Notes under the pieces: model-generated
Database searches by the model: none
What the model saw: the letters and a program-made list of their open reading frames with translations, nothing else
What the model was told of the DNA's origin: nothing
Position numbers and translations under genes: made by a program
Assembly: GCF_037975245.1 (NCBI RefSeq)
Contig: NC_092565.1
Location: 18,827,999 to 18,891,998, forward strand
Direction of reading: 5' to 3'
DNA length: 64,000 nucleotides
Source: Apostichopus japonicus
Lineage: Eukaryota > Echinodermata > Holothuroidea > Aspidochirotida > Stichopodidae
Shown: piece after piece, positions 1 through 64,000 of the stretch
Layout of the letters: each line of letters opens with the position of its first letter
Numbering within the stretch: position 1 is the first letter of the stretch

Positions 1-1452
1 AAGTGTTAGACACCACCATCGATCCCAGAAAATACACACACAGCTTGCTACCGTCGGTAATTAGACACTAGTGTACATGTCAGTACATACAGCTGCGGTC
101 AATACCCACAGCACAATGTACAAACGATACAGCGATGGACATCTCAGGTCCAGCTAAAGATAAGCAGATATCACGTTTCATTACTGTCTGCATTATGTAG
201 CGACAAGAGAGAAACGTCACTTGCAAGCAACAGAAAGTTAACTTTTTAACGATGGCGGTACGCTATTTAGGCCAATTCTTAATGCCTTTAAATCACTGAA
301 GAGCAAATAATTCAACAATTTTTAAACCACTTTCTAATCCAAAAAGTATGTTACATGAGTATCAATCACGACCCATATCAACCAATATATCTGACAGAAC
401 AATTCACTAATAGGAATAATATAAGAAATATAACATGATAACATTACATCTTGAGAACAATGCCGGAAAAAAGTTGGAAATTGGGAACCCAACCTTGATT
501 TTATCCTCCTTTGTTTTTGGTATATGCAATTTTGCGTGACGGCAAACAAAAAACTAGCGAAGTCTAAGAACCGTGCAGGATAATCAGATAGAAATGAGAC
601 AACACTGTAACCGTAGATTCTACGGTAATAGATAATTGACATAGCACCATCTATTAAAAATAAGGTGTTTGTTTACGCGTCTGTAAACCTATCGTTGATA
701 ATTGTCAGTTTTTTGTCACGTGACCTGTTCCCAACCTCACGTTTCGTCTGTTGGATGTGATGCCAACAACAACAAAACTGGAATTCGACTGATGGCACAC
801 CCAATTGGACATGCGGGGAAGGGGACGAGGTTATTTGCTTAAGCGAAAATATTCATTTCCTTCTTACCTCGTAAGGTATACGTATATGACCGGATTGCAA
901 CAACCTTTGAAAGAAAAGGGATGAGATTTTAAGAAAGTATTAAGAAATAGCAAATTCAAACTTGTAAATTATTTTCCGGTTTTTCCCCGCGAGATGGTTT
1001 GTATTGCAACGATAGTGATCACTGACTGTATCTTAAAGTCAATATTTTAGGTATGTGGGGGGGGGGGGTGGGGAGGGGGAGGGGGAGATCTTATTCATCT
1101 AGATCTGAAGATAACCAATTTTGTTAATTGTTCAAGATATGTATCACAGTTGGTGATCATCACCATGGTGTTCTTCAAGGTTTTGGATCTTAGTGACTCC
1201 TCCAAATAATAATTAATACAAACGCAAGAGTTTTGCCTTTAAACGGCAATTTATTCTTTCTTCCTCTGTACTCGTTCTACTATACTTGGTTGACGCCCAA
1301 CTTTATAATGCAATAATTTCACTAACAATTTCTACACTACTTCGCACATATAACTTTTTGTATACCAAAAAAATGTACCCTGGCAGGTATCTAGGGTCAA
1401 GGGGTTATCACTCTGGTATAATTGGCTACAGCTAAGGGGTAATGGTTTATAT
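1..1452. other. Gene-free stretch
   Basis: I see no supported exon here. The only long open frame (334-642, - strand) has no recognisable motif or splice context. A G-rich run lies at about 1056-1088. Upstream exons of the transporter whose last exon is at 6934-7139 were looked for here and not recognised. Confidence 0.5.
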
Positions 1453-3163
1453 CAGGGTTGTCCAACCTTTTGCTGAGGAGGGCCACATGGAATAATTATG
1501 ATGAAGGAGGGGGCCGCATGAACCCCACGCTCGATATTTCGATTTTTTGCCCAAAGCCCAAGGCAACAAAATGTGAGCACTGCGCGCGGAGCGCACTGAT
1601 TTATTTTCCTTCCTGATAAAACATGAATAAAGTCCAGCCGCAAAGCTGCAGATTGTAACGTCCTGCTTACGATCACACAAGTTATTTCCGTGATGGTTAG
1701 AGTTTTTGTATATCAACTTGGTTCTATGAAGGGATTTGTTTATATTAGGAGACTCGAGGTAAGTTGTGTACTATTTGGTTTGCTCGTTGTGTGTGTGTGG
1801 GTGCGTTTGTTTGGCTATCTGACCGACGACTTGAACAAAAGAATTTCAGGTCCTCGGTTGTGATTTCTAAAGAATCACCACGTCCTCGGAAGAATTCTAT
1901 TGCAAGGGTATTGTTAAGGTTAGGGTATGTTGATTTGAACAATGGAAAATACAATGGGGTCCTCGGACTGAATGTAATACAAACATGTGTGTGTATGTAT
2001 GTGACTGTGACGCCCAGCTTCTAAACACGACATCTCAAGATAAGGATCATGGATAATTTTCACACTTGGTATATGGATTTCCATATTGAGTACAAGAGTC
2101 ATGTTGTTGTTTAGATAGATAGTTGTTGTTTGTGAAGGTAAAAAGTCATTTGAAGTTACTAGAGGTCAAACTCTAAACCGTTAAACATGATATCTCAAAG
2201 GTATCAATCATGGCTACTTCTCATACTTGGTGTGTGGATGCATCACTTTGAGTACAAGACCCCTAAAGTTGTTGGTGGAGGTGTGTATTGCCACGTACCA
2301 TATAGACTGACATGTGTTTATCATGCCATGGTATAATTGTACATCAAAATAGTGGTTCGGGACATTTATATTATAAGAACTATTTCTGGTAAACAAGCAG
2401 AAGTCTAGTGTAATGAATGTATTGAAACCTCAATTCATTGTGCATTCTGGTTTCTATATAAAATGATTTTGTATTTCCTTTTATTCCCATGATGTTTTGT
2501 TACATCACTATGTTAACATTACATGGTTCTAAGTGGTAAATACAGGAACACCCTCTCGCGAACCATCTTTTAACTGCCAACAAAAGTTAGTTTTGAACTA
2601 ATAAGTTATCAACAAAGTAAACGCACCTTTCATTGCATGAAGGAACAATATTGTTATCTACGTATTACTGACTAACAGTATAGTATAGTACAGTATAGTA
2701 TAGTACACCACAATTCCTTGCTTCCAGATCACGATTACAAAATACTTTACATGCAGAATTTTTGGTAACTTGTAGCAGAGCGGGTGATCTATAGTGGATA
2801 GGCGTATATGAAAATGTAAGCCTAGCTGGCCTATTCTCAATTTGAATGTTCGTATTTACAAGTGACATATACTCTCTCGCAATGTGAAACATTTGTTGTG
2901 TTTGTTTACTTTAATGCAAATCATTTAAAAAAAACTTGGCTCATGTAATTTACCCCCCTCCCCTCCGCTGAGAGTGTCAAACAAACTGACCTGTATGCAG
3001 TTTTTTGGACCCAGAAGCTTCGAATGATTGATTATATAGCTTCAAATTGTTATCAATAAACCTGCTCACTAAAATTTCGCACCGTACAGCATCTCTGGCG
3101 GGCCGGACGCAACCCTGCGGCGGGCCGGACTGTGGCCCGCGGGCCGTAGGTTGGACAACCCTG
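1453..3163. mobile_element. hAT-type non-autonomous DNA transposon, 1.7 kb
   Basis: The ends are inverted copies: CAGGGTTGTCCAACCT at the left and AGGTTGGACAACCCTG at the right. The flanks are an 8-bp target duplication with one mismatch, GTTTATAT (1445-1452) against GTTCATAT (3164-3171). An 8-bp duplication with CAG...CTG ends is the hAT hallmark. No transposase frame is visible inside, so it would need enzyme from elsewhere. GC-rich sub-ends (1490-1600 and 3090-3150) contrast with an AT-rich middle. Confidence 0.85.
2028..2460. repeat. Dispersed repeat, copy A (inside the hAT element)
   Basis: This stretch matches 8010-8395 over about 400 bp. Shared blocks include ACTTCTCATACTTGGTGTGT, CAGAGGTCAAACTCT-like text and CAAGCAGAAGTCTAGTG. 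Within the copy two diverged sub-units follow each other, each with a 'CATGG..ACTT..TCATACTTGG' core. It is either internal hAT sequence or an older insertion into it. Confidence 0.7.
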
Positions 3164-3419
3164 GTTCATATCAAGTTGACAGGGAGTGGAGTTATATGGG
3201 GGAGCTCTATCTAATTTCTAAATATAATCTCTATGCCATTTTTTGCTTTCGCCCTCTATTTTAGTTGTACTTCTCAAGCACGGAAGCCACTAAATACTAA
3301 CCCCTACAGCGGGTCGGACCATTTCGAGTGCTCTCGGAACTCGGTTTCGGGTGCAACTGTGCTCGGCGCTCTCGGTTCCCGAATTACGTTATTTTGCCCA
3401 GGTCTCGGAAGTTAGTTGA

Positions 3420-4095
3420 CTCTATATATGTAATAACTTGTGAGACCTGCTACTCGAGATAGAGATAGATATAATAGCGGTTTGAAACGGTTCTTGTAGT
3501 TTTTAAATGATATTTGTAAATAACCAGGTCTTGGAGGTTAGTTGACTCTATGTAATAACTTGTGAGACCTGCTAAGAGATAAAGATAGATATAATAGCGG
3601 TTTGAAACGGTACTTGCAGTTTTTAAAATGATATATGTACACAACCAGGTCTTGGAGGTTAGTTGACTCTATGTAATAACTTGTGAGGCCTGCTACGAGA
3701 TAAAGATAGATATAATAGCGGTAGTTGAAACGGTACTTGCAGTTTTTAAATGATATTTGTAAATAATCAGGTCTTGGAGGTTAGTTGACTCTATGTTATA
3801 ACTTGTGAGACCTGTTATTTGAAATGACGATAGATCTAAACGTTTGAAGTGAATTTTGCAGTTTTTAAATTTGATATTTGTACACAACCAGGTCTAGGAG
3901 GTTAGTTGACTCTATGTAATAACTTGTGAGACCTGTTATTTAAAATGAAGATAGATCTAAACGTGTGAAGTGAATTTTGCAGCTTTTAAATTTGATCTTT
4001 GTACACAACCAGGTCTTGGAGGTTAGTTAACTCTGTGTAATAACTTGTGAGACCTGCTACTTGAGATATAAAGATAAATACAACAGTACTTTATT
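3420..4095. repeat. Tandem satellite, ~120-bp unit, about six copies
   Basis: The phrase AATAACTTGTGAGACCTGCT recurs about every 120 bp from 3431 to about 4050, followed each time by an AGATAGATATAATAGCGG-like or AGATAGATCTAAACG-like segment and by CCAGGTCTTGGAGGTTAGTT. The last three units are more diverged in their middle. Short open frames across it are products of the periodicity. Confidence 0.85.
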
Positions 4096-4413
4096 GCAGC
4101 TTTCTAATATACATTTGTTAACTTAAAATGTCAAGAATAAACCGTGAAACGCTTGGATATTTGGGTATTTGTCTCCTATTTTCCCCTCTTTTACTTAATC
4201 GCGAGCGGGACTTTGCCCGGCAATTCGTACGTGTTACACGAGCTCGTACCCGCACTATACACGTGAAATGTACACCATGTGCATCTACGTAGTTATGCAA
4301 GACTGTGACGTCAGGTGAGATCATTCTCGCTCGGGATCCTTACCGATGAACCGAACCGCTACGCGGGTTAGTATTTAGTGGCTTCCGTTCTCTACTTAGT
4401 CGATATACGCGCG

Positions 4414-6104
4414 CGTATGGCAAGCCGTTTTAACATTTACCTCGCAATTCGACTTAAGTCGAATACATTTCACTTAAGTGGAATTCAATTTCACTTAAGC
4501 AGAATACTATTTAACTTAAGTGGAATTCTATTTCACTTAAGTGGAATACCATTCCACTTAAGCTTAATTGTATTTTACTTAAGCTGAATTCATCAACTTG
4601 TCACTGCATTTTACTTAAGCTAAATTCTATTTCACTTAAGTGGAATTGCATTCCACTTAAGTGGAATTGTATTCCACTTAAGTGGAAATGCATTTCACTT
4701 AAGTGGAATTGTATTCTACTTAAGTGGAATACAATTCCACTTAAGTGGAATTGTATTCTACTTAAGTGGAATACAATTCCACTTAAGTGGAATGTCCTGT
4801 CTATTTCACTTAAGTGAAATACAATTCCACTTAAGTGGAAATGCATTCCACTTAAGTGAAATGTGATTGGATAGTCTATTTCACTTAAGTGGAATGTGAT
4901 TGGCTAGTCTATTCCACTTAAGTGGAATGTGATTGGCTAGTACATTTACCGCTAAACTTTGCCCATGCCTTTGCGCGCCATTATAAACAACTTGCCGCGA
5001 TACGTGTACGTACATACGTGGTGTCGATATGTGCACAATGAATATCGGCTGTCCATCGGGATCCAGCTAGCACTTAACATCCGTGCAAGGTGTGTACGTA
5101 CGTACCTGACCTGGTACCTGACGAATACCATTACCAAAATAAAGCCATAGCAAATACATTATAAGTGGTTGGAGCTACAGCCGAAAACGCATTGACAAGG
5201 GCAAGAAAAAGTTTTACTTTTTGTGGATCTGGGGTTTTGGATGGAATCTTTTATTTCGTCAAAGTTTCACTATCTAAAAAGTTACGAATTCTGCCTATGT
5301 TACTTAAACAAGATGTAAGTCGCCTCTGTTGTGCATCATACTGATTGTTCCCCTGTGCAAGTGAGGAAACAACACTTCGAATTGTGTCTCTAACAACAAC
5401 AATTATTTGATCGCATTCCAGCAATGTTAGATGTGAATGATTAGCCGTAGCCATGATGTACACGTGCAACGAGGATCGTCTAAATCATCATATGTGATGA
5501 GCAATTGAATGCGTTACGACGAACATTACCCTAAATTGTATTTATATGTAAGCCACATATCAACATTTCCACTTAAGTGGAATTGTATTTTACTTAAGCA
5601 GAATAGAATTCCACTTAAGTGAAATTGACGCCCAAAAGATGTTATTCCACTTAAGTGAAATTGTATTCCACTTAAGTGGAATACAATTCCACTTAAGTGG
5701 AAATGCATTCCACTTAAGTGGAATTGTATTTTACTTAAGTGGAAATGCATTCCACTTAAGTGGAATTGTATTCCACTTAAGTGAAATAGATGGGCTATTT
5801 AGCTTAAGTGGAATACAATTCCACTTAAGTGGAAATGTATTCCACTTAAGTGAAATACAATTCCACTTAAGTGGAATTCAATTCCACTTAAGTGGAATTC
5901 AATTCCACTTAAGTGAAATAGAAATGTCCATTTCTACTTAAGTGAAATTGAATTCCACTTAAGTGAAATTGAATTCCACTTAAGTGGAATACATTTCACT
6001 TAAGTGGAATTCCATTTCACTTAAGTAGAATGTATTCCACTTAAGTGAAATGTATTCGACTTAAGTCTAATTGCGAGGTAAATGTTAAAACGGCTTGCCA
6101 TACG
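4414..6104. mobile_element. Foldback element with CTTAAG-palindrome arms
   Basis: The outer ends are inverted copies: CGTATGGCAAGCCGTTTTAA at 4414 and its reverse complement ending at 6104. The match continues for about 35 bp without change and well beyond that with few changes. Each arm (about 4447-4940 and 5567-6065) is an array of the palindrome CCACTTAAGTGG spaced mostly 21 bp apart, with GAAT/ACAA-type linkers. The centre (about 4945-5565) is ordinary sequence with no gene. No clear target duplication is visible. Foldback transposons are known for long inverted arms made of short tandem repeats. Confidence 0.8.
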
Positions 6105-6933
6105 AGCGATCACTTACCGGTAATTTTGTTGCAAATACGCACAGTCTTCTCTTTCCAGTCGTTTTCATGTAGAAATGTTTTGATACTCGACCATCACAAG
6201 TTGAAACAACGATATCTTCATACGTTGATCTACGTTTCCGCATAAAACTTACGTAAATCATGTTGTAACGCTTATAATAACATTATTGAGTCATCCTGAC
6301 TGTCATAACCCTTGTTCAGAAAGCTCATCTACCGGTTGGGTTTTACAGTGTAGCTTGAGCCCTCTCCCGCCACCTCTGTACGTTTCTAAAATTTCAGTGG
6401 GATGAAACATACATTAAAGCTGTGGAGGGGGCATATAATGTAATTAATCGCTACCGCCTGATTATACGTTTGTAAAACTATGTAAATATATCCAAGAACG
6501 CATAGTATCACCCGAACTGTAACATTCTAATCGGAGGATCTAAGATGTATAATTATACTGCGCACTTTCAACTGTATGGAAGCAGTGTGGGAACATATCA
6601 AGTACTTGGATGTAATGCGATACACTGTTTCACTTATTCTTGAGATTTGCGATTTCGAAAATATAGCGATAGAGATATCTGTTTATATTTGACGAGTATT
6701 TACCCCCCCCCCCCCCTTTTTCCTTTAAGAAAGAGAATAAGATCTTTTCCTATTCATTATATAACAAAACCTGATGCCCCTTACCTCAAAGCAATAATAT
6801 ATATATGCCATAAAAAGTGCTATTTTTTACTTCTTCTGGGTTCATTATTCAATTTTCGTGTTGAGTTTATCATTCAATATAATTTCTGTTAGTCTTATTT
6901 TAATTTTCCCCATTTTTGTGTTTCAACTTCCAG
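6105..6933. other. Gene-free stretch before the MCT terminal exon
   Basis: This should be intron if the exon at 6934 belongs to a full gene. It contains a C run at about 6703-6716 and a pyrimidine-rich tract just before the splice acceptor. No penultimate MCT exon like the one at 38612-38755 is recognisable here. Confidence 0.5.
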
Positions 6934-7139
6934 GCGCAATATTTGATATAACTGGCTCATATACCATGGCTTTCGTTATCAACGCTGGTCTATATCTCTT
7001 TGGAGCGGCGCTTCTTATTTTTTTACAATGTTGGAAACATTTGCGGCGCAAAAGACGAAGGCGGTCCCGTCAGAGTGTCCATAAGAATCCGTCCTCAGAC
7101 CTTCAAGGTGTTGACAGCCACATCGAAGTGAATGACTGA
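6934..7139 (+). CDS. MCT/SLC16-like transporter, last exon only (paralogue)
   Basis: An acceptor (CTTCCAG) is followed by an open frame of about 68 residues to a stop at 7137-7139. The translation starts GAIFDITGSYTMAFVIN, a last membrane segment, then a very basic stretch (RRKRRRRSRQSVHK) and ends SHIEVND. It aligns along its length with the last exon of the complete transporter at 39584-39819 ([10 protein letters not shown]..., basic stretch, SVHK, GVD.QIE). Both use the same phase. The remaining exons would have to lie before base 1 or are lost. A stray duplicated exon is possible. Function is inferred from the intact neighbour: a proton-coupled or facilitated carrier of monocarboxylates in the plasma membrane. 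Confidence 0.75.
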
Positions 7140-9175
7140 CTTTAACATACTTTAGTCAGCTAGGGACACCGGAAAAATATTGAGATTGGTGGGGCTGTTA
7201 AACAATCCGATGAGCAATCTGTGTCCTCCGGAAAAGATCTAAGGTTGGGGGAGGTGGGGGGGGGGGGGTTGGAGGAGGTTGGGGGGCTAGTATAATGAAG
7301 GGTGCCTTGCATCCGAAATGGTGCTGTTTTGCTACTTTTGTATAGTAGATTTGTTTCTCAAAACTTGACGGAAACTCTGAAGAAAAATTTATGATCGACC
7401 AAATTATTGGTGGGGTACATGCCCCATCTAGAGGTCTCTCCAATATTTTATAAAGGAGAATTGTGGCCCTTGGGCCGTTCAAGCCTACTCTGCATGTATG
7501 GGGCTTGGAGCATCCTTCCCTAGGTCTTACAGCAAGGTTGTTGCTAATATCCACTTTTGACTTCTTGTATATGCGGTTAAAAGGCGGTTGATCCGCCCCA
7601 TCCAGGTCCCTGAATCGGTACCTGCGACCTGCTCCACCCAATCTCGCGCCCTTGTCAGTGTTGAACTCTCGACGTATGATAAGTCACATTTTGGTTCCTG
7701 AATATACCAGCGCCCAATATGACACAAATTACATGGAGGAAAAACATATCACATAGCCTAATTTTATAGTAGGCAAGCCCGTTTAACTTCCCAATGTGCA
7801 ATTACATATAGCACCATGTATCTGCTTAAGTGCCTATAACCTTTGTTCATAGAAAGTATTGATGTTGTAGATCTGTACTATGGAGATTTGAACAGCAGTC
7901 ATAGTGGCGAGTGAATTTTGCGTTTTAGCGAGTAGATTTTTAGTCACGGTCGCCAAATAGCGAGTACTTTTAAAAAATATTTCAGTCTCGAGGACTGAAA
8001 ACCTTTAAAACATAATTTCTCATAGTAGAAATCATGGATTCTTTTCATACACTGCATATGTATTTGCCATATTGAGTACAATAATCCTGTTGCTTGTGAG
8101 GTCAATCTCATTTGAGGTCACCAGAGGTCAAACTCTGAAAACCCTTTTACCTGATATCTAACGATGGTAATTGTGGATACTTCTCATACTTGGTGTGTGG
8201 ATGCATCACATAGATTACAAGACCGTCCTATTGCTTTTGGTGGAGTTGTGTATTGCCACGTGCAGTAGACTTGCGTTTACCATGCCATAGTGGTATTGTA
8301 CATCAAAATAGTAGTTCGGGCCATTTATATTCTGGCTAACAAGCAGAAGTCTAGTGCTATGACGTCATCGAAACCTAAATGCATTTTGCATTCTGGTTTA
8401 CTTGATTGTACTACCGTAAAATGATGCAAAGATGTGTTCGAATATTTTTTTTCTAACATATAAACTGTACGCTTGGCTGAAGCGGTCACATATTTTTGAA
8501 GCTTTAAAAATTATTCTAGTCGCATCCATCTAGTTATAGGGAAATTACAATTTTAAAATTAAATTCCTAATCAGTCGTGCATGCAGTCTGACGCTTAACG
8601 TGATGAGCCAATGAACTTTAAATATGTAAAAAAGGAAATTATGACTATCGTATATGGCAGGATAATCGTATTGAGGTGAGTAAGGAGTCATTAAAACTAC
8701 TTATCAACTGGTCAAACCCGTTAATTTAATATTAGCAAGAAGGCTAATACTTTACTACAACAACGCTAGGTGAGAGTTTACTCTAGCAGTGTTATAAACA
8801 CAACTAAAGAGCGTCGTATTGTCTAAAAGAGGCTATGCTAAATTTCAAATGGTGTTTTAAGTGATTCTATAATCTTATCGAAATCGGTAAGTAATACAAA
8901 CAAACACATACAGCCAATCCCAGTAAGCTGATACAACAAGCATATGCCAATACATGTGTTTGTATGTATGTGTGTGTATGTGTATGTAAAGCTTCATTAA
9001 CATCTTCACTAATATCTTCATACATGGACAGTCACGATGCGTTCTTCCTCTATGAACAAAACAAGAACCCTATGAAAGTCAATCGACTATATCCATCAGA
9101 TACTTGGTTTTGAAAATAAATAGCCACGGAGTATATACTTTGCCAGAGCATTCGTACTTCCTCATTCGTACTTCC
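7140..9175. other. Gene-free stretch with repeats
   Basis: No supported exon. There is a G run at about 7255-7270. A block at about 7445-7480 (TTTATAAAGGAGA..TGTGGCCCT) recurs at about 36728-36760, so this is dispersed repeat. Dispersed repeat copy B lies at 8010-8395. Confidence 0.5.
8010..8395. repeat. Dispersed repeat, copy B
   Basis: Homologous to 2028-2460, in the same orientation, with matching landmarks (ACTTCTCATACTTGGTGTGT, TGTATTGCCACGT, ACATCAAAATAGT, AAGCAGAAGTCTAGTG). No hAT ends surround this copy. Confidence 0.7.
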
Positions 9176-9178
9176 TCG

Positions 9179-9480
9179 GCGGAGTGTATAGCCTAGTGGT
9201 TAACGCCGGCGTCTCCCAGTCATGAGATCCCCGGTTCGATTCCCCGCCAACAGCAATGTGTGTCGTCTGGCAAGGGTGTTGTTCAATAACAACTTCCCGA
9301 CATGGACGTTAAATGAATGTGTGCCGAGAGATTGGCTTCGGTCAGCTTGCGAGTCTACAAGCCTCCATGGCTTCTTTCGCGAGTTCCTGCTTGCGGGAAG
9401 ATCACATATACATACATATACTATACTGGCGGATTGCGAGACGAAATAAAGCCATATTTTACAGTATACTATAGTGTAAG
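9179..9480 (+). repeat. tRNA-derived SINE
   Basis: A polymerase III type-2 promoter is readable: box A TAGCCTAGTGG (about 9189-9199) and box B GGTTCGATTCC (9233-9243), spaced as in a tRNA. The head does not fold as an obvious functional tRNA and is followed by about 230 bp of unrelated tail ending near AAATAAAGCC. That makes it a SINE, not a tRNA gene. The open frames across it are incidental. Confidence 0.8.
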
Positions 9481-10743
9481 ATTCTATAAGTTTCACCGTA
9501 TGAGTTGGATGAATGAATACTAAACCCTTGTGCGGGATGGTTTACCTTCCGTCACAACAATCACAAATCCAGCATCCGTAATAATGGTATAGAGGGTTAC
9601 CAGATCACGGCTTAGATGACCTAAGTTAAGTTTGCTATCATAATGGGGGGGATTATCGTCGACTGAGGCACGAAGAAAGCAAGAAGACTAATATTCCGTT
9701 GTGGGAACTCTAAATACGGCCTCAATAGAGATTTATCATTCATGTCTGATATTGTGATCGTTGAACTGTTCATGTTTAAGACATGTATTAGACTAAACGT
9801 ATGGAATCACTACAAATCTGGCAGGTTGTATTCGATTCGGTAGTCTTACTATATTCATAAAAAAAATAATGTTTTATCGATTGATGAGCTTTGGAGATTT
9901 ATTAAGCAAGTAATTTATTTACATCAAACCTCGCTCTGAAATTGTTAGATTATTTCAAAAGGGTATTTCTCTCTGGAAATTAGAATAAAAATGCAATGGC
10001 ATAAAGGACTATAAAAAGAAGTTTATATCTTAAAGAAGATAATGTTTCTTTGTTGATAACGTTTTTTAAAAGAAAATGTATAACATTTTATTTAAGTAAG
10101 GAACTTCATGCGTTCTAAAAGTATGAAAATATAAACATATGACTTTGTTGAACTGTGACCGATTCGTAGGTTTTTGTAAAAAACCGAACTTTTGTTGTTC
10201 TTGTTGTCGATTGTGCACAATTGGCGATCACACATAATTTGGAAACATGATATTCCTAAAAAAACATGGTATTTCAGTTTTGCTTTTCGCTTAGTTTTTC
10301 TGGTTTTATCTATATTTTCCACTAATATGAATGCCCACACACACATATACAAAAACACACCCGATTCAAATTCAAATCAATTAAAAATTTGATTCCACAT
10401 ATCATATAAAGGTATGGAATATTCATAAGAACAATGATTGTTTGTCAAAAGTTTTATCAACATCCGTTTCAGCTCTTCTTCAGCAACGGAAAATGAGCGA
10501 TTATGTAGACATTTTTTATAGTGCTCTTTGTCATTTTAGTGGACTCGATTTCGTCATCGTTTGTATAGCCTCAGTTAATACCTGTTGTAGAAAGTGTCAA
10601 ACATAATTAGGAAGGCCCACACAAGCCCCTTTTACGATATGAATATTAAACAACCTCCGCTGATTTCCAAAACTCCTAATCAAGGCGAAACATATATCGT
10701 AAGTTATTAATTTCTAAGGTTTCGCACATATCTTGACCCCGGG
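9481..10743. other. Gene-free AT-rich stretch
   Basis: No exon, repeat array or RNA gene is supported. Two short overlapping open frames near 10092-10392 lack any recognisable motif. Confidence 0.5.
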
Positions 10744-11492
10744 CAGTGGCGTAGCCAGAGGGGGCAATGGGGGGCAATGCAACCCCCCCCCCAAATTTGC
10801 TCTGTGCTACAGTCTTCCCCCCCCCCCCCAATGAAATCCAGTGATGTATTCAAAATACTTCTTTTTTACATTTTTCGAGTTCTAATCACAAGTGTTCATA
10901 CCTCAGGGCTCATGTTCATACTTCATATAAGGTCAGAACTTGGTAATCAGACCGAGATATTACACATTTTGGGCCTTCATCATACCCACATACGGAGACC
11001 GTTGATCAATATCGTCCTACAGAATAAGCGCCAATGATTTGGCCGGTTGTATACCATTACAAACTAGCGCTAGCAACCCATGTTCATTTTCAGCGACCAA
11101 TGATGCCACTCGTGGAGAATTTTCACCGCACGTATAGGCCCTATAGGCCTAGTGAAACTTGTTTGCGTGGAAATCTGGGCATGTAGTGAATTAGAGTAGT
11201 TAATTTATTCTTTGTATCCTTTTCATAATTTGCGGAATTATTTATTCATTTTCACATGCTGCGTTACTGTTATTTCTTAAACCATAGCTCCCCTATAGCG
11301 TATTTCGAAACGATGGAATTGAAGATCATTATATTCATTTTCGTATCTCACATAGACCTGGGTGTGTTTTTGTGCAGACGAGGTGCCCATTCATACATAT
11401 ATTTCTTGGTAATTCCTACCATCAACCATCACGGGGTTGCCCCCTTAAGAAAAATCTTGCCCCCTAACAATAGAATGCTGGCTACACCACTG
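10744..11492. mobile_element. hAT-like non-autonomous element, 749 bp
   Basis: The left end CAGTGGCGTAGCCAG and right end CTGGCTACACCACTG are inverted copies with one mismatch. The CAGTGGCG start is the same as in the hAT MITEs at 30777 and 44546. Flanks ACCCCGGG and CCCTGAGG match poorly, so the target duplication is degraded or the ends are a base or two off. No coding capacity. C runs lie just inside the left end. Confidence 0.6.
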
Positions 11493-11872
11493 CCCTGAGG
11501 GTTCCCATTTGTGTAATAATTACATTGAATCCCTTTTGAAATTCCACTTCCATGTAAAGCAATCAAACAAAACGCTCATCATTCCACAATATGTATGTTA
11601 TAAACTTTACCTCGAAAAGTCATCAGTGTTGGCCCACACATTCTAGCATGATACACACACACAAAAAACATGCTAGAATTTTTTCAAAAGTACTTTGCCC
11701 AGAGACTCTGATCTTTCAAATTCTTCCTTGCTAATTTGTGGATAATTGAAATAAACTTAAAATGATTCCGTGCCTACCGAAAAGGGGGAAAACACACGAT
11801 AATGTTTGATCTTGTGTTTTCTTTATTTTCAATGTACCCACAGTGTTATTCATGGATGAAATATGCCATTTC

Positions 11873-11890
11873 TGGGGGCCTGTCCGGTTT
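11873..11890 (+). other. Retroelement primer binding site, proline-tRNA type
   Basis: TGGGGGCCTGTCCGGTTT matches the 3' end complement of tRNA-Pro at 14 of 18 positions. It lies 104 bp before the first gag ATG, the expected place just after a 5' LTR. The LTR's own left edge was not found. Confidence 0.45.
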
Positions 11891-11993
11891 GAATCTTATT
11901 ACTTGTTCTTGTCACTGGTGCGTGAGATTGCTGTAAACATTCACTTCTATACATAGAAACTTTAATTACATAATTTACAGAAGACAGTTCATT

Positions 11994-12873
11994 ATGAGTT
12001 TCGATGAATATATGTGTCATGGTAAGGAACTAGGTCTTACAGGAAAAGAACTATTAGACTTCGCTAGGGGAACGGGAACAAATCCAAAGGGAACGTGAAC
12101 AAGTCCAGAGGGACGAACGCCAAGCGCTTAGAGAGCTTGAAGCAAAAGATAAAGAAAGAGAACATGAAACCAAAATGAAAGAGTACGATTTAAGACTGGC
12201 AGAAGAGCGAACAATGGCAGATCGTTCTTTTAACGAACATGAAACAAGAAGGGTTTCAAGGGCTGTTGAAAGTAGAAGATTGCCAAAATTGCCGAGTTTC
12301 GACGATAAAAATAACAATATAGACAGCTATCTCAGGCGTTTTGAGAGATATGCTGAAGCCATGGAATGGGGGAAAGAGGACTGGGCACTGCCACTAGGGG
12401 CGTTGCTCACTGGTAGGGCTCTTGAAGTATATTCCAGGATGGGTGACATAGAGGCAAAAGACTATGACCAATTGAAAAGGGCACTTTTGAATAGGTACGA
12501 ACTTAATGAAGAAGGTTATCGCAGGAGATATCGTACTGCAAGGATCCAAAACGGGGAGACTTATGCGCAGTATGTAGTCGGGTTGAAAGGGTACTTACTG
12601 AGATGGGTAGACATGGGGAAAGGCACTAGAGACTTTAACCCATTGGTTGATTTACTGTTAAAGGAACAATTGAGTAATATGTGTGGTAGAGATTTGTCTT
12701 TATTTTTGAGGGAAAGATGCCCCACTGAGATCAAAGAAATGGCAGAGCTTGCCGATAAGTACGTTGCGGCACACGCAAAACGGGAAGACAGAAATTGGGG
12801 TGAAAACAGGTATCAAAGTAAGGTAAAGAAAGCTAGTACTGAAGCTAGTACTGAGAGTGTTGAACCTAGCTAA
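11994..12873 (+). pseudogene. gag: Ty3/gypsy gag, frame-broken
   Basis: An ATG at 11994 opens a short frame (MSFDEYMCHGKELGLTGKEL) that ends at 12098. The rest of gag runs in another frame from about 12066 to the stop at 12871-12873. The long part has a charged, glutamate/arginine-rich coiled N-terminal half and then a capsid-like region (LPKLPSFDDKNNNIDSYLRR, GALLTGRALEVYSRM) typical of metazoan Ty3/gypsy gag. The two parts are offset by a frame change near 12066. The CCHC nucleocapsid motif follows in the next frame (see 12857). Gag would build the particle that carries the element's RNA. Low similarity of neighbours excludes a host gene. Confidence 0.8.
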
Positions 12874-14311
12874 GGCTCGTGACACTAGAACTTGTTTTAA
12901 GTGCAATCAAACAGGCCATATTGCCAAATATTGCCCGTTAAAAGGTCAAAGGTTTAATAAGTCTGCAGCCCTCCAAACGATAGGGAAAATGTCTGCTGGA
13001 GCAGGGGTAGATAAGGCAAATGAGAATCAGTCACTAGGTGCTTGCATAAAGCAAAATCATGTAAAAGATAGACATGATCGCAAACCTGGCACGTACATTA
13101 GGGTGCCATCAGGAACAGAGGTTCCGGTGATCAGTGCAGTTAACGTAGAAGTCGGTAAGATACCTGTAAAAAGGGGTTTAGTGAACAAATGTCTGGTGGA
13201 CGTGTTGAGAGATAGTGGTTGTAGCACAGTGGTAGTGCGCAAGAAGTTTGTTAACGATGAACAGTTTACAGGTGAAACACAGACTTGTGTATTATTAGAT
13301 GGCACTGAAAGAGATGCGTCTGTAGCATTAATATCTGTAGATACACCATTTTATGTAGGAGAGGTGGAGGCATTGGTAATGGAATGCCCATTGTATGACC
13401 TTATTGTAGGAAATATAAGCGGTGTTAGGGATCCGAATAATCCAAATTCAAACTGGGAGGTCACACAGGTGACCAAAAAGATAGGTGTACTGGGTGCAGA
13501 AGGGGGATTAGCTCAAACACGTAGTCAAAGTGAAGTCAGGAAAGCACTTAGGCCTTTGGCTGTAGCGAATGCACCAAGTGTAGTAACAAAGGAGAAAATT
13601 CTAGATGCCCAAAGAAATGAGATTGGCTTAGCAAAGTTATGGAAATTAGCAGAAAAGGGTGAATCCAGACGATCGGGGAAGGGAAACGACACTAGGTTTG
13701 TCATTCGTCACGGAATGTTATTCAGGGAGTTTATGTCCCCAAAAGAACAGGACGTGCAACCTCTTGTTCAGTTGGTTGTCCCATCAGAGTTTCGTGGTCA
13801 TGTACTTAAGATAGCTCATGACTCTCCCCTGACCGGTCATTTAGGGTGTAACAAGACGTTAGATAGAGTACAAACGAACTTCTATTGGCCAGGTGTACAC
13901 GGAGATGTAACACGCTACTGTCTTTCATGTGACTTATGTCAACGGACGGTGCCAAAGGGTAAAGTTGGAAAAGCCCCTCTTGGTACCATGCCCATGATCG
14001 ATACGCCTTTTCGGCGGGTAGCGGTTGATCTCGTAGGCCCAATCACCCCCATGACCGACCGCAAAAACCGGTATATACTTACCGTGGTCGATTACGCCAC
14101 CAGGTACCCAGAAGCGGTTGCTTTGTCGGGTATTGATACCGAACGTGTGGCGGAAGCGCTTCTAGAGATTTTTACACTGGTTGGAATCCCAAATGAAATC
14201 CTGTCTGATATGGGAAGCCAGTTTATGTCTGAACTTATGAAAGAAGTAGGACGTCTTTTGTGTATCAAGCAGCTCCACACCACCCCATATATCCGCAATG
14301 CAATGGATTAG
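12857..14311 (+). pseudogene. pol: Ty3/gypsy CCHC-protease-integrase, truncated
   Basis: The 484-residue frame overlaps the gag stop in the +1 frame. In order it has a CCHC zinc knuckle (CFKCNQTGHIAKYC, residues ~12-25), an aspartic protease site DSGCST (~120) and, about 190 residues later, the integrase zinc domain (H..H...C..C, HDSPLTGHLGCNKT and CLSCDLC). The integrase core follows with first Asp in VAVDLVGP and second Asp in LSDMGSQF. The catalytic Glu region lies past 14311 in another frame, so a frame break precedes it, and homology ends near 14349. No reverse transcriptase lies between protease and integrase, the layout of Gmr1-like deuterostome gypsy elements, where it follows integrase; here that part is lost. 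No 3' LTR is seen. Confidence 0.85.
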
Positions 14312-14349
14312 TCGAGCGCTTTAATGGCACTCTGAAACTCATTCTAGTA

Positions 14350-17332
14350 TGTGATGAATATAGTTTAATGAATAGAATGAATACATTAATGAATATGCAA
14401 CACTAAACAGCGACGGTGTCAGCGTTATAACTAATGCATACTACTCAAGTTTTATTTTTAGATTCCAAATTTAAATTAAAATGTTGAACTGGAAGCCAGC
14501 CACCCGACGTGGAAGTTGTATCCATACATCGGGCTTCTACAAAAGTGATCGTAAAATTAGGTGCCTCGTGGCATGTAGATAAGTGTTTATTTTCATGGTC
14601 GCGCTACCATAGTAATGCAGGTATGCAATGTACACTAAACCTGTCAGATAGTACAGTAGTCCTGTACTACTATAGTGATACCGGTTGTTTTCTTTCTTAA
14701 TTAATTCTTCCTCTACTTTAGGTTTAATTACCGTACAAAGGACCTTGAAAGCGAAATTATTGCTGAATTGAATATTGACTCATATTGAATATACAATAAG
14801 TATGGTAAATCAGTGTTCCTTTGATTAGTTATACTGTAGCTAACTGTTAGTATATAGCCTATAGGTGTCAGTATAATATTAGTAGCCTATAGTCAGATTC
14901 CTATTTCTAATAAAGTTACGCTATTAGGTCTAGTCAGAGAGAGATTGTGAAGATGATCAACTTAGGTCTCTGGTACCTAATGTAGTATTATGTATAACCA
15001 TAGGCTAGGTTTTGCACATTTATTACTGTTGTCACTAGTCTGCTAGTCGCAACGACGATCAGCTACTCTTCGGGAAAGAACCGCTACGTTTGTATTGAAT
15101 ATACATTACAGTGCGTTCTCTCATTGGCTTTGTTTGAGGCATGACGTAACAGAATACGTGGATTTTGTTTGTGTGGATACTTTCGTTCATTAATGTCTCA
15201 TTAATGAAAAGTTTTTGGCAAAATCAGCTCGGTGAAACCTTCTCATATTTCATGGTTCGTCAGATAAGCCGCTTAAACCAAGTTTCCATTTTTTGCAAAA
15301 TGAACAGTTTTATTTTTTTTGTGTCCAAACGCACGGAATCAACTTTATATATTTCCGAGGATGGGTCGGCTACTTTTACAGTGTCGGTAACATGCTGTTG
15401 AGATCCTAGCATGGCTGACCGGTATCATTTGACCTTCTAACACACTTGAGGGCACCGACACTGTGACCTTATACGTTCGATAAAAGTCCATATACAATAA
15501 GGAAGAATGAGGAGATTAGGTACAACAATTACTCCTTTGAATAACTGTTAACGATCGTAGTTCTTTTACGGATACTCAGGATTCACGAATCCAACAAAGG
15601 ATTTGTACTTCTAAGTATGTAGGATGCCTTCTAAGGATGCCTTACAATGTACACCGTTCATCTACTGAAACCATTACCTTCGCAATACCGTTACGGTATG
15701 TGTCAATCTTATAAATTCGTGTATATATTTTTTATATATATATACATATATATATATATCATTGAAATCGTAGTGAGTTGGAAAATCAAGAACAGTGAAA
15801 AAACTTCCAGCCTCCACCGGGATTTGCTTAATATGCGGACACCCTAACCACTAGGCTATGGACGCTGAATGTATGTCCAGAGGTTCGAAAGCTGTAAGGA
15901 AGGTCATAGATATACAAACAATTTAAAATTCAAGAAAGGTGCAACGGTGCAATGGAACCGTGTTATTGTATTCAGTGATGTAGTATAAAAGTGATTCGTT
16001 AATTGATAGTGCCGTTTGCCCGCCGTTTTATTTCGAAAGAATTCTCCAGGATTTAAGGAGTTCAGAGAAAGGGTTAGCTATTTTCTCCAATTATCATTCT
16101 CAGTATCTGGAGCCCCCGTTAAAAACAGAAAGAAATGTCTGTGTGTTTATCTTTATTATAAAGAGAGAGAAGAGATCGAGACATACCTAATCTGATTATG
16201 CCTGTGGCGGATTCTGTAGAGATGAACCAAGTCTTTTCCATAGCATATAAACTGAAAATAAACTGAAACGTGTTGTCAAGTGACATTTTGAAGTTTGAAA
16301 GTATAGTGTGTTTTTTTTTTAACGAAGTCCGACCAGCACATTGCAAGAGCTTATCGTTAAGGTTCGGAATTAGCCATTGGTGAGTATATGCCTACGTATA
16401 TTTTTATCACTATTCTTTACATTCGAATCAAACGATATTAATATCAGGTGGTCACATTCGTTGTGGCAAGGGCCTTAGGGGCCCGGTGAAAGCCTGCTGA
16501 GAGATGCATTTGGCCCTTCACCCATCTAATCTGCACTCGACGCTATGCCATGTAAGTGTAATAAAAACAGATATGTAAGAAAGATGTCTGGCCATATAAG
16601 ACTTACTTGACGGGCAGTTGTTAACCGTTGACTCAACTTTTCGGAACCACTGTGGCCATTGTGACATTCAAGGTGGGCCCGGATTATGAATGAACCCTCG
16701 GAACCTCTGCTGCGCCTCTGGTCACAATATGTTAGGTTTACGGAGTCGTGGCGTGTGAGAGGCCGAGAGAGGGGGGGGGGGGCGCACATAGTTTCATGCG
16801 CACCGTCGATATATTGTAGCTCACTGGTGAAGCCATGTTTAAAAATGTAACATGTAGGTATCAAAGGTGAAACAAATGATCAAACTGAGACTGAAAATGG
16901 CCTTTAGATTTTATCGATAATTCAAGATGTTTTATGGTCAATGAAAGGATGTAAACAATGAAATCATAATTTTTTTCACTGAAAAGTTATAGAACACTTC
17001 AATTTTTACAACTGCGACGCTTGCTTGTTTCCATGGAGACCTCGTATGCCTAATTTTCTGAGTTGTGCATTGGTTATTTACACGTTCGAACGATATTCTT
17101 CCAATGTTCATAGTATAAGTTACCATTCATACGCCGCCATTTTAAAGTTTCCTTCCCTGTACATTTTGATATGTATAAGTAACCGTGTAAACTCCACATT
17201 AAACCTAATGAAAGTGGTACATCTTCAGTGTATTAAAAATCGCACACCAATCACTTTTTCCCCTCTATACAGGTGACATTTTACTATTAAAACCTATCCT
17301 GAATTCGATAATAGGAATACTTACCAAGTACT
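14350..17332. other. Gene-free stretch upstream of the MCT gene
   Basis: No exon supported. It holds a short AT microsatellite (about 15725-15760), a SINE fragment (15795-15872) and a G run at 16772-16781. The transporter's promoter should lie at its right end, but I see no diagnostic motif. Confidence 0.5.
15795..15872 (-). repeat. tRNA-derived SINE head, fragment
   Basis: On the - strand the text reads GCGTCCATAGCCTAGTGG, with the same box A as the SINE at 9179, then GGTTAGGGTGTCCGC. Box B is degenerate. The tail is not recognised. Confidence 0.5.
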
Positions 17333-20300
17333 ATGAGAGACTTTATTCGAAAAAGATGGGGCTACATCGTCTGTGCGGCTGGCTTTTTCATATGTTGTGG
17401 AATACTTTCCCCGATTAATTCCTATGGTAGACTGTTTACTGCAATACAAACCGACCTAAATACGACCACGGTACAATCTGGTAAGTGAACAAACTTAATG
17501 GGTAACTATAATGTCTCACTTATAGTTGATTTTCCTATACGGTATATAGTAAAATATTACGAAAATATAACATTCGTGTCCCCAAAGCATCAGTTAAACG
17601 TAATATCATATATACTAAAAATGTAAAGGTGTCATTTGAATGTTAAATTGTTCACTTACAAAATGTCAATCCATAAAGAAAAACAATACTCAAACAGTAC
17701 AATCTATTATTACCTGATGAATTTTGACAATTTACCATGTCCGAATTACAGATCTCTCGTTTTTTTCGGTTTCTGATCAAAACTTGGCAATGTGACTATT
17801 TTTACCAGTTGTCGAATTAATTAGATCGAGTACTGTTAATTGAAACAGTGTACGTGAACAGGTTAAACACAGGACGAGACATTTTCCATATGTTCATGAA
17901 AAATAGCATCGACTTTCGACAATTGCTGGTTGGATGCAGTAATTCACGTCTGTGACCATTAACTGAGAGTGAACAACTCATCACCATATTGAAATATTGA
18001 CATTTAAGGGCCAAACCTTGCAAGCAGGCACGTTAGCCAGCAATTCTGAGGTGGAAGGGCACCAACAATGTAAGGAGTGGCAAAAACAATATGAGGACGG
18101 GTATCACAATAAAAGGACGGGAACCAACAATATCAGGAGCGGCACTGACAATATATGGCGTGGCACCACCAATATAATGAGTGGAAAAACATTATCATGA
18201 GTGGCACCAACAATATAAGGACGGGTACAACAATATAAGGACGGGCACCAACAATATTAGGACGGGCACCAACAATATCAGGAGCGGCACTGACAATATA
18301 TGGCGTGGCACCAACAATATAAGGAGTGGAAAAACATTATCATGAGTGGCACCAACAATATAAGGACGGGTACAACAATATAAGGACGGGCACCAACAAT
18401 ATCAGGACGGGCACCAACAATATCAGGAGCGGCACTGACAATATATGGCGTGGCACCACCAATATAATGAGTGGAAAAACATTATCATGAGTGGCACCAA
18501 CAATATAAGGACGGGTACAACAATATAAGGACGGGCACCAACAATATCAGGACGGGCACCAACAATATCAGGAGCGGCACTGACAATATATGGCGTGGCA
18601 CCAACAATATAAGGAGTGGAAAAACATTATCATGAGTGACACCAACAATATAAGGACGGGTACAGCAATAAGGACGGGCACCAACAATATCAGGACGGGC
18701 ACCGACAATATCAGGACGGGCACCAACAGAATAAGGACGGGCACCAACAATATAAGGACGGGCACCAACAATACAAGGCAGGGCACCAACAATATAAGTA
18801 CGGGCACCAACAGAATAAGGACGAGCACCAACAATATAAGGACGGGCACCAACAATATAAGGACGGGCACCAACAGAATAAGGACGGGCACCAACAATAT
18901 CATGACGGGCACCAACAATATAAGGACGGGCACCAACAATATAAGGACGGGCACCAACAATAGAAGGACGGGCACCAACAGAATAAGGAGGGGCACCAAC
19001 AATATAAGGACGGGCACCAACAGATAAGGACGGGCACCAACAATATAAGGACGGGCATCAACAATATAAGGACGGGCAACAACAATATAAGGACGGGCAA
19101 CAACAATTTGAGGACGGGCACCAACAATATATGGACGGGCACCGACAATATAAGGACGGGCACCGACAATATAAGGACGGGCACCAACAATATAAGGAGT
19201 GGCAAAAACAATATAAGGAGTGGCACCAGCAATATAAGGACGGGCAACTACAATATAAGGACGGGCACCAACAATATAAGGACGGCGCCAACAAAAGGAC
19301 GGGCACCAACAATATAAGGACGGGCACCAACAATATAAGGAGGGGTACCGACAATGTAAGGACGGGCACCAACAATGTAAGGAGTGGCAAAAAACAATAT
19401 AAGGAGCGGCACCGACAATATATGGAGTGGCACCAACAATACAAGGACGGGCACCAACACTCATATCCTGTAACTTGTAAAAGTTTGGTACTCACGGTGG
19501 TGGTACAGATCGGGGCGATGACGTAATTTTAGCGGCAAATTTAAATCAACATTTCATACCTAAATTGTTATGTTATGAACACCTCGTACAAACCTTCAGA
19601 ATTAATCTCATAATTTCTATCAAAATATTACTGTACACTACATGGACTATTGAAATCGGAGATCAAAAACGTGTCGATGTTTCTTGATATTGACTTCAAT
19701 CCTCTCTCACCTGTCGTATATAAATAAATACACACTCTGATCTACCAAGCTTACAATCATTGGTAACAGTTTGAGCACAGCGCCCCGCTAACTCCTTCAA
19801 ATAGCCATGGAGGTAAATCTGTGTTTACCTCCATGAAATAACTCACGTATCCGTCGAAACAGCTGTTACTGAAAACATAATTATTTTAAAGGCAACCGTG
19901 TTCTGTTAGTGTTTATTGTTTTGGATGTTTCTCCAACAGGCTACTTGCGTAGGCATTCATTTGCATCTCTCCTAATTCTGATCACTTCGCGGTCTTTCGT
20001 TAAAGTGTATTCAGTATAGTGGTTATCAGACCGTCGTGATCACGTTGTCACGTAAGGGGACAGTCGCTGAGTGCCGCAGCACAGTGAACTTGTTTCGCAG
20101 TAGCCTGTCTCTTAGAGACACTATTTATTTATTTTGGTTTTATCTTAAACTGAAAATAAAAAATAAAAAAATATATTCAAGCTAATATCCAATTGTTGGA
20201 TTTCCGAATCGTGCAAATGCGCATTTCTCTTTAGCGCAAATGTGGCTTCACGTACTGAACATTCGACCGTTGCCATGGCAACCAAAATCTCCAACAACTT

Positions 20301-23300
20301 TTCTTCTTGTTTTTTTCTGTAACATAGGCTGGATCGGATCCATCTCATGGGCTAATAGCTTTTTTTTCAGTCCACTTGCTGTTGCTATCGAACGCTGCAT
20401 CGGTCATCGGTTGACGGTAGTTCTTGGATGTACGCTTGCGTCATGCTGTTATCTTGTGACGTCATTGATGACAACCTACATAGGAGTGCTGGTGTGACAG
20501 GGAATAGTGTCCGGGCGTCTCACGGACACTATTCCACGGGAATTGTGTCCGTAGGACAACTTTCTCGGGGGGAATTGTGTCCGGCGGACAGTATTATCTG
20601 TCCGGACGGACACTATTAACTAGGAAAAAACGTCCGTGTGTGGTGATTATCTGTCCGCGCGGACAGGATGAGAGAATAGCACGGATAAATGTGTCCTACA
20701 AGCTCTTCTGCATGGAAACGTAGTGCAAAAACATCAGGACTGCAAGGCTTCTTTGGAGTACGCCTTTTCATCTTAATTGCATTTCTTAATGGCAGGATTT
20801 ATAGAGGAACTTTAGACCAATTTCACTACATGATGAACGGCTGAAATATATGGTCATTAATGATTTCTTGCATGATACTATTTGGACAGACACAAATGAA
20901 TGGAAATATCAATTTAATTTAAAATTTATTGCAAATTTAATTCTCCTTCATGTTCTCTGCTGCATAAGATAAATACATTTCTATAAAATGACAAAAGTGC
21001 TGCAAGACTCGTGCAACATCCTACGTCTATTGTGACATAGAACAACTGTATCTGTTTCTTTATTTTTAGTACAAGCTGTTTCAAATACTTTGTTTTATAA
21101 AAAATCATCCGATTTCCCTTCTACTTTTAATACTAATGCTTGACAACCATTGACAATAACAGATAGCCTCACATATAGTAACTTTTGAAATCTTGGGGAT
21201 CTCAAGACAAAATGACATTCACATGGAAAAAAAGGTTACATAAATCAAAGTAAACCATGCTTTGGCGTCCACAGTTGTAGCCTAGCAGTATTTGTTGGTC
21301 AGGCAATCAATTCAAGGTAGACTACTGTTAATCCAATTATCGACAGGCTGTGAATGTGAACTATGGTGAAAATACTTGGGAATTCCTTTTCATGTGATAT
21401 ATTTTAAGATTGGGCAATGCCTAGCTGGTTGGAAATGGTACTTGGGAAGCAATATAAAATCATATGGTATAGGAGGAGCAGAGGGTTTGTGTAAGGTGTT
21501 TTCGTGTGTTCATGACATATCAACGATCGAATCATGATATATTGCCTGCACAGTCAGGCAGTGCATTATTCATTAGAAGGTATTTCCAAACGAATATCTC
21601 ACCATGCACAACTGGTATTGATAAACACCAAAAACGTTTGTTGCTACGATGTATTGTTAATGGACATAAAGGCCTCTAAGCTATATCATTTATTTTCAAC
21701 AAAAATCAGCTGAAAGTATGTTGCATTGGCTTCAAATATGCCAGATACTAAAATATGGTCACCTATGGTCAAAATTATTGTTTTTGTACCACCTGTAGGA
21801 AATTTACCTCACTGGGACATTCTGTCCTTTTGCATGTTCTTTTAAAATGTCTGAGAAAACTTTGGAGATTATAAAGACCTCAAGGAAAGTACTTCTTGAT
21901 GTCACAATACAAGTTTGTGGCCTATACAGACTACCTTCAAATGACATGCTGCTGGTCACACTAAGTATCAGGCTTAATATAAATACTGGGAAAGGAGGCT
22001 GTGTGAGAACCAGTTCTACTACACTCAGATTGTTTAGTGTTAGTCAAAGTATCTCAATGACTATTGTTCAAATGTTGGAAAAGAAAAAAAAAATGAATTA
22101 GGGCTAATTAGGAAATGCAAGCTGAAGCCAGTGAAATCATATTTGTACACAATTCAGACAACTTGGTATCAGTTAACATTTCTCTTGCTTTTGTCTACAT
22201 ATTTGGCCCACCTTTTCCTTTGACATTAAATATTCTTTGCACTAAAAGTTTGGCCTTGACACAGTCAACAGTATAATCACTTGAATCCTTTACTGGGGAG
22301 CATCCAAGGCCAGTCAACACTGAAAATAAAAATACACATATATACACATACATATGTACACATATACAAACATATACACACATACATACACACATACATA
22401 TACATATATATATATATATATCTATACAAAACGTACAAGTGCAGCTGTCTACAATAAATTATCCAGATAACCATTTTGTAAATAAATAGCAGCACGATAA
22501 ATAAAACTATTTCTATACACATTAATTCTGAATTTTGGTGTTATTGCTTTGTTTCTCAGATTATACCTAGTAGTTTCTCGAAGTAGAGAGTTAAGTTCGG
22601 TTTGCAAAGAATGTCTGTCATTTCTCTGTATGCAATTTACACTTCTAATGAACTCATTTTTAGCAGCATTGTTTACAGTACTCATAAGAAAGTTAAAATC
22701 TATATTAAAAATTTTAGAACAATACTTTAAAAAAAAAAATTCTCTTATTATCTTTAATTCGTAAAAAGTGATACCAAGCAGAAACAGCATATATTAGGTG
22801 TGGTAAGATATTGGCAGTAAAAACTCTTTTCCTTACATCAACATGGAAATATGGAACTATATACGATAGAGTTGAGACTATGAAGTACACCCGTTTAAGT
22901 ATTCTGCTTATATGACCACTGAAACTTAGTTTGTCATCAATACAAACACCTAGATATACTGTATGATGAGTGCGTTCTACTTCTGCATCTTTAATTGAGA
23001 TTTTAGTTAACTTACATGATAAAAGACCTTTTCTATGAAAACGCTTATTCAGTTGCAACAACTACATAATGCATCACAGATAAAGAAACTATATCCCAGT
23101 TGTTACTTGCCTTGATATACTTGAATGGCATATGAGGACAGCTGTCAAGTAGCATCTATGCATAAACCAGGCTGTGGTTTCTCTGATCCAACATGAGTAT
23201 CATTTCATATGAATGGGACATACTGACACACTTGATCTTAGTAATACAGCAAGAAGTGACAAACAGTATATTCACAATGACAGATGCTGACACAAATGAC

Positions 23301-26026
23301 CACTGATAGCCTGCTTGTACTCATTCAATGTGATACATACTACAGTAAATATGAGATTTCTTCCAGCTTCCTCATCTTGAGATATCAAGTTTTAAAGGTT
23401 TACAAAATTTGACCACTGTTAATCTCCACAATAACAAAGGCCTCTTTTAGCCATGTGGTATACTTACAGACTAAATATGATATCTGTTCAGCTTCCTTTC
23501 TTGAACTTATAATTTACAAGGTTTTCACAACTTGAACCCTGTTTACCCTTTGACATCCACCCCAAAAATATAGGATATAATCAATATGATTCACATACAT
23601 ACCAAATCTTACATTTTCCAAGCTTCCCTTCTTTTTACCTGAAGAAAGACGAACTAACTGCCATTTACTGTCCTGGATGTGACACATGAGTTTATAGATT
23701 ACAACTACCAATAGAACAACTTAATTTCTATGTGTGGTAAAATATATGCTTGTAATGTGAGACTTTTGTTAGAATTTTGTCACCTTAGAGTCCTTTGAAC
23801 TTCACAATCAACAAAAACAATCCCAGGATTTACTTATACCATCATTCTGACTGGAGTTCTCTGGGAACATTGCTCTTGATTCAACCTTACAATGACATTA
23901 CTTATGCATTATAAGATAATAGAAATACTAATTCTATTCAGTATACTAATTGTGTGCATATTTTTCTCCTTGCCAGGGGGAGAAAAACAGACCCTTTGAT
24001 ATATGTGGAGGGGGAGGAAGTGTGTGTGTGAGGGGGGGGGGGGTTATAAATTGAAGTGTGGTTTGAACAGAGGGAATGTGTGAATTAAATATTGCTTAAT
24101 ATAAGGACACTTATTGCCGTTTCCAAAAAGTGATCTGACAGCATTTATGCTTTGTTTTCTTGTTGCTTGTTGTTTTTAATCTAACTTGCACATATAAACA
24201 TACTTAAACTTCAAGCAGGATTTTTTTTCTGGAATTGTCTATCAGTGGGGGTGGGGGGACAAACAATAACGATATGCATGAAAGAAAGAAACCTTTTTAT
24301 CGTAAATTATCAAGTTCTTGTCTTAACCGCTGGTTGTTATACTCAAACACCTGATCATCTCCAACCTCATCATATTCAGCTTGGATAGCCCTGGTAAAAT
24401 GCTCTGACCCTTGGCACCAACCTATACCTAAACATAAAAGTTTAAAATAATTGACTGAATAGAGAAGTTAATAAGTAACCACATTCAAGCTAAAAAAATG
24501 CATGTTTACACCACATATCATATTGAAAAGATAATTGTGCATCAGGATCATTACTTTGGTAAGCTTTTGCCCAGTTGACTACAGGCTGCTTCAGCTTCTG
24601 TTTCGGTGCAACCTGTGACAAGGTGGTAGAGATGGTCCACAGCATGAGAGACAAGAACGTCATTGAGGTAATTCAGCCTGCAGAAAAGGACGCATGAATA
24701 GTAAGCATTGCTTCAAAGTTACAGAAATTAAATAGAAAGTAAATATTACTGTGAAAACATGATTTCAGCAATCATTACGAATGGGTACTTCAAATTAATG
24801 TATGTTGCAGCATTCGGCAATAACAAGGTGAAGCATTCAGACTAGCAATATTGTTTATTGCCACAAATGCAGATCTGATCCTCCATGAGCATGCGAGCAT
24901 TCAGACTGATCCCCCAATTGTGGGTCTGATCCACCGTGAGCATGTATGGAGTATATTCAGACTAGCATGTCGTTCGCCCTTGTGGGTCTGATCCTCCTTA
25001 ACCATGCAATAATTTATACCATCGGATGTTGATCACCCAAATTGTAGGGTCTGATCATCCTTGAGCATGCGAGAATGCAAACTATAGCAAGTTGATCGCC
25101 CTTGTAGGTCTCGTCCTACTTGAGCATGTGAGATTCAGACTAGCAAGTTGATCCCCTCATTTGTGGGGTCTGCTTGATCCTCCTTAAGCATGCGATTATT
25201 CAGAGTATAGCAACTTGAATCCCCAAATGTGGGATCTGATCCTCCTTGAGCATGCGAGCATTCAGATATACAGTATAGCAAGTTGATAGCCTATTGAAGT
25301 CTGTACGCATTCCTGTGTATTGTATCAAGGCCAAGCTTAGAGTGAGATCTGATCAAGTGTGACCTATTTGCAGCACTAAGGTCAAACTGTTGCAAACAGA
25401 TCTCTGTTGAATCAAAGCAAAGAACACAATCATAGCACACTAGAAACTTACTTAACCATGAATTGTAAAAATAGGCCTTACGAAAATTTTTTGAAAAACT
25501 TGCCACTTGGCCAGTGTAAGGGATTCCCTCTCTCCTTCAGCTATCATAGCACAGAAAATTCCTTGGGAATATTATTATAATATTACTCATATTACTAGCA
25601 ATATTGTGAGCAATGCCATGTGCTTCTTTCAAATAGCGTTAATTCAATGATGTAACATGAGCTGTTTTTTTTTCATGAATCTGGCATAATTTATAGTTAT
25701 AGGGTGTACAACTTACTCGATCTTAGTAAAGCAGTGTGATGTGACAAACAATAAATTTGCAATATCACAGGCTATCCTGAAATGATGATGACCTCAACAA
25801 CAGGTTTCTTTTAATAATTGTGATACATCAACATACTAAATATGACATCTGTCCTTTTGAAATATTGTGTAAAACATGGTTTTCACAATTTGAACCCTCA
25901 AACGATCCATTGACCTCGGCCATAGGCGTACGAGGCGGGGGGGGGGGGCAGTCTTAAAAAACAAATTTCCAGAGGACAAGAAATTCAGGCAAAAGTCCTG
26001 AAAAATTCGGGCAGCCTATGAGGAGA

Positions 26027-26101
<75 letters not shown>

Positions 26102-29100
26102 TATATATATATAGATATATATATATAGATATATAGATATATATATGCAGTAGCTTGCCCAAACGTTTTTCAAATTTTTGCCCGACAATTCATTGATTTT
26201 CTTTATTTAGCATCATGATGCCCGAATATTTCCGTGTAACACCACCGTAAGCGCAGCTCACCTGGGCTACCACGCTTTTTGCACGATCAATTTTTTTCTA
26301 ACTAGTCAACTGTATACCTGGACATCTCCGACATGAGTTTATATAAGAAACATTTTCTTTTTGATGGAATGGATGGTGGGGGGGGGGGGGGAGTGCCTAC
26401 AAGCCTAGAAGTACAGGTTTACCACATTCTTTGTTACATTTTATACTGTTTTGTGAGACAAATTGCAGTCTCACCCGACATAGCGACATTATCCCGCCTA
26501 CGTGTCGTTGAACAATGAATGTTTTTCTGGAGGTACTGTAGCTGAGTACTGTGTTATTATAATAAATACGGTAACTAAATATGAGCTTAAAAATATACTG
26601 TCCTATTTTTCCTCTTCAAAGTGATGTAACCATTTTTTCTTCCTCTAATTTGCCAAATTTTTGTAGGGAAGTGTAAATTTCTAAAATATGAGATTATAAA
26701 AGAAAGAATGTTTATATGCAACTTGCAAGGCCTCAGATGTGCCGTTCCCGGCAATCTGGGAGGCTTTTTTTGCCAAAAATGTTCCTGTACGCTACGCGCC
26801 AACCGATGGTGGCGCGCCGCTTAGATAGTGTCACGGGAACTTTCGGACACAAAACTTTCTGCCCCCCAAACTAAAATGGTCCCGTACCCCTATGACCTCG
26901 GCCCACAACATTAGGCTTCTGACCCAAATGACCTTAAACAATACAAAACCCTTCTTGTGCTCAACAATGTACTCTTTTGCACAAACTATGGGATCAATCT
27001 AAGCTTCGATTCTTGAGATATCGTGTTTACAATGTGGGCGGTACACACATGCCAGCATGAATGAGTAGGTTACAATTATTATCAAAGCCAGGAAAGCTGC
27101 TCTTCAGAAGTTGAACATTATATTGCAGAGTTTCAAACTGACATCACATAAAATTATCTTCTCGAAACTAAAACAAATGAAATTTAATTTCTGAAAACAA
27201 TTGTCAGGAAACTGAAGTTTTCTTCTAATTAACTTATTCCTGTCTTTATTATTGTTGAATGGTTAATTTGTTAGGCCATTAAGTCGAAACTGATTTATTG
27301 TGTGAATACAGCTACAGTCCTTTACCCTCACATAAGCCAGCAAATACTCAGAACTGATTAAGTTGCTGACTATTTTTAAGGAAATTCTGGAGGAATCATG
27401 CCAATCCTCCTCCTCCCCCACCCCCCCCCCCCCCCAAAAAAATACTGCAAAGAAATCTTACTTGTGCAAAATTCTTTAAGTAAAATTAAATTGAATTTCT
27501 TCTTCTGAGGAAGGCCTGTGGTACTGTTCATAAGTGTGTACAGTCCTTTCTCATTCACAGCCTTCACTTCATACGGCCCAATTAGCCGAGAGTTTTCAAG
27601 CTTCCCTCCTATTCGGGCATCCTTTCTAGCATTCCGTACGAGAACACTGGAACCAACTTCGAAGCTCTGAATAAAATAAAATCCAGCAGATATACGTAAA
27701 CATCATAATACAATGCATATGTTGCCATTCATTTAACTACAACTTCAATGTACAACATAGCATTATATAATTACCTTTTTTGGTGCCTATTATCCAAATT
27801 CTTTTTTTGCCGTTCTTGGGCTTTGCCAATATTTTCTTTCACAACACCTTTGATTATGTCCCACGACTGTGACATGAGTTGAAAAACCCTCTCCCGCTGT
27901 GCATCGCTGCAGTCTGTACTTTGGAGCTTCTGGTTGGACAATGGCGTCTTCAATGTCGACTGGTAGCATTGCTCTCTGGATATATGAAGATAAATTAACA
28001 ATCAATTATTCACAACACTTTGTTGACTGAAGAATAAATAAATTTTTATATATTTTATTTTCACTATTAAGACCATTGAACCAGAAATTTGAGTCACATG
28101 ACATACTCAAACCAGCACAAATATAAAACCCATATATATATTCTGTGCTGTTATACGTCCAACTTGCATACCAGCCAATTATGATAAATATATAGTATAT
28201 ATATGAAAAACAAAACCAATGTCAGTGGCATTAATTGCATGTATCTTTTAAATTAATGGGCATGCATTTACAGTTTAATGAATGTTCATATTTTGTACTT
28301 GCTGCAGAGTGTACCATATACAGGGTTAATATTTATTTGTTTAGATATTGTAACTTAAATTGGGTTATTGATGGTCCTCTATTTAGCGGTTTTTCCCAGG
28401 ACCTGGCATGTGTCAAATTAGATTTTATCATACAGAGGACTGGTGTAGCTATGCAAGATTTGTCCAAACTCTCTTATCCCTGATTGCTTTTCTCTGTATA
28501 TGGCCTTAGCAAATGTAAATCTCTATTCAGCAATGGTAGGTTTAAATTATTACAAACCTTCCAAACATCACAGCAAAAGGTGAAAGACCTATTGAACCAT
28601 GTTTGGCTGTATGGTACCCCATGAGAACTGAAGACAGCATTTCATCTCAGTCATCTTGGTTTTCATTGACAACCTTGATGAGTGACCTTTGCAGAGTTTG
28701 GTTGAATCTTTCATCAAGCCCATTGGTATGTGGGTGGTAGCTAGAGGATTCTCTGTGTTACACCCCTATCATGTCAAACAGGGACTTGTTCAGAGCATTA
28801 ACAAATTCTCCTCTCTGGTCTGAGATGACAATTTTCATGCACCCAAATCTAAATAAATGGAAACATTTAAATAACTATTGTTAAAGTATTGATTACGAGT
28901 AATGTAATGAACTACTGGCATCTGCAGAATGGCTGCATGGTTTAATCAGGAAATCATTTCAGCACTGATTTAAAAAAAAAATTAAGTTAAAAGCACTGAC
29001 CATATCCCACTAACATTTTATTGACATTAACTTAAAAAACAACTTCTATAAATTCCTGTAACCATTTGGCCGCTTTCTGGGTCACAGTTAAAACAGTGCA

Positions 29101-32100
29101 AATGCAGGTCTGCGTAACTAATTCCATGTAAAGTAGATGGATATTTACCTGGCCATGGTTTCAAACAGAAAGTTTGCAACAGTTTTTGCTGTTTTGTTTC
29201 TTACAGCAACAGCCTCTAGCCATTTTGAAAAATAGTCACATAGGGCTTATATGATGTACTTATTTCCATTGATGGTCTCTGGAAGGGGTCCAATCATATC
29301 CACACCCATCTAAAAAAAGAAGTAAAATGGCATTCAGAACCATACACAATCTAATCATACAACTGATGTTCAAGTGATTTATATCTGAGTTTTGTAAAAT
29401 GCTAAACATTCAATTTTTTTTATTTTTTTTTTATTGTAACTCACACTGGAAGACTCTGTTACCAATTTTTTTCTTCATTACCAAACCTATTACTTACTGA
29501 CTTGTCAAACCCAACTGTTATATGGAAGTCCAATGGGAAATCTCTGAAGTGAGATGCAAATCACATGCAGTGATCTAGCTGACAATCTAGCTGGTAATTG
29601 TCACTAGGGACTATCATAGTACCTGGATGAGTGATTGATAGTTAGTCAGAAAATTGCCTTGGAAAATGTCAGTGAGATGACAGGGTTACACCTAACTGAT
29701 GTAGGAAGCATACATTGGTACAACCATGGAGTTTACCTCCATCGTACAACCTGTACTTTGGTATATATATATTGTAAGCATTTAGAAATGTTAGAAATTA
29801 ATCTTTGAAGGGAATTTGCAGAATTTTTTATATTAATGACAGAAATTCACACTGTAGAGTTACAGTATGGAAGGAAAGACTTCTTGGTTATTAACCAAGT
29901 AGCAAATTTTACTTAAATAGATGTTGAAATAAGCATATGGGTTCATTGGGGATGAATTTTGGACAAAAGGATATGGCTTTGTTGGTACTTTAGTTATGAA
30001 CTGCATATGAATGTACTACCTAGGACATTTTCTCGGATACTTCTTTATGACAACAATTCAACTACTGAACTCTGTTATGTTCATGTGTCATTCTTACTTC
30101 ATATCACAATTCAGTTTTCTTTTCATTTTGAAATTCATATCAGATAATTATGAAGTCCTATGTAAAGGTTTTCCTGTTGCTTTAATTATACGCAGCTAAA
30201 AAAAATACCAACATGTGTTCTTAGCGGAATTTGTGTTTATGGCTGCAGTACATGAAAATTCGCGACGGTACTGCAAGTCATTAAGTCTACTGAATGTACC
30301 ACCATCATGATCATCTTTAATATATGCTTAGTAAATTATAACTTTAAGAACAAATGAATGAGCTAGATCTTTCATTCTCTGGGTAATCTCCACACATACT
30401 CCTTATACTCTTGCACTGGCCAACAAAGGGATGCAAACTTTAAGCATCGGTTGATAACTTGATATGCATATGGTGAATGACATAGGCGTAGGAGCCTCAT
30501 TTGATTTGGGGGGGCTGTAACGACTTGCCCGAAAAATATAACCAAAATTTTTTCGCGCGCTCCACGCGCGTTCCACATGTTAATGTGCATATCATATAGG
30601 CATCCATCAGTTATTAAATCACCTGCCAATAACATAAAATCATTTTCCGTGTTATTACCCTTCCATATTGGTTAGAATTATTGGGGAAGTCGTTACAACA
30701 ATAATGATAATAATAATAATATAAGATTAACCATTGAAAAACACATTGCAAATTCTTCATCATTTTCACTAGGTGCCAGTGGCGGAGCTAGGGGGTATTT
30801 GGTCAGGGGGGGGGGGAGAGAATGGTCTGTAGGGGCGCTTTTGACACTATCTAAGCGGAGCGCCACCACAGGTTGGCGCGGAGCGTACAGAAATTTTTTG
30901 AGTAAAGTTACTCCCTAGATCGCCGGAAATGACCCTTCCCGAGCCTTGCTAATTTGCAGGTAAACGAAGAATAAATAGGTGTCATCGCCATTTGTCAGAA
31001 AATTGCACCAACAAAATGTGACAAATGTCAATAGGTATTTGAGAGCGCAATAAAAAAGTCAATAATCGCGAATAAGTAAAAAGTGGTAAAAAGCTGAAAG
31101 GGCGCCAGCAGTCCATTTGAGTCCGTCAGGGGGGGGGGGGGGCATCCGCTCCCTCTGACTGTATGGACGCTCCGCCACTGGTAGGTGCACGCAAAGTTCT
31201 CAGCATATTGCCCAAATTTTCACCAAAAAAAATTGTGAAAAAAATGCAAATTATTATTCTTTCAGTAGGTGCCCGAAAAAATTCTTATTCTCGAATTTTC
31301 ACCAAAATATTGAAAAACACATTGCAAATTATTATTCTTTCAGTAGATGCCCGAATAATTCTCAGCATATTGCCCGAATTTTCACCAGAATATTGAAAAA
31401 CACATTGCAAATTATTATTCTTTCAGTAGGTGCCCGACAAAAATTCTCAGCATATTGCCCAAATTTTCACCAAAATATTGAAAAACACATTGCAAATTAT
31501 TATTCTTTCAGTAGATGCCCGAATAATTCTCAGCATATTGCCGAATTTTCACCAAAAAAAATGAAAAACACATTGCAAATTATTATTCTTCCAGTAGGTG
31601 CCCGAAAAATTCTAAGCATTTTGCCCAAATTTTCACCAAAAAAAATTGTGAAAAAAATGCAAATTATTATTCTTTCAGTAGGTGCCCGAAAAAATTCTTA
31701 TTCTCGAATTTTCACCAAAATATTGAAAAACACATTGCAAATTATTATTCTTTCAGTAGATGCCCGAATAATTCTCAGCATATTGCCCGAATTTTCACCA
31801 GAATATTGAAAAACACATTGCAAATTATTATTCTTTCAGTAGGTGCCCGACAAAAATTCTCAGCATATTGCCCAAATTTTCACCAAAATATTGAAAAACA
31901 CATTGCAAATTATTATTCTTTCAGTAGATGCCCGAATAATTCTCAGCATATTGCCGAATTTTCACCAAAAAAAAATGAAAAACACATTGCAAATTATTAT
32001 TCTTCCAGTAGGTGCCCGAAAAATTCTAAGCATATTGCCCGAATTTTCACCAAAAAAATTGGTTGGGGGGGCTGCAGCCCCCCCAGCCTCCTACGCCTAT

Positions 32101-35100
32101 GAGTGAATGACTTTGCAGTTACAATCATACAAACAAATATTGCTTTTAGATGACAAAAAACAAAGTGATTTAGTAATAACTGTGCCGCTTGTGAACAGTA
32201 TTTTCGACCCAGGCCTAGCATTTATAAGCTGAACGCATAAGGTGGTCCATATGTATTCCATTGACATGTAAGGCCTATGAGCTAGGATAGGTATTTGAAG
32301 AAAAAATACATGTTACACAACTTCCATTGCAGATTCCATCAAAATCAGGTGTACATGTGCCTCCTGCTGAAATGCCGATGAAAATAATACTTAGGTGGTG
32401 AAATTGTCACCACTCGCATCCTACAAGGACTCTTACAGAAATAGAAATGAACCGGTATTTCTATTGATTTAGACACCTTCTCAGATCCCTTTCTTTCAAA
32501 TTAGGGTCTTATACCAAAATACTCCTATCATTTGGTCAAATAAGTTCATGATAACATGTGGGATAAAACGAAAGCAAATTGTTGTGCATTTTTATTTGCT
32601 CTCTTTTCAATTGTTTTTCTCAACACCCAGCTATCCTCCTGAATAGAAATTTATTCACCCACCCTAAAATTTGTCAAAGAGATTACACTAGGCCTATATT
32701 AGTTTTTAGGTCCATTCTGGTCACTATTTTAGCAATACTACAGTATATCACCAAGCAGTGTCTTCATGTGATAATACATTGCAAATTTAATATAAATGAT
32801 ATAAACTTGGTTTAACCATGGAGCTATAATCCCAGGTTTATAGCTCCATGGTTTAACCTGCACTAATTTAATTGCAACATTGTTTTGTGCATATATTAAC
32901 AACCTTAATTACTGTGGTAGAATGTTTAATGAATATTCATACCATAACCATGTACATGTTTGCATAATTAAAATATCACCAGCAAAAAGGCCTATTAAAT
33001 CGTACATTATTAGCCAACACAGCTAACCTTCTGACAATGAAGTGATGGGCAGGTGGCCAACTGATTACCTATAGCATATATTCGACCTGCTGCAGTGTCT
33101 GTGCACATCCCGGCAACAATGTATTAAAAAAATATGGGAAAACCTCTAAAAAGAAAGAGATAATAAAGTAACACTCATTAATTTAATTGATCCTCCAAAA
33201 TGGACAAGACAGGGACCCCCCCCCCCTCTCCCTTGCTACCTTGTGTTTTAACTAGTAAGGGGACTAATCCCAGGACATATCTTTCAGAAAATCTGAAAAG
33301 TCCTATCCTGAAGATTTCTTTTTGTTTGTTACCTAGCAATTTCAAACACATAATCATTATTGAAATTAAAAGCTTGTATATTGATGGTAGCATGGGTACA
33401 CACTACACAGCTGATATGTAACTGACAGCTGATCCGGAAGATTTGGAAGCTACCACAGTAACATAAATTATACCAAGTAGGTTTATTTCAGAGATTGCCA
33501 ATTGGAGTGGCTTAAATTTGAATAAAACAAATTATTTGCAAATAGGGTTAACTCTCGAAATCCTACTCCTAGGCTACAGCAGGCTAGCCTATAGTAGCCT
33601 AATACTATTCGTGTCTTGCCGATTAATTATGCATCACGATATTCTCTAACACTAATAAAGTTTAGACTTTTCAGTTCTACTCTTAGGTGATTACAAATAA
33701 TAAAATATACCTATAATCTGCAAGGCCCAAATGGCCAATGCACTTAGTTCAAGTTATATGCATCTATGGAATCATTTTGGCCTGACTTTGGAATCCGTAC
33801 CATATGAATGTGCAAGCTTAATTCGAATCGGCAGAATAACAACTGTATAATCCGGCTGAACGTACGTTTCTTCAGTGGAAATAATTCCTAAAAGTTTTAT
33901 ACAAATAAACAAATAATACACTTACCGCCAAACCCTTCTTGTAAGCTTTAATTTTGTGGGCTTTGGCCAAGGGCCTATCTTCGTTGCCATGTGGGCCGAC
34001 GTAAACTAGATTGGCATCTCCCGTCAGTCTAAAGCTCTTCGATCTTCCCCTTATCGATCTTTCTGGATTTAACGTAGACTTTTCAGGGTACAGTCCTGAC
34101 GAAAGATATTTTCCAATGATAATGTAGGCCTACTCGTCATCGGTATCCACCTCAGGAGAAGTCATCTTGTAATATCAGATCGGGCTAAGTAAGCTAACGG
34201 TCTCAACTCTTAATGCAATTACTGTGCGTGCAAATATTCAACTACTAAGAAATTTTGGGCTTGCGACATGTAACGTTAACGACGTAGACGGCACATTCGG
34301 CTTACTTCACTGAGTAAACAGCAGTATACATTTTACAGTAGAATGCAAATACGCATGCGTGAAATAAAAACTTTGTCACACCCAGAACGTAGAGCGGGAG
34401 ATTTCCACATTTCCCGCGTACTGAATAAAATATATTGACTCTGACCAGGAGTTTTTCCATAACAACTCCCTGCTCTGACCCCGGATTTGACCTCCATGCT
34501 CCGGATGGCGGGGAACTTTCCGCCGCCGCGTACCGGTTGAAATACATTTACCTTCAACCTCTACATGGTTGATCTTTCTCCAACGTTTAGAAATTCCGAC
34601 CTTCCAAACAACTACCCTAATGGTAGTAACGATTGATAAGCAGCAGAGTCAGACAGACATGACTAATTAGTTCGGAAGATAAGTTTAACATTCATTATGC
34701 AGCCTTCTGACAGTCGACGATCGAAATAGAGCGGACAGCGTCCCTCTGGAGTGTAGTCTCCATGATAATAATAACATTTTGCCACCTCTTCCCACAACAG
34801 TCGACACTGGAAGTATTAGTTATGCTTTAACCGAGTTTTGAGGGTGCATGCTGACCGATATATAACATTGTCAACCTGGTCTTCGCTAGTAAATTACCTC
34901 CTTTTAAGTAATAAGGGAACATAGATAGGGCCAGAAATGTTTGTCACTCAACAGAACCACGTTAAAGCTCTTTAAAGAGAACCCGGACACTTTCCACGGT
35001 GGCGTAGAAAGCAAGGGAAAGTGTCCCTGAGACACTATTCACGCAAATGGGACACTATTTTCTAGTAATAAGTGTCCTACGGACGCCCGGACACTCATTA

Positions 35101-37100
35101 CTGCCACACTGGCATTCTTAGGCATTATATGCGGTACAGCACTTTGCTTCTCTATACACGCAATGATGTGTGTTCTCTTCAAAGCGTTCGCTGATTCTGG
35201 TCGTCAGTCAATGGCTATGAGTATCGCACTTGTAGGGGCTTCAGTTGGTAAGAAACTTTCAGTAAGTTTTAATTAATTGATATAATTTATTTCATTGTTC
35301 ATTTCTTAAATTAACTTTCTTAGTGACATTTGCAGTGGTTGAATGCATAGTATAGATTCATTCGATTACATGGAAGCACTCAGAGGGACATGTTTTAAAT
35401 GCTTCCCTCCTCTCTTAAACCCGTCTCCTCCTCAAATAATGCGCGTTTGATAAGTTTTACAATTAAGTCACACCCTACAAAGCTTATTTATAATATTCTT
35501 GTTAAATCAAAACTTCTGACACCCACCCCCCATCCCCCCTCCGGAGCTGTTTCTAAGTCGGAACAAATTGGAAACTTCAATTGCAACTGGAATAATGTGT
35601 TCCTGTTACCTAATTTTCAATTAAGATTTATTCATAGAATAATTGGTACCAACTTCTTTCTTCACGAAAGACGACTCCCGCCTTTGTAGATTTTGAAATT
35701 CTGAGGATGAGACCCGCGAACTCTATTTTGGTCCTGTCCAGTTTACTGAAATGTATTGGCAAGCTATTTCTGCAACATGTCTTTGATAATAACCTTTGAC
35801 CTCAATTGAGAATATGTGATTTTTGGATTATTACCGTATATGAAATGAAGAACCCAAGCAACTTGTTTATACTGTATGCAAAATATTTTATTTTCAATTG
35901 TAAAATGCATAACAAAATTCCTGACGTATCCAGTTTTCAATGTAAGTTCCTCTCTGTGAGACAAGTAGATCGTCATATATATTGCTTAAATTGTAATTTT
36001 CAACACGGAACATGTTTGAAATATTATTCTGTGGCAATTGGTCAATTTCTATATATTCTTAAATGGTAAACCACTCTCTTTATTTCTTCGTAGGTACCAT
36101 TTTTCTCTCCTTGACCTACGAGAAGATTGTACCTATCATAGGATGGAGACAGACGCTTCAATTATCTTCTGCCTTCTGCGCGATACTTTCCATCCCTGCG
36201 TCATTCTTGGTCACTGCAAGAAATGAGACATCGACTAAGTCAACGGAAACAACCACCGCTGTGATTGACGAGAAACAAGAAAGTCATAAAAACGAAGATA
36301 GACCCATCTCATCGATAAGTGACAAGGTTGATAGAAACATAGTAGATCAGTCTGCGGTAGATACTACTAAAGTTCGGGACAAGCATTGGCTACGCCTCAT
36401 CGTGTTATGGAGGGCGTGGTTCATATTCTTCGCTATGTCATTTCCAGCAATGTCTTGGTCTGTGTATTGGGTGAATTCGGTAAGTGTCTAGTTTTATAAG
36501 TACCGATGTTTGTTAGAAGTTAAAATCTAACGTTATAGCATAAAAATTAACCAACATTCAATGCTGATCTAACATGTCATTGGTATAATAAGTTATATAT
36601 ACAATATTATTCTTTCTTCCTGGAGCAGTGGCGTGCGCATGGTTTCAAAAGTTGGTCGCTAAATTCTAAATTCTGATTTAGGTAAAGGCATGACCGCTGT
36701 GAAAGGGGCGGAGACGAATGACAGATTTTTATAAAGGAGAGATGTGGCCCTGTGGTCGACTGCCATGTAAGGGGGGGGGGGGGGGTCCTCTTCCAGAAAC
36801 AATAACAGTTTAGACGTCGAATGGTGTAATCTATGGTATATTAAGACTTTAAATTAGGTCTATAATTAGGATTAAACTTGTACACTCGGAAGAGTGGTCT
36901 TAATAGTCCCTGACTGAAAGTACAAATCACCCGACTGAACTATTTCCCCCGACTGAAGATGGAAGTGGACGGGCTATGACCCCTGTCCCCCTCCCTTCCC
37001 TTGAGCACGCCAATTTCCAGAGACATTCAAAATATGTGTACTAAAAATTGCAACTGTCACCATACATAGAATAGTATATACAAAATAATAATAATAATAA

Positions 37101-37131
<31 letters not shown>

Positions 37132-39819
37132 AAAAATAATAATAATATCGGTTGGAAAACAGTTATATTGCGAATCTAAAAAAGTGGTATGAGCATAGGT
37201 TATAACTTACATTTCACGTCATGTGTGGATATCCACTTTATAGTGCTAGATCATTCTGGATTTTGTAAACAATTGCTCAAAAAATATTTCAGATGGGAAT
37301 ACTGTGAATTTCTCCTGAATTACGACCCCCACCCCGCCCCTCCTTCCAGCCAGCGTTCGAACACGTGACCTTCCAAATATTATAGGCTTCATTGCTTCTA
37401 ACGTCATCTTCCATATCATCTCGCCTATAACACTCAGCCAGTGTTAAATCTAAGTTTGAGTGGATAACAACTAGGACACCGTATGGTCTATAATTTAAAG
37501 TTCAGAGGTTTTCTTACATTATTTATAGATAACAATTAACACACACCAAAGATTGACTTTATCTGATTTACAGGTTCAGAAAAATTACGTTTTGAAACTT
37601 ACCTCAGGATATATATATTCTCCTCAAAATAATTTTGGGAGTCTAGGCAAAAGATAATCAATGACGTCACCATTTTTCTGGGATAGAGGAGTCGATTTGT
37701 CCTTACTCTTAACCTGTTGAGCATGTGTTTTGGTGAAGTGTTGTTTTGCATTTATCGGATTAAATTGCACACAAAAAAAAGTTGACAAATTTCTGAACTA
37801 TTCTTCTAACTATCGAATGCTGATCTAATGCCAATCATCATCGCCTCTCTTACCTCTGCCCAGATTAGTTATTTTGAGAGTATTTCAGCTTCCGCAGACG
37901 ACATCTTGGTTTATGTAACCATAATGACGGTTTCAGATTTCCTGGCAAAGTTATCTGTCATCATCGTACCACGTGGGACACTAAACGAAGTTAACGCTCT
38001 AATCCTCTCCGATGTTGTAGGCGTTTTTATCACACTCCTCTTCGTCCTGTGGCCAGCTAAACCAGTTCTTATAGTCTGTTGTGTCTGTAAGTTGCAAATA
38101 TCAAGAAGATAAAACCGCTTCTTAAATCTTTTAACTGTTTTCTTTGTGTGTGTGTGTGGGGGGGGGGGGGGGTTGGCTTATACCTAACCTAAATAGATAC
38201 ACTTGTTACGGCATATGTGTTTGGTCTACACCGGTAACTGATGTTTTCCTTGTCTTTTTCTTTCAACATTACAACATTACGCGACTCATATAACACACTC
38301 TGACGTCATTAGATACATGTTCAGCAATGTCTTTTAGAAGAGAGGCACCTCATTCACACAATATGCTATCGCCTCTCCTATAGATCTATAAAAATGAATT
38401 GAGAACTCAAAATACATTATGTTAGGAGAGGGACACCTCACTCACACCAAGCAGTATCACCTCTCCTAAAGATCTATCAAGTGTATGACGAATTCAAAAT
38501 ACAATGTTTTAAGAGAGAGACACCTCACTTACGCCATGTACCATTGGTAAGCAGGTTAGTTATATTGTTCATAGGATAGTTATATTGTAATGTTTATTGT
38601 TTTTTATTCAGATATAGGAATAGGTCGAGCTTTGTACAATATTTTACCATTCAAGGCTACCGTAGACTTGCTAGATGTGGCCAACCCAGAGCAAGGTATC
38701 ACGCTTGGCATGTTTGCTCTTGGAGTAGGATTTGCTGTCGGAACAGTTCCAGCAGGTAATATAGTTAAAAGGTTAACCCGGAGGAAAATTTGCCTTTCAC
38801 AGATGATCGAGGAACATATTATAAGCATACTGGTGAAATACAAAAAAAATAAAATCCTACATAGCGTTATCGATATATATATATTGATAAATTTCAGAGA
38901 ATTCGCAATGTTTTGAAAGGTTTGGATTCATCATATAATCACTGCTATATACAGACTTTCTAGAGGCACTATGAATCTGGGTCCCCTCTTTGAAGTTCCT
39001 TAAGCATATTATGATAATGAGCCTAAACATTTCTTTACCACATACATCATTGATCCCCCTTAATGACCCAGGAACTGACCCCTCCCCCACCCCGCCTTAT
39101 CATGGCTGGGCCAAGTGTCCTAAAAATTGCTTTATACCCAAAATGGCAACAATTGTTTCAAAATATCAATACAATTCTTTGGTACTTATGGGAACATCCA
39201 ATTTCCATGACATCCGCCGCTTCGAAAGAGTCCCGTATAATAAAATGTTACAATTACTGACAAAAATCGATTAAACCAGTCTTTCAATGAAATTATTTTC
39301 CATCAAGTGTGGCTTCTTCTTTTTCACCGTCTTCTAGTTTATTATATCTCAAGTGACTTCCATGATCAAATTACTAGTCCACTGGACCAATTGGCATCAT
39401 ATCCGTATTTAAGAGCGATATGTTTAGATTATATTTAGATAAAAGGGAAAGGGGCCACATAGCTCTGTCTGACTCGTCGAAGATCGATAATTTACGCAAT
39501 CTATATAGAGCAGGTCATCTTTCCATCTCCGTATTCCAACTTTTCTCCATTTTATGCTGTTCTTTTCTCTTTCCAATTTCCAGGCGCTATATACGATATA
39601 TCTGGCTCTTATAGTGTGGCGTTTATCATCAACTCTGTCTTCTTCAGCATTGGAGGGGGATTCCTCATGATTTTGAAATCGTGTAAACCAAGATGGAGAA
39701 GACGTCGGGAGTCCCGTCACAGTGTCCACAAGAGCCAAACATTGTGTCAGAACATCCATGGAAGACGGACCTCTTCCGATTCCCATGGTGTTGACAATCA
39801 GATTGAAATAAAATGCTGA
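17333..39819 (+). CDS. MCT/SLC16-like membrane transporter, seven exons, one split by a transposon
   Basis: Exons: 17333-17480, 20328-20492 continuing at 35113-35247, 36094-36479, 37864-38086, 38612-38755, 39584-39819. All intron junctions are GT..AG. The total is 1437 nt, 478 residues plus stop, if the 20493-35112 insert is left out. MCTs are 12-helix major-facilitator carriers that move lactate, pyruvate or related acids, usually with a proton. Visible features are helix 1 ([17 protein letters not shown]), SYGRLF, the helix 4-5 loop with [18 protein letters not shown] and GWRQTL, a long Ser/Thr/Lys-rich cytosolic loop (about residues 190-245), helix 12 from [10 protein letters not shown], and a basic tail. 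The usual acidic-Gly-Gly before helix 1 is missing (RKRW), so the substrate may differ. As assembled, the insert puts a stop at 20495-20497, ending the protein after about 105 residues. Exact substrate unknown. Confidence 0.85.
18040..19460. repeat. Intronic 21-bp minisatellite with 145-bp higher-order unit
   Basis: The unit AGGACGGGCACCAACAATAT(A) repeats throughout the first intron of the MCT-like gene. Between about 18196 and 18640 the variants are organised into a 145-bp higher-order unit (CATGAGTG at 18196, 18341, 18486 and 18631). Because 21 is divisible by three, all frames stay open for long distances. The long frames on both strands here (up to 298 codons) are repeat artefacts. Confidence 0.9.
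19807..19834. repeat. Micro-palindrome 1 (28 bp)
   Basis: ATGGAGGTAAA and TTTACCTCCAT are exact inverted arms around TCTGTG. The flanking 9-mers CAAATAGCC and GAAATAACT match at 6 of 9. Same family as 29726 and 32818. Confidence 0.6.
20328..20492 (+). CDS. MCT-like gene exon 2, left part (interrupted)
   Basis: Acceptor AACATAG, then the frame [20 protein letters not shown]... through helices 2-3 to TTYIGVL, where the transposon begins. The next in-frame codons belong to the transposon and include TGA at 20495. The continuation starts at 35113 with [13 protein letters not shown], in frame once one CTGG copy is counted. Confidence 0.85.
20493..20690 (+). repeat. Left terminal region with sub-terminal GTGTCC motifs
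   Basis: After the terminal repeat, AATAGTGTCC-type motifs recur in both directions: 20503, 20524 (inverted), 20541, 20573, 20586 (inverted, variant) and 20608 (inverted). Arrays like this commonly bind transposase. The same motif cluster is at the other end of the transposon. Confidence 0.75.
20700..22440. other. Transposon interior, no coding signal seen
   Basis: Apart from short unconvincing frames this stretch shows no splice-bounded exon. A CA/TA-rich microsatellite occupies about 22315-22425 and marks the 3' end of the non-LTR fragment next to it. Confidence 0.4.
22449..23061 (-). pseudogene. Non-LTR retrotransposon, 3' end of reverse transcriptase ORF
   Basis: Two overlapping - strand frames carry the post-catalytic part of a LINE-type ORF2: [34 protein letters not shown], then [17 protein letters not shown] and [18 protein letters not shown] near the end. 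They are offset by a frame change near 22740 (an A-rich run). The 5' part is missing, as in most LINE copies truncated during insertion. A simple-repeat tail follows. It lies inside the 14.6-kb transposon. Confidence 0.8.
23062..24295. other. Transposon interior, dispersed repeat-like sequence
   Basis: Phrases of the type 'ACTAAATATGAxATCTGTTC..TTGA' and 'GTTTTCACAA.TTGAACCC' recur here (23360-23600) and again at about 25810-25900, so this is dispersed repeat. A G run lies at 24031-24041. No exon supported. Confidence 0.4.
24296..24432 (-). pseudogene. Candidate last exon of the transposon gene
   Basis: After an acceptor (ATGTTTAG) the frame reads [20 protein letters not shown] and further to ELDNLR and a TAA stop. 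It is acidic and has no motif I recognise. Position, strand and coding look fit a C-terminal exon of the integrase gene upstream, but reading phase does not join cleanly to the candidate exon at 24555-24677. Confidence 0.35.
24555..24677 (-). pseudogene. Candidate exon, unknown domain
   Basis: Bounded by an acceptor (TTTTCTGCAG) and a GTAATG donor, the frame is open for 40 codons: [20 protein letters not shown], then [20 protein letters not shown]. The LNDVLV start loosely recalls the first motif of Ulp1-type proteases, but His and Cys motifs were not found. It may belong to the transposon gene or be unrelated. Confidence 0.35.
24832..25290. repeat. Diverged tandem repeat, ~60-bp unit, about seven copies
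   Basis: The theme 'GCATGCGAGCATTCAGACTAGCA..TTGATC.CCC..TTGTGGGTCTGATCCTCCTTGA' recurs with substitutions and small gaps. It lies within the 14.6-kb transposon, on the 3' side of its integrase gene. Confidence 0.75.
25921..26893. mobile_element. CATAGGCGTA-family DNA element, ~970 bp
   Basis: Left end CATAGGCGTACGAGGC; right end CGTACCCCTAT, its inverted partner with one change. Outside both lies GACCTCGGC (25912-25920 and 26894-26902), a perfect 9-bp duplication. It contains TA/GATA microsatellite (26027-26150), a G run (26380-26390) and, at about 26715-26850, a block matching the interior of the hAT MITEs at 30777 and 44546. No transposase frame. Confidence 0.65.
27462..27666 (-). pseudogene. 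Ginger1-like integrase exon: GPY/F domain
   Basis: Acceptor TTTTATTCAG, donor GTAAGA. The frame [20 protein letters not shown], then [20 protein letters not shown] and KGLYTLMN is the C-terminal GPY/F module found in gypsy and Ginger integrases. It is open throughout this exon. The phase does not match the preceding exon by simple joining, consistent with decay. Confidence 0.75.
27775..27975 (-). pseudogene. Ginger1-like integrase exon: post-core segment
   Basis: Acceptor ATATCCAG, donor GTAATT. The start reads best as [20 protein letters not shown], and the end ([20 protein letters not shown]) lies in a different frame. The two halves are therefore separated by a frame change near 27910. 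The KAQERQK..D.RH pattern is typical just after the integrase core. Confidence 0.7.
28558..28848 (-). pseudogene. Ginger1-like integrase exon: second half of DDE core
   Basis: Acceptor TTATTTAG, donor GTTTGT. Contains the second catalytic Asp (VISDQRGEF) and the catalytic Glu ([11 protein letters not shown]), then [20 protein letters not shown]. Two in-frame stop codons (after DMIGV and after NENQDD) show that this copy cannot make a full protein. Confidence 0.8.
29149..29309 (-). pseudogene. Ginger1-like integrase exon: first half of DDE core
   Basis: Acceptor CTTTTTTTAG, donor GTAAAT. Reads [20 protein letters not shown] with the first catalytic Asp, a TAA stop, then [20 protein letters not shown]. 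It splices in phase (AG + A) to 28848. Introns between core segments distinguish it from ordinary gypsy integrase. Confidence 0.8.
29310..30480. other. Transposon interior, probable intron
   Basis: The integrase zinc-binding (HHCC) segment is expected upstream of 29309 on the - strand. Only a doubtful trace was seen at about 30370-30440 (- strand: [17 protein letters not shown]). Micro-palindrome 2 lies at 29726. Confidence 0.4.
29726..29742. repeat. Micro-palindrome 2 (17 bp) with 9-bp direct repeats
   Basis: ATGGAG..CTCCAT ends surround TTTAC. The flanks GGTACAACC (29717-29725) and CGTACAACC (29743-29751) match at 8 of 9. Confidence 0.65.
30777..31180. mobile_element. hAT MITE, 404 bp, inserted in the array
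   Basis: Terminal repeats CAGTGGCGGAGC / GCTCCGCCACTG. Target duplication CTAGGTGC (30769-30776) against GTAGGTGC (31181-31188), 7 of 8. The copy at 44546-44895 is the same family in the opposite orientation. Array repeats continue on both sides, so the MITE arrived after the array existed. Confidence 0.85.
31185..32060. repeat. ~82-bp tandem array with 413-bp higher-order unit
   Basis: Monomer text: CATTGCAAATTATTATTCTT, then TCAGTAGGTGCCCGA and GCATATTGCCCAAATTTTCACC. Five monomers form a higher-order block that is repeated about 413 bp later (for example TGAAAAACACATTGC at 31394 and 31807). Open frames up to 138 codons here come from the periodicity. Confidence 0.85.
32818..32849. repeat. 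Micro-palindrome 3 (32 bp) with perfect 9-bp direct repeats
   Basis: Arms ATGGAGCTATAA and TTATAGCTCCAT are exact inverted copies around TCCCAGGT. The 9-mer GGTTTAACC occurs immediately on both sides (32809-32817 and 32850-32858) without mismatch, as a target duplication would. Confidence 0.8.
33069..33145 (-). pseudogene. Weak candidate exon for the integrase zinc-binding region
   Basis: Between TCTTTTTAG and a GTAATC donor, one frame reads [16 protein letters not shown], loosely like the spacer of an HHCC zinc domain. The frame breaks at a T run before it. Reported only because an exon is expected in this interval. Confidence 0.2.
33926..34165 (-). pseudogene. Ginger1-like integrase, first coding exon
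   Basis: Starts ATG at 34165 ([11 protein letters not shown]), hits an in-frame TAG at codon 12, then [39 protein letters not shown] and further to a GTAAGTG donor at phase 0 (80 codons). The segment resembles the N-terminal region before the zinc domain in intron-bearing Ginger/KRBA2-like integrases. The stop makes this copy non-functional unless translation starts downstream. Confidence 0.6.
34166..34959. other. Transposon interior upstream of its gene
   Basis: Region 34300-34560 is GC-richer than its surroundings, with CCGGGGTCAGAGCAGGG on the - strand, and is probably a SINE-like repeat. The transposon promoter should lie here; no motif is diagnostic. Confidence 0.35.
34960..35108 (-). 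repeat. Right terminal region with sub-terminal GTGTCC motifs
   Basis: Read inward from 35108: TGTGGCAGTAATGAGTGTCC, GGGCGTCC, then further GTGTCC / GGACAC motifs at about 35067, 35049, 35029, 35020 and 34984. This mirrors the left end. Confidence 0.75.
35113..35247 (+). CDS. MCT-like gene exon 2, right part
   Basis: Resumes at [18 protein letters not shown], then [19 protein letters not shown] and VGASVG, ending at a GTAAGA donor. Helix 4 is divided between this piece and 20328-20492. Read with the left part, minus one CTGG, the frame is continuous. Confidence 0.85.
35400..36093. other. MCT-like gene intron
   Basis: No exon or mobile element recognised. The acceptor TTCTTCGTAG ends it. Confidence 0.5.
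36626..37015. mobile_element. Possible degraded hAT MITE in an MCT intron
   Basis: Begins CAGTGGCGTGCGCATGG and ends GCACGCCAATT, inverted ends with two differences. Flanks TCCTGGAG and TCCAGAGA match only partly. It includes a G run (36771-36785). Confidence 0.4.
37080..37150. repeat. (AAT)n microsatellite
   Basis: AATAATAAT repeats with a few AAAAT interruptions, in an intron of the MCT-like gene. Confidence 0.9.
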
Positions 39820-41993
39820 CACATATTAACAAAAACCTTAAAAACTTTAAAAATAAAAAACTCGGAAATAAGAAATTCCGAGAAAAAATTATAATTATTA
39901 ATCTGTGTGGCTGCTGTCATTAATGTAGATGGATTTTTGTACCTATATGCTAGCTAGGTATATTATAAAATGGGCAGTCATGGAGGGCCTCGATTACAGT
40001 CGAAAAGTAAGTGTCCCGAGGCTGCCCGAATTTTCAACAGCTTTTCGGGCTAAGAAACGGGAACGATTTGGGGACAATGGGGAATGATTTGGCAAAAAAC
40101 GGGAACAATTCGTGCAAAAATCGAAGAAAATTCGACCAAGCGACCGTATACTAAATCTTCGCAATATTTATAAATTTTTTCAACAACTTTTGCTCGAATT
40201 TTAAACCCCCTGATATATTTGGGGCAGTACCGTATGTTCCTTACCGCCTTCCCCGTGCCCCCCCCCCAGCCCGCCTCGTACGTATATGGTCTTATTGAAC
40301 CTACTGGAAGTTTAACCTTTTACTTTCTCTCTTTTTGTTTCCTGTAATTGGTTCAAAATGAGTCAAACATTGTTGTTAATAACAACAATGGGAACATAAG
40401 ATCATATTTTAAGTTTTAAACGGTATTTTAGATCAAGTCCCACATCAAATTGAATCATGAAGTGAATAAAAAACAACAACATTAATAATTCGAGCAAAAG
40501 TGCAACATAACTGCCATCTTCTTCATTTTTATATCGTGGAAGAAATTAATTTAAAAAATATTGCATAAATAATTTATACCTTAACTTATGGGGATGTTAT
40601 AATTTCTTTTGTAACTTATAATGCCACAATTAAATTTCCATGTGTGTTAACCGAGACCTTCTAACTTTGCATAATTCAACCACGTGAGATTAAATTTGGT
40701 TTAATGATTAAATTTGAAAGAAAACAGTGGCAATTTATAATTATTTTGCTTTATGTTTTTTCTGATGTACCTCGGTAGTCTGACCGTACATTTTCTTTAA
40801 AGTAGTATCAGGAAAATTAATTCCTAGGTCCCAATGCAACCGATTCACACAGAGATTACAGTAACTACTGTAAATATTAAAACGTGGTACCACAGTAAAA
40901 ATTGGATTGTGCTGACAAATCGGTATAGCATGTGCTTTTAGGTTTACATTAAGAACTGATATGTGTAATCCCAAACAACTGGATGTGTTGGAAGTACACA
41001 TATCCTCAGTTCTTACTGTAATCCTACATCATGTAATCACACCATCAATCATCAATCCTACATCATGTAATCAACATGCTACCGATTTATTGCACGATCC
41101 AGTTTTATTTTGGTACATAACTACAAATGACCGTTGGCCTCCACCAAAAACAATAGGCTTCTTTAGCTTAATATGGTACTTTTGCACTTTAAATTTGAGA
41201 TCCTCCCAATACTTGTACTCAATGTAGTACTTCGACACACTAAATATGAAATTGGTCTGATATTCCCTTCTCGAGAAATCGTGTTAACAAGCTGGGCGTC
41301 ACAAACCCACTCACACACACACACACACGCACATAATATTTCATATGAGTACACATTGATTACTATTGCTTGAACTTTAATCAGGTGACGATTCAGAAAA
41401 AGTTAGTGTTTGATTGGAATAAGTATACGTTAAGGTCAACATAATATAAATCTTTTTCACATAAATTGGACCAATACACTGATGACCCTTCAGTCGATCC
41501 TTCAGTCACGTCATTAGGTGTACTATATATCTTCAGCTCTTGGCAATACCGCGGAGTATCTTTGTCACGGTATACGCAGTTTCCCGTAGGTAGGGCGGAT
41601 AAACCTATAACGGCTTATCAGTGGCTCCGGTTGCGCCGCTCTTGTCCGAACCCCCGAACGTGCCACCCGGTTGAGATGTGGAAGGCGCCCATATTTCTTC
41701 TTGGTCTCGAAATGTGATATACCAATGTGTAAAACGACAGTAGACAATGCATATACATGGTAGATGGCCCTGTTGGTATACCTATATAGATACTCTTCAA
41801 TCTGTATAAAATTACTGCCCTTTCATATTTATATGTATATATATTTTTTGTTTACAGTTTAAAGCTATATATAACAGTAGAATCGAAAACGACTTGTATT
41901 ACCTCGAAACCATTCATGACTTCTTATGATTATTATTCCATGATTTGTCTTTTTTAAGAGGCAATGTTTACTTCAGTTACCACGGTTACAGAT
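39820..41993. other. Gene-free stretch after the MCT-like gene
   Basis: A block at about 40010-40290 ends CCGCCTCGTACG.TATATGG and contains GCCCGAATTTTCA, so it is probably a third, degraded CATAGGCGTA-family copy. A short GC-richer repeat lies at about 41515-41720. No exon supported. Confidence 0.45.
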
Positions 41994-42989
41994 TCACTTT
42001 TGACCAGAAAATTGACATAAGTCGCGTCCCTTGGACCATACTTGTTTGACGTCAGAAGTCACTTTCCTGCTATCGTCCAATCTTATTAAGGTTTGCCAGG
42101 GTCTGGTCATGACTATATCCCTTAATGTTAAATCAAACGGCTGATATATATAGTCTACATCAACTTTTTGATTCGATAGGCGTCGAGTGCTCTTGAGGTT
42201 AGGTGCTTTTATTTGCACACTCGGCAAGCTTAGCATAAAATCGTCTTTTGTCCGAGCAGCCAGAACGTCCCTCTTTCTCTTTTTAAACTTATGTTTCGCA
42301 ACATTTGAAATACGACACAATTTTTGCAGATCTGATTTAGTTTCATGATTTTCAGCACAGGTCTGAGATAAGACATCTTGCGCAATTTGATCATGTGAGC
42401 AAAGACCTCGCAAGGTTGAAGTTGGATTGGCGAACACGGTCATTGGTGGATAACCCTTTTCTGTAGTTGCCATGGACATATTTTGCAGTCGCACAAACAC
42501 ACGACATGGGTCGTGCGTACACACTCTTGAACTTTGTGATGGTAAATGAGTCTCCAAACAAGAATGTTTCAATTGATTAACATGACCCCCGACTCTACGA
42601 TCCCTACTTAACTCACTTACAGTGTCTTTCCTATTTCTAAACCACCATCTTGGACGTTTTTGCTTCAGAAAAGGCCAAGTCTTTTTCGAATAATCCCCTT
42701 GGTGACATGAATGCGGGGTGAGGCCTTCTTCGTTTCCATAGATACGTGATTCCGGTCGTTCGTCCCATGGAGTCGTGGGTGGATTATCTAATACTGATCT
42801 TAATCCTCCTGTTACTGTTTCCGGGGATGGATATGTCCCTTTATCGAAATGATTTTGTAATCGAATGGACATACAAATTGGCGGTAAAAATTGCTTCGGA
42901 CGAAACGAAGCGTTATAACCCGGTTCCATTTTGGAGTAATATATAGGTACACCTAATGAACTCAAAGAAATTCCAGAATTCAATGTCAA
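41994..42989 (-). CDS. Unknown protein, 311-331 residues
   Basis: A long open frame for this AT-rich region, ending DLCQFSGQK. The first ATG is at 42929 (MEPGYNASFRPKQF), giving 311 residues. The frame stays open upstream to about 43002, where a CTTCAG acceptor would make this a terminal exon. The product is basic, with Lys/Arg clusters (KHKFKKRKRD near two-thirds) that could be a nuclear localisation signal. Several spaced Cys/His residues (THDPCR, HSCHQ, CSHDQ) form no motif I know. No membrane segment or signal peptide is seen, and I do not recognise the family. Composition is not repeat-like, which argues for a real gene. Confidence 0.5.
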   Translation of the reverse strand: MTLNSGISLSSLGVPIYYSKMEPGYNASFRPKQFLPPICMSIRLQNHFDKGTYPSPETVTGGLRSVLDNPPTTPWDERPESRIYGNEEGLTPHSCHQGDYSKKTWPFLKQKRPRWWFRNRKDTVSELSRDRRVGGHVNQLKHSCLETHLPSQSSRVCTHDPCRVFVRLQNMSMATTEKGYPPMTVFANPTSTLRGLCSHDQIAQDVLSQTCAENHETKSDLQKLCRISNVAKHKFKKRKRDVLAARTKDDFMLSLPSVQIKAPNLKSTRRLSNQKVDVDYIYQPFDLTLRDIVMTRPWQTLIRLDDSRKVTSDVKQVWSKGRDLCQFSGQK

Positions 42990-44545
42990 AACTTTCTGAA
43001 GTTAACTGACGTTAAATCAATAACAAATCGGCTACAAAAGAACGAAAGCATCTGTACAGTTCAATCCAAATCAATTAGCTTGTATGTTTCAATGATCACA
43101 ACGTTACTCGAGCCGAGTAGGTGTTTGTAAACATTCCGCACAATATATTTAGTCAAATATGTCAATTGCTGTTCAATTCCAGTTACGAAACAAAACAAGA
43201 AAGGTGCATTTAAAGAAACTGTAAAGATGTCTTGAATTCACAAGGTATTCTGTCAATAATTATCTGTGGAACTCCACACGATCCTTTACATTATCCGATT
43301 TCCTTCGCAACTGCGTAAGAGCAACACCGTACTATAATATACCACACTGACTGTATGTCAGTGCCATGGTGACGTGTATAGGTTATAAAATACTGTTCTT
43401 CTTAATACGAAGGCAAAATAACACGTATTTCCCAGCGGAGGGCTGAGGTGAGTATCAGGGTCATCAATAAATAAATTTTCACCGAAGGAACTCCTCAGAT
43501 CTCGCGAGCAACTATACACAAATCACATTCTTTTTGTGTCAAAGGTGACAAGTCGGATAAATGGTAAAATTAATGGTAAATACAATTTCCGGGAATATTT
43601 CTTCCGATATGGGTTCGGGTAGCCTATATATAGTTTATTATTTTATTGAACTGCTGGTCCATCTGAGTTAGTCTAGTTCTCTTAAGTTCTGCTATATTGG
43701 GTAGGCTTTAGTAAATGTTTTGTTCGTTCCAACTTTAACCTTATATTTCATTGCTTATTCAAGTACAAGCAGTGCCATGATATTCTTATTGTGTATATGT
43801 TTACTAACGCTACTATTTATGTCGCCCGATGTGAAAGGCACGTTACTAATAAAAGTACTTATATAGAGTTTAGGATAGGGTAACGTCTGTCATACCAACG
43901 ACGGACAACTGCACATGTATAGGGTTGAACCTAGGAAATAGATAAAGGGAGACCCAGACACAGGTTTGCGATGAGGGGCAGGGGGGTTGGAGATGCCATA
44001 GCAATTGCCGTCTGTGGTGGCACCACACCTGAGCTTAAATCATTACTGTAGAAATCATCGGATCATCCGTCTCACTCCCCACTTCCATTCCCGCCCAAAC
44101 CCTCCCCAACCCCCACCCCCACCCTCCGAAACCCCACCCAAACCTTCCTCAATGCCTCCTCTCGTCGGGATTTTGCTCAAGCTAAGCTGAAATAGGCAAC
44201 ACGTGGCTTCAATCAGTCTAATGTTCATGTATTCATAAGATTACATATGAAAGAAAAAACATCAATAAATGAAAGTCACATGGCAACATATATCTCGTGT
44301 GTCATGATAAATGTATTGTGCAATCATTTGCTTGAAATGAAACAAATGACGTCAGACCATGTAGATGGCGCAAAATTAATCTGTTTGATCAGATTGTTTA
44401 AAGAAATTATATTCTGAACCACTTGTAAAAATAAATCTATGTCTATAGCATGTGCGTCTTCTATGAAAATACATTTGGAAGCATTGACAAAGACATTACA
44501 TTTACATGAATTATCATACAAAGTAACAATATACAATTGCCAGAC
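42990..44545. other. Gene-free stretch
   Basis: A C-rich, proline-coding patch at 44085-44150 is simple sequence. No exon supported. Confidence 0.45.
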
Positions 44546-44895
44546 CAGTGGCGGAGCGTCCATACAGTCAGGGGCGGATGTCCCCCCCCCCCCCCTCACC
44601 CCCTGACGGACTCAAATGGACTGCTGGCGCCCTTTTCAGCTTTTTACCACTTTTTACTTATTCGCGATTATTGACTTTTTTGTATTGCGCTCTCATCTAC
44701 CTATTGACATTTTTCACATTATCTGCAAATTAGCAAGGCCCGGAAAGGGTCATTTCCGGCGATTTAGGAGGTATCTTTTCTGGAAATGTCTGTACGCTCC
44801 GCGCCATCCTGTGGTGGTGCTCCGCTTAGATAGTGTCGAAAGCTCCCCTACAGACCATTCTCGCCCCCTGACCAATACCCCTAGCTCCGCCACTG
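44546..44895. mobile_element. hAT MITE, 350 bp, perfect target duplication
   Basis: Ends CAGTGGCGGAGC and GCTCCGCCACTG are exact inverted repeats. TGCCAGAC lies directly on both sides (44538-44545 and 44896-44903), a perfect 8-bp duplication. The sequence is homologous throughout to 30777-31180, inverted. A C run follows the left end. Confidence 0.9.
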
Positions 44896-45279
44896 TGCCA
44901 GACAACCTAATTATAACCAAAAACTGAGAGACACATGATAACTCCCTCATAACGTTTCTAATATCAGCAACGATAAACAGATCGCACATTCTACTCAACT
45001 GCGTATTGCCATTCAGAACGTTTACGCATTTCCTTTCTCAGAGCCATTGTTTTTGCTTCGCCGTGGCGGATTTTCAAAGGAACGGTACTATACTCTGCAA
45101 TTAGGGTGGGTTTAGGAGAGGGTTAAAAAGGTTTCACCCAGAACAAAAGACCTCTTTTGAGGCCTCTTAATGGTAAGATATGCACCAAAAGAGCAATGTT
45201 ATAAGATACAAAAAAAGCAAGAGAAAGTATAGTTGCAGAAAAAAGTTGTCTGACATTTTTCTCTCTGTTTCGTTATTTC

Positions 45280-45488
45280 CAGAGGCGTAGCAATAGGCGA
45301 TTCGGGCGGTTCGTCGAACCGGGCCGTAAATGACCCCAGGGTACGTTTCGACAACGGATCATAACGGTTTTTACATTCATAGCTTTGTGCCTAGTGTAGT
45401 TTGGAACTTTGCAATGATGAAGTAAGGATAAAGGGACCCAACTCTCACTATCGAACCGGGTCCCCTGAAACCCAAGCTACGCCACAGG
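45280..45488. mobile_element. Short hAT-like MITE, 209 bp
   Basis: Ends CAGAGGCGTAGC and GCTACGCCACAG are inverted with one mismatch. Flanks GTTATTTC and GCTATATC match at 6 of 8. Confidence 0.6.
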
Positions 45489-45632
45489 CTATATCAATCA
45501 AGTTGGGTGTATCTGTACCAATAGGCTCCCTATCCATAAACTTGAACCGCTACAGACTTGGTTTTGCTTGTGTTAACTTTGATTGCTGCATTGGTCCAGG
45601 GAGCCACAACAACTCGTAATTGACTGGTGAAC

Positions 45633-47756
45633 CTATGAATTCGTTTGTGATATTCCCGCCATTTGCTTTCTAGCATATCGTCTGCTCGCGTCTTCATCTA
45701 GTCCTCTGAGCCAGTGTATTACTTTTCTCCCAACTTCCTCCGGAACCGTATCTTCCAGGTTTGACATAGTTGCCTGTGAGATGCGAGAGGCAGGTCTGAG
45801 AGCTTCATCTTCAACAGAAGACGCATTTTCGAAGGATCTAAGAGATTTCTCTGTCACTGGAGGACTTATCACAGAATCTATGTTATTGCTGTTTAAATCT
45901 TTGACTGTCTTAAGAGGACGATCTTCCTTCTTTAAAGTTTTCCTGTGTTGCTGAACATTCTGTGACCGTGCAGCTGTTGAATAAACAAACAAATACAATA
46001 TAGCTGATTTTAAAACACGCGTTAGCTGTTTCTTTCGTTATTTGCAGTTGATGAACGGAGGAGTGGGTGTGTGTGTGGGGGGCGTGGGGCGGGGTGGGGG
46101 GGGGGGCTACACATCGAGAGCCTATTTGGATCATGCCATTATTGATTTATAAAACCCTTAATTATTGCGATAAATCAAGATGTCCGCGATATCCAAAGAA
46201 CCAACTTTGTTTTGAGAGGGATTAAAGATTAAGAATTGTTGTCTTTTAAATTTTTTATCAAAAGTTACAATGATTATATATTTTTGTTTTATACTGATTC
46301 GTAACGGAGGCACAAAACCACTAATTTGCCTATAACTCATACGCCTTATTTACGTGATGGTGATATCGATGAATAGCCATGAACTATCAATCGATCAACA
46401 GCCATGATCGAGAAATCGTTAATTTGTATACCATTAACAATTAAGATTTTGCAGTTTAGAGTCGTATTGCAAGCTTCAGGTTAACTTGAGCTACAAGTTA
46501 ACATCGAGTCGGAATAGATGCGATAAAGAGTGATTTTGTTGTATAGAGAACTGGTGAATTGCTTTTAGACAGAAAATTGTTTCAATGTTCCTCGTCCGTT
46601 GTATCCTAATGTCAATCCCGCCCTCACCTGTCTCGTCCAATGTTATATCAACTGAATAGCCTTATATACCACAAGTTGAGAATTCATGCAGCTTTTCATG
46701 CAAGATAAGAAGATGCTCGAGCAACCTAGGAAAGTTGCTCAGCGTGTAATCGGTGCTCAATTACCATCGTCGGAGTACTTGTACCATGAGAGGGTCTGCA
46801 ATAAATTGAAACATATCATGCAAGACCCAACACACCCTTTGTTTCAGCACTATAATCACAACCGCTCTGGACTGCGTTTATGCCCACCACGTACACTTAG
46901 GGGTCGCTTCAGATACTCATTTGTGCCTAACTATATTCATATATTTCATTCACAAGTGAGAAGATAAGTTTCTTATTTGTAGGACTTGCTGTATATTTGT
47001 TGTATTATTGCATGGGTATCGCAGTGTATTGACTTAAACTATTACTATTTTTTTCTTTCGTTTACCACCTGTGAAAGCCGAATTTCCGATTGTGGACAAT
47101 AAATTCAAATTCAATTCAAATTCAATTCAAATCAAGATAGGCCCTATATAAATGCGGTCCATATTCGGGATGTTGATGGTGGGACGCTTGGGTTTATATT
47201 ACGTGTGTTTATGTGTGTTAGTAATAATAGTGTCTGTATGTATATATGAGATGGTGTACTTATAGTACAGGACTACAAACTTAACAAGATTCATTAATGT
47301 ATAAAACAGGCGGTGATGGCGTAACGTATTATTATATATCGTACCTTCATATTGTATATGTTTAGAGCCATGTGAAGCCTGCTGTCTTCGATGGGTTTCC
47401 ACTGGCCTTGCTGCTGGTACTTCCGAGATGATGATGTCTTTTCGAGCTGATGGAACCGGGAAGAAAAGGAAATCCCCGGAGTTGCGCTTTACTGGTGCAG
47501 ATTTTGGAGATGTTGGACTGTTGGAGGAGGCTGACGTCACGGAATTTCGACTTCTGGGGGATAGAGCTCCCTTAGGAGAAGACGTTTCGTTCTCATAATA
47601 GGTAGATCGTATCGACTGTCTGCCGTTATAAGTTGGTTCTGTCCTCACATTGCTGAATTGTAGATAAGAGCTCTGACGACGGGTTTGAAGCGATCGATGA
47701 AAATGTAATCTAGCTTCAGCTCGGAGTTCTGTCTCAGACTTGACACGACGCAACAT
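45633..47756 (-). CDS. Unknown two-exon protein, 250 residues
   Basis: Exon 1 is 47756-47345 (ATG at 47756; donor GTACGA) and exon 2 is 45973-45633 (acceptor TTCAACAG). Lengths 412 + 341 give 753 nt, 250 codons plus stop, in one frame. It begins MLRRVKSETELRAEARLHFH. The middle is Ser/Pro/Arg-rich and probably disordered (SSPKGALSPRSRNS). The C-terminus has an amphipathic stretch EEVGRKVIHWLRGLDEDASR. Proline-directed phosphorylation sites are plausible. No known domain is recognised. The intron contains a LINE tail on the opposite strand. The tail motif loosely resembles that of the ORF at 55857-56549. Confidence 0.6.
46680..47130 (+). mobile_element. Non-LTR retrotransposon 3' end
   Basis: The frame at 46686-46967 (LEQPRKVAQRVIGAQLPSSE, NHNRSGLRLCPPRTLRGRFR) is the typical end of a LINE ORF2. 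It is followed by GTGAAAGCCG and a short AATTCAA-repeat tail at about 47100-47130. It is 5'-truncated and sits in the intron of the 45633-47756 gene, antisense to it. Confidence 0.65.
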
Positions 47757-50700
47757 GAAGAGGAATAAAGTTGAGTCGACCGTAAGGGGAGAACTCTAAA
47801 CGGTCGCATACTTCTGTAAAAGAGGGGAAGACACTAATCGGCTATAAATAAAGTAGACCAACGGAAACAATGCCTTATCACGTACTTCTATAGTTGTTAT
47901 GGCTTAAAGGAAAACATATTAAATGTAGGTTTCAAACTACTACTATCTGCAAGAAATATTTTCAGAAGCTCCCAAGCAAGCATATTCTGAGAAACACAAG
48001 GCTAAGTAAAATATGACCGTGTACTGTTACGTGACTTCTGACCAGGGACCTTCGAGAGCCAGACCGGGTCCATGGACGGGTATGTCACCGGATCTCCTTT
48101 TAAAGTCTTTGTTTTTGCATAAGTATATTATCAAAATGTGAATACATTATTCTAGCTTCGCCGAAAATTACCCCAGGCTCCTATTATATGAACAGGGCAC
48201 CTGTGGACACACAGGCCCCCCCCCCTACCTCCACGCTTACGCTCCCTTCTCGTGAAGGATACTACTAACAGTCTGAATGCCTAAATATAACAGTAAATAT
48301 TTCGCTTCAAAATATGTTGTACGGTCCAAGAAATGCCTATTTCAGTTGCAGGAAACTGAATGGGACACCGACACTACTGTTAAACAAAAACATGAATTTA
48401 TTGCACATTAATCAAAGAAACATTTAAAGCGTCATTAAATAAAAGTTTATCATTTGTAAGTAATGCCTATCTTCAGCACTCTTTGGTTCAATTACATCAA
48501 CGTAATTATTGCCGTATTTAATCAACTAAAAAATGCGTCAAATTCCCAAAGACACTTATCCATGAAAGACAAAGTTGAAAGGTACGGTGTGTGTAGTTCT
48601 TTAGTTAGCTGTAAAACAAAACGACTGATGCTTATTCCTCCCATAAGGTACATCCTGTACATATCATGTCTTCACTTCATCCTCAAATGCACTCCACCCT
48701 CCTCCCCCCCCCCCCCCTGCAAGTTTTCAAACTTAGTAACTATTTCAGCATTGCTATAGTAATTATTGTGTCACGAAATGCGGTAACGTTTTCATTTGAT
48801 AAGTGACAGATCGAAGCTCCAAGCAGAGTAGCCTATATACTATGACTCATACACAAAAGAATGATAGTAATACTAACGTTTAGCTGGTTAGTGTATAGCT
48901 CTACGCAGTGTATAGCCTACATACTTCTGACTCATAGTCATACACAGAAAAATGCTAGGAATACTAACGTTTAGCTGGTTATTATAACTCCAAGCAGAGA
49001 AGCCTTCATTCTTATGACTCATACGCATCAGAATGGCAGTAATACTAACGTTTAGCTGGTTAGTATAGCTCCAAGCAGAGTAGCCTACATATTAATGACT
49101 CATACACAGATGAATGTTAGTAATTCTTACCTTTGGCTAGTTAGTGTAGAATGATTTTGATAAATTATTAGTTCACTACCGATAATTCCATGACGTCATC
49201 AAATATTGCACATACTCACCATTCTGGATGGTTCAGTTGCATCCTTCATTCACAAGAACAAAACTGAATTAATTTCTCAACAAAACGATAACTTACCTCC
49301 AAGATAGGAAATCCGTTGGTCTCTTCTTTAGATAATGTTACAAAAGTTTCCTATCATTTCTATTTTAATACACATTTTGCTTTCTTTGTGTTCTTGTAGA
49401 GATGTACGCACTTTGAATCCAAGAATTAGAACGTTGTCATGAAACTAAACGAGTCCTCGAGACACAATTGAGCTCCGTCTGCTTGAAGACCTCGAAAAAA
49501 AATCAATAAGTAATCGAAATTGTCATGGCTGAATAAATTGCTGTCTTTATTTAACAAACCCTCTTCTTTCTCGCTTTTGTAGTTTCTGAAGGGGGATCCT
49601 CGAGGTCCTAAATTGTGTTTGCTAATCATTGTTTTGGCATGACACCAGTCAATGCATTTAACGGACGTTCAATTGTCCAAGAATGTGCAGTACATTAAAA
49701 CTATCTCTCTCAAGTTAGTTGATAAGCTTTAATTTACATAGAATGGTCCAGTCACAGTTAAATGGTATGTATGATGAGTATTAAAGTAATATATTTGATT
49801 TAAATAGACAAAAAATAACTGCAAGAAGGACATTTATATGCAACATTTTAGCTGAAACAAACCTGAATACAGATTCCATTTATAGGTCCCTTCGAACAAT
49901 CCAATCCGGTCGGATGATAATCGGCGGTGTAGCCATGGTGGTTGTATATAGGGCCTGGGCCCGACGCTCCAGATTCTGGCAAGATCGATGCATTGTTGGC
50001 TCATGTGTATCAACACGACCACTCTATATAAACCCCCTTTCAGTCACCGCAATGAAACATACACAATTCCAGATGAATTGTTAAAATATCCTTGATGTTA
50101 AAAATTGATATCTGGCTTTACGTCCCTGAGAGATAACATAGAACATTTTGTGTGTGGAATAAGTTGTTAATTTTGTTCTGTTTTATTGTCTAAATATGCA
50201 ACAATTCCATCAAGAGATGAAGATAATTTCACTGGTTAGTTATTACTGACTAAATTTTGAAGTGAATGTCACGACAAATAAACAGAGTTCTCATAAAATT
50301 AGATAACTGTAACGGTTCAACGGTGTAAAGGGGTAACGGTGCAACATACCGCTTGAAGGCATATCAACTTGATTAACATATTGTCATAGGTTTGTTTTCA
50401 ATTCAGATTGGCATTTGATGACATTGCAATTGTTTATCAAATTTCACGAATCTCGAATGATTTAAATAGCGAATTAAACACCTGCGTTTTAATTAAATCG
50501 GTGTGAAAACACCAGCAAAGCTGTTGACAAAAGTTGTTTAAGTCTCGATAAATAGCTAGCAGATTATCGCTGAGTTCAAAGGTTGACAATCAATAAATTC
50601 TGACCGAGTCGTTTGATATCACCAATTCGTCACCAAGTTTTGCAGTTTTGGATTCGAGCTCATAATATGAGCTGAACATGGCAGTAACATACTGAGAATA

Positions 50701-53700
50701 ATGAGTTAGGGCACAACATTAGTTTTGATATGTTTCATATCGTAGATAAATACAGTTATCAATCCTGATTGTGTTTCTATATTACTGTGAAATTTTTAGA
50801 AATGACCCTTCAAACAGCTTAGGTTCATCAAATAGACTGGACTATGTAGTCTAACGCAAAGACAATTAGATCAGTTACGCAGATGTAACACAAAACTCAG
50901 AAAGAAAATATAAGTCTACTTTTATGGCCACAAATGACATGTTTGACGAGTAAAAATAGTTATGAATTTCATTCAGTTCTTGTTCATTTATTAAAATTTA
51001 TAAAACAATGTGTTAACATTTAGGCCTGCACTGTGGAGCCGACATCATCACTTGTTTTAGCCTGAAAAGGAGTATTTAAGAGTTTTATCATACTTTAAAG
51101 GTGGATATCTTAAATGAAAATCAGAATAGCTGTAGAAACATTAGTGTTACTTAAAAACTCAAAAGTTTCTTTTAAAAAATGAGATAAATGACTGAACATG
51201 CGATGGGGAGGAGTGTAGAGGGGTGGCGGTGGGGGGGGGGGGGGTTGGGAGGCTTGTCCCTCAGATCAAGAAAGGGTATCGTTCCCCTAAATTGTGTATT
51301 ACCCTGTACATGTTTCCCTGAGACCACTGCAGGAATACTACGAGAAGTACAACCCCATATTTTTGCAATACCGCCATCATTTTGAAGCAAGCCTGAGCGT
51401 TAGCAGTATGATGTTATTATCTCTTATTCATATAGTAGAAAAATATATATGACGATCCGACATGTTGTGATCATTTGTTTATGACAAAGTAGGATAGTAA
51501 ATCCAGGAGACAACCACCAAAACGTGTTGTCTATGAAAGGGGTCAGTCAAGTTGGTCATGTGCCGGGGGGGGGGGGTAAGCTTTGTCATGTGAGGGTGGG
51601 CAAGTGTTTTCCTCCAAGATGACACAACAAATACTTTGAACACAGATTATGTATAAGGTATAGAAATACCTATAGTGCCCATGGGAGAAGTTCCTCTCCT
51701 CGTCCTTCAAATGATACAAAATTCACGAGACTGTTTGAACATACATGTTATTTATCTTTCGAAATTTCAAATTACAAGTTTGGATTATTTCTACTGAGCT
51801 CGATCTGTACAAAAACGAATAACCCTCCTGCACTTCCCCTTCCCCCACCCCTATCCCACTCCAAGTTGACGGAAATAACATCTTCAGCAGAACTTTTTAC
51901 CTGAGTAAATTTATAGCAAACTATAATAAACGGCATCATTTAGGTGAATCGGTCAAGTGAGCTAACTATTATTTGACATTGTGGTATTTCTGTTTACGTT
52001 TCATACATATTTACGTTATTACCTTCCCACCGTAAACACAGATAACGCATTGTTTATGGCATTTGCAGGTTTTCTTAATACAAAATTTGCTTTTCTTTCT
52101 TGTTGGAGGGTGGTGAGATGTCGCCCGTTCGTTGGTAAACGGGAACGGATAGTATATGTTACACACATTCGCGACCTCTTCGCGGTATCAACGGCGAATA
52201 GCGGTATCTTGAACAACCACAACAATCATACGAGAATAAACAGCTTGACAATTTAAACCGTATGAAGCGATATAACCAAACGTAACCCAATCACCATGAC
52301 TGCTGAACTTACATTAGAACACAACTTTAGGGAAAATAAACAAACTTACAGTGGTTCGAAAGTAAAGTCACTTAGGACAAAGGGGTATATTTAGCAGTGA
52401 TCGCAAAACCAATATTTGGCCGTCCATTAACACCAGCGAGGTGTCAAGAACTGAACAATTCTTACATCTATTCGATGTAACTTTAAGTCAAGGTGTAATT
52501 TACTTGTTACATTTACAATAGGATGAACTAAATTTCAGATCACTTTAAAGGAGGTCTCTGTCGCAGCGAACACTTCAACAAAAACGTCTGCAGGTTTGCT
52601 TCAAGAGTCTCTGACTTCAGCTTTGAAAGGATTTAAAAATAATTATTCCCATTTAATCTGAAAGAAATGAAGAGAACAACTAATAAAACGACTAAATATA
52701 AACGAAAGATAAATAAATCCTCGCATTGTGTATATATGTGTGGGGTAACCTAGGGGGGGGGGGAGGGATAACCTCGCTGGGGCAAACCAAATGCATTTAT
52801 CTCTAATGGAAACGTTTGCTACATCACTGTATATGTGAGGTCTCCAAAGTATGACGCCACTTTTTTGGGCATTAATCCTACATATGTAACAAAGGGCACA
52901 GGTCACGTGTGTGTGTGGGGGGGGGGGGGGAGGACTGGGTATGAATTACTACCAGCTGAGTGTTCCAACTGGCAACTTGATGGAGAATTGAAACAAGACT
53001 TCATATAGATTTGTTGTTTCGCGACGAAGAGGTAATCATCATTCCTGCCTGGTTGCATGCAGTGGTAATACATGGAAAGTATATCATATCTCGTTTAGAG
53101 TTATTAAGTGAACTTCTTTGCAGTCGGTGTGTTTGACTATCCGTAACTTTTCTAAGCATCTACACTTCAACAGTTATATTTTCTGCGAGGGCGAGAGAAA
53201 GACATTGGTTGAAGTTGAAAGGGCCACTGACTACATGGATTGAGCAATGTGCAGGGTATGTCGGAACTCGTACTCAATTAGCCTATAGGGCCTTAAAGGT
53301 CTGCATATACCCTATAAGTGCATGATTAAGTTAGCTGGGTTTTTTTTAATTGGTTTTTTACTCAGGGTGGACTAAATTCTTTCCCGGGCCTATTTTTGCC
53401 CGCCCCGCCGCATATTGACTAACCCTTGCCGTATACCCCCAAACCTCTCTCTATAATGAGATGACTCTTATACAAGTGGCTATATGAAGCACAAGTAGGC
53501 AATATCCGGCTACGTAGCATACCATTGAAGCAAACAGTAGCGGAATGGGAACGGTGATGCCCTGTGAATAGTGATTGGAATGAATGTGCCTTTTGTCGGT
53601 ACTGAATTACGGATCCATTCGGTCAGTTTAAACAATGATTAAACTTTTGTTTCTTTGGGATATTGCTTTGCTTGACCAACCCTTTGGTTAGGTCACAGTC

Positions 53701-55856
53701 CTTGTCAAATTTCTGGTTTGTTTGTAACATTTTGTGTGTGTTAAAGTTCGGTTTTATTTATTTTGTTAAGTCCACAGGAACAATCATTGTTATCAATTGC
53801 AGTCAAATCACACTCGCTGATCATACGCATATATGAATACATAATATCAACACAGCCTATATGCTTAGGCATGGAATCTAGCTAACAGATCATCCACATT
53901 TTTGAACACATAAAAAGCGAAGACTGTTTATCATATTGACTATGCATGGAAAGCAATTAATTAAAAGAAAACAGAAAACAAAACAGAAAGAAAAACATTA
54001 AAATGTTACCAAGTAACTACACCAACATTTACATGCCACCCGGTGGGAACTCTATAAAGCAGAAATAAAGTATGTGTACAAATCACACAGTACACTTCCC
54101 CTGTAAATATATCATTTTAACAATTGAGTTGAAAGAAGTATTTTTAACAATAGAGGTTGAGAGGTCATGTTGCCTCCAACCTTCAATCCACACATCACCA
54201 AAACAAAGAAACTATCAACTCTTCTAACCACACTCCCTTATACAATTCGTTGTGTCGAAAATTTAACGGGGGGTTCACATCGCAAAAATCTATTTTGGGA
54301 CTTAACCTTTCTACATGTGGAACATGAAGAAGAATTTTAATTTGAAGTGACCATCTCTTCGGTTTTCAATAAGAAAATTCTTTTATTTTTAACAATGAGA
54401 AATCGTATATTACACCCCGCAGAAAGAAAATTAAAGCAATGATGATATAATGCTCTCACATACTATAATATATACCATTGATTTAAGACAGTCGGTGTTA
54501 TTGAGAGGGCACACCATCTCTTTAAGTTCGTTGCACATAGTCAAGACGATAGCGGGCGGGCTCGACTTGTCACAGCTGGATGTCATAAATTGAAGACCAA
54601 GGCATCCGAGGAGTAATTTTTATACTTCATAGAAGTTTTTTCAACAGCAGACGATACCCTTTTATTTCACGTGGCTTGAAAGTGACTTTCATCATTGAGT
54701 ACGTTTAAGTGCACTTTAAGGAACCCTGAGGATGTTGGGGATTTCAACAATCAATTCGAAGCTATTACCTGTTAAGTTCTTTCCGTGATACGTTACTAAA
54801 CCTTAGGATACATAGGTTTGTGCATCAATTTATGTGCTCTGTCCGGATATACCGTTTATGAATTCTTCTTGCATATATATAGTCACGTTAATAACATTTT
54901 ATGGAGCGCGGATTGTAAGAGATATAATAAAATTTGGATGTCATCAACCGAAAAGAAGTGGATAAAGTTGATAAGAATAAATTTGTTCATGATCCAATTC
55001 GCGTATCGCATCCTAAACAGCTGAATGGAAAAAGTACCGGTATCAAATTTAGCCATTTATCAAGATACATTTCCCCGCAATTTCTTTTGTTTGTTTTGGC
55101 CAACAGAGAGTTTATTCTTCTCGTCTTGAAGAAATACATTTTTTGGAATTTCATGATTGCTTTTCTCGGATTGAAGGGAGATTATGCAAAATATTATACT
55201 TATGCAAGCAGGAGTCGTCACATCCTTAATATACATTCTTGTTGGTAACTCTGAAGGCTCAAAGTTACAAATTTTTAGCTGTCAATGGATCAATGGCTAA
55301 CGGATCATCATATATAACGTTACGTCATTGAAGTAATGCAACAATTGCACATTCTTCGTTCTTTTGATGTATTTGCATGGGCTCCATTTTGTTGAAAGAG
55401 TTTATTAATATGAGTTCAAATGACATCGTGTACTTGCTGCAGCATGTGCCCATGTTATAAAAGCGGGAAATATAATAACTTTGATGGGTAGATTACGATA
55501 AGTTTTGTGTTATAGATATGGTTGTCTTTTGGTCAGAAATATCTGGATATATCTAATTTCATAACCGACGTGACGAACCATCTTTATATGTTCAGAAATA
55601 ACCTTGAAATTTTACGCAAACGCCTTTAAAAATATTATTAACACTAAACCGTATTGCTTAAATTAATGGGATTTCAATTTTAATGAAAATTTTACAGACA
55701 TGTGGGAGAATCGATATTTCGCATAATCGATAGAAACCTACTTTAATTATGTATGCAAGTTTATTTCTGGTGGTATTAACATGCATTGTACGTAATATAT
55801 CAATGTTAAAGTTTTATCGATTTGATGACGCCATAATATAAACTCTTACTAGGATA
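47757..55856. other. Long gene-free stretch
   Basis: No exon is supported in 8 kb. Visible features are a tandem repeat (48814-49145), C run 48705-48717 and G runs at about 51230-51244, 51565-51574, 52753-52763 and 52917-52930. Short frames at 54818-55248 have no motif or repeat character. Confidence 0.45.
48814..49145. repeat. Tandem repeat, ~85-bp unit, four copies
   Basis: Recurring text: AGCTCCAAGCAGAGTAGCCT, ATGACTCATACACA and AATACTAACGTTTAGCTGGTTA. The last copy is the most diverged. Confidence 0.8.
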
Positions 55857-56549
55857 ATGTATGCTTATTTCAACCATCATAATTTACTCAATGTGAAGTC
55901 TGGGAAACGACTTAGATCGATCCAGGAATTATCGCAGAGTTGCTCTTTACCGGCGATCGCATATCTGAATAACAGACTATTGAATGTAGAATTGGGTCAT
56001 TTAAACACATTCACTATGGAGAATATTGATTCTACCGCTAACCAGAAGAGTCATCGCCGCGTTAGAAAACAACCAGGACAGAAACTCTTACCAAAAAGAC
56101 AGCACGTTAATTCTAGAGATAGCCTGGGCCTACATAATCCAAAGGAAATCTTGCCAAGACCTTTTAAAGACCCTTCCCCTCCGATTGAAGACGTCACCTT
56201 GCCCAAGGAAACAAAATCAGACGACGAATTGGAAGTTGAGGTTAAAGAGGAACCAAAACGAAAATTATCTCATAAAACTCTAGAGTTTGTGTACGATGAA
56301 AAGTTAAAAACAAGTGCCCTGGTTGCTGAGCGGGAAGTTGAAAGAAACGACTTAGAAGAGACTAGATCCTCCGCTAGTGAATATTCTCCGATGCAGGTCG
56401 TACATTTCGAGAACAGTTCATCATCAGAAGCAGACTCAGAGAAACTAACTCTTGAAAATATACAAAACAGACCTGAAGAAAGTACACGAGAGAAGACGTT
56501 TAGACTATTAAAATGGATATTGGACGACCAAGATCGATTGACTAGCTAA
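55857..56549 (+). CDS. Unknown intronless protein, 230 residues
   Basis: ATG at 55857, stop TAA at 56547-56549, no internal stop. The product is hydrophilic and mostly disordered: a basic patch near 60-80 (SHRRVRKQPGQKLLPKRQH), an acidic mixed stretch (DDELEVEVKEEPKRK) and serine clusters (SSSSEADSE). It ends in an amphipathic segment, EKTFRLLKWILDDQDRLTS. An alternative later start is MENIDS (about residue 54). No signal peptide or membrane segment. It could also be the first or last exon of a longer gene. No family recognised; coding status rests on length and non-repetitive composition. Confidence 0.5.
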   Translation: MYAYFNHHNLLNVKSGKRLRSIQELSQSCSLPAIAYLNNRLLNVELGHLNTFTMENIDSTANQKSHRRVRKQPGQKLLPKRQHVNSRDSLGLHNPKEILPRPFKDPSPPIEDVTLPKETKSDDELEVEVKEEPKRKLSHKTLEFVYDEKLKTSALVAEREVERNDLEETRSSASEYSPMQVVHFENSSSSEADSEKLTLENIQNRPEESTREKTFRLLKWILDDQDRLTS

Positions 56550-59106
56550 TCAAACAACGGATACATGAAAACAGTCCATATTAAATGCAGAAGAAATAGA
56601 ACTTTACCTTCAAGGACATTGTAAATAAGTGGTACCATGTTTTCCATTGTTGCAGTAACCAGAATGTTTCATATGGAGGAGGAAACTTGGTGTGGTGGGA
56701 TACGTAAGTAGGATGGGGGGGGGGGGGGGTCAGCATTGAGCAGGGTGAAAGTTGATTGGTGGCTTGGTGCCATATATGATGCTTTGGGTTGTTTAATTTC
56801 CACTCAGTAAGTTGGAGTAACTGTTGACACTCCTTTGCCAGAATTTTCGTGATTTTTTTCGTACTTCATCACAGTAAAAAGAACTCGAATTGCATGCATT
56901 GCTTCTGCAACTATTACCATAATTTAATGAGATTTAAATTCTAACATGTTTAAAGTCTGGAATGCTCCTTTAAGGCTTAACCGATGATGACGTCATTGTT
57001 CAGTATCGGCCGGGTATGATTCATATTTCTCCATTGTTGATTGAAATCTTGAAACTTTGTCCCAAAAGAAATTCCTCGTTTATGACAAATACTAATGGGA
57101 TAACAATATCACTGTTTAAGACTACTTGAGCCCTATTTTTCTCATAATTTAATTTTAGCTTACGAGGAGCTGGTATGTGCACTAGACTAGATTTTCCAGT
57201 CTCTTTACGATGAGCAGGATACGATTATGCAGTATTTTCTCAAAACCTAAGTGAGATAGAATTGTAACATGCACCGATAAAAACTGTTTTAAATGTTCTG
57301 TAATAACCAAATTGTTTTTTTGCCTAAAATCAACTTTTCATTCAATGTATGTATGAATACATAAGATTAGCAAGTTTCCCCCCCCCCCCCCCCCCACATA
57401 TAGTCACTCTCCTTTAGTATGATAATGGAGGGATTAAAACATGACAAAAAGATATATTTTGCCCAAAAAAACTATCATTGAAGATGATATTAGAAGTTCA
57501 GGAAGAACTGATTGAAACTCAGGTAAAATGGACAAATACATTAACACAACATTGAAATGTAATTTTCTTCATAAAATGTTATTATTTATTTGTACGTATA
57601 TCTTTGATATGCAGGTATCAAAGTTTCTAACAAGGCCATGGAATCATCAATATATGTATTTCTTAGTATATCAAAATTATCATCATTAGAGGACAAGAAA
57701 AGGCATGGAATAATTAGTTATCTCATAGAATCAAGAGAAAAGGCCTTATCTAGATTTAAAAGGATGCTGGTTAAAAAATGGGTAAGTCAGACATGTGGTA
57801 AGAGGTCTGGGACTGCCCCATTGACCCCTCTTTCCCAGTTTTCTCATAGCGATCAGGTTACTACAGTTTAATTTACATGCTAATACACATTACAGAGCAT
57901 GGATTGAAGAATTTGAAAAATAATGAAAAAAACTTCCTCATGATCATGTACAAGATATTTTACGTTAATGCCACAAACTGAGACAAGAAATACCCATATT
58001 TTTGTCTGTATGGTAACAGAATGTTGAGAAGCACTATGTACCTTTACCCTCCCTCATAGAGGTTGACAATGACTGACAGCAGTTTAAAAAAAAAAGAATT
58101 ATGAAACCATCTCCAATGCGGGACAGCAAACCTCCAAAGAAAATCTCTCATGTTTGTGCTAGCACTTTATCACATTGCCACAAGATGGATATCAACTTTG
58201 GAATCTATGAACATGTCTGTTCTATGTTTCACATGACCAGGGTTGGCAAGATTCGGATAAGAACAAGTATTTGAGTGTTTAGGATAATTCATTATACAGG
58301 AATAATTAAATGCTCTTCGAGTTTTAGAACTTGAAAAGTTTGACAAGTTAATTGCTTTCTTAGTATGGATGTTTGAAACACTGATAATACTTAAGGTCAA
58401 TTACAGGTCGGAGATAATTCTCGGAGATAAAACTACGAATCAACGATGAGTTATTACTGTTCTCATGACTGGCAGCTGGCATACCTCCCTGAGGAAGCCA
58501 GTGAAATCACGAAGGAAAAGGTAAAAAAAATTAACAAAATGGTCAGGACTGTTATTATTGTAAACTTGACGAAGTATTTCCAAAGTGACTGTTATTCAAA
58601 CCTAGACAAATTAATCAGCTGGCGTTTATATCCTCTAGTAGGATTTTTGCCGACTTAACCCATTCAGATTCAGATTAAGCAATTCTCAACCAAATTGTCA
58701 AATATGCAAAGAAACAACACTAAAAAATAACTACATTGAGTACGGTACAGTAGAGAGGGTTCAAAAAAGGTTATTATCATTAATCCAATGGAGATGGATG
58801 ACCTCTGCAGCTGGACAATTAAATAAGTCCACAAAATAATATATTTATCATTTAATCACTTCTCATAAACTTGGTCATTAAAAGCTGAATAAAGACATGT
58901 TTTCCCTTATTTATTTGTTTTGTCATCTCAGTCATTTACTGAAATAACTCAAGTTACAATTTGGCATCTGGTTCCCCTGCAATATATTTTACTGGAAGAG
59001 CTGTCATGGAAAATACCAATGCTTTCCTACTTTTAGATGAGGCGACACAGTTCAGCAAATTGCTTTCTTTGATGTTAAAATTCCACGTTTTAACTCTCAG
59101 GGGCAT
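56550..59106. other. Mostly gene-free stretch
   Basis: Holds a G run (56717-56730), a C run (57379-57395) and one candidate exon at 57615-57781. Nothing else is supported. Confidence 0.45.
57615..57781 (+). CDS. Candidate internal exon, unknown gene
   Basis: Preceded by ATATGCAG and followed by GTAAGTCAG, a strong donor. One frame is open for 55 codons: IKVSNKAMESSIYVFLSISK, LSSLEDKKRHGIISYL, then ESREKALSRFKRMLVKKW. It reads like two amphipathic helices. The pattern loosely recalls the N-terminal region of Mediator subunit 14, but the neighbouring exons expected for that were not found. Weak call. Confidence 0.3.
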
Positions 59107-62100
59107 TTAAATAATCTTGTTGGTGATTGTTCCAATTTCATCTACCTCACACTCCACAACATCTCCTCTCTGTAGAAAAAAGGGTAAGAGAGAAACCAGT
59201 ATAGAAACTTGATGAATTTTGAATTAAGAAATGGAAGTCAAAAGCAACAAAAGTCGTTAAAAACCGTCGTAGCCAGTCATAAATGCATCAAGACACGGTC
59301 GAGACTGATCACAACAGCTATCTTGCAAAGAGCATAGAAAGTGTTGGCTAGAATAAGATTCAAACCAGTGACCTAAGGGTTATAATCCCTCACTCTACCA
59401 GCTAAAACTATCCAGCCCTTAGTTGGTGGTGATGGTGAGTTCATGACACTGTTTATACAATGTGAAATATTTTTGAGAAAATGGCCAAGTTTTACACCAT
59501 TTGAACCAGCTTACACCCATTTGAAATAACCTGTTGACCCCTTGAAGCTCAGAGGGAGACAACTGGTGGGAGACTCATGTGCATGTTTAAAGCAAAAGTA
59601 AAAACTATGGTGAACTAGTCCAGTCTGTGGCGTTAAAAGCTATAAGACCAACAATAGCACCCATTGAGGTCATGATTTGAAGTATTGGCCAGTCAAAGTA
59701 AAGAAGTGGGTTATTCAGTCAGGCCAAAGCCACAGTTTTCCGGAACCAGATGGTCTCTGGCAGATGGGCATGGAAGCAAAGAGGCAGGTAAGCTTACCTT
59801 TAAAAATACTGGCTCTGGTTTTTGAAAGATCCCAACACCTGGAGGGGTACCAGTCAGTATGATATCACCTGGTTTGAGAGTCATGAACCTGAAATATTAA
59901 AACAAAATGGTCAAGGAAGAAATATTCTACTGCACATTAACTCCTAATGATCAACCCAATTGAACATTAAAAGAAAAACATTGTTCTCTTTTGACATTTA
60001 TTTTTTGGTTGAGACGTAACAGTGTATTCCTCCTATAGCAATTTCTTGCACATCTTCCCCCTCTCCCCTCCATTCTCCTTGCCCTTAATTTGCCCACAGC
60101 CAAACTAGTAACAAAGATAGTTCATAAAGCCCTTACACCATGTTGAGTGCTAAAGTTATTTTTTTTTAGCTTGCTTCTAGTCTTTCAAGCCTTGGTATCT
60201 TCTGCAATTAGCCCTCAAAAAAAACTCTCGGAGAAACTATGTACTTCGTGGAAAAGGGACATCAGTAAATGAAACTGTATTCACCTTGAGACATAGGCCA
60301 GCAGCTTGTGAGTGTTGAAGACAAGATTCTTGGTGTTACTATCTTGCACTGTCTTCCCATTCACTCTACACCGTAATCCCAAATTATTGGGATCTGAAAT
60401 AATCAAGAAAATAAAGATTTGAAGGAATAAAGAACAAGGGACAAGGATCACCCTAATAAGTTAAAGATCACCAGTATCTGCCAGATCTAGCATTGAGGGT
60501 GCATCAATGCTCAGCAAAGGTCTCACTTCAATCAGTATTTTACTGCCACCATAAACACGTCATCCCTTCCCTCCCCTCCCCCCCCTCCCCCGATTCATTT
60601 CCTTGCAAAGTTTTAACTCCTCTTAATATCTGGAAATTGTTTGGATTACCAAAATCCACTGGGAAATTATTTTTAGTGATAAACTGACATAAGTCAGTCA
60701 AATTATCCTTGTTCTTTTGGCTGATTGTCCATTTTCAAATATATTTTCCCCAGAGTGGTTCCCAAGGTTGAAATTTATTGTGATAATATTTCACCACAAT
60801 TTTACCAGCAACATTAGGCTTAGTCTGTCTCAATATAACCGTATCAGATTTACTGCAGCAAACTTGCATATATGGAATTTGAAGCATCAAAATTAATGCA
60901 AAAAATAAAAGAGAAATCAACAAGAAAGCCAATAGGCTTATTGTGATTCCTTGCCAATTGAGATTAGGATCCCAAGCTTTCGTCATTGTTGATTAAATTG
61001 ATCAGCAAGGTTCTTTCACTGACTTGAGCCTTCGGGCAAGGAATCAAAAAGCAGATTATTGAGTTAGGTTTGTGTTTTGCAACAACAATGTTTTTATCAT
61101 ATATATATATGTATATATTATTCTATTTAAGCAAAAAAAAACTTCCATATTTTTCTCCATAAAAAAAAATTAAAAGAGAAAATTCAATCAAGATGAATAA
61201 TAGCTTTAAAAAAAAATATAAAAAAATTAAGATTGGATGGGTACTGCTTTTGAAGAACATTTCAATATAATTAAAACAGATTAATAAACATATCAGTTCA
61301 ATATACTGACTGTACCTGATATTGCATCCTTTGTAACTAAAGCTGGTCCCAATGGGCAAAAGTCATCCATAGCTTTTCCCAAAAGCCATTGTTTGCCATT
61401 ACGTCTCATCTGCCAATCCCTTGCGCTAACATCGTGAGCAACTGTGTACCCGGCAACATGGTCCATGGCATCTGATTCCTGCAGGGGCATTCAAATTAGA
61501 AATTGCACTACAAGTAAGAAGGGGAAGAAATGTCAAATCGCTTCAAATCAATAGACATTTTAGATGTTTATATAGAAAAAACAATGCAAACACTTTGTAA
61601 AATCCATGAGTCATAAGATGTAGACATGTTCCAGGCCTCAATAAGACAGTAAAAATTGCATTTCATAATCCTTTTCCAGTGTCCACAAAACTAATGCAAG
61701 TTACTTGAGCAATGCTCTCTACTTGATCTCTGAAATTTTCTTTTTTGAGCAAACAAAGGGCCAATCAGTCTGTAGTCAGCTTCCACACATAACATCAATA
61801 CTGGGTTCAGCCCTGATTCTAATATGCAAATTAGACAATGTTAAGTATTTCTGTAATGAAAGCCTGACAGATGTAGACTAAAGTGCTGGTGTAAGCATTG
61901 AAAATGAATAGACTTTCTCAAGCTATTACGTATACCTGTTGTGTCACATTCATGTGACAAACTAATTAACATAATAGTTTCTGTTCAATCAATATTGATT
62001 GCATGAGAAATTAAAATAGAGATGCAAGCATTAGCTTTGAGAAAACTTGTTAAAACTGTTAAATATTTCTATTAAAGCATGCTCTGGCCAAATACAGGTT

Positions 62101-63327
62101 TAGGTATCTACAATGAAATGGATGTATGACAATTTAGTTGTACAGTAGTTTATTTCATGAATGCTCTCAATTGTTTTGTTTGCTTAACAATAATTACTTG
62201 AATCAGCTTGTGCTGAAAATCACAACAATTGCCCAAAGTTTCTAACATTGACAAAATAGTAAAAGTAATGGTTTAAATATCCACCAAAAGCTGTGCGCAT
62301 GTGATAATGAACGCTGGTTCCTAAGCAACTGGTATTGTATTAACATCAGTTTTGTTGCATACGCAACAAGCAGTACGCCATCTGCATAACGTCAATGCAT
62401 CAAATGCTCACTAACATGTCAAGGTTATTGTTGCAAACTAAAATTTAATATCTGCTTCAGAACAAAATCTGAATATGATTTTCTAAACAAACCTTTATAT
62501 TTTTGCCAGCTTTACCAATAACAATAACCATCTCAACTTCCCAGTCAAGTTCCTCTGTCTCATCAGGATACCTAATGTCATCTTTTGGTCCAATGATACA
62601 GCTAGCAAATTTGTTAAATACAAGTGGTTCTTTTGGTACTGGCTGATTTTGTTCCTCGCAATGGTCCACATAGTTCATTCCGATGCAAAGGACTTTCTCA
62701 GGGTCTGTGATTGGAGCCAGTATCTTGATGCTATTTCTAGCGAGTACATTTTCAGTAGATACGGATAACCTGCCAAAACAAAATAAATATACAGTACTAA
62801 ATAATCCATACAGACCATGCATTGATGAATCAAAGAAGGTGATTTTTAAACAAGGTTATGTATGGTTCAATTATATTGTGCTTGATCAATCATAATTTAA
62901 ATGCGAACATACAGTATACTGTTGTAGGTAATTCCATTTTTTTCTGGGTATAGTGTTATTACTATTGAAAGATCTGAATAATTTTATGACAAACTAAGTT
63001 ACTTTAATCTAGATCCATGATCCAAGTAAATAACTTACTTTATACTTACTCTTTAGCTCTCTTCATCAGAGCTTCACCACCTTTCAAGAAGCCCACCATG
63101 TTACTTGGCATCTCAGGATCAACAGAGAGATCAACCACATCACCATTCACCCCTTGCTCCACACCAATCTTTCTCTCACCATTTTTCTCAAATTGGACGA
63201 GTCTCATGTTGTAAAATGGACGAAAACCAATTGACCACTTGCCCAGCCGTTTTTCAATCCCCGAAAACAATGTTTGGCTGAGCTTAGTCTTGCAGCCTAC
63301 GTTCAGGACCTGTCGAAATTGCTGCAT
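59107..63327 (-). CDS. FAHD2: FAHD2-type fumarylacetoacetate hydrolase domain protein, six exons
   Basis: Exons (- strand): 63327-63050, 62769-62493, 61478-61316, 60393-60285, 59888-59798, 59169-59107. All have GT..AG junctions and the total is 981 nt, 326 residues plus stop. It matches FAHD2 along its length: [24 protein letters not shown], then [70 protein letters not shown], ending NKII. The acidic metal ligands of the FAH fold are in the NYVDH..EE and DWEVE region. About 40 extra N-terminal residues, rich in Lys/Arg and lacking acidic residues at first, look like a mitochondrial targeting sequence. FAH-fold enzymes cleave or decarboxylate dicarbonyl acids; FAHD2's own substrate is not settled. 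No break was seen, so the gene looks functional. Confidence 0.93.
59345..59411 (-). repeat. tRNA-derived SINE fragment in the last FAHD2 intron
   Basis: On the - strand it reads TAGCTGGTAGAGTGAGGGAT (box A like) then GGTTTGAATC (box B like), spaced as in a tRNA, with a degenerate anticodon arm. Too degraded to be a tRNA gene. Confidence 0.55.
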
Positions 63328-64000
63328 CACATGAGTATGCAGGCATTAGCTAGGCTATACGGACTTCCTTTACAGGGGGCGGGTATGATTCGTGGTACAA
63401 GGTCTGCAAATACAATGCTGATAACAATCTGAGTAAATCGTACCAGTTGTCTTGTTGTGATGTCGAACGCGATTGGTGACTGTAAAATGTACGATCATGT
63501 CCTTTTAGTCGAAGGTCGTTTTATATCATTCGAAAATAGTTTGGCGTCGAGTTTAAAAATGGTAGTATATTTACCTAAGTAGGCTAAATGAAAATATTAA
63601 AGGAAACCGTAGTCCGTGACGACAAACTGACATTTTTGGTTTCTGCTGCCGTGGGCAAACCTTTCCATCGGCATTGACTTTTTTCATGTGATCATCTTTG
63701 ATGTGACCTTTGTCCTCTACGAAAACAAGTTGGCAAAGAAACTATTTTGGCTAACATTAACAACAGAAAAGCATATATAAGAATGAGAGTTTTTGTTTTA
63801 CGTCCCTTCGAGAGAAAAAAAAGTTGGTAAAGTATTAAATACATATGCATGTTCTTTCTCTGAAAGACTTGTACTATGATAGCATCCAAAATTCGAAGCA
63901 TCTAGCAAGATAGTTTAGCTACTGATCTGTACACTAACGTTAGTGTACAGAGCAGTGAGTGTAGCGTCTTTGATTTGATCACACTGGTTACTCATCATCG
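63328..64000. other. Region upstream of FAHD2
   Basis: Presumed promoter side of the - strand gene. I see no clear core promoter motif. A 24-bp palindrome lies near the window's end. Confidence 0.4.
63927..63950. repeat. Perfect 24-bp palindrome
   Basis: CTGTACACTAAC is followed directly by its reverse complement, with no spacer. It could be a dimer binding site or the remnant of an inverted repeat. Confidence 0.7.

Follow-up and report, generated by a model that had tools for sequence, protein, structure and literature searches.

Ginger1 and other integrase-type transposons

Ginger1 elements, as described by Bao, Kapitonov and Jurka in 2010 (PMC2836005), are DNA transposons of 2.6–7 kb with TGTNR ends, terminal inverted repeats of 40–270 bp and a 4-bp GC-rich target-site duplication, made at CCGG or CCGT/ACGG. 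Their transposase is integrase-like and encoded by several exons, with H2C2, DDE and GPY/F motifs and, preceding the zinc finger, a YPYY motif (PMC2836005). In all families listed there with a known C terminus, the protein ends in an OTU or Ulp1 cysteine protease (PMC2836005). A role in transposition has been proposed by Bao et al. for the ubiquitin/SUMO proteases found in transposases (PMC2836005). A peptidase of the ubiquitin-specific protease (USP) class, Peptidase_C19, joined to a DNA transposase is on record in Trichomonas (XP_001314237.1), but that protein has a Transposase_11 domain, of another class than the integrase type, and its host is a protist (PMC2836005).

Ginger2/TDD, GingerRoot, IS3EU and IS481EU also use integrase-like DDE transposases (PMC2836005, PMC10045372). 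Ginger2 has TGTNR ends and 4-bp duplications (TDD-4/5 apart), as does the family described here, but is reported to lack GPY/F and to target RTATAY (PMC2836005), whereas the present targets are GC-rich and GPY is present. GingerRoot and IS3EU differ by their 6-bp duplications and mostly TA ends, and IS481EU by duplications of about 4, 15 or 25 bp (PMC2836005, PMC10045372). Among the papers listed in searches of open-licence PMC, none dealt with Ginger elements carrying a USP or reported Ginger from a sea cucumber.

A Ginger1-like insertion and its family

The window (the whole 64,000-nucleotide stretch of Apostichopus japonicus DNA analysed) contains what is very probably a recent, non-autonomous and coding-dead Ginger1-like insertion in exon 2 of an SLC16/MCT-like gene, which duplicated CTGG, disrupted the gene and was most likely mobilised in trans. 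Insertion and duplication can be read directly from the letters:

20493..35108, plus strand: Ginger1-like non-autonomous DNA transposon, 14,616 bp, recognised by its ends, duplication and other copies
20489..20492, strand not applicable: left target-site copy CTGG, made of host codon bases
35109..35112, strand not applicable: right target-site copy CTGG
20493..20550, plus strand: left terminal inverted repeat, starting TGTGACAG, from the end alignment
35050..35108, minus strand: right terminal inverted repeat, TGTGGCAG as read on the minus strand, from the end alignment
31181..32058, plus strand: tandem array of an 83-bp unit, arranged as a 413-bp block present 2.1 times

The left end of the element is TGTGACAGGGAATAGTGTCCGGGCGTC and the right end, as reverse complement, TGTGGCAGTAATGAGTGTCCGGGCGTC. 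Alignment of both ends gives a gapped terminal inverted repeat of about 58 bp, TGTG...CACA, and the termini TGTGA and TGTGG conform to TGTNR. Inverted ends with CTGG just outside each had been proposed in an earlier note made from the sequence, and the alignment bears this out to the base. The insert that it placed at 20489..35112 is thus real, but that span takes in both CTGG copies, and the element proper occupies 20493–35108. Since the terminal repeats are inverted and not direct, an LTR retrotransposon is ruled out. PiggyBac, Sola, Academ and Chapaev elements make 4-bp or TTAA duplications; they were set aside on the integrase-type exons and the TGTNR ends.

A search with the 27-base left end (up to 2 mismatches) found 71 occurrences genome-wide, against 0 for the reversed control. 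From the best 40 of 74 left-end and the best 40 of 88 right-end candidates, paired by position only, 29 end-paired copies were obtained, the window copy included. A perfect 4-bp duplication flanks 22 of the 29, among them the window copy; one of the seven without it (C2:3203073) may represent CCAG plus two extra bases. The ends and duplication are therefore not due to chance, given the 71 left ends against none in the control and the 22 identical flanks. Two further copies were cut out whole, one of which has identical 4-bp flanks. All 29 right ends finish in CACA, and 22 of the pairs are 12.3–14.7 kb long, the remaining 7 being longer. The left flanks are CTGG in 8 pairs, CCAG in 5, CCTG in 3, CCGG in 2 and others in 11; as a pattern, CNNG is seen in 22/29 and CYRG in 15/29, with TG just before the flank in 22/29. 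This count is fairer than an earlier tally (CTGG in 12/37), which was biased because some of its loci had been found with a query that included host flank.

The name Ginger1-like is given from the ends, duplication and motifs as compared with the published Ginger1 description. Like Ginger1, the sea cucumber family combines TGTNR ends and a terminal inverted repeat of about 58 bp with a 4-bp GC-rich duplication (PMC2836005). Unlike it, the duplication is mostly CTGG, CCAG, CCTG and others in place of CCGG or CCGT, and the non-autonomous copies are mostly 12.3–14.7 kb and two coding relatives 24.1 and 26.7 kb, as against 2.6–7 kb (PMC2836005).

The disrupted transporter gene

The exons of the host gene are as follows:

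17333..17480, plus strand: MCT-like gene, exon 1
20328..20492, plus strand: exon 2, left part
35113..35247, plus strand: exon 2, right part
36094..36479, plus strand: exon 3
37864..38086, plus strand: exon 4
38612..38755, plus strand: exon 5
39584..39819, plus strand: exon 6, with the stop codon

The identification of the split exon as part of an MCT-like gene is upheld by a Pfam MFS_1 match (E 8.5e-23) and by the PDB, where all 12 sequences matching at E ≤ 0.01 are monocarboxylate transporters (best E 2.9e-11); the protein resembles the SLC16 transporters MCT1, MCT2, MCT8 and MCT10 in these matches. Proteins of the SLC16/MCT family usually carry a helix-1 signature. A loose form of this signature was sought in the plus frames of the window and not found, so the sequence does not point to a substrate. 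With the insert removed, the exons sum to the 1437 nt previously given, in frame and free of internal stops (478 aa plus stop), while in the assembled sequence translation stops after residue 105, as had been predicted.

Three paralogue loci (L014; L018; the overlapping L019/L020) have the homologous exon unbroken across the insertion site, and a second copy of the insertion locus was not found in the assembly. One of the gene's relatives is a tandem paralogue at C5:18820841-18825325, starting about 25 kb upstream, which could cover its function; the gene may thus have been dispensable or already dead, and the insertion neutral. This is considered unlikely, as the insert is the only damage to the 478-codon frame and its GT-AG splice sites, in agreement with the claim that the host exon is otherwise undamaged.

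It is also conceivable that the insert behaves as a new intron and does no harm, being spliced out from sites in or near its ends so that protein is still made. Among 980 donor–acceptor (GT-AG) combinations near the ends, 15 give an in-frame, stop-free coding sequence of 422–494 aa, so that loss of function is probable but not certain; the best-scoring combinations use the GT at 20461 or at 20492 (host G plus element T). None of the 15, however, restores the 478-aa length, and the two or three best score 5–6 of 9 as donors and 7–8 of 11 as acceptors in an ad hoc consensus count, which puts them no higher than the lower part of the range seen at the gene's own splice sites (donors 6–8, acceptors 7–9). 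The insert is probably also too young to have improved its splice sites, and a functional new intron is regarded as quite improbable. Disruption is the preferred reading: a cut-and-paste copy inserted recently at a TGCTGGCA site in exon 2, duplicating CTGG, with a presumed loss of function of the SLC16/MCT-like gene in vivo.

Coding remains of the window copy

Remnants of an integrase-type transposase lie on the minus strand of the element:

29148..29303, minus strand: fossil transposase exon A, VDMIGPL..., with the first catalytic Asp and a stop common to copies c12 and c20
28557..28835, minus strand: fossil exon B, SDQRGEF ... NGLDERFN, with the second Asp and the Glu and two stops
27774..27914, minus strand: fossil exon C
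27469..27663, minus strand: fossil exon D, with the GPY motif (named after PMC2836005)

One of the two stops of exon B is likewise common to copies c12 and c20, so that two transposase stops are shared by these and the window copy. Of 150 genome matches scored, the best 38 each contain a stop. The exon B frame matches Pfam rve_3 at E 0.0056, below that family's cut-off, and nothing beyond this weak match emerged when the six frames of the window copy, with X at stops, were searched for intact coding sequence. The copy has no H2C2 exon, and it lacks the region that would correspond to the USP exons of its relative. Together with the stops in the DDE exons, these losses mean that the element cannot make its own transposase; judged from its frames, the window copy is coding-dead.

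Large coding relatives and a USP protease

A relative on C12, 24,145 bp long and with CCGG on both sides, has H2C2, DDE and GPY exons that look intact, followed on the same strand by USP exons. Its joined exons match Pfam H2C2 (E 7.3e-16), rve (E 1.1e-9) and UCH (E 1e-13). The GPY motif, identified by eye, reads GPYKVKDV in this relative and GPYEVKAV in the window copy. The H2C2, DDE core and GPY of the relative, and the DDE and GPY fossils of the window copy, are features in common with Ginger1, as is the spread of the transposase over several exons (PMC2836005). One FPFY lies in a plus-strand frame about 0.8 kb upstream of the zinc finger, in a context not convincing as YPYY. For the stretch 5773–16795 of the C12 relative, the matches in the window copy are all short. 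A 26.7-kb relative on C9 also encodes an integrase-type transposase and a same-strand USP deubiquitinase.

The window copy was most likely mobilised in trans by an autonomous relative bearing ends of the same type, for which the elements on C12 and C9 are candidates. The terminal inverted repeat of the C12 element is similar to that of the window copy, with 85–86% identity at the ends; it is thus related, but the transposase may have come from another element. Subtelomeric relatives were set aside as an autonomous source, as their USP remnant starts at query residue 19–20 and mostly contains a stop.

A cysteine protease directed at ubiquitin-like tags is a further likeness to Ginger1, C-terminal there and downstream on the same strand here, the difference being that a USP (Pfam UCH) stands in place of OTU or Ulp1 (PMC2836005). 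In the 24-kb relative, neither OTU nor Ulp1 was found on the strand that carries the gene; on the opposite strand the scan covered L106 1–9000 only. Judging from exon order, the USP would be fused to the transposase. That the USP exons are instead a captured piece of a host gene, or a separate gene, is a real if doubtful possibility. No exon that would link D (GPY) with the first USP exon was identified between 7.2 and 10.8 kb of the 24-kb element. When the C12 element is compared with a subtelomeric copy, dS is 0.56 for the DDE exon and 0.095 for the USP exon, which hints at separate histories. The DDE exon has dN/dS of 0.11–0.23 (seven comparisons involving two more divergent members). For the first USP exon the values are 0.14–0.56 on 2–3 changes among stop-free copies, the three of which differ by 0–3 changes per pair; they are 0.34–0.56 against degenerate copies, and two comparisons with the stop-containing C17:15.97 copy gave 1.12 and 1.40. 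With so few changes per pair they are uninformative and give no clear sign of selection. Against this reading, USP exons lie downstream of an open transposase exon at three loci, with strand and order conserved, the subtelomeric family also has a USP remnant after its transposase, and the known Ginger1 transposases listed end in OTU or Ulp1 proteases (PMC2836005). Nor do the 75 USP matches, of which the weakest has 71% identity, include a more distant copy from the host.

There is perhaps an even chance that the copies form a young lineage of giant Ginger1-like elements (about 13.6–27 kb), whose autonomous members carry transposase plus USP, and that the window insert is a segregating MCT null allele. 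If so, USP would be a third, unrelated class of ubiquitin/SUMO protease recruited by the superfamily beside OTU and Ulp1, that is, a convergent recruitment of the same activity, and would lend independent support to the idea that the transposition reaction involves the removal of ubiquitin-like tags. The genome, with its numerous nearly identical copies, is one in which the role of the protease could be tested. The interest lies in this oversized, USP-bearing family; the gene disruption itself is ordinary.

Age and possible polymorphism

The nearest of four copies compared, on C21, differs from the window copy at 31 of 14,126 bases (0.22%), and lacks one 413-bp block of the tandem array. In 12,062 columns, the window and C21 copies have 12 and 13 private substitutions, respectively. 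The suggestion that the insertion is recent agrees with these figures. As the genome has many nearly identical copies of the family, a mis-join of a transposon copy into the exon during assembly is conceivable, but it is extremely improbable: the 4-bp duplication is exact, the ends are complete on both sides, the window contains no N bases, the private substitutions and the 413-bp block set the window copy apart from the C21 copy, and a published assembly that agrees in size was made with HiFi reads (PMC10344927).

From the 0.22% divergence, the insert appears young and is plausibly segregating in A. japonicus. As a clean insertion of near-zero divergence it would constitute a natural knockout mark that can be genotyped. 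A heterozygosity figure of 1.59% may be set beside the 0.22% on the question of age. One resequencing study gave nucleotide diversities of 0.00465–0.00526, apparently values from the top 5% of windows, so that mean diversity in that study would be lower, and nearer to 0.22% than the heterozygosity figure suggests (PMC9843871).

Insertion in the transporter gene

The element, 14,616 bp long, lies at 20493–35108 with one copy of CTGG directly outside each end, and its ends form an imperfect inverted repeat of ~58 bp, the left starting TGTGACAG and the right TGTGGCAG. It splits exon 2 of a six-exon gene. When the flanks are joined with a single CTGG, a frame of 1437 nt is restored (478 codons plus stop, with no internal stops), whose product matches MFS_1 in Pfam (E 8.5e-23); all 12 of its PDB matches at E≤0.01 are monocarboxylate transporters, with MCT1 at the top (E 2.9e-11). 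The ends, the CTGG pair, the restored frame and these matches bear out the earlier note, which held that a transposon had split an exon of an MCT-like transporter; its stop at about residue 105 in the gene as assembled is likewise found, the insert-bearing frame terminating after residue 105.

The ancestral exon was whole: an unbroken exon crosses the insertion point at three distinct paralogue places (L014, L018 and the overlapping L019/L020; 35–49% identity). L014 is part of a tandem paralogue starting ~25 kb upstream. In the 671,581,487-base assembly (35 contigs) the window is C5:18827999–18891998. A second copy of the host locus was sought there and none was found; across comparable lengths, the nearest non-self matches reach no more than about 50% identity.

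The insertion allele is most likely a loss-of-function allele of the MCT-like transporter. Splicing the insert out of the transcript in frame is possible but unlikely: when the donors (28) and acceptors (35) close to the element ends were enumerated, 15 in-frame, stop-free combinations emerged, with mediocre sites, and none of the 15 regains the 478-aa length.

Other features were observed around the host gene:

6930–7094, plus strand (C5:18834928–18835092): 48% identity to host-protein residues 400–453, in the stretch that separates the host gene from the tandem paralogue; it may be the isolated last exon of a further paralogue
12058–14311, plus strand: two overlapping ORFs of 271 and 494 aa, the latter with an integrase-like H2C2–DDE region and a truncated end; by eye, looks like a Gypsy-type retroelement remnant
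18040–19465, host intron 1: degenerate tandem array of ~20–30-bp, ggacgggcaccaacaatataa-like units, recognised by eye

Age of the insertion

The window copy was aligned whole against four other copies. From the nearest, C21:533373–547573, it differs at 31 of 14,126 aligned bases, or 0.22% (95% interval 0.15–0.31%), while divergence from the others is 1.32% (C6), 3.09% (copy c12) and 3.42% (copy c20). Across the five copies, 12,062 columns are free of gaps, and in these, private substitutions number 12 in the window copy and 13 in the C21 copy. Small indels also separate these two, as do length differences of ~60 and ~34 bases; in addition, the C21 copy lacks one 413-bp block of an internal tandem array that the window copy has.

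Heterozygosity in A. japonicus is given for another assembly as 1.59% by k-mers or about 0.73% by SNP calls (PMC5638244). Measured against these values, the insertion is more recent than the split between two typical alleles, and so is likely to be polymorphic. The margin is smaller on resequencing data, where the nucleotide diversity values given, 0.00465–0.00526, apparently refer to top-5% windows (PMC9843871). Gene conversion among copies could also make the insert seem younger than its true age. The earlier note's suggestion that the insertion may be recent is supported by the 0.22% divergence.

Copies and target sites

The 27-base left end, allowing up to two mismatches, occurs 71 times genome-wide (reversed control, 0), and the first 301 bases are 97–100% identical to the window copy in 40 scored of 74 candidate places. 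Pairing left and right ends by position gave 29 copies, including the window copy; 22 of these are 12.3–14.7 kb long and the remaining seven 15.7–25.6 kb. Identical 4-bp flanks are found in 22/29. Two further pairs were cut out whole, c20 flanked by CTGG/CTGG and c12 by CTGG/CCGG. By our own count the left flanks of the 29 pairs read CNNG in 22 and CYRG in 15, with TG directly before in 22; the favoured target therefore resembles TG-CNNG-CA.

At C20:20770424–20771300 (L029, L042) two family copies stand head to tail, 54 bp separating one right end from the next left end. On C3, the left ends at 22050928 and 22053068, separated by 2.1 kb, have identical host flanks: the end of a copy has been duplicated in tandem along with its flank.

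Coding state of the window copy

The element carries remains of a transposase:

Within the element, minus strand: four integrase-type transposase pieces, with two catalytic Asp regions, a Glu region and a GPY motif

Two in-frame stops in these pieces are common to the window copy, c12 and c20, and a third, in the window copy, is absent from the other two. The 38 best genome matches to these DDE pieces (150 scored of 1244 candidates) each have at least one stop. When the six frames of the window copy were scanned against Pfam with stops written as X, the single match was a weak one to rve_3, below the cut-off (E 0.0056). We therefore infer that this ~13.6-kb family is spread by transposase made elsewhere.

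At 22452–23061, on the minus strand inside the element, lies a reverse-transcriptase-like C-terminal fragment, which we take to be CR1-like; copy c12 has the same. This is an old nested insertion, which the family takes with it.

Larger relatives

A 24,145-bp element at C12:11101394–11125538 has the same type of ends, with CCGG on both sides, and its two terminal regions share 85–86% identity with the window copy. Matches to the window copy are confined to short ones in its bases 5773–16795 and absent in 18942–20614, which hold the H2C2 exon. Its transposase exons look intact: their edges bear GT–AG signals and, by inspection, H2C2 and exons A–D can be joined in frame (e.g. ...MFGRF-PLLPVDIEES..., using one of several possible acceptors). 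Joined at slightly different edges, they match H2C2 (E 7.3e-16) and rve (E 1.1e-9). In the DDE exon, dN/dS is 0.11–0.23 in the seven comparisons that include either of the two more divergent members; when C12, C9 and C17:21.02 are compared with one another, each of the three comparisons rests on 3–5 changes. On C9 the family ends are 26.7 kb apart.

Transposase relatives 75–79% identical to the query, with open frames, were also observed near chromosome ends:

C19, 31.17–32.30 Mb
C20, 0.34–1.40 Mb
C11, 0.20–0.53 Mb
C4, 29.05–29.43 Mb
C14, 0.22–0.63 Mb
C21, 0.26–0.44 Mb

Neighbours are spaced 165–220 kb apart in 15 of 19 cases and 100 or 229 kb in the rest, a pattern that would fit a very long repeat unit in the subtelomeres.

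Comparison with Ginger1

Ginger1 is described as having TGTNR ends, 40–270-bp TIRs, 4-bp CCGG or CCGT duplications and a length of 2.6–7 kb, and an H2C2–DDE–GPY/F transposase with 0–4 introns and a C-terminal OTU or Ulp1 domain (PMC2836005). The present family shares the ends, TIR, 4-bp duplication, H2C2, DDE and GPY, but not the CCGG specificity, OTU/Ulp1 or length. On this basis we call it Ginger1-like.

Ubiquitin-specific protease exons

Downstream of its transposase exons, on the same strand, the C12 element carries pieces of a ubiquitin-specific protease (USP):

First piece: NLGNTCYM, with the Cys, and QEDALEFL
Piece with CxxC
Piece with the His box: SGHYSCAKRV...MNDG

Joined, they match UCH (E 1e-13), and the first two are phase-compatible by inspection. 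A genome search gave 75 matches, and four loci have both of the searched pieces almost complete:

C12
C9
C17:21.03
C17:15.97

The first piece is stop-free at three of the four and the second at all four. Both are present at C14:0.54 and C19:31.06 Mb, where they contain stops and lack the Cys box; the remaining matches mostly consist of a first piece that is truncated and interrupted by a stop. An open DDE exon lies upstream on the same strand at C12 (5.0 kb), C9 (5.0 kb) and C17:21.03 (9.7 kb); at C17:15.97 there was no DDE match among 150 scored of 1244 candidates.

Transposase and USP may form a single fused protein, a reading drawn from the Ginger1 precedent, as an exon linking GPY to USP was sought and not found. 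Alternatively, the USP exons may not be fused to the transposase: for C12 versus a subtelomeric copy, dS is 0.56 in the DDE exon against 0.095 in the USP exon, and no clear sign of selection is seen in the USP exons. PMC2836005 describes a Peptidase_C19 domain on a Trichomonas transposase of a class other than Ginger1 and suggests a role for the ubiquitin pathway in transposition. Among the papers listed by searches of open-licence PMC, none dealt with a Ginger element carrying a USP or with one from sea cucumbers.

The truncated USP remnant also occurs in chromosome-internal clusters (C12 14.8–17.3, C22 10.5–12.2, C11 21.6–22.0 and C4 10.3–10.8 Mb), with no DDE match directly beside them among 150 scored of 1244 candidates. 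Several of the chromosome-end transposase relatives have such a remnant ~4–5 kb downstream.
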